Source: a virus. From it: DNA of 26,356 nt. The notes under the pieces were generated by a model. It saw only the letters and a program-made list of their open reading frames with translations. It was not told the origin of the DNA and did not search any database. Shown piece after piece: positions 1 through 26,356 of this stretch. Made by a program: the position numbers and the translations under genes. Within the stretch, counting starts at the first letter, position 1. The number at the start of each line of letters is the position of its first letter. Location of the stretch: positions 1-26,356 of the IMG/VR virus record IMGVR_UViG_3300030085_000034, one strand, 5' to 3'.

Positions 1-903
1 CAGATAGCATTAAAGAATGTTGTAGCCATACGCTTTGAAGGTAATAAGGTCAGAACATTTCTTACCGATAGCGTAAAGTCTCCTGCAGGGAATGACCTTG
101 CGCTAACCTACCATTCAGGTAAATGGACAGAACTACCGTGCGAGGTAAAGCATGGTGGTATGATTTGGACTACACTGGATATAGACAATCCCAAAACAGT
201 AGATGAGTGGACAGCAGGTGCATTTGATTGCATAGCAGATGCAATAGATGCAGAAGAAATGGAAGTGTTCCACTATCACAAAGCCGTAATAGATACAAAC
301 TACAAACTGTGGCATGACACAAACAGTGAGTTCTACCACGACTTTATGCATTACTTTAATCGTGTGTCAGGATTCAACGATGAATATTTTGCTAGAAAAA
401 ATATACCGTTTGATAACGGACACGTCAACGTCAGTAGCTTCACAGTTAACTACGAGGAATACGATGGCTTTGAGGATAGAGGAGACCTTAGTTTCCCTAA
501 CCTCCCTCCCAATCAATGGTATATGGTTGACCTTTTCCCCGGATTTAATTTTAATCTACGGGGTAGTGCTTATAGAAGCGATAGCGTTACACCTCTTGGG
601 CCAAACAAAGTTCTTATTGAGTTTAGAGGATATGGTCTCAAGAAAGATACGCCAGAGGAAAGACAGACACGTATCAAGCATCACAACTCTATATGGGGGC
701 CATTCGGTAGGAACTTACACGAAGACCTTATCGGTGTAGCTGGTCAGGGTACAACAATGCGTGAAGGTACAGAGCCACGTAATATTCTACATGGCAGACA
801 TGAGAATAGCACAATACACGATGAAGTAGGAATGAGACACTACTATGCAGAGTGGAGCAAATGGATGGGCGTTGAAGCGAGTAATCCAAGGATGGCTGCG
901 TAA
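1..903 (+). CDS. Rieske-type non-heme iron oxygenase alpha subunit, catalytic domain (5' truncated); methanesulfonate monooxygenase-like
   Basis: The frame is open from base 1, so the gene starts upstream and only the last 300 residues are visible. They look like the C-terminal catalytic domain of a ring-hydroxylating/Rieske oxygenase alpha subunit. NYKLWHDTN and then E110-F-Y-H113-D-F-M-H117 match the mononuclear-iron helix, and G-P-F-G-R-N-L-H-E-D242 supplies the carboxylate ligand. The His spacing is HxxxH, as in carbazole-type enzymes, and the usual bridging Asp is Glu110. The tail (GYGLKKDTPEERQTR, HGRHEN, HDEVGMRHYY) resembles methanesulfonate monooxygenase MsmA-like proteins as I remember them. 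No Rieske CxH/CxxH pairs fall in the visible part; they should lie upstream. The role would be O2-dependent hydroxylation or desulfonation of a small host substrate. Family is confident; substrate is not. Confidence 0.82.
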   Translation, partial: QIALKNVVAIRFEGNKVRTFLTDSVKSPAGNDLALTYHSGKWTELPCEVKHGGMIWTTLDIDNPKTVDEWTAGAFDCIADAIDAEEMEVFHYHKAVIDTNYKLWHDTNSEFYHDFMHYFNRVSGFNDEYFARKNIPFDNGHVNVSSFTVNYEEYDGFEDRGDLSFPNLPPNQWYMVDLFPGFNFNLRGSAYRSDSVTPLGPNKVLIEFRGYGLKKDTPEERQTRIKHHNSIWGPFGRNLHEDLIGVAGQGTTMREGTEPRNILHGRHENSTIHDEVGMRHYYAEWSKWMGVEASNPRMAA

Positions 904-904
904 G

Positions 905-1117
905 ATGGCAGATGAAAATAAAAAGCCTATATCTGTAGGTATTAATGAAAACAGTTTTGAACTTATACTGCGTATACTAGGGAATGAGTTTATCGCTATA
1001 CGTATAGGGTCAACAAATTTTAGTGGCAAACTAATAGCAGGTAGCATACTATTGCTGTTCTTTACGTTCATGCTGCTAGAGGTATTTGGACTATCTAGGA
1101 TACTAGGTATTGAATAA
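905..1117 (+). CDS. Small single-TM membrane protein, unknown function
   Basis: A 70-residue protein starting one base after the oxygenase stop. An in-frame start at 845 exists but lies inside the oxygenase, so ATG 905 is preferred. Residues 1-40 are polar (MADENKKPIS); residues about 43-62 form one strongly hydrophobic helix (LIAGSILLLFFTFMLLEVFG), followed by a very short tail. It overlaps the next gene by one base (TAATG), implying translational coupling with another membrane-anchored protein. The function is not recognised. Its place upstream of holin and lysozyme could mean a lysis accessory role, but nothing in the sequence proves this. Confidence 0.7.
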   Translation: MADENKKPISVGINENSFELILRILGNEFIAIRIGSTNFSGKLIAGSILLLFFTFMLLEVFGLSRILGIE

Positions 1118-1515
1118 TGGCTACAAAGCTGAACGAGAATACCGAAGTTGCGTTACCACTACGTAACATTATAAGTATGGTGGCTGCTGCTAGTGTAGCG
1201 ACATGGGCATATTTTGGCATCATAGAACGACTGAACCAGATAGAAACAAACATCACAATGATGGAAGCTGACTTGGGGCAGAATACAGAGTTTCGTATTA
1301 AATGGCCTCGTGGTGAAATGGGTAGCCTACCTGCCGACAGCGAACAGTTTATGTTGATAGAACATCTGGCAAATGAGTTAGATGATTTGTCTACGCAGAT
1401 AGATGAGGGTAAAGCCCCATATGACCAGCAGCAGAAATTAACATTAGAGTTTTATGAAAAGCGATTAAATGCATTAGAAGAAAATTTAGAGAAGATGAGA
1501 AATGGAAGTCATTAA
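1117..1515 (+). CDS. Membrane-anchored coiled-coil protein
   Basis: A 132-residue protein with a short polar N-terminus (MATKLNENTEVALPLRN), one hydrophobic segment at about 18-36, and then a long polar region rich in Glu, Gln and Leu. The heptad-like stretch after residue 105 (QQKLTLEFYEKRLNALEENL) is probably a coiled coil. N-in anchor plus extracytoplasmic coiled coil is the topology of an inner-membrane spanin (Rz-like), and it lies upstream of the holin and lysozyme. No overlapping lipoprotein partner of Rz1 type was found, so a spanin role is only a suggestion. Its last 14 bases overlap the next gene. Confidence 0.68.
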   Translation: MATKLNENTEVALPLRNIISMVAAASVATWAYFGIIERLNQIETNITMMEADLGQNTEFRIKWPRGEMGSLPADSEQFMLIEHLANELDDLSTQIDEGKAPYDQQQKLTLEFYEKRLNALEENLEKMRNGSH

Positions 1516-1723
1516 AACCATAACTCTTATACTGTATATGGGTGGTGATGTAACGGAACACACAGCCTTTGAAAAAATATCTAAATGTTTAAAAGCTAAA
1601 AGAACTATAGAGAGGAACTTATATAAAGAGAGCAAGACAGTAAGATACTCCTGTGAGAATAAAACAGTAGAAGTATCTAAGAATGATGATGGCTCAAACT
1701 ATATAGTTCGTATCATAGAATGA
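1502..1723 (+). CDS. Small paired-cysteine protein with hydrophobic N-terminus (family member 1)
   Basis: A 73-residue protein not assignable to a known family. The N-terminus (residues 1-14, MEVIKTITLILYMG) is short and hydrophobic, like a signal peptide or anchor. It is followed by T-A-FEKISKCL with Cys29 and by RYSCENKTVEV with Cys51. The same layout recurs in the next gene (1720-1902) and in the gene at 6181-6369. The two conserved cysteines suggest a disulfide outside the cytoplasm. It overlaps its upstream neighbour by 14 nt and the downstream gene by 4 nt (ATGA). Confidence 0.62.
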   Translation: MEVIKTITLILYMGGDVTEHTAFEKISKCLKAKRTIERNLYKESKTVRYSCENKTVEVSKNDDGSNYIVRIIE

Positions 1724-1902
1724 TAGCATTTGTTCTTGTAGTATATATGGGTTCGCAAATAATTAACCAAACACAAATCTTTGAAGATATGGATGAGTGT
1801 TTATATTTTGCGGATAAACTTTCCCGACAACCAGCCATATATACAAAGAAGAATGAACGAATAAAGATGACGGCAATATGCAAACCAATCAACAAAACAT
1901 GA
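1720..1902 (+). CDS. Small paired-cysteine protein with hydrophobic N-terminus (family member 2)
   Basis: A 60-residue protein, coupled to member 1 by an ATGA overlap. It shares the order hydrophobic leader, YMG, T-x-(I)FEDMDECL with Cys27, a basic spacer, and ICKP with Cys54. The match to member 1 is clear by eye: LYMG...T-A-FEKISKCL against VYMG...TQIFEDMDECL. Function is unknown; secretion to the periplasm or membrane anchoring is inferred from the N-terminus. The stop TGA overlaps the GAGG that serves as ribosome-binding site for the next gene. Confidence 0.6.
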   Translation: MIAFVLVVYMGSQIINQTQIFEDMDECLYFADKLSRQPAIYTKKNERIKMTAICKPINKT

Positions 1903-1911
1903 GGCATAGAG

Positions 1912-2388
1912 ATGATTGCAGAAACCCTCGCAGGTATTTCGCTTGTAAAAGCGGCAGTGGATGGTATTAAGTCAACGATAAATACAGCCAACGATATAGG
2001 AGATATTGCTGGCTTTATAGATAAACTTTTTGAGGGAGAAAAACAAGTACAACAAGACCGGGCTAAAAAGTCTGGTATGGGAATGACAGATCAATTCGGT
2101 GTAAGCACCGTAGCACGAGAAGTCATAGATGCAAAGATAGCTGCAGAGAAACTTCAAGAAGTTGCCACTATGGTTGATATGCGCTTTGGACATGGAACAT
2201 GGAAAGGCATATTAGCTGAGAGGCAGAAGAGAATACAGGAAGCAAAAGAGGCCGCATTGAAAGCAAAACGAGAAGCGATACAACGGCATAATGAAATGAT
2301 GGAACAAGTAAAGATGGCAGTGCTTATAACTGGTATCGCTGTTGCAGGATTTTCATTTTTCCTATTTGCTATATTTTCTTCTTTTTAA
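1912..2388 (+). CDS. Helical protein with C-terminal membrane anchor, conserved in marine phages
   Basis: A 158-residue protein. It starts at ATG 1912, seven bases after GAGG (1901-1904). The N-terminal part (1-40) is alanine/isoleucine-rich; the middle carries a motif I recall from many uncultured marine phages (MVDMRFGHGTW); residues about 100-125 are a highly charged helix (QKRIQEAKEAALKAKREA); residues about 133-157 are a hydrophobic anchor (VAGFSFFLFAIFSSF). The C-terminal anchor and charged helix suggest a membrane-associated or internal virion protein, but no function is established. It is the last gene before promoter P1. Confidence 0.65.
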   Translation: MIAETLAGISLVKAAVDGIKSTINTANDIGDIAGFIDKLFEGEKQVQQDRAKKSGMGMTDQFGVSTVAREVIDAKIAAEKLQEVATMVDMRFGHGTWKGILAERQKRIQEAKEAALKAKREAIQRHNEMMEQVKMAVLITGIAVAGFSFFLFAIFSSF

Positions 2389-2389
2389 C

Positions 2390-2418
2390 TTGACAAATGA
2401 AACAGATAATGGTATAAC
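2390..2418 (+). promoter_or_regulatory. Promoter P1, sigma70-type (TTGACA-17-TATAAC)
   Basis: TTGACA at 2390-2395, a 17-base spacer and TATAAC at 2413-2418 with an extended -10 (TGG just before it). It shares TTGACAAA and GGTATAAYT with P2 and P3. The expected start, about seven bases after the -10, is near 2425, which is the A of the next gene's ATG. Confidence 0.75.
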
Positions 2419-2424
2419 TTATTC

Positions 2425-2676
2425 ATGGCATTAAAGCAACCACAAAAGAGTTTAAAGGCTTGGGGAAAGCAGAAGTGGAGAACGAAGAGTGGAAAGCCCT
2501 CCTCCGAAACGGGTGAGCGTTATCTTCCAACGGCTGCTATCAAGGCGTTATCGCCATCTGAATATGCCGCTACGACCCGTGCTAAAAGAAAAGGAACTCG
2601 TGCTGGTAAGCAATTCGTCAAGCAGCCTAAAAGTATATCAAAGAAAACCGCAAGGTTCAGACGAGGAGTAGGATAA
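2425..2676 (+). CDS. Small basic protein, DUF5872-like
   Basis: An 83-residue, very Lys/Arg-rich protein. The opening (MALKQPQKSLKAWGKQKWRT), SGKPSS-x-TGERYLP, EYAATTRAKRKGT, GKQFVKQPK and a basic tail match what I recall of the DUF5872 family, common in marine phages and giant-virus relatives. The strong positive charge suggests nucleic-acid binding or packaging, but its role is unknown. The ATG sits at the predicted transcription start of P1 and no Shine-Dalgarno sequence precedes it, so translation from P1 transcripts may be leaderless. It overlaps the holin by one base (TAATG). Confidence 0.75.
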   Translation: MALKQPQKSLKAWGKQKWRTKSGKPSSETGERYLPTAAIKALSPSEYAATTRAKRKGTRAGKQFVKQPKSISKKTARFRRGVG

Positions 2677-3059
2677 TGTGGACCGCCTTAGTAGGACCAA
2701 TAGCTGATTTAGCAGGGACATGGTTAAATGGAAAAGTTGAAAAGACTAAAGCAGAAGCTGCAACCAAGGTGGCAAAAGCTAAAGCTGAAGCTGTCATCAT
2801 GGAGAAAAAGGCTACAGGAGAAATTGACTGGGATTTGGAAATGGCTAAAGGAAGTCAGTCATCGTGGAAAGACGAGTGGCTTACAATTCTATTCAGCATC
2901 CCTCTCATTCTTGCGTTCATTCCGGGTATGGAAGAAGTAGTCAAAAACGGATTTGCACAATTGCAGTCTATGCCAGAATGGTATCAGTATAGTTTAGGTG
3001 TTATCGTAGCAGCCAGTTTTGGTGTTCGTAGTGCTACTAAATTTTTTGGTAAAAAATAG
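2676..3059 (+). CDS. Holin, GTA_holin_3TM-like
   Basis: A 127-residue protein. The N-terminus (about 1-17, MWTALVGPIADLAGTWL) is a short amphipathic/hydrophobic segment; residues 20-60 are charged; SWKDEWLTILFSIPLILAFIPG (about 63-84) is the signature membrane segment of the three-TM holin family known from gene transfer agents and alphaproteobacterial phages. A second hydrophobic segment covers about 104-118, with a basic end (KFFGKK). It would open the inner membrane to release the lysozyme encoded 265 bases downstream. That lysozyme has no signal peptide, so it needs a holin. Confidence 0.82.
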   Translation: MWTALVGPIADLAGTWLNGKVEKTKAEAATKVAKAKAEAVIMEKKATGEIDWDLEMAKGSQSSWKDEWLTILFSIPLILAFIPGMEEVVKNGFAQLQSMPEWYQYSLGVIVAASFGVRSATKFFGKK

Positions 3060-3119
3060 TTGTAATGATTATGTGGGATATGCACGACCATACAACAAAA
3101 GAACAGGCAAGGAAAAACC

Positions 3120-3395
3120 GTGACAGCAGTAATGGAAAGAGTTTTAGCGTGGAAAATATTACCACGTCTGATGATGTTAATGATGTCCGTGTCGGCATGG
3201 AGAGTGGTGGAGTGGTTTATGACATTGCCCGATCCAACAAGTCAACAAGCGGCACTGGTGAGTGTAGTCACGGGGGCCATGACAGGTGCATTTGCGGTAT
3301 GGATGAATCACGAGGGTAAAGGCGATGAAATACAACCCACAAGACCTAATAGACAAGCTGGTGGTAAGCGAGGGTCTAAGGCTACAGGTGTATAA
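3120..3395 (+). CDS. Small two-TM-like membrane protein in lysis region (GTG start)
   Basis: A 91-residue protein. GTG 3120 is preferred because AAGGA (3109-3113) lies six bases upstream; ATG 3132 has no such site. The first hydrophobic region (about 13-34, LPRLMMLMMSVSAWRVVEWF) and the second (about 44-62, ALVSVVTGAMTGAFAVWM) flank LPDPTSQQ, a combination I recall in marine phages near holins. The C-terminus is basic. Its last 71 bases overlap the lysozyme gene in another frame. It could be a second holin, antiholin or other lysis regulator; function is unproven. Confidence 0.7.
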   Translation: MTAVMERVLAWKILPRLMMLMMSVSAWRVVEWFMTLPDPTSQQAALVSVVTGAMTGAFAVWMNHEGKGDEIQPTRPNRQAGGKRGSKATGV

Positions 3396-3810
3396 GGACA
3401 CATTAGGAATTGATACAATTGGTATCGGACGAAACCTAGAAGACCGTGGAATTACCCAACAAGAGTTGGATGATTTAGATATACCATCTATTGACCACGT
3501 TTATGAATGGGGAATAACCGAAGCTGATGCGGTCTATCTAGCAGAGAATGACGTACAGATTGTCGAAGAAGAACTGGTCCGTGCGCACCCTTGCGTAGAT
3601 CAGCTAGACGCTGTACGTCAGCTTGTACTTGTAGATATGGCATTCAATATGGGTGTGCCAAGACTTAATAAGTTTAAAAAGATGTGGGCGGCTGTACATG
3701 ATGGAGATTATCCTACTGCAGCAAAGGAGATGCTCGACAGTAGATGGGCAACTCAGGTAAAAGGACGGGCAGTTAAATTGTCCAACGCTATGCACAACGG
3801 AGAATTTTAA
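3325..3810 (+). CDS. Endolysin, T4-type lysozyme (glycoside hydrolase 24)
   Basis: A 161-residue muramidase, close to T4 lysozyme (164 residues). The catalytic segment SEGLRLQVYKDTLGIDTIGIGRN carries Glu16, Asp25 and Thr31 in the same spacing as Glu11, Asp20 and Thr26 of T4 lysozyme. The C-terminal lobe (VLVDMAFNMG, FKKMWAAV, SRWATQVKGRA) is also typical of the family. There is no signal peptide or N-terminal anchor, so release depends on a holin. The ATG at 3325 follows GAGG (3312-3315). It cleaves the glycan strands of peptidoglycan at the end of infection. Confidence 0.93.
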   Translation: MKYNPQDLIDKLVVSEGLRLQVYKDTLGIDTIGIGRNLEDRGITQQELDDLDIPSIDHVYEWGITEADAVYLAENDVQIVEEELVRAHPCVDQLDAVRQLVLVDMAFNMGVPRLNKFKKMWAAVHDGDYPTAAKEMLDSRWATQVKGRAVKLSNAMHNGEF

Positions 3811-3972
3811 ATGGGTGGTAGAACATATAAATCAAGCTATCAAGGTCAAGGTGGTATTTATAAAGTCAGTAGTAAAACTTCAGGTCAAACTTATAAAGGT
3901 AAGAAAAAGAAAGAAACAAAGTTTCTTGACCCCTATAGAATAGTAGACCTTATTAAAAAGGCAATAGACTAA
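3811..3972 (+). CDS. 53-residue basic hypothetical protein
   Basis: ATG 3811 immediately follows the lysozyme stop (TAA ATG), and the stop at 3970-3972 directly abuts the ATG of the next gene, so the ORF exactly fills the gap. The product starts MGGRTYKSSYQGQGG, has a Gly/Tyr/Ser/Lys-rich first half, a lysine run (KGKKKKE) and a short helical end (DPYRIVDLIKKAID). The exact fit between neighbours argues that it is real. The family is not recognised; a DNA-binding or packaging-linked role is possible from charge and position only. Confidence 0.55.
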   Translation: MGGRTYKSSYQGQGGIYKVSSKTSGQTYKGKKKKETKFLDPYRIVDLIKKAID

Positions 3973-4344
3973 ATGACACGACAGCTAACAGACAAGCAAC
4001 AGAAACTACTCAACGTCCTCTTTGAAGAAGCTGGCGGTGATTTGGTACAAGCAAAAAAGCTGGCAGGATATGCTGACACTTCTAATACTACAGAGATTGT
4101 TAAAGGTCTTAAAGAAGAAATACTTGAGGCTACTCAAATGTACATGGCACGTAATGCTCCGAAAGCAGCGATGGCGATGACAGGTGCATTGCATGACCCG
4201 ACAGAGTTGGGTATTCGTGATAAGATGGTTGCGGCAAAAGAACTGCTTGACCGCACAGGTCTGATTAAAACAGAGAAGGTGCAGGTAGAAGCTGCAGGTG
4301 GTGTAATGCTTATGCCAGCTAAAGCACCAGTAGACGATGAGTAG
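3973..4344 (+). CDS. terS: Probable terminase small subunit
   Basis: A 123-residue protein just upstream of TerL. The N-terminal half looks like a helix-turn-helix (LTDKQQKLLNVLFEEAGGDL, AKKLAGYAD, EIVKGLKEEILEA). Then come MAMTGALHDP and RDKMVAAKELLDRTGL, a pattern seen in phage TerS oligomerisation regions, and a short acidic C-terminus (PVDDE). It would recognise phage DNA and load the large subunit. The next gene starts within its last 8 bases. The assignment rests on position plus the HTH and AKELLDRTG motifs, so a different DNA-binding protein cannot be excluded. Confidence 0.7.
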   Translation: MTRQLTDKQQKLLNVLFEEAGGDLVQAKKLAGYADTSNTTEIVKGLKEEILEATQMYMARNAPKAAMAMTGALHDPTELGIRDKMVAAKELLDRTGLIKTEKVQVEAAGGVMLMPAKAPVDDE

Positions 4345-4738
4345 AAGCATAGGCAAGTGGAAGCTACCACAGCCGACAGACATTAAAGAAGAAAACGAAT
4401 GGATACCCATACCACGTATTGCACGTACAGTACCATTCGGATATAAGCAGGATGATGAAGACCCCGATATTCTTCAGCCTATACCAATTGAATTGGATTT
4501 GCTAGAGAAAGCTAGGCAGCACGTAAATCAGTATAGCTACCGTGAGGTTGCAAATTGGTTGAGTACACAGACTGGCAGATATATCTCGCATGTAGGTTTG
4601 AGAAAACGGTTACAATATGAGCGAAGACGTAAGAACCAAGCTGCAAGCCTTATCAAGTGGGCAGAGTATGCGGAAAAGGCAATCGCCAAAGCGCAAGAAA
4701 TCCACACCCAAAGAACGGGTGCAAAAGCCGAAGGTTGA
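4337..4738 (+). CDS. Conserved HTH-like protein between TerS and TerL
   Basis: A 133-residue protein with recognisable blocks: VPFGY followed by an acidic stretch (DDEDPD), LQPIPIELDLLEKARQ, YSYREVANWLSTQTGRYISHVGLRKRL, and a basic/alanine-rich end. The YSYREVANWL...ISHVGLRKR stretch reads as a helix-turn-helix, and I recall this arrangement just before TerL in many marine phages. It may assist DNA recognition by the terminase. It overlaps TerS by 8 nt, and its last 122 nt are also the start of TerL in another frame, which constrains both proteins. Confidence 0.75.
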   Translation: MSRSIGKWKLPQPTDIKEENEWIPIPRIARTVPFGYKQDDEDPDILQPIPIELDLLEKARQHVNQYSYREVANWLSTQTGRYISHVGLRKRLQYERRRKNQAASLIKWAEYAEKAIAKAQEIHTQRTGAKAEG

Positions 4739-6176
4739 GATACAGGACGTTTCACATGAAACAGATAGCGTAGAGGAACACGCTAACGTATTATTCAAAC
4801 CAAACGAAGGACCACAGACAGAGTTTCTTGCAGCGAGTGAAAGAGAAGTGTTATATGGGGGTAGTGCAGGTGGCGGTAAAAGCTACGCTATGCTTGCAGA
4901 CCCTTTAAGGTATATGGGGCATCCACAGTTCAGTGGTCTGCTTCTGCGACATACAACGGAAGAGTTAAGGGAACTCATATTCAAATCGCAGGAGTTGTAC
5001 CCAAAAATCTGGCCGGGAATAAAATGGTCAGAGAGAAAGATGCAGTGGACTGCGCCATCTGGTGCAAGGTTGTGGATGTCTTATCTGGATAGAGATGAAG
5101 ATGTCTTGCGTTATCAGGGTCTGGCATTTAGCTGGATAGGCTTTGACGAACTGACACAGTGGGCCACACCATACGCATGGAATTACATGCGGTCACGTCT
5201 ACGGTCCACTGCAACCGATTTACCAATTTTTATGAGGGCCACGACCAACCCCGGAGGTAGGGGTCATCATTGGGTTAAGAAGATGTTTATTGACCCATCT
5301 CCGTATAACAGGTCGTTTGATGCCACAGATATTGACACAACAGAGGTCTTGCGATACCCCGCTGGACATAGCAAGGCTGGAAAACCTTTATTTAAAAGAA
5401 GATTTATACCAGCGAGACTTTCTGATAACCCATACCTTTCGCAAGCAGGTGATTACGAAGCCATGCTTCTATCTCTACCAGAGCAGCAGCGAAGACAACT
5501 CCTTGAGGGAGACTGGGATATTAAAGAGGGTGCTGCCTTTACTGAATTTGATAGGCACGTGCATGTTATTGAGCCTTTTAATATACCTAGCAACTGGGTT
5601 AAGTTTAGGGCTTGCGATTACGGTTACGGCAGTTATAGTGGCGTTTTGTGGTTTGCTGTTGCACCAAATGAACAAATCGTTGTCTATAGAGAACTCTACG
5701 TTTCTAAAGTCCTTGCCACAGATTTGGCAGATATGATATTGGATTTGGAAGCAGAAGATGGCAATATTAAGTATGGCGTTCTGGATAGTTCTCTTTGGCA
5801 TAAGCGGGGTGATACTGGCCCTTCTCTTGCTGAACAAATGATAAGCAAGGGATGTAGGTGGAGACCGTCAGACCGAAGCAGAGGCAGTAGGGTAGCAGGT
5901 AAAAACGAAATACATCGTAGACTGCAGATAGATGAATTTACAGAGGAGCCTAGACTTGTTTTCTTTAATACTTGCACACATGTCATCTCCCAATTGCCCT
6001 CAATACCGTTGGACAAGAAAAACCCGGAAGACGTGGATACAAAAAGCGAAGACCACTTGTATGACGCTCTTAGGTATGGTATAATGTCCAGACCAAGGTT
6101 TAGTATATTTGACTACGATCCTATGGGTAGACCCGGTGGGGGTATGCAAGTAGCAGACGCTACGTTTGGATATTAA
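4617..6176 (+). CDS. terL: Terminase large subunit (packaging ATPase/nuclease)
   Basis: A 519-residue protein. Residues 1-60 are a basic, probably disordered extension that overlaps the previous gene. The ATPase domain has Walker A GGSAGGGKS (81-89), Walker B IGFDE (acidic pair 177-178) and a coupling motif ATTNPGG (208-214). The RNase H-like nuclease has three acidic positions: Asp334 (RACDYGYGSY), Asp390 (YGVLDSSLW) and Asp483 (EDHLYDALRYG). It pumps DNA into the prohead through the portal and cuts the concatemer. Start at ATG 4617 is accepted although it creates a 122-nt overlap; a later start would lie close to the ATPase domain. Confidence 0.96.
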   Translation: MSEDVRTKLQALSSGQSMRKRQSPKRKKSTPKERVQKPKVEIQDVSHETDSVEEHANVLFKPNEGPQTEFLAASEREVLYGGSAGGGKSYAMLADPLRYMGHPQFSGLLLRHTTEELRELIFKSQELYPKIWPGIKWSERKMQWTAPSGARLWMSYLDRDEDVLRYQGLAFSWIGFDELTQWATPYAWNYMRSRLRSTATDLPIFMRATTNPGGRGHHWVKKMFIDPSPYNRSFDATDIDTTEVLRYPAGHSKAGKPLFKRRFIPARLSDNPYLSQAGDYEAMLLSLPEQQRRQLLEGDWDIKEGAAFTEFDRHVHVIEPFNIPSNWVKFRACDYGYGSYSGVLWFAVAPNEQIVVYRELYVSKVLATDLADMILDLEAEDGNIKYGVLDSSLWHKRGDTGPSLAEQMISKGCRWRPSDRSRGSRVAGKNEIHRRLQIDEFTEEPRLVFFNTCTHVISQLPSIPLDKKNPEDVDTKSEDHLYDALRYGIMSRPRFSIFDYDPMGRPGGGMQVADATFGY

Positions 6177-6180
6177 TAAC

Positions 6181-6369
6181 ATGGAAGTAATTTGGTCATT
6201 AATGTTAACAGTTTGTTCTACAGCATATTGTGGAACGCAGACCATACAGTGGTTTGATGAAAAGCCAGACTGTATTAAAATGAAAAACATACATGAAAAC
6301 ATACCAACTGACGGTGATTGGAAGTCTATAGAATATAGATGTACCGTGGTAGGAGCAAAGGAAGTATAA
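6181..6369 (+). CDS. Small paired-cysteine protein (family member 3)
   Basis: A 62-residue protein starting at ATG 6181 (an in-frame TTG lies 15 bases upstream, inside the terL end). It has a hydrophobic N-terminus (MEVIWSLMLTVCSTAYCG) with Cys12 and Cys17, then QWFDEKPDCIK with Cys31 and IEYRCTVV with Cys54. The FDEKPDC...YRC layout matches members 1 and 2 near 1502-1902, although this copy is 4 kb away between TerL and portal. Secretion is likely from the N-terminus; function is unknown. Its end (AKEV) contains the AAGGAAG used as ribosome-binding site for the portal gene, which it overlaps by one base. Confidence 0.62.
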   Translation: MEVIWSLMLTVCSTAYCGTQTIQWFDEKPDCIKMKNIHENIPTDGDWKSIEYRCTVVGAKEV

Positions 6370-8510
6370 TGGCAGAAGATGAAATTATGATTGAAGACGA
6401 TGCTATTGCTCTGGAAGATACAGACGATACTGCCGAAACAGATATGGATGTGACAAATATCATTCCGTTTATTATGGAAAGATATAAGCGTTCTGAAGAC
6501 TACCGATACCAAGATGAAGAGAGATGGTTACGTGCCTATCGTAACTATCGTGGTTTGTATGGTCCAGATGTACAGTTTACAGAAGCAGAAAAATCTCGTG
6601 TATTTGTTAAGATAACTAAAACTAAAACGCTGGCAGCATACGGACAGATTGTTGATGTTCTATTCGCTAACCAGCGTTTTCCTTTATCTATTGAGCCTAC
6701 TGAATTACCAGAGGGGGTTGTTGCTGATGTACATTTTGACCCTAAAGAACCAGAACAACTGCGTGGTGAAACTGCTCTTTCAAGTCCCTATGGTTTTCAG
6801 GGAGATGGAATGGATTTCCCAGCAGGTGCAACTGCCCAGAGTTTACAAGAAAAACTTGGGGCGTTGGAAGATAAACTGGAACCAGTCGCTGATAAATTAA
6901 AAGAAGGTCCGGGTAAAACACCTACAGCTATTGCATTTAGTCCTGCTCTTATTGCAGCAAAGAAGATGCAAAAGAAAATACATGACCAGCTAGAAGAGTC
7001 TGGTGCTACTAAGCATTTACGTAGTGCTGCATTTGAGATGGCACTCTTTGGTACAGGTGTAATGAAGGGGCCATTTGCTGTAGACAAAGAATATCCAAAC
7101 TGGGGTGATGATGGTAACTATGACCCATTGTTTAAAACTATCCCACAGGTAAATCATGTATCTGTTTGGAACTTTTATGCAGACCCAGATGCTAACAATA
7201 TGGATGAGGCACAGTTTGTTATTGAACGACATAAGATGTCTCGCACACAGTTGCGCAATCTAAAGAAGCGTCCCTACTTTAGAAGTGGTGTAATTGATGA
7301 AGTCATCCAGATGGGTGAGAATTATACCAAGAAGTATTGGGAAGAAGATTTAACAGACTATGCACCAGAACATGGTATTGACCGCTTTGAAGTATTAGAA
7401 TATTGGGGCATGGTAGATGTTGAACTACTTGAAGAGCAAGAAGTAGAAATACCAAAAGAACTAAAAGACTTTGATGAACTACAAGCAAATATCTGGATAT
7501 GTAATAATAAATTGTTACGTATGGTTCTTAACCCATTTAAACCTGCTAAGATACCATACTGTGCAGCACCATATGAATTAAACCCATACTCATTTTTTGG
7601 TATTGGTATTGCAGAAAATATGGACGATACGCAGACACTAATGAATGGCTTTATGCGTATGGCTGTAGACAACGCTGTGTTGTCAGGTAACTTGATTGTA
7701 GAAGTAGACGAAACCAATCTAGTGCCGGGTCAAGACTTATCTTTGTATCCCGGTAAAGTATTCCGTAGGCAAGGTGGCGCACCGGGTCAGGCAATCTTTG
7801 GTACAAAGTTTCCAAATGTAGCACAAGAAAACATGATGCTGTTTGACAAAGCACGTGTGTTGGCAGATGAAAGCACAGGCTTTCCTTCTTTTGCACATGG
7901 ACAAACAGGTGTATCGGGCGTAGGTAGAACTGCTAGTGGTATATCAATGCTTATGGGTGCTGCGCAAGGCGGCACAAAAACTGTTATTAAAAATGTAGAT
8001 GATTATTTGCTGCGTCCTTTAGGTGAAGGTCTATTTCGTTTTAATATGCAGTTTGATTTTGACCCTGCCATAAAGGGTGATTTAGAAGTTAAGGCACGTG
8101 GAACTGAAAGTCTTATGGCTAACGAGGTACGTAGTCAAAGACTTATGCAGTTCTTACAAATCGCAAGTAACCCTGCACTTGCTCCATTTGCTAAGTTCCA
8201 ATATGTAATCCGTGAGATTGCAAAATCTATGGACTTAGACCCAGACAAAGTTACCAACAATATGGATGAAGCTGCTCTGCAAGCAGAGATTATGAAAGAG
8301 TTTCAAGCACCCCTACAAAATCAACAGGGCGGTATGACACCCCCACCGGGTGGTGATGCTATGGACCCAACAGGTGCAGGTGGTGGCAACGTAGGTACAG
8401 GGCAAGTTCCAGTGCCGGGTGAACAAGGATTTAGTGCAAGTGAACAAGGAAATACTCAGCAAACTCAAGCCGCTGGTCAACAACAAGCACCAGTGGGACC
8501 ACTTCAGTAA
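6369..8510 (+). CDS. Portal protein
   Basis: A 713-residue protein from ATG 6369, with AAGGAAG about five bases upstream. It directly follows terL and precedes scaffold and capsid genes. The N-terminus is acidic, then a helical region (IMERYKRSEDYRYQDEERW). The central part includes YGQIVDVLF, HLRSAAFEMALFGTGVMKGP, WNFYADPDA, PYELNPYSFFGIGIAENM and DESTGFPSFAHGQTG...GRTASGISMLMG, a pattern of podoviral portals. The last 60 or so residues are Gly/Pro/Gln-rich and probably disordered. Its size is nearer P22 gp1 (about 725) than T7 gp8 (about 535). It forms the dodecameric DNA channel at the capsid vertex. Confidence 0.88.
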   Translation: MAEDEIMIEDDAIALEDTDDTAETDMDVTNIIPFIMERYKRSEDYRYQDEERWLRAYRNYRGLYGPDVQFTEAEKSRVFVKITKTKTLAAYGQIVDVLFANQRFPLSIEPTELPEGVVADVHFDPKEPEQLRGETALSSPYGFQGDGMDFPAGATAQSLQEKLGALEDKLEPVADKLKEGPGKTPTAIAFSPALIAAKKMQKKIHDQLEESGATKHLRSAAFEMALFGTGVMKGPFAVDKEYPNWGDDGNYDPLFKTIPQVNHVSVWNFYADPDANNMDEAQFVIERHKMSRTQLRNLKKRPYFRSGVIDEVIQMGENYTKKYWEEDLTDYAPEHGIDRFEVLEYWGMVDVELLEEQEVEIPKELKDFDELQANIWICNNKLLRMVLNPFKPAKIPYCAAPYELNPYSFFGIGIAENMDDTQTLMNGFMRMAVDNAVLSGNLIVEVDETNLVPGQDLSLYPGKVFRRQGGAPGQAIFGTKFPNVAQENMMLFDKARVLADESTGFPSFAHGQTGVSGVGRTASGISMLMGAAQGGTKTVIKNVDDYLLRPLGEGLFRFNMQFDFDPAIKGDLEVKARGTESLMANEVRSQRLMQFLQIASNPALAPFAKFQYVIREIAKSMDLDPDKVTNNMDEAALQAEIMKEFQAPLQNQQGGMTPPPGGDAMDPTGAGGGNVGTGQVPVPGEQGFSASEQGNTQQTQAAGQQQAPVGPLQ

Positions 8511-8646
8511 TTACTTAGACCTGCTTATAGAACAACAACACCGCACATTAGAACAGGGTGATAATACAATACTGATGCACCGTGCGCAGGGAGCGATAGC
8601 GGTATTGCGTAATATTAAAACATTAAGGGATGCTATCAATGGCTAA
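8419..8646 (+). CDS. Small helical protein overlapping the portal 3' end
   Basis: A 75-residue protein from GTG 8419; GTG 8434 and 8443 are alternative starts. The first 92 bases lie inside the portal gene in another frame, over the low-complexity Gln/Pro tail. The second half (FSNYLDLLIEQQHRTLEQGDN, MHRAQGAIAVLRNIKTLRD) is a well-formed amphipathic helical sequence. I recall similar small proteins after portal genes in marine podoviruses and cyanophages. The part after 8510 has no other coding explanation, which supports the ORF. Function is unknown; a head-assembly cofactor is possible. The next gene begins inside its last bases. Confidence 0.7.
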   Translation: MNKDLVQVNKEILSKLKPLVNNKHQWDHFSNYLDLLIEQQHRTLEQGDNTILMHRAQGAIAVLRNIKTLRDAING

Positions 8647-10744
8647 CATGGCAAAACAAATGGAACTCTTTGATGAGGGTGGTCTTATGCAAGAAGGTGG
8701 TACAGTTGATCCTGTATCTGGCAATGATGTACCTATAGGTTCTACCCAAGAAGAAGTCCGTGATGACATACCTGCACAATTAAGTGAGGGTGAGTTTGTT
8801 ATGCCAGCAGACGTAGTGCGCTATCATGGATTAGATAAAATGATGGCACTTCGTGACGAAGCTAAACGAGGTCTTGCACGTATGGATGCTATGGGTCAAA
8901 TGGGTAATAGTGAAGAAGCTACTATTCCAGATGGTGTTCCGTTTAGCATAGATGATCTTGAAATGGAAGATGACGGGCAAGATGATTTAAATTTTAATTT
9001 AGGTGGAGTGGTTCCTATGCCGGGTACTGGTGTTATTACTACACCTAATCCTGCTCCGACTACAGGATTTAAACCTTATGTACCACCTGTAATTCCCAGC
9101 TTTACTGGGCCACAACTTCAAGGCACACAATTTACAACGGCAACTCAATCAACTAACTTGCCTACCTTTGGTCAAGTAGTTGGTACTAATCCCGGACAGT
9201 ATGACGAATTAAGACGATATGTAAATGATGCAGGAATTGTAAGACGAATACCTTTTAAAAATGGACAACCTATTTATCCCATCCCTGAAGGTTTTAGATT
9301 TGAACCAGAAGATACTACACAAGTAACAGACCCTACTACTACGCCTACTACCACTATAGGACAGCAAGATGACGGTGGTGGGGACGGAGATAGTTTAGGT
9401 ATAGGCACAACAGGTGTAGGCACTTCAACAGTTACAGGTGCTAGTGATATGGAAACTGCTATGATGGATGCATCTCGTGGTATGTTTGGTAAAAGAGATT
9501 CTTCCGCTGGTTTTTATGGTGGTAGTCGTGAGTTTGGTTTAACTAATCCTGAAATGAGAAGTGCTACATTTGATATGGCAATGGCACAATTGGGTTCACT
9601 TAGTCCTATGACTGCTGCTGGTATAACAATAGGTAATCAACTTGGTATATTAGATAATATGGCTACTCCTAATCAAGCTGCTATTGCGGGTCAGACTGCA
9701 AAGGGTATGGCTTTAGCTGCGATGGGGTTTTCTAATCCGGGTCAAATCGCTACTAATGAACAAGCAACCGCTTATGGTCTTGCTATAACTGCTGCTATGG
9801 AAGCAGCCAAAAAAGGACAAGATGTTCGTTCTGCAGTAGATGAAGTAATGGCACAAAATCAAACTGCTGTTAATCAAGGAATACTTAGTGCTATGACTGA
9901 TCTAGGATATAGTCGTGCGGACGTAACTAATGTAGAGGCGTTGCGTTCTGCGGCAAGAGGATATAATAATTTAGCAGATTCATATGCTCAAGATGCAAAA
10001 GATGCAATAGCAAGTGGTACAGTTAGAGATACATCTGGTAAAGCAGTTACATCTACAGACCCCACTACGGGAAAAACTCAAGCCGTTACAACTGAAAGAG
10101 CAAGACAGCAAGCTAACGCTGCTAAAGCTAAAGAACAACAAGCAAGAAATAGAGCAAGAACATTAGGTAATGAGGCATCTCAACAGGATGGTGGCGCACC
10201 TCCGGGTGCTACCCCGTCTTCTCCTGCAGATTATGGTGCAATGTCACCTGAAGATGTTGCAGCAATGTTTGATGATACTTCAGAAGGTCAAGGCGATAAT
10301 CAAGGTGGCGGTATGGATGGTAGTGAAGGATTTGGGTCTGGTGATGATGCAGCAGCACCTATCTGTCTAACTGAAGACATGAAAGTAAAACGCAATGGTG
10401 TTATAGACTTTGTAACTAAAGTACAAGTAGGTGACATTGTAGATAATACAGTGGTGACAGAAGTATTACACAAGCATATGCGTGAGGGTTATTACAAAGT
10501 CAACGGTGAGTTAAAGATCACTAATGACCACCCTGTACTTGCTAATGGTTCGTGGAAACGTACAGAAGACTTAGTGCTAGGTGACTACATTAATAATGTA
10601 GAAGTAACATCACTTGAATATGTAGAACAAGTAACACCGACAGTTTACATTGGTACAGCAGATGATCGCTATAATGTATACACAGAAGGTGAAGTCTACA
10701 CAGTGCATGGACAATATAAAAATGCACTGAAGAAAGCTGCGTAA
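8639..10744 (+). CDS. Large virion-associated protein with C-terminal Hint (hedgehog/intein) domain
   Basis: A 701-residue protein. ATG 8639 is preferred because AAGG (8625-8628) is ten bases upstream; ATG 8630 is too close to it. Residues 1-125 contain VSGNDVPIG, DDIPAQLSEGEFVMPADVVRY and MGNSEEA, blocks I recall in structural proteins of marine phages. A Pro/Thr-rich linker and an Ala/Gln-rich helical region (about 280-540) follow. Residues 576-701 look like a Hint domain: Cys576 in ICLTEDMKVKRNG, GDIV, T628-N-D-H631-P-V-L (the TxxH block) and RYNVYTEGEVYTVHG. The usual C-terminal Asn plus nucleophile is missing. The protein probably self-cleaves or forms a thioester at Cys576, releasing the structural part. 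It lies between portal and scaffold. Confidence 0.82.
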   Translation: MANMAKQMELFDEGGLMQEGGTVDPVSGNDVPIGSTQEEVRDDIPAQLSEGEFVMPADVVRYHGLDKMMALRDEAKRGLARMDAMGQMGNSEEATIPDGVPFSIDDLEMEDDGQDDLNFNLGGVVPMPGTGVITTPNPAPTTGFKPYVPPVIPSFTGPQLQGTQFTTATQSTNLPTFGQVVGTNPGQYDELRRYVNDAGIVRRIPFKNGQPIYPIPEGFRFEPEDTTQVTDPTTTPTTTIGQQDDGGGDGDSLGIGTTGVGTSTVTGASDMETAMMDASRGMFGKRDSSAGFYGGSREFGLTNPEMRSATFDMAMAQLGSLSPMTAAGITIGNQLGILDNMATPNQAAIAGQTAKGMALAAMGFSNPGQIATNEQATAYGLAITAAMEAAKKGQDVRSAVDEVMAQNQTAVNQGILSAMTDLGYSRADVTNVEALRSAARGYNNLADSYAQDAKDAIASGTVRDTSGKAVTSTDPTTGKTQAVTTERARQQANAAKAKEQQARNRARTLGNEASQQDGGAPPGATPSSPADYGAMSPEDVAAMFDDTSEGQGDNQGGGMDGSEGFGSGDDAAAPICLTEDMKVKRNGVIDFVTKVQVGDIVDNTVVTEVLHKHMREGYYKVNGELKITNDHPVLANGSWKRTEDLVLGDYINNVEVTSLEYVEQVTPTVYIGTADDRYNVYTEGEVYTVHGQYKNALKKAA

Positions 10745-10827
10745 GAGGCTTAATTAAATCTTACAATTCGTTGGCTACCTAATCCCCCACCCCGTGGCTA
10801 CGGTTGGCCCCAACAAGGAGAAGTACA

Positions 10828-11703
10828 ATGGCTGAAGAAGCTACTGTTATGGCTGAAGAAGTAAAGCCTGAAAAGAAAGTTGCATTTGCAAATCGTAAAT
10901 ACACAAATGAAGAAAAGCGTAAAAAGGAAGAAGAAGAACTAGAACAGATGATGAAGGAACAGCGTGGTGAGACAGAAGAAACTGTAGAGCCAGAAGAAGC
11001 TGAACCTACTAACGCAGAAGAAAAAACATTTAAGAAGCGTTACTCTGATCTACGTAGGCATCAACAAAAGCAAGCAGAAGATTTTAAGAAAGAGATAGAT
11101 GCTCTTAAAAGTCAACTAAATGATGCTACAAAAAAAGAAATGAAACTGCCTAAGTCAGATGAAGACATTGAAACATGGGCAGCGGAATACCCAGATGTAG
11201 CGGCTATAGTTGAAACAATTGCAATGAAGAAAGCACGGGAACAATCAGTTGCACTAGAAGAACGTGTAAAAGCAATTGACGAAATGCAGTTATCTGCTAC
11301 CAAAGAAAAAGCTGAAGTAGAACTAATGCGTATGCATCCTGACTTTGGTGAGATACGTGACAGCGATGAGTTTCACGATTGGGCAGAAGAGCAACCTAAG
11401 TGGGTACAAGACGCACTATACGATAATGACAATGACGCACGTGCAGCAGCTAGAGCCATTGACTTATACAAAGCCGATAAGGGAATAGGTCAAGAAAAAC
11501 CTAAGTCAAATAAAGATGCAGCAAAGTCTGTGTCTACAAAGAACTCACGTAGTACACCACAGAAAGATGAAGCTAGTTCATACTTAAAAGAGTCAGATGT
11601 TCAGAAGATGTCGGCACAAGAGTATGAGAAAAACTCAGATGAAATCATGGAAGCAATCCGTAGTGGCAAGTTTGTCTATGATGTAAGTGGGTCTGCACGA
11701 TGA
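10828..11703 (+). CDS. Probable scaffolding protein
   Basis: A 291-residue, very hydrophilic protein. ATG 10828 follows AAGGAG (10815-10820) by seven bases, a strong site. The N-terminal half is Glu/Lys-rich and predicted coiled coil (KRKKEEEELEQMMKEQRGE, KKRYSDLRRHQQKQAEDFKK). The middle has WAAEYPDVAAIVETIAMKKA and MRMHPDFGEIRDS, and the C-terminal part is polar with a short helix (EYEKNSDEIMEAIRSGKF). Charge, helicity and the position before the capsid gene fit a scaffold that guides prohead assembly and then leaves. It overlaps the next gene by 4 nt (ATGA). There is no enzymatic motif. Confidence 0.78.
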   Translation: MAEEATVMAEEVKPEKKVAFANRKYTNEEKRKKEEEELEQMMKEQRGETEETVEPEEAEPTNAEEKTFKKRYSDLRRHQQKQAEDFKKEIDALKSQLNDATKKEMKLPKSDEDIETWAAEYPDVAAIVETIAMKKAREQSVALEERVKAIDEMQLSATKEKAEVELMRMHPDFGEIRDSDEFHDWAEEQPKWVQDALYDNDNDARAAARAIDLYKADKGIGQEKPKSNKDAAKSVSTKNSRSTPQKDEASSYLKESDVQKMSAQEYEKNSDEIMEAIRSGKFVYDVSGSAR

Positions 11704-12368
11704 GTATAATATTTAAGCCACAAAAAGAAATGGAACTATTTGCTCCGTTTGGGCCAACGATGGGATACTACCGTATGCCAGATGAGTTGGTAGAGAAGCT
11801 AAATAGTAAAATGTCTGACAAGTTAAAAGACTATTCAGATAACTTGGTAGGCAAAGTAAAAGCAGAGTTAGCTTTTGATGAAGAGATTGTAGCTATTGCC
11901 CAAGAAGGTTTAGGGCAGTTTGTAGGTAAATATCAAGCCTACACAGAACTACGAAACTCTTTTGGGGCTAACTCCCTAGATGTAGATAACTACAACTATG
12001 GATTACAGGTAGTATCAGGTTGGTTTGTACGACAGTTTAATGGTGAGTACAACCCACTACACATCCACACAGGGTCAAGATTATCTTGTGTAGGATACCT
12101 AAAACTACCTGAAGGAATAGAAGAAGAGTGGGAAGAAGATTACAAAGATCACCATCCTGCTAATGGGCATATACAGTTTGCATCAGGTACACCATCAGGA
12201 TATACCTGCACAAACTTTGTAATTAAGCCACAGGTTGGAGACTTCTACGTATTTCCTTCACAACTATTTCACTGTGTATATCCATTCTATACAGAAGGAG
12301 AACGCAGGTCTTTCAGTATGAACATGAATTTTCTTGAAATACCGAAAGAAAAAAAGGTTGACAAATAG
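11700..12368 (+). CDS. 2-oxoglutarate/Fe(II)-dependent oxygenase (2OG-FeII_Oxy_5-like)
   Basis: A 222-residue protein. The C-terminal half shows the double-stranded beta-helix signature: WFVRQFNGEYNPLH121-I-H123 followed by SRLSCVGYLKLP, then FVIKPQVGDFYVFPSQLFH191, and GERRSFSMN with Arg202/Arg203 as the likely 2-oxoglutarate anchor. The residues 1-90 are a helical extension. The enzyme would hydroxylate a substrate using O2 and 2-oxoglutarate with succinate and CO2 as products. It is coupled to the scaffold gene by ATGA, and promoter P2 overlaps its stop, so it belongs to the head-assembly operon. A virion protein substrate is possible but not shown. The start motif is HxH, as I recall for this subfamily, rather than HxD. 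Confidence 0.82.
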   Translation: MSIIFKPQKEMELFAPFGPTMGYYRMPDELVEKLNSKMSDKLKDYSDNLVGKVKAELAFDEEIVAIAQEGLGQFVGKYQAYTELRNSFGANSLDVDNYNYGLQVVSGWFVRQFNGEYNPLHIHTGSRLSCVGYLKLPEGIEEEWEEDYKDHHPANGHIQFASGTPSGYTCTNFVIKPQVGDFYVFPSQLFHCVYPFYTEGERRSFSMNMNFLEIPKEKKVDK

Positions 12369-12385
12369 TTATATATAGGTATAAC
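12358..12385 (+). promoter_or_regulatory. Promoter P2, sigma70-type (TTGACA-16-TATAAC)
   Basis: TTGACA 12358-12363 overlaps the last codons and stop of the oxygenase gene; TATAAC is at 12380-12385 after 16 bases. It shares TTGACAAA(T) and GGTATAACT with P1. The expected start is near 12392, giving a capsid mRNA leader of about 190 bases. Confidence 0.72.
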
Positions 12386-12396
12386 TATAGTCAGAT

Positions 12397-12430
12397 TAGT
12401 GTAACTTTGTTGCGCAGAACTGTTACACTA
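12397..12430 (+). promoter_or_regulatory. Perfect 9-bp inverted repeat at 5' end of capsid mRNA
   Basis: TAGTGTAAC (12397-12405) pairs perfectly with GTTACACTA (12422-12430) around a 16-base loop. The loop contains the palindrome TGCGCA (12411-12416), centred on the same point. It begins about five bases after the predicted P2 start. It may be a 5' stabilising hairpin in the mRNA or a DNA operator just downstream of the promoter. It is not followed by a T-run, so it is not a normal terminator. Confidence 0.6.
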
Positions 12431-12584
12431 CAATACGCAAACAGCAAAGTCTTACGGATTACCTGAAGCGCATGGCCCGTAAAATAGTAGGGCGGCCACC
12501 TTATTATTGAACGCACCCAAGCAAATCAGCCTCTAAATAGTCTTGTAAGTTTGCATCTGTGAATAATGCTAAATGGAGATTACA

Positions 12585-13682
12585 ATGGCATTTACTACCG
12601 CAAGCGGGTATGGTAATCTTCCTAACGGTAATTTTAGTCCTATTATCTACAGCAAACAGGTGCAGGTTGCTTTCCGCAAGGCATCTATTGTTGAAGCAAT
12701 CACCAATTCAGACTACTTTGGTGAGATTGCGCAGATGGGCGATTCCGTTAAGGTTATCAAAGAACCCGAAATCACCGTTAAGGCGTATGCACGTGGTACA
12801 ACTATCACACCGCAAGACCTTGACGATGAAGAGTTCAGCCTAACGATTGACAAAGCTAACTACTTTGCTTTCAAGGTGGACGACATTGAAGAGGCACACT
12901 CACACGTTAACTTCCAATCTTTGGCAAGTGATCGTGCTGCGTATCGCCTTGCTGACCAGTTTGACCAAGACGTTCTTGGCTACTTGTCAGGTTTCACGCA
13001 GTCAGCCATTCATGGTGCTGCAAATACTGTTAACACAACTGTTAATGGTGCAAAGGCTGTTTCAACAGCTTCCAGTGGCTCAAACCTCGTAGGTGCTGAA
13101 CTTTTGGCATCCATGTCGCTTGACGCTTCTGACTTTACTAATACTTCTGGCACAGCAGGTGCTGCTAATAGCTGTATTGGTATTGAGCCACGTGCAGGTG
13201 GTGCAACTGCTGCTAAGTCCAGCACTGCAGGTAACGCATTTCCGTTGCAAATTCTTGCACGTATGTCCCGTCTTCTGGATCAGCAAAATGTTGATACCCA
13301 AGGACGTTGGATTGTTCTTGACCCAGTATTCATTGAGGTACTGAAGGATGAAGATTCACGTCTTCTAAATTCTGACTTCGGTGGTTCTGGACTACAGAAC
13401 GGACTTGTCTTGAATAACCTTCACGGTTTCCAAGTTTACACGTCTAATAACCTACCTTCGCTTGGCACTGGCCCAGCAACTACAGGTGGTGTTAATTCGT
13501 CAAACATGGGCATCATCGTTGCTGGTCATTCATCTGCTGTTGCAACTGCAGAGCAGATTAACAAGACTGAGACTTATCGTGACCCGGACAGCTTCGCAGA
13601 TATTGTCCGTGGTATGCATCTGTATGGTCGCAAGATTCTTCGTCCTGAAGCAATCGTTACTGCGGCATATTGTTTGGCTTAA
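12585..13682 (+). CDS. Major capsid protein
   Basis: A 365-residue protein. ATG 12585 follows GGAG (12575-12578) by six bases; ATG 12573 is also in frame but lies before that site. The N-terminus (MAFTTASGYGNLPNGNFSP), QVQVAFRKASIVEAITNSDYFG, GDSVKVIKEPEI, TITPQDLDDEEFSLTIDKANYFAFKVDD and the later IVLDPVFIEVLKDEDSRLLNSDF are typical of HK97-fold capsid proteins of marine podoviruses. It has its own promoter and a terminator after the following gene, consistent with the most abundant virion protein. Base use is slightly more GC-rich and regular than its neighbours, as expected for high expression. Confidence 0.92.
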   Translation: MAFTTASGYGNLPNGNFSPIIYSKQVQVAFRKASIVEAITNSDYFGEIAQMGDSVKVIKEPEITVKAYARGTTITPQDLDDEEFSLTIDKANYFAFKVDDIEEAHSHVNFQSLASDRAAYRLADQFDQDVLGYLSGFTQSAIHGAANTVNTTVNGAKAVSTASSGSNLVGAELLASMSLDASDFTNTSGTAGAANSCIGIEPRAGGATAAKSSTAGNAFPLQILARMSRLLDQQNVDTQGRWIVLDPVFIEVLKDEDSRLLNSDFGGSGLQNGLVLNNLHGFQVYTSNNLPSLGTGPATTGGVNSSNMGIIVAGHSSAVATAEQINKTETYRDPDSFADIVRGMHLYGRKILRPEAIVTAAYCLA

Positions 13683-13696
13683 AGGAGGACTGAATT

Positions 13697-14191
13697 ATGG
13701 CACTTGGTGATAATACTACCTCTGTAGCACGAGGAAATGATGGTCGTGGTCGCAAGCCTTACTTAATCCAAGCAGACCTGAATTTTGAAACGGCTGCAAG
13801 CGATAAGGGTACTGCCCTCGCTGCAAACGATGTAATTCCGGGTTTGACTATTCCAGCTAATACCCTAATCATGTGTGCTGGTTTTGAAGTAACAACTGCT
13901 CACGCAGGTACTTCAACTGACACTGATTTTGATTTTGGTATCACAGGTGGAGACTTGGATAACTTTGTTGATGGCTTTGATTTTGATGGAGCATCAGTAG
14001 GTGATTACGCTTTTAAGGCAGGACAAACTCCTGTTCTTATCGGTGGCACTTCTGATACCATTGATATTGAAATCCAAGCAATGACAGGTACAACAACAGG
14101 TGGAGTGATCCGCATGTTTGCTGTCTGCATGGACGTTGACGATACGGGTGACATGACTGCTCAAGAAGTAGACCGTGATACACTAGCGTAA
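13697..14191 (+). CDS. Probable head decoration / capsid-associated protein
   Basis: A 164-residue protein with a very strong ribosome-binding site (AAAGGAGG, GGAGG at 13684-13688, eight bases before the ATG). The sequence is beta-rich and Gly/Asp/Thr-rich (TDTDFDFGITGGDLDNFVDGF, GTTTGGVIRMFAVCMDVDD), with no enzymatic motif. It is co-transcribed only with the capsid gene, between P2 and the terminator, implying high expression and a stoichiometric role on the capsid, such as a decoration or cement protein. No specific family was recognised, so the name rests on position, expression signals and composition. Confidence 0.65.
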   Translation: MALGDNTTSVARGNDGRGRKPYLIQADLNFETAASDKGTALAANDVIPGLTIPANTLIMCAGFEVTTAHAGTSTDTDFDFGITGGDLDNFVDGFDFDGASVGDYAFKAGQTPVLIGGTSDTIDIEIQAMTGTTTGGVIRMFAVCMDVDDTGDMTAQEVDRDTLA

Positions 14192-14197
14192 AGTAAT

Positions 14198-14236
14198 GTG
14201 ACGGGGCAGGGGTAACTTGCCCCCTCACTTTCATTT
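14198..14236 (+). terminator. Rho-independent terminator after capsid unit
   Basis: GTGA (14198-14201) pairs with TCAC (14225-14228), a single C/C mismatch follows, then GGGGCA (14203-14208) pairs with TGCCCC (14218-14223) around a nine-base loop. The stem is followed by TTTCATTT. It lies seven bases after the stop of the decoration gene and is the strongest hairpin seen in the window. Confidence 0.85.
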
Positions 14237-14247
14237 AGGAATTTAAC

Positions 14248-14964
14248 ATGGCGTATGATTTTCTTGGTTTGACAAATGAAGTTCTTGCTCGTATGAATGA
14301 AGTAGTGCTTACCGCTACTAATTTCACTGCAGCAAGAGGCTATCAAATACAATGTCAAAACGCAGTAAACGATGCTATCAATTATATTAACCAAAGAGAG
14401 TTTGGTTGGCCTTTTAGCCATGCAACCCAAACAGAAACTCTTGTAGCTTCACAGACACGGTACACAGTTCCTACTGGTACACAGCATGTGGACTACGAAA
14501 CATTTAGAATAAGCAAAGATAACACACTGGGTGTAGATGCTACTACTCTACGTGTGCTAGACTATAAAGAATATGTAGACAAATATATTGGTCAAGAAAC
14601 CTCATCAGGTGTAGGTGGCGTTCCAAACTTTGTATTTAGAACACCTGATAATAATTACGGCTTATACCCTTACCCAGACAAAGCATACGTATTAAAGTAT
14701 GAATACTACAGTAGACCTACTGCTTTAGCTGCTGCCACTGATGTCCCCGCTGTCCCCGAACAATTTAGACAAGTAATCGCAGACGGTGCAACTGCATATG
14801 CATATCAGTACAGAGGTGAAGCACAACAGTATGGTTTAAACTTTACTAGGTTTGAAGAGGGTATAAAGCATATGCAATCAATATTATTGAACAGAACAGA
14901 TTATGTGAGGTCAACCTATCTTCCGCACTCGCAAAGGTATGGCATTAACGTAGCTGCATTTTAG
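14248..14964 (+). CDS. Tail tubular / head-tail adaptor protein (T7 gp11-like)
   Basis: A 238-residue protein at the first position after the capsid terminator. The helical N-terminus (FLGLTNEVLARMNEV, AARGYQIQCQNAVNDAINYINQREFGWPF), a beta-rich centre (TRYTVPTGTQHVDYETFRI), NYGLYPYPDKAYVLKYEYYSRP and a helical end (YGLNFTRFEEGIKHMQSIL) match the podoviral tail tubular protein A / gp4-like adaptor layout that joins the portal to the tail. AGGA lies about eight bases before the ATG. Its partner nozzle protein is encoded immediately downstream, as in T7 and P22 type tails. Confidence 0.8.
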   Translation: MAYDFLGLTNEVLARMNEVVLTATNFTAARGYQIQCQNAVNDAINYINQREFGWPFSHATQTETLVASQTRYTVPTGTQHVDYETFRISKDNTLGVDATTLRVLDYKEYVDKYIGQETSSGVGGVPNFVFRTPDNNYGLYPYPDKAYVLKYEYYSRPTALAAATDVPAVPEQFRQVIADGATAYAYQYRGEAQQYGLNFTRFEEGIKHMQSILLNRTDYVRSTYLPHSQRYGINVAAF

Positions 14965-14973
14965 GTGTATTAA

Positions 14974-16479
14974 ATGGCAGATGAAGCTGGCCTCAATCCT
15001 TTTGTTTTCGCTTGTCAGGGTGGATTAGTCTTAGACCAATCTACTTTTGCTATGCAGCCGGGGATGGCACTAGAATTACAAAACTTTGAGCCTGACGTAA
15101 CTGGTGGCTATAGAAGAATATCTGGATATGCAAAGTGGAATAGTAATGTAGTTCCACAAACAGCATCAGATTCTGAACCAATATTACTGTCAGCCCACTT
15201 TAAGGGTAAGGTAGTAGCTGCCAGAGGCACAAATGTATATCAAGCTGGAACTACTGGTTCGTGGTCGCAGATAGATAGTGGTAGAACAGGCGCAGGTAGG
15301 TATACACATTTTAGATATAACTTAAATGGCACTGACCTACTTATGTTTGCAGACGGTGCAAATCATGCAAGTAAGTTTGATGGCACAACAGTAACAGATA
15401 TAAGTACAACAGGCGCACCATCTGACCCAGCCTTTGTAACAAGATTTAAAGATACCAGTTTCTTTGCAGGTATGTCAGGTGAGCCACAGTCTCTAGTATT
15501 TACGGCTCCGTTTACAGATGACGATTTTACACCAGCTAATGGCGCAGGTACAATACGAGTCGACAGTGATATAACAGGACTATTTCCTTTTCGTGATGCG
15601 CTGTTTATATTTTGTGAAGAAAGAATATTTAAGCTAGTTGGCAACACAATAGGAGATTTTGTTGTACAACCAGTAACTAGAGAAATAGGTTGTTTAAATA
15701 ATTTTACAATCCAAGAATTTGGTGGTGACATTGTTTTTCTTGGGCCAGACGGATTAAGAACAGTAGCTGGTACTGAAAAAATTGGTGACGTAGAATTAGG
15801 AACAATAAGTAGACAAGTACAAAAACGCTTTCTGGATTTGTCAGATGTAGATGAATTTTCAAGTGTTGTTATACCAGACAAGACGCAGTATAGAATATTC
15901 TTTACAAATGCAAGCACAACAAGGTCAGCAACAAAAGGCGTTATCTGTGTACGTAAAGGACAAGCCTACGAGTTTGGTGACTTACTAGGTATAAGAGCAA
16001 CAAGCACAGACTCTGTTGTTGTGGCAGGTGACACAATAGTTCTTCATGGCGATTTTGATGGTTATGTATATCGCCAAGAACAGGGTGACACTTTTGATGG
16101 TAGCGTGGTTGTTGGTAAGTATCGTTCACCTGATTTAACAATGGGTGACGCTGGCATACGAAAAAACTTTCAGCGTGTAATTATTAACTACGCACCTGAA
16201 GCAGCAGTGAACGCAGACTTGTTTGTGCGGTATGACTATGAAGCACCTACCACCCCAAGACCAGCAGCGTATCCCTTTGATACATCTTCCGTGGTGGCAG
16301 TTTATGGTAGTTCTTTGTACGGCACAGCGACATACGGTGGACAGACAAACCCATTGATTAGACAGCCCATAGAAGGTTCAGGTTTTGCTGTAGCACTACG
16401 AGTTAATGACAGAGGTACGTCTGCACCATACTCACTTAAAGGATTTCAATTAGAATTTGACGCAGGAGCAAGAAGGTAA
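14974..16479 (+). CDS. Tail nozzle-like protein (tail tubular B / P22 gp10-like)
   Basis: A 501-residue, beta-rich protein. It contains repeated blade-like motifs (GKVVAARGTNVYQAG, GSWSQIDSG, YNLNGTDLLMFADGANHASKFDG, GDIVFLGPDGLRTVAG, IVLHGDFDGYVYRQ), consistent with the beta-propeller nozzle proteins of short-tailed phages. ALELQNFEPDVTGGYRRISGY near the N-terminus is characteristic of this group in marine phages. It would form the distal tail tube that binds fibres and closes the DNA channel. It follows the adaptor by nine bases and overlaps the fibre gene by one base. The family call is good; T7-like against P22-like cannot be decided here. Confidence 0.78.
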   Translation: MADEAGLNPFVFACQGGLVLDQSTFAMQPGMALELQNFEPDVTGGYRRISGYAKWNSNVVPQTASDSEPILLSAHFKGKVVAARGTNVYQAGTTGSWSQIDSGRTGAGRYTHFRYNLNGTDLLMFADGANHASKFDGTTVTDISTTGAPSDPAFVTRFKDTSFFAGMSGEPQSLVFTAPFTDDDFTPANGAGTIRVDSDITGLFPFRDALFIFCEERIFKLVGNTIGDFVVQPVTREIGCLNNFTIQEFGGDIVFLGPDGLRTVAGTEKIGDVELGTISRQVQKRFLDLSDVDEFSSVVIPDKTQYRIFFTNASTTRSATKGVICVRKGQAYEFGDLLGIRATSTDSVVVAGDTIVLHGDFDGYVYRQEQGDTFDGSVVVGKYRSPDLTMGDAGIRKNFQRVIINYAPEAAVNADLFVRYDYEAPTTPRPAAYPFDTSSVVAVYGSSLYGTATYGGQTNPLIRQPIEGSGFAVALRVNDRGTSAPYSLKGFQLEFDAGARR

Positions 16480-18653
16480 TGGCAGGTTATACTAGACAAT
16501 CATCATTTACTGACGGTGACGTTATCACCGCATCACACAGTAATGATGAATTTAATCAAATACTAGCCGCTTTTGTAAACACTTCAGGACATAAACACGA
16601 TGGTACAGCAGCAGAGGGTCCAGTCATTGGATTGATTGGAGACCCCGGTGTAGCTACTCCTCTTAACAAAGTTGTTGTTGACAATACAAACAATCGTGTA
16701 GGTGTGTTCGTAGATGCAGGTGGTGCTGGTTCTACAGTAGAACAAGTACGTTTTCAAGACGGTGCTATTCTACCTGTAACAAACAATGATGTAGACCTTG
16801 GCTCTAGCAGTGTTAAGTTTAAAGAACTACATCTAGCTGGTGCAGCCAACATTGCTGGCACTATGACCCTATCAGGTAATGTAATTGTATCGGGTACATT
16901 GGGTGCAGACCTAATACCTGATGGTGATAACACACGTGACATTGGTAGCACATCTGCTGAATGGAAAGACTTATATATTGATGGCGTTGCATATGTAGAC
17001 GCAATTAACTTTAATGGTACAGCTATATCTGCTACAGCAGCAGAGATTAATATTTTAGATGGCGTTACTGCATCAACTTCTGAACTAAACATTATGGATG
17101 GCGTAACAGCCACCACTTCAGAACTCAATATTATGGATGGGGTTACAGCAACAACTGCTGAACTAAACCTCATGGATGGTGCTTCCTCTGCTGGTACAAC
17201 AGCAGTCGCAGGTGGAGATGGTATTGTAACTAATGATGGCGGCACAATGCGCCAGACAACAGTAGATACTTTTGATACCTACCTTTCTCAAACCACCAAA
17301 ACCCTCACAAACAAAACTCTTACAACTCCTGTCATTGAAGAAATAGATAGCACCAGCACAATTACTCTTGATGCTGGCACAGACATTATTCTTGATGCAG
17401 ATGGTGGTGATGTATTCCTAAAAGATGGGGGTACTACTTACGGTTCTTTAACAAACACATCTGGCAACCTTATTATTAAATCAGGCACTACAACAGCAAT
17501 AACTTTTTCTGGTGCTGACGCAACCATAGCTGGTGACTTAACTATCTCTGGTGATGATTTGACTATGGGTACAAACACTGCAGGTCATATGCTTGTAGGT
17601 GACGGGACTAACTATAATCCAGTGGCTATCTCTGGTGACGTAACAATGGCAAGCAGTGGTGCAGTCACTATTGCAAGCGGTGCTGTTGAAGGTTCTATGC
17701 TTGATGCTAGTGTTATTACAGGGCAGACACAAGAAACCACAGTGGATACATCTAATGACTTAATATTGTTTTACGATAACTCAGCAACGGCCCTCAGAAA
17801 AATTCCTGTAACTAACTTAGTGTCATCAGTAGGTGGTTTGACAGACGTTGTATCGGACACTTCTCCCCAGCTTGGCGGTGACTTGGACGTTAATGGCAAC
17901 GATATTGTATCCGTATCCAATGGCGATATTAACATTCTACCTAACGGTAGTGGTAAGGTTATTATAGATGGTAACGGCAGTTCTGGTGGTGTGTCTATTA
18001 CTGACGGACTTATTGACATTAGGACAGGCACAGGTTCTGTAACAAAGGTAAAGTTCTACTGTGAATCATCTAACGCACACGCACAAACACTGCAAGCACA
18101 GCCACACTCTGCAAGTAGTAGCGCAGTATTAACCCTGCCTGTTGCTACAGGCACACTTATTGGCACAGGCGATAGCGGCACAGTTTCTAATGGTATGTTG
18201 GCTGGTAGTATTGCTGACAGCAAACTTAGCACTATTTCTACAGCAGGTAAAGTTGACATTGGCGCACTTGAGATTGACGGTGGCACAGACATTGGTGCAG
18301 ACCTTGTAGATGCTGACCTGCTTATTGTTGACGATGGTGCAAACGGCACAGAGCGTAAGTCAGAGTTTACACGTGTTAAGAAGTACATCTACTCTGCAAT
18401 GTCAGGTGATGCAACTGCTAGTGATGCAGGAGCATTGACCATAGCAAATGACGCTGTTGAAAGCGGCATGTTGAATGACAATATTATTAGCGGTCAAACA
18501 GCACTTACTTCAGGTCTTGCAGATACAGACGAATTGCTAGTAAGTGACGCTGGTACAGTCAAGCGTATGGACTTGAGTGTAGTAAAAACTTATTTAGAAA
18601 ATGCCGGGTTCTCAAGTGAAGACCCGACAGCATTAGCCATAGCCCTTGGCTAG
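16479..18653 (+). CDS. Main tail fibre protein with 13-residue repeats
   Basis: A 724-residue fibre. The N-terminus (SSFTDGDVITASHSNDEFNQILAAF, GHKHDG) resembles the virion-attachment region of many marine phage tail proteins. Residues about 187-235 hold four copies of a 13-residue repeat (TSELNIMDGVTAT type). The rest is beta-rich with fibre phrases such as GNVIVSGTLGADLIPDGDNTRDIGS, SPQLGGDLDVNGNDI and GSGKVIIDG; the end is DPTALAIALG. No protease or chaperone domain was seen. It probably trimerises and contacts the host surface, or acts as a platform for the adhesins encoded after P3. Confidence 0.83.
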   Translation: MAGYTRQSSFTDGDVITASHSNDEFNQILAAFVNTSGHKHDGTAAEGPVIGLIGDPGVATPLNKVVVDNTNNRVGVFVDAGGAGSTVEQVRFQDGAILPVTNNDVDLGSSSVKFKELHLAGAANIAGTMTLSGNVIVSGTLGADLIPDGDNTRDIGSTSAEWKDLYIDGVAYVDAINFNGTAISATAAEINILDGVTASTSELNIMDGVTATTSELNIMDGVTATTAELNLMDGASSAGTTAVAGGDGIVTNDGGTMRQTTVDTFDTYLSQTTKTLTNKTLTTPVIEEIDSTSTITLDAGTDIILDADGGDVFLKDGGTTYGSLTNTSGNLIIKSGTTTAITFSGADATIAGDLTISGDDLTMGTNTAGHMLVGDGTNYNPVAISGDVTMASSGAVTIASGAVEGSMLDASVITGQTQETTVDTSNDLILFYDNSATALRKIPVTNLVSSVGGLTDVVSDTSPQLGGDLDVNGNDIVSVSNGDINILPNGSGKVIIDGNGSSGGVSITDGLIDIRTGTGSVTKVKFYCESSNAHAQTLQAQPHSASSSAVLTLPVATGTLIGTGDSGTVSNGMLAGSIADSKLSTISTAGKVDIGALEIDGGTDIGADLVDADLLIVDDGANGTERKSEFTRVKKYIYSAMSGDATASDAGALTIANDAVESGMLNDNIISGQTALTSGLADTDELLVSDAGTVKRMDLSVVKTYLENAGFSSEDPTALAIALG
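17037..17183 (+). repeat. 39-bp tandem repeats in tail fibre gene (four units)
   Basis: Units begin near 17037, 17076, 17115 and 17154 (the last partial). Each encodes a version of T-(S/A)-E-(L/I)-N-(I/L)-(M/L)-D-G-V-T-A. Third-codon positions differ between units, so the repeat is old at DNA level but kept in protein. This motif is common in fibres of marine phages. Confidence 0.85.
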
Positions 18654-18666
18654 TATAAATTAGGGC

Positions 18667-18695
18667 TTGACAAACCACTTAAAATGTGGTATAAT
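18667..18695 (+). promoter_or_regulatory. Promoter P3, consensus sigma70 (TTGACA-17-TATAAT)
   Basis: TTGACA 18667-18672, 17 bases, and TATAAT 18690-18695 with TGG before it (extended -10). Both hexamers are perfect. The predicted start is near 18702, then GGAG 18711-18714 six bases before ATG 18721. It is intergenic, 14 bases after the fibre stop, and drives the adhesin array. Confidence 0.88.
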
Positions 18696-18720
18696 TAACC
18701 TGTAGTATAAGGAGAAAATC

Positions 18721-19170
18721 ATGGCAGACGATGCCTCAGTAACCGTACAGGCAACGGTATTGCCTGATGAAATCGCCAAGACTATTTCTGGCAGTGTAAC
18801 AATTTCACCAGCAGACGCTAACGATAAGTGGTACTATAAACTTACTAGCGTATCAAACTCTAGCACAGACTTGATTGCTGGTTATTATACAGACTATACT
18901 GCTGTAGATGATGATACTGCACCAACGGCTGTTGCTACTGGTGATAAAGTAAACTTCTTGTTTATTAAAAACACAGACTCAAGCAACGATGTGTATATTG
19001 TTCTTGATGCAGGAACTGCGTCAACAAGTGCTGGTGATGCAATTAAGATTGCAGCAGGTCACTCTTGGTTTGGCAACCTTCCTAATACAACTGTTGCAGA
19101 CATCCATGCAATATCCTCTACAAGCACAGTAACTTGCATTGTAGCAGCATTGTTAGATGATGTAGCATAA
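18721..19170 (+). CDS. Beta-rich virion-type protein, first gene of adhesin array
   Basis: A 149-residue protein with a strong start (GGAG six bases before the ATG) and its own consensus promoter. It is rich in Asp, Ala, Ser and Thr with alternating hydrophobic positions (VTVQATVLPDEIAKTISGSV, KWYYKLTSVS, KVNFLFIKNTDSSNDVYIVLD, IAAGHSWFGNLPN), a beta-sandwich pattern. No cysteine pair or catalytic motif stands out. As the promoter-proximal gene it should be the most expressed of the array, suggesting a structural role, possibly a fibre-base or capsid-surface protein. I do not recognise a named family. Confidence 0.65.
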   Translation: MADDASVTVQATVLPDEIAKTISGSVTISPADANDKWYYKLTSVSNSSTDLIAGYYTDYTAVDDDTAPTAVATGDKVNFLFIKNTDSSNDVYIVLDAGTASTSAGDAIKIAAGHSWFGNLPNTTVADIHAISSTSTVTCIVAALLDDVA

Positions 19171-19180
19171 GGAGTAGGTC

Positions 19181-19510
19181 ATGGCTAATACCTTTAAAGT
19201 AAAAACTTTTGATGGTTCAAGCACAGCAGCAAACGGTCTAATGAATATTTATACCGTGCCATCATCTACAACTACTGTGGTTATTGGCCTGACCATTGCT
19301 AATACCACATCAAGTCAAATCACAGTAGACATAAAGCTAAGTGCTGCATCTACTGTGTTCTTGGCTAAAGACATACCAATACCTGCTGGTTCATCTTTTG
19401 AGTACATGGCAGGAAATAAAATAATCATGGAAGCTACGCATACTCTTAGTGTGGCTTCCGATACTGCAAATAGCGCAGACACAGCATTGAGTATTATGGA
19501 GATAACCTAA
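19181..19510 (+). CDS. Small beta-rich structural protein
   Basis: A 109-residue protein; GGAG (19171-19174) precedes the ATG by six bases. The sequence is a regular alternation of beta strands (IYTVPSSTTTVVIGLTIANT, ITVDIKLSAASTVFLAKDIPIP, GNKIIMEATHTLSVAS). Similar short proteins occur in tail regions of marine phages, but no function is established. Its last codons (IMEIT) contain GGAG 19498-19501, the ribosome-binding site of the next gene, which it overlaps by one base. Confidence 0.65.
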   Translation: MANTFKVKTFDGSSTAANGLMNIYTVPSSTTTVVIGLTIANTTSSQITVDIKLSAASTVFLAKDIPIPAGSSFEYMAGNKIIMEATHTLSVASDTANSADTALSIMEIT

Positions 19511-19959
19511 TGCCATTTCTTGGTAATCCTGTATCTAGTAATTTTCAAACACGTCCTGCTACACAAGAGTTTAATGGAGATGGCTCAACAACCATCTTCA
19601 CTCTTAATCAAACTGTAGCACAAGAAGATATTATAGTATCCGTTGATGGTGTTGTACAGGAAAGTGTAGATGCTTTTACTGTGCCTAATGGTACAAATCT
19701 TACCTTTACTGCTGCCCCTTCTAGCGGCACTGGTAATATCTTTGTTATGTACATGGGTACATCTGCTGGCTCAATCACACCTGCTGCAGAAAACAAAGGT
19801 AACTTCAAGGCTGGTGGTTTGTTTCGTACCAACGCACAATCCCTTACAGCAGATACAACCATCCTAGCTACAGAGAATGCCAACGTAACTGGTCCGTTTA
19901 CCGTGGCTTCTGGTGTTACATTAACCGTTGAAAGCGGTGGGACATTGGTGACGCTATGA
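19510..19959 (+). CDS. Fibre adaptor-like protein
   Basis: A 149-residue protein starting MPFLGNPVSSNF, followed by FNGDGSTTIFTLNQTV, IIVSVDGVVQ and FTAAPSSGTGNIFVMYMG. This N-terminal block is the type found at the start of phage tail-fibre proteins that attach a fibre to the tail. A second, diverged gene of the same kind lies at 23267-23728 (MPYIGKSP, MDVYQNGVLLKPGTDY). The C-terminal part is short and beta-rich (NVTGPFTVASGVTLTVESGG). It probably links an adhesin to the tail. It overlaps the next gene by 4 nt; this is the one overlap in the array without a clear GGAG. Confidence 0.65.
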   Translation: MPFLGNPVSSNFQTRPATQEFNGDGSTTIFTLNQTVAQEDIIVSVDGVVQESVDAFTVPNGTNLTFTAAPSSGTGNIFVMYMGTSAGSITPAAENKGNFKAGGLFRTNAQSLTADTTILATENANVTGPFTVASGVTLTVESGGTLVTL

Positions 19960-20351
19960 GTACATTAAAAGCAGATACCATACAAAGCACAGGCGGTGGT
20001 GCGGCTACGCTGACTAAACAAGAGGCTGCAAAGGCAAGAGGACAACATGCCGCTGGAACACTTCAATCAGGTTCACTTAATCATAGTTCTATAACTGATC
20101 ACGGCACTGGGTCATTTTCGCATAATTTTACAAGCAGTTTTGCAAATATACTTTACAGTCATGTGGGTTCAGCGACTTACAATGCGGGTTCTTCTTCTGC
20201 TCTTTGGACATATATGCGAGAAGATGGTTCGGCTGGGGATACAGCGACAGGAAGCATAAAAGTTACCAGTGCTTATATTTTGTCTAGTCAAAACAGAACT
20301 GACTATGACTTTGCGTTTGTAGACTTAATTTGTTTTGGAGACCTAGCATGA
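19956..20351 (+). CDS. GDLA-family fibre-tip-like protein A
   Basis: A 131-residue member of a five-gene paralogous family (others at 21231, 23725, 24090, 24491). It has the N-terminal motif STLKADTIQ, then TKQEAAKARGQH, the core GSLNHSSITDHGTGSFSHNF and the C-terminus CFGDLA. The core resembles a domain normally found at the end of larger phage fibres (S-F/L-N-x-SS-x-x-D-x-x-TG). Here it is a free-standing protein, so it may be an exchangeable receptor-contacting tip. GGA of GDLA starts GGAG 20337-20340, the ribosome-binding site of the next gene. It overlaps that gene by 4 nt. Confidence 0.68.
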   Translation: MSTLKADTIQSTGGGAATLTKQEAAKARGQHAAGTLQSGSLNHSSITDHGTGSFSHNFTSSFANILYSHVGSATYNAGSSSALWTYMREDGSAGDTATGSIKVTSAYILSSQNRTDYDFAFVDLICFGDLA

Positions 20352-20908
20352 GTTTAATTAAAACAGACGCAATACAAACTCTTGCTGGCAAACCTATTTT
20401 GAATAGCACTGGTTCTGTGCTGCAAGTAAAGTCAACTGTTGACTCAGATGTCCAATCAATAGCAGGTTTGACTTTTGCAGATGTAATATCTGTTTCAATC
20501 ACACCAACAAGTTCATCATCAACAATACTTGTTATGTGTAACCTTAATATTTCCGCTGCAACGTCTGATGCTAGTCAAACGGCTGCTAGATATACTGGTG
20601 TAAAACTTTATCGTGACAGCACACAAATTGCTGTTAATTCAGACGCTTCTGGCAATCAAGCTAAAGTTTGGTTTTCATGTAATTCTACTGAAGGAAATAA
20701 CTCAGGCTTTCAACAAAACAATGCTAGTGGTTCGTTTATGGATTCTCCATCTACAACATCAGCAATAACATATAAAATAACTGCTGGAAATACTTACGAC
20801 AGTAATTATTACACTTACATTAATCGTCCTAGTTATGGGTCTACTGACAATTATGGCTATAATCATAAGGGCGTGTCTACGCTTACGGTTATGGAGATTT
20901 CAGCATGA
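20348..20908 (+). CDS. Fibre protein 1 (paired with tail chaperone 1)
   Basis: A 186-residue protein from ATG 20348. The N-terminus (MSLIKTDAIQTLAGKPILN) resembles the LKADTIQ start of the tip family. The body contains LTFADVISVSITPTSSSSTILVM, LYRDSTQIA and MDSPSTTSAITYKI, and the end is VMEISA. The gene at 22468 carries the same three blocks (SFADLTGMTLTITP, LLRDSTAIS, DQPSTTSAVVYKF) and a VILEIKP end, so the two are paralogs. Probably an adhesin or fibre subunit. It overlaps the chaperone-like gene by 4 nt, and GGAG 20893-20896 in its last codons is that gene's ribosome-binding site. Confidence 0.66.
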   Translation: MSLIKTDAIQTLAGKPILNSTGSVLQVKSTVDSDVQSIAGLTFADVISVSITPTSSSSTILVMCNLNISAATSDASQTAARYTGVKLYRDSTQIAVNSDASGNQAKVWFSCNSTEGNNSGFQQNNASGSFMDSPSTTSAITYKITAGNTYDSNYYTYINRPSYGSTDNYGYNHKGVSTLTVMEISA

Positions 20909-21231
20909 GGCATGAAGCTATTTATTCTCTATACTCTTCTGCCGTTACTATACATGGTGATGGCGACAATGCTGTAGCGACAGATAAAGATGGCAAGGTA
21001 GTGTCTTGGGATGCTTCTGCGGTAGCAAACAAAGAAGCTGAACTTATTGCTGCATTTAAGCTAACGGAATTACGTACGGAACGTAACAGGCGTATTGCTG
21101 AAACCGACTGGTGGGATATGTCAGACACAACCGCCATGACAGATGCACAGAAAACTTATCGTCAAGACCTACGAGACATTACTAAGTCTGCAACATCTTT
21201 AGATGACGTAAGCTGGCCGGAGAAACCATAA
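20905..21231 (+). CDS. Tail fibre assembly chaperone-like protein 1
   Basis: A 108-residue protein. The C-terminal half (LRTERNRRIAETDWWDMSDT, YRQDLRDITKSATSLDDVSWPEKP) is the pattern of phage tail-assembly chaperone proteins (PF16778-like), which help fibres fold. The N-terminal half (MRHEAIYSLYSSAVTIHGDG, DKDGKVVSWD) is shared with the second copy at 22932. It is translationally coupled to fibre protein 1 and ends with WPEKP, whose codons hold GGAG for the next gene. It may be specific for the fibre encoded just upstream; the repeated pairing supports this. Confidence 0.78.
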   Translation: MRHEAIYSLYSSAVTIHGDGDNAVATDKDGKVVSWDASAVANKEAELIAAFKLTELRTERNRRIAETDWWDMSDTTAMTDAQKTYRQDLRDITKSATSLDDVSWPEKP

Positions 21232-21602
21232 TGGCACTAGGAAAGATAAAAGCAGATACGCTAGAACACAGCACCGCTGGTACGGTTGATACGCAGTATG
21301 TTGTTGACGGTAGTGTTAAAGCGTATGCCAATCAAGATAATGGAACATCTTTGAATAAAAGTCTTAACATCTCATCATTAACTGACAATTCAACAGGGCG
21401 TTATGAGTTGGCAATAACAAATGCTTTTACCGATGCTAATTTTGGTCAAATGGTCTGTGCGGGTAGCAGTACAGGAAATTGCTCCATAGACACCAGTCAT
21501 AACACTGCTGCAATAATGGCATCTCGTATATATAGAACTGACACAAGTGCTTACCTTGATTCAGGGGATTGTAATTATTACGGTGTAGGAGACCTCGCAT
21601 AA
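21231..21602 (+). CDS. GDLA-family fibre-tip-like protein B
   Basis: A 123-residue paralog of the family. The N-terminus is LGKIKADTLEH, the core KSLNISSLTDNSTGRYELAITNAF, and the end GVGDLA. It contains three cysteines (in the MVCAGSS, GNCSID and SGDCNYY stretches), so this copy may be disulfide-bonded or metal-binding, unlike copy A. It begins on the stop of chaperone 1 (TAATG) and its GDLA codons provide GGAG 21588-21591 for the next gene. It is inferred to be a small trimeric tip or adhesin. Confidence 0.68.
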   Translation: MALGKIKADTLEHSTAGTVDTQYVVDGSVKAYANQDNGTSLNKSLNISSLTDNSTGRYELAITNAFTDANFGQMVCAGSSTGNCSIDTSHNTAAIMASRIYRTDTSAYLDSGDCNYYGVGDLA

Positions 21603-22075
21603 TGGAAACACCAGAGTTTCAAGGCACACACCTATTTGACAGACTATGCTGGGCTAAAGAAAACCTAGACGCTGTACAATCTGACTATCGTGTAGTGTAC
21701 GAAGACAGTATTGACGAATGTGCAAAGATACTTGTGCCTGATCCAAACTGGATGGCTTGTGCGCTACAAGGCGGCATCTTACCACCAGTGCAGGTATATT
21801 GGGAATTAGCCAAAGATGAGGCAAAGCCTGACTTTGTAAAACATACCAGAGGACACTTGCTCCATAACACAAAGCCTGTAGAGGCTATGACAGAAGAGCA
21901 AGCAATAGAATACCTAATTATGAAAGATTGCCCACAGCATGTGTGGCGCAATTGGAATGAGGGCAACAAACCAAAGATGGTTATATGCCGTAAAGAACAG
22001 TTACCAAGCACACGTGAGTGGCGCAATGCTTGGAAGATAACTGAGGAACTTAGCGTCACTGAATTAGCCGCATAG
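21602..22075 (+). CDS. Conserved hypothetical protein of marine phages (157 aa)
   Basis: This gene differs in style from its beta-rich neighbours: it is Trp-, Cys- and charge-rich (FDRLCWAKENLDAVQSDYR, DPNWMACALQGGILPPVQVYWELAKDEAKP, FVKHTRGHLLHNTKPVEAM, EEQAIEYLIMKDCPQHVW). I recall the LPPVQVYWELAKDEAKP segment in many uncultured marine phages, always unnamed. It reads as a soluble alpha/beta protein, perhaps an enzyme or assembly factor rather than a fibre. There is no catalytic motif I can name. It lies between tip B and a chaperone-like protein, so a role in fibre maturation is possible. Confidence 0.66.
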   Translation: METPEFQGTHLFDRLCWAKENLDAVQSDYRVVYEDSIDECAKILVPDPNWMACALQGGILPPVQVYWELAKDEAKPDFVKHTRGHLLHNTKPVEAMTEEQAIEYLIMKDCPQHVWRNWNEGNKPKMVICRKEQLPSTREWRNAWKITEELSVTELAA

Positions 22076-22085
22076 GAGAAAACTA

Positions 22086-22457
22086 ATGGCAACAACATAT
22101 ATCGTAGACAAGGACGGGAATCAGATTGATGCTGCATCAGCCACCGTTCCTTCTGACCGTCACTTCCGTGGTGCATGGTCATTGGATGGCACAGTCATCT
22201 CTGAAGACATGACAAAGGCCAAAGAAATCTTCAAGGATAAAATTCGTGAAGTACGTGCGCCACTGCTTGAGGCAGAAGACGTAGTGTATATGAAAGCACT
22301 AGAGGCTGACGATGCGGATGCAAAGACTGCTTCTGTAAATAAGAAGAAAGCACTGCGTGATGCACCTGCTGCTTCTGCAATTACTAGCGCAGACACAATT
22401 GCTAAACTCAAGGCAGCTTGGGATACATCTGTGTTGGGTGACAGCCCTTACGCATAA
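22086..22457 (+). CDS. Tail chaperone-like protein (123 aa)
   Basis: GGAG (22075-22078) precedes the ATG by seven bases. The sequence (YIVDKDGNQID, RHFRGAWSLDGTVISEDMTKAKEIF, IREVRAPLLEAEDVVYMKALEAD, KKALRDAP, LKAAWDTSVLGD) matches a group of small phage proteins near tail fibres. The pattern KDKIREVRAPLLEAEDV...KKALRDAP parallels the RNRLLAETD...YRQALRDI pattern of tail-assembly chaperones, so it is probably a related assembly protein with a different N-terminus. The family is recognised by overall pattern only. Confidence 0.66.
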   Translation: MATTYIVDKDGNQIDAASATVPSDRHFRGAWSLDGTVISEDMTKAKEIFKDKIREVRAPLLEAEDVVYMKALEADDADAKTASVNKKKALRDAPAASAITSADTIAKLKAAWDTSVLGDSPYA

Positions 22458-22467
22458 GGATAAGTAA

Positions 22468-22935
22468 ATGGCTCTGACAAAAATTCGTGATTCTGCAATG
22501 CCATCAGGTAGTGTTATTCAGTGTCTCCACACTAGCACAACAAGCACTGTTGCTAATACTACTACATCCTTTGCAGACCTGACTGGCATGACATTAACGA
22601 TAACCCCAGCAGCTACAGACTCGCTTATATTTATACTTGCATCTATTGCTTTTGCGGCAAACAGAACTGGGAACACAGATATTCATGCAACCACACAATT
22701 ATTACGAGACTCAACCGCTATCTCTGGTAAAGACTTGCGAACTTACGATTACGGGTCGGGAGGTATTTTTAACGCTTCATCATTAAGTTACTCGTTTGTT
22801 GACCAGCCATCAACTACATCAGCGGTAGTTTATAAATTTCAAGCAAAAAAGACTTCTTCAGACGCAGCACAAAGCACAATGAATCCTGAATCGGGTAATC
22901 GCTCTGAAATGGTGATATTGGAGATAAAGCCATGA
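22468..22935 (+). CDS. Fibre protein 2 (paired with tail chaperone 2)
   Basis: A 155-residue protein from ATG 22468 (AAGGA seven bases upstream). It is a paralog of fibre protein 1: FADLTGMTLTITPAATDSLIFIL, LLRDSTAISG, FVDQPSTTSAVVYKFQAKK and VILEIKP align with blocks of that protein, though the N-terminus (MALTKIRDSAMPSGSVIQ) and central region differ. GGAG 22920-22923 in the last codons serves the chaperone-like gene, which it overlaps by 4 nt. It is probably a second adhesin or fibre subunit with another specificity. Confidence 0.66.
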   Translation: MALTKIRDSAMPSGSVIQCLHTSTTSTVANTTTSFADLTGMTLTITPAATDSLIFILASIAFAANRTGNTDIHATTQLLRDSTAISGKDLRTYDYGSGGIFNASSLSYSFVDQPSTTSAVVYKFQAKKTSSDAAQSTMNPESGNRSEMVILEIKP

Positions 22936-23267
22936 CGATGATAAAAACTCAAGCAATCCAATCATTATATTCAGATGCGGCTTTTATTACGGTAGATGGT
23001 GAAAATATAGTTGTTATGGACATCAACGGCAAGTCAGTATCTGTAAATAAGGATGATGTTGCAGCAAAGGAAGCCGAATTAAAAACAGCTAATGAGCTAG
23101 AAGAATTACGCAGAGTTCGTAATAAACTTTTATCTGAAACAGACCATTGGGTTTTGCCTGACACGGCTGATGTTACATCTGCACAAACAAAATATCGCCA
23201 AGACTTACGTGATATAACTAAATCTGCCACATCACTAGACGATGTTACTTGGCCGGAGAAACCATAA
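22932..23267 (+). CDS. Tail fibre assembly chaperone-like protein 2
   Basis: A 111-residue paralog of the protein at 20905. Shared blocks are the opening with IQSLYSDAAFITVDGEN, the central ELKTANELEELRRVRNKLLSETDHW, and YRQDLRDITKSATSLDDVTWPEKP. The last 20 or so residues are nearly identical to copy 1, while the N-terminal part differs more, consistent with adaptation to its own fibre. The nucleotide end of both copies (GGCCGGAGAAACCATAATG) is identical and contains the GGAG used by the following gene. It is translationally coupled to fibre protein 2. Confidence 0.78.
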   Translation: MTMIKTQAIQSLYSDAAFITVDGENIVVMDINGKSVSVNKDDVAAKEAELKTANELEELRRVRNKLLSETDHWVLPDTADVTSAQTKYRQDLRDITKSATSLDDVTWPEKP

Positions 23268-23728
23268 TGCCATACATAGGTAAATCCCCAGAGTTCGGTG
23301 TTCGCAATCGTTTTGTATATCAAGCGACTGCTAGTCAAACATCCTTTAGTGGCTCTGATGCAGACAGTAAAACACTGACATATACAGATAGCCTGTACAT
23401 GGACGTGTATCAGAACGGTGTGCTACTCAAGCCCGGTACAGATTATACAGCAACGACAGGTACAACAGTCGTGTTGGTCACAGGAGCAAGCCTCAATGAC
23501 GTAGTTGAGATGGTAGTGTATGACGCTTTCTCTGTAGCAGATAGCTACACAAAGTCACAAGCAGATACACGCTACCCATTCAAGGGTAACAACAGCATCA
23601 TCCGATTGAATGGTCAGACCATCAGCGCAGACATTACAATTGACAGCGATGAGAATGGCGTATCGGCTGGGCCTATTACACAGGACAATGCCACCGTCAC
23701 TGTTAACGGATATTGGAGTATCGTATGA
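23267..23728 (+). CDS. Fibre adaptor-like protein 2
   Basis: A 153-residue protein from ATG 23267, which overlaps the chaperone stop. The start MPYIGKSPEFGVRNRFVYQATASQ, SLYMDVYQNGVLLKPGTDY, LNDVVEMVVYDAFSVADSYTKSQADTRYPFKG is a very common attachment module at the N-terminus of fibres in marine phages and cyanophages. In those it precedes a long fibre; here the protein stops after a short beta region (ITQDNATVTVNGYWSIV). It may be a remnant of a larger fibre or a free-standing adaptor that joins the separately encoded tip proteins C, D and E. GGAG 23715-23718 serves the next gene. Confidence 0.7.
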   Translation: MPYIGKSPEFGVRNRFVYQATASQTSFSGSDADSKTLTYTDSLYMDVYQNGVLLKPGTDYTATTGTTVVLVTGASLNDVVEMVVYDAFSVADSYTKSQADTRYPFKGNNSIIRLNGQTISADITIDSDENGVSAGPITQDNATVTVNGYWSIV

Positions 23729-24090
23729 CCAGTGTACTAAATGTAGATACTATTGCAGATAAGGCTGGCACTGGTCCTGTTGGGTTGACTAAGCAAACAA
23801 CAGCAAAGGCATTTTGTCATTTTTCTACAAGCACAACACAAAGTTCTTTTAATGTTTCGTCAACAGTAGATGCTGGAACTGGTCAATATAAAAGCACTTA
23901 CACAAACAGCATGAGTGATGCAGAACAGTGTGTAACTACAAATGCTTTCAGAGATAGTGACCAATACATTGGAAATAGAAGTAGTGATAATGCGGCCTCT
24001 TATCATCAAGTTAATTGTTTTACTAGAGGTGGCACAACAAGAGCAGATACGGACACTGCTATGAGTGTAGTTCACGGAGACCTTGCATAA
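23725..24090 (+). CDS. GDLA-family fibre-tip-like protein C
   Basis: A 121-residue paralog from ATG 23725 (4-nt overlap). The N-terminus SVLNVDTIADKAGTGPVGLTKQ resembles the anchoring sequence of many marine tail fibres. The core SSFNVSSTVDAGTGQYKSTYTNSM is the family core, and the end is VVHGDLA. It has three cysteines (AFCHFS, EQCVT, VNCFT). GGAG 24076-24079 within the GDLA codons lies ten bases before the next ATG. This copy is the first of three adjacent tip genes (C, D, E). Confidence 0.68.
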   Translation: MTSVLNVDTIADKAGTGPVGLTKQTTAKAFCHFSTSTTQSSFNVSSTVDAGTGQYKSTYTNSMSDAEQCVTTNAFRDSDQYIGNRSSDNAASYHQVNCFTRGGTTRADTDTAMSVVHGDLA

Positions 24091-24491
24091 TGGCTAGTAT
24101 TCTTAAAGTAGATACCCTGACAGGTGTAACCACCGCTGGCTCTATTAGCGTTACTGGCGAGGGCAACTCAACCACGACTAATCTTCAGCAGGGGTTGGCG
24201 AAGGTATGGTGTTCTGTTGATGTCACAACAGTAGATGATTCATTAAATATTTCTAGTTTAACTGACACTGCGACTGGAAAAGCAACAATGAATCATACCA
24301 ATAATATGTCAAGTGAGCATTATGGATTAACTATGGGTTGTGCTATTCAAAGCCAAGTTCCCATATGTTACCCGCAAGACAATTCATTTATTACAACATC
24401 AGCACACAGAATAGTTACTATAATTAGTGCGGGTGGTTCATTAGCTGATGCTGAGTATCTTGGTAGTCAGGTGACAGGAGACCTCGCATAA
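24090..24491 (+). CDS. GDLA-family fibre-tip-like protein D
   Basis: A 133-residue paralog. The N-terminus SILKVDTLTGVTTAG leads to a short beta insert, then LAKVWCSVDV, the core DSLNISSLTDTATGKATMNHTNNM and the end VTGDLA. Three cysteines are present (VWCSV, MGCAIQ, PICYP). It starts on the stop of tip C (TAATGG) and its last codons include GGAG 24477-24480 for tip E. Core and ends are conserved while the region between core and C-terminus is quite different from tip C and E, as expected if that region contacts variable receptors. Confidence 0.68.
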   Translation: MASILKVDTLTGVTTAGSISVTGEGNSTTTNLQQGLAKVWCSVDVTTVDDSLNISSLTDTATGKATMNHTNNMSSEHYGLTMGCAIQSQVPICYPQDNSFITTSAHRIVTIISAGGSLADAEYLGSQVTGDLA

Positions 24492-24892
24492 TGGCAAGCG
24501 AACTAAGAGTTAACACATTAAAGGATGCCAGCGGTAATAACAGCATTGCTACTAGCTTTGTAGCGGGTGGTAGTGCAAAAGCATGGGCGCATATTGCTGC
24601 TGGTGGGGCATCCTTACCAGATAGTTTTAACTTTTCTAGCATAGATGATGATGGAACTGGTGAGTACGGTCTGAACTACACCAGTGCGATGGGAAGTGTA
24701 AATTATTCAGCAAATATGACAATGACATACAATCATGGCGGCAGTAACAATACTAGAACTTGTGCTATAGAATCTAAGACCGCCAGTAGTGTTGAAATAG
24801 ATTCAGCGTACACAGCAGGAAGCACGGCCTATTTTACAATGTATGATATTGAAACAAACGCTAGTGTTACTGTTCAAGGAGATCTAGCATGA
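24491..24892 (+). CDS. GDLA-family fibre-tip-like protein E
   Basis: A 133-residue paralog. The N-terminus SELRVNTLKDASGNN is the classic anchoring motif of phage tail fibres; then AKAWAHIAAGG, the core DSFNFSSIDDDGTGEYGLNYTSAM, MTMTYNHGGSNNTRTCAIE, and the end VTVQGDLA. It has only one cysteine. Its GDLA codons include GGAG 24878-24881, seven bases before the next ATG (4-nt overlap). It is the last of five family members and directly precedes the largest fibre of this region. Confidence 0.68.
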   Translation: MASELRVNTLKDASGNNSIATSFVAGGSAKAWAHIAAGGASLPDSFNFSSIDDDGTGEYGLNYTSAMGSVNYSANMTMTYNHGGSNNTRTCAIESKTASSVEIDSAYTAGSTAYFTMYDIETNASVTVQGDLA

Positions 24893-25998
24893 GTAAAGCA
24901 GCAGAATTAGCCGCATTGATAGGTTCAGGTCAGGCGCAGGGTAACAAAAATCTTGTTCAAAATGGTTCCATGGCTGTCTCGCAAAGGGCAACCTCAAGCA
25001 CTGGACTTGGGGCTGCTTCTGGTTATTTCACACTTGATAGGTTTATCATGTCAATAAATTCTGCGTCTGCTGGTAGATATACAATGTCTCAGTCTGATGT
25101 AACTGATTTGGAGGGTTTTTCTAACGCCTTAAAAATACAATGCACAACAGCAGATACTTCAATAGCCGCAGGAGAAGTTTTAATTTTGTCTCAAAGGATT
25201 GAGGGTCAAAATATACAAACTTTAAAATCTAATAGCACAAGTTCAAAGGCGTTTACCATTTCGTTTTATGCAAAGTCAAACGAAAGCAGAGCCATATCTT
25301 TAGAGGCAAGGTTTTCAAATGGCACTAATCGCCAAGCTGCGACTGTTCATACAATAGGAACAAGTTGGGCAAGATACACTATGACTGTGGCAGCGGCTTC
25401 TTCTATACAGATAGATAATGACAACTCTAACGAAATGCAGATAAATTTTTTCTTACACGCAGGGAGTGATTTTTCCAGCGGTACAATTCAAGGGTCTACT
25501 TTAGGTGCTGCTGACAACACAAAACGAGCAGCGGGTATAGGTAGTATCTTTGCATCAACTGATAATTTTATTGAGATAACTGGACTGCAAATGGAAGTTG
25601 GAGAGGTAGCCACGCCTTTTGAGCATGAGGACTTTGGAACTACGTTAGAAAAATGCAAAAGGTATTTTGAAACCGTAGAGTGGAACGGTTACGTTGTATT
25701 CGGAAACTCATATACAACAACTCAATGGTTGTTGCAGCAGATTATTTGGAAAGTAGAAAAAAGGGTAGCACCAACATTAACTTATCCAACTATCGGAACT
25801 TCATCTAATGAAATTGGAATAACTGACGATACGGCAAATTACGTTACTCAAGGTAGTACGATAAGAGGTTTTATTACAACAACAGGTGCGGCTGCTTACA
25901 ATAATAACGCAGATGGTTATTCTGGTTTAACAGACGATTCAATTTGTTCGTTATATTCAAATGGAGCCACAACTCTAAAAGTGGATGCGGAGTTATAG
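24889..25998 (+). CDS. Tail fibre/adhesin with carbohydrate-binding-like jelly-roll domain
   Basis: A 369-residue protein. The N-terminus (MSKAAELAALIGSGQAQGNKNLVQNGSMAVSQRAT) and GYFTLDRFIM are typical of phage fibres with a galactose-binding-like beta-sandwich. The next 200 residues follow that pattern (ILSQRIEGQNIQTL, AFTISFYAKSNESRAISLEA, WARYTMTVAAASS, FIEITGLQMEVGEVATPFEHEDFG), and CKRYFETVEW marks the junction to a C-terminal region of about 110 residues (TTTGAAAYNNNADGYSG). The role is host surface binding. It is coupled to tip E by an ATGA overlap. This is the largest product of the P3 region. Confidence 0.78.
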   Translation: MSKAAELAALIGSGQAQGNKNLVQNGSMAVSQRATSSTGLGAASGYFTLDRFIMSINSASAGRYTMSQSDVTDLEGFSNALKIQCTTADTSIAAGEVLILSQRIEGQNIQTLKSNSTSSKAFTISFYAKSNESRAISLEARFSNGTNRQAATVHTIGTSWARYTMTVAAASSIQIDNDNSNEMQINFFLHAGSDFSSGTIQGSTLGAADNTKRAAGIGSIFASTDNFIEITGLQMEVGEVATPFEHEDFGTTLEKCKRYFETVEWNGYVVFGNSYTTTQWLLQQIIWKVEKRVAPTLTYPTIGTSSNEIGITDDTANYVTQGSTIRGFITTTGAAAYNNNADGYSGLTDDSICSLYSNGATTLKVDAEL

Positions 25999-26193
25999 AT
26001 GGTTATTGAAATGGTTATTGAAAACGCACAATGGTCAAAAGGACCACCACCGCAAGATGATGTTATAGTAGGTTTTCTTGCGACCATTAATGGCGAAAAA
26101 GTAGTAGTGCCAAAAACTGTTGGAAATGCACAATATGACGAGGCCATGCGCCAAGTAGCGGCCGGTGAACTAACCATAGCAGATGCTGACTGA
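25999..26193 (+). CDS. Small hypothetical protein (64 aa)
   Basis: ATG 25999 directly follows the stop of the large fibre (TAG ATG). The sequence MVIEMVIENAQWSKGPPPQDDVIVGFLATINGEKVVVPKTVGNAQYDEAMRQ is soluble and compact, with a tryptophan and a Gly/Pro turn. WSKGPPPQDDVIVGFLATINGEKVVVPKTVGN reads like two beta strands, followed by a helix. Similar short proteins follow fibre genes in other phages, perhaps as assembly helpers, but no family was recognised. It overlaps the next gene by one base (TGATG). Confidence 0.55.
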   Translation: MVIEMVIENAQWSKGPPPQDDVIVGFLATINGEKVVVPKTVGNAQYDEAMRQVAAGELTIADAD

Positions 26194-26356
26194 TGGATGT
26201 AGTGCATATCATAGATACCTTAATCGGTATAGTCGTAATGGGTGGCGCATGGTATCTTGGTGGTATGGCTAAAGAGATAAAGCGTATAGATATATTAATG
26301 AATAGAACACGTGAAGAGTATGTAACACGTACTGAAGTACGAGAAGACATGAGCCG
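26193..26356 (+). CDS. Small membrane protein with charged C-terminal region (3' truncated by window)
   Basis: ATG 26193 overlaps the preceding stop by one base and the frame is open to the end of the window (54 complete codons). Residues about 5-25 (HIIDTLIGIVVMGGAWYLGG) are one hydrophobic helix; then a charged stretch (MAKEIKRIDILMNRTREEYVTRTEVREDMSR). The phrase TREEYVTRTEVREDM is one I recall from small membrane proteins of marine phages and cyanophages, where a coiled coil follows. A spanin-like or signal-anchor role is possible. The C-terminal part lies outside the window. Confidence 0.62.
   Translation, partial: MDVVHIIDTLIGIVVMGGAWYLGGMAKEIKRIDILMNRTREEYVTRTEVREDMS

Follow-up and report, generated by a model that had tools for sequence, protein, structure and literature searches.

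Genomic setting

The window analysed here comprises 26,356 nucleotides (positions 1 to 26,356 of IMG/VR record IMGVR_UViG_3300030085_000034) and belongs to a 56,251-base virus contig, whose best matches are HMO-2011 and the Roseobacter CRP phages. The gene order of the record (terminase-portal-carrier ORF-scaffold-like-coat) matches that of the same phages, and the source of the window is, by these sequence matches, a marine HMO-2011-type podophage. The gene of interest is a carrier ORF of 701 amino acids and unassigned function (8639 to 10744, plus strand, as are all its features given below; a second in-frame ATG lies at 8630), flanked by the portal gene (6339-8510) and the scaffold-like gene (about 10831-11703). 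Its orthologs are defined by a conserved N-terminal segment ('DPVSGN..VRDDIPAQLSEGEFVMPADVVR..', 8708 to 8947). We treat the carrier as a putative virion or structural protein only from its gene position, and the literature searched yielded no virion proteome for the HMO-2011 group.

Two further observations concern the surrounding genes. A 2OG-Fe(II) oxygenase (PF13759, E = 3e-18) lies at 11700-12368, between the scaffold-like and coat genes, and this stretch is absent from the relative L105, in which positions 5165/5167 correspond to window positions 11696/12347. Further downstream (18721-24892), short tail-fibre-like ORFs stand in a row, and four or more groups of divergent paralogs can be recognized among them, e.g., 20905-21231 and 22932-23267, which are 58% identical, or 19956-20351 together with 21231-21602, 23713-24090 and 24491-24892.

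A C-terminal Hint domain and its structural affinities

The carrier ends in a domain that, together with a short C-terminal tail, spans 126 residues (C576-A701; 10364 to 10741), as supported by an AlphaFold2 model and Foldseek, and is present once in the record. It begins C576-L-T-E-D-M-K-V, with Cys576, the sole cysteine of the carrier, as the block A nucleophile (10364 to 10366). Block B is the TxxH element T628-N-D-H631 (10520 to 10531), placed by alignment with the NrdJ-1 intein and 8r2c, and is followed by a block F-like Y-N-V (10670 to 10678), in which the window copy has Asn at the usual Asp position. At the block G position, V689-H690-G691 (10703 to 10711) replaces H-N, the terminal Asn being missing; only 10 residues follow before the stop at 10744, leaving neither a His-Asn nor a next Ser/Thr/Cys nor a C-extein. 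These last residues include the tail KNALKKAA (10718 to 10741), an eight-residue, predicted helical element of near-constant length among core copies. Directly before Cys576 lies a flexible linker of 40 residues rich in Gly, Ser, Asp and Asn (10244 to 10363); the median fraction of these residues in the linker is 0.575 across 71 Hint copies.

From the single sequence, the Hint identity of this domain is weak, and it becomes strong once relatives are included. Searches with the window domain alone returned nothing above threshold in PHROGs, NCBIfam (including CFI-box-CTERM, NF041770, cut-off 40 bits) or PDB, and no match among plasmids; Pfam Vint (PF14623) reached E = 0.012 and 15.8 bits, under its 27-bit cut-off, a phage collection gave one marginal, sub-threshold match, and the single match in a genome collection was a phage-like contig within a MAG. 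An alignment of 32 diverse rows drawn from the relatives described below (A3) yields an AlphaFold2 model with pLDDT 92.9 and pTM 0.85; the model from close relatives alone reached pLDDT 62 and was not used. In a Foldseek search of PDB, with E values of 3e-5 to 7e-4 and TMq of 0.66-0.74, the A3 model matches Tetrahymena BIL2, class 3 DnaB inteins, a C. thermocellum BIL and gp41-1, and this resemblance to intein and BIL structures (TM about 0.72-0.74) makes the Hint fold well supported. The A3 profile also finds the Vint-like chain 8r2c (E = 0.0012), pairing T-N-D-H with its block B T-P-K-H, and the NrdJ-1 intein (E = 0.03), pairing it with T-P-D-H. The C-terminal Hint domain proposed by the sequence-only reading is thus borne out as a predicted fold, with Cys576 and T628-x-x-H631 exactly as that reading described them.

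Several known systems stand close to the domain. With the hedgehog Hog domain it shares a C-terminal Hint fold, an initial Cys, the TxxH motif and the expectation that the chemistry halts after the N-S acyl shift, the initial half of splicing, whereas Hog carries a sterol-recognition region after its Hint where the phage domain has an eight-residue tail, and the context here is that of the phage cytoplasm or virion. Of the two families with which the same reading had suggested alignment, the BILs (2lwy, 6y75) are the best structural matches, lack the +1 nucleophile as the phage domain does, and are likewise expected to cleave rather than splice, while no Hog sequence match was obtained. The mutation N143A in BIL2 (6y75/6tmm) implies a terminal Asn there, unlike the Gly/Ala at the phage position, after whose module nothing follows. 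Vint (PF14623; 8r2c), known from eukaryotic VWA-Vwaint proteins (PMC2362128), is the nearest sequence profile and likewise conserves motifs A and B with weak or absent C-terminal motifs, although the window copy falls under its Pfam cut-off. Inteins (class 1 gp41-1 and NrdJ-1; class 3 DnaB) share the fold and the positions of blocks A, B and F; in contrast to them, the phage domain has no C-extein and no terminal Asn and cannot splice, and it possesses the C1 that class 3 inteins lack.

Conservation and selection

Searches of IMG/VR recovered 28 close loci and, with a profile, 70 in total; the distinct copies number 52. Every copy sits at a protein C-terminus and none has the terminal Asn, so that splicing is not expected; the earlier expectation for the window copy, which had noted the missing final block and the roughly ten residues after VHG, therefore extends to all copies. 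Block B reads T or S plus NDH in 52/52, block F has Asp in 42/52, Asn in 5/52 (the window included) and neither in 5/52, and the block G position is mostly His-Gly, with His replaced by Tyr, Ser, Asp or Lys in 6/52; the search pattern behind these counts demanded C1 and NDHP, which makes them no independent test of either. Among 53 distinct occurrences of K/R-I-T/S-N-D-H-P, C1 is absent only from L154 and two copies cut by contig ends, and L175 keeps C1 at a longer spacing. The L154 copy (3845-4366) has a frameshift, real or a sequencing error, just upstream of the Hint, and its frame lacks Cys1. C1 and T/S-x-x-H are held across copies down to about 30% identity. The residue at -1 to the Cys is variable (in the 52 copies, I occurs in 17, D in 15, L and A in 6 each, W in 4, V and K in 2 each), and 8-20 residues follow the Hint in core copies. 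Across 26 podophage copies, the median pairwise dN/dS is 0.10 and the Cys1 codons are TGT in 19 and TGC in 7; the domain is under purifying selection.

Carriers and alternative C-terminal modules

The Hint is borne by more than one kind of protein. Besides 31 distinct copies on the HMO-2011-type protein, it occurs on proteins of 1,350-1,400 residues, of which L036 and L163 match DUF4815 (E = 3e-50 and 6e-48) and 13 other long carriers were assigned to the same group by sequence pattern, length and similarity. Other carriers include the subtilase protein L171, the collagen-like tail fibre L174 and further ones. The L171 carrier (2414-4363) is a phage protease of the subtilase family, and its C-terminal Hint belongs to the same group. 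The distant Hint relative in L174 scores above the Pfam Vint cut-off (29.8 bits), and Intein_splicing is matched below its cut-off in L163. In a tree, three DUF4815-borne Hints are nested among those of podophages with a support of 89/82, which is under the 95/80 standard. The linker end 'EEGGFDW' before the Cys is common to podophage L028 and the DUF4815 carriers L036 and L132, which favours transfer of the Hint together with its linker. These patterns suggest that the Hint is an exchangeable C-terminal module among marine phage proteins. Annotations of phage tail proteins already mention Hint domains (e.g., 'putative phage tail protein, contains intein domain'), and no study of the role of C-terminal Hint domains in such proteins was found in the literature searched.

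The carrier body also occurs with other ends. The N-terminal segment retrieved 80 ortholog loci, 69 of which are complete at the C-terminus. A Lys-rich tail of the GGLASKK type closes 38 of these, a non-Hint Cys-first module (CTE/CTA 8, CFI-like 3, CCTAS 3, CYVATA 2) closes 16, and 15 have neither; the counts are not frequencies, as most Hint carriers were retrieved through the Hint searches. The Lys-rich tail ('KKMKRGGLASKK') is conserved and stands behind a low-complexity linker in many orthologs (L043-L122). The Cys-first modules follow the same kind of Gly/Ser/Asp-rich linker as the Hint. The bodies of the 69 complete homologs contain 0 cysteines in 39,358 residues, where the cysteine rate in the other proteins of the window would predict about 180; the figure is descriptive, the rows being related and of low complexity, and body cysteines do occur in some other carriers. 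A natural Hint-less allele is provided by L105, which is 91.6% identical to the Hint-bearing L038 as far as the linker. Beyond it, L105 has a short stretch of differing sequence followed by a stop, and the two align again over the final nine bases of the Hint ORF. A carrier body ending at the linker thus appears to be a tolerated gene product.

Of the Cys-first modules, CFI-box-CTERM (NF041770) is recognized in the ctYwJ313 ortholog at 52.1 bits, above the 40-bit NCBIfam cut-off, and the CFI-like modules of CRP-type proteins are sub-threshold for the same model. Like ctYwJ313, further cultured relatives have such modules: HTVC033P gp76 has a terminal CTA module beginning at C448, and Cys-first ends are also found in CRP-345 (gp62), CRP-13, CRP-1 (gp49) and HMO-2011. 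The CFI-like module is present at 62 IMG/VR loci, including the DUF4815 protein L194 (E = 1e-44). Since the Hint and the CFI-like module are each seen on HMO-2011-type and DUF4815 proteins, they share the same two unrelated carriers. CFI-box-CTERM and the related modules resemble the phage Hint in their C-terminal place, preceding Gly/Ser-rich linker and initial Cys, and differ in having no detectable relationship to it (hhalign, run for CTA: 0.3%). What emerges is one Hint module on two unrelated marine phage protein families, swapped for other Cys-first modules, and this exchange offers a testable handle on CFI-box-CTERM, for which no paper was found in the literature searched.

Predicted chemistry and rival explanations

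From the computed fold, conserved first-step residues, absent splicing end, purifying selection and modularity, we infer the chemistry at Cys576, its outcome and any virion role. Hint domains with first-step residues and no +1 nucleophile cleave or transfer and do not splice, as in hedgehog and BIL proteins (PMC7664689), and we consider it probable, though far from assured, that this domain autoprocesses at Cys576 by way of a thioester, with release or possibly transfer of the 575-residue body. The Hint would be active at one end only, in the style of the hedgehog C-terminal domain: once folded, Cys576 would attack the preceding peptide bond in an N-S acyl shift that Thr628 and His631 assist, and the body would become linked to the Hint through a thioester. 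No splicing step would ensue, the Asn, the +1 nucleophile and the C-extein all being missing, and an external agent, in the simplest case water, would resolve the thioester and free the body with the flexible linker as its new C-terminus; alternatively, a specific amine, thiol or hydroxyl might capture it, leading to covalent attachment. Autoprocessing is favoured by the Asp at -1 in 15/52 copies, a residue reported (PMC10663303) to promote N-terminal cleavage in inteins, by the L105 allele that finishes inside the linker, and by a dN/dS of about 0.10 with synonymous Cys codons. The case is weakened by the Asn at block F of the window copy, where Asp is counted among the first-step residues (PMC10663303), and by the variable His of V-H-G. 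The residue preceding the Cys is not conserved and thus gives no sign of a specific junction, and Hint-less alleles, if working, leave the Hint without evident need.

The main true rival to autoprocessing is a non-catalytic cap, in which the Hint fold would be a C-terminal interaction or chaperone-like domain that breaks no bond, its Cys serving in a disulfide or another role. The exchange of the Hint for folds of no known catalysis, the Asn at block F and the variable block G His would all suit such a cap, and we give it a distinct minority chance; the retention of C1 and T/S-x-x-H to about 30% identity is, however, the pattern expected of catalysis, and the window protein has no second Cys.

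Specific transfer, a sub-case of autoprocessing in which a defined nucleophile takes the thioester and the phage protein becomes covalently attached, is unlikely overall. In hedgehog, the thioester is captured by cholesterol; here the proposed targets are a lysine of another virion protein, a glycan, a lipid or a host-surface group. First-step residues retained beside a lost splicing end are consistent with transfer, and the alternative ends, both Cys-first modules and Lys-rich GGLASKK tails, could all tether a C-terminus. Yet the 8-20 residues after the core copies leave no extra domain comparable to the sterol-recognition region, the Asp at -1, present in over a quarter of the copies, speaks for simple cleavage, and no partner was found. 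Given processing, we put capture by a specific nucleophile at about one in three, and plain hydrolysis at least as likely as covalent attachment.

A degenerate intein relic, its C-extein gone and itself being lost, would explain the missing terminal Asn and +1 residue, but this very improbable reading is rejected on the purifying selection (dN/dS about 0.10) and the identical ending in 52 distinct copies on unrelated carriers, and the downstream genes are intact. An assembly artefact or chance resemblance, which the lack of any single-sequence database model at cut-off might suggest, is rejected as having practically no chance, given about 70 independent contigs carrying the Hint, its confident model and the Foldseek matches.

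Were autoprocessing true, phage assembly would include a step of self-maturation or covalent attachment for which no separate protease is required. The exchange pattern also hints at a shared job for the Hint and the other Cys-first modules. That these unrelated modules (Hint, CFI-box-like, CTA/CTE and others) should all cleave or attach the upstream body by an N-S acyl shift is a speculative and rather doubtful extension; if it held, the CFI-box would stand beside Hint as a second class of autoprocessing domain. Between the CFI-like and CTA modules themselves, hhalign gives a probability of 72%, which is suggestive only of a relationship.
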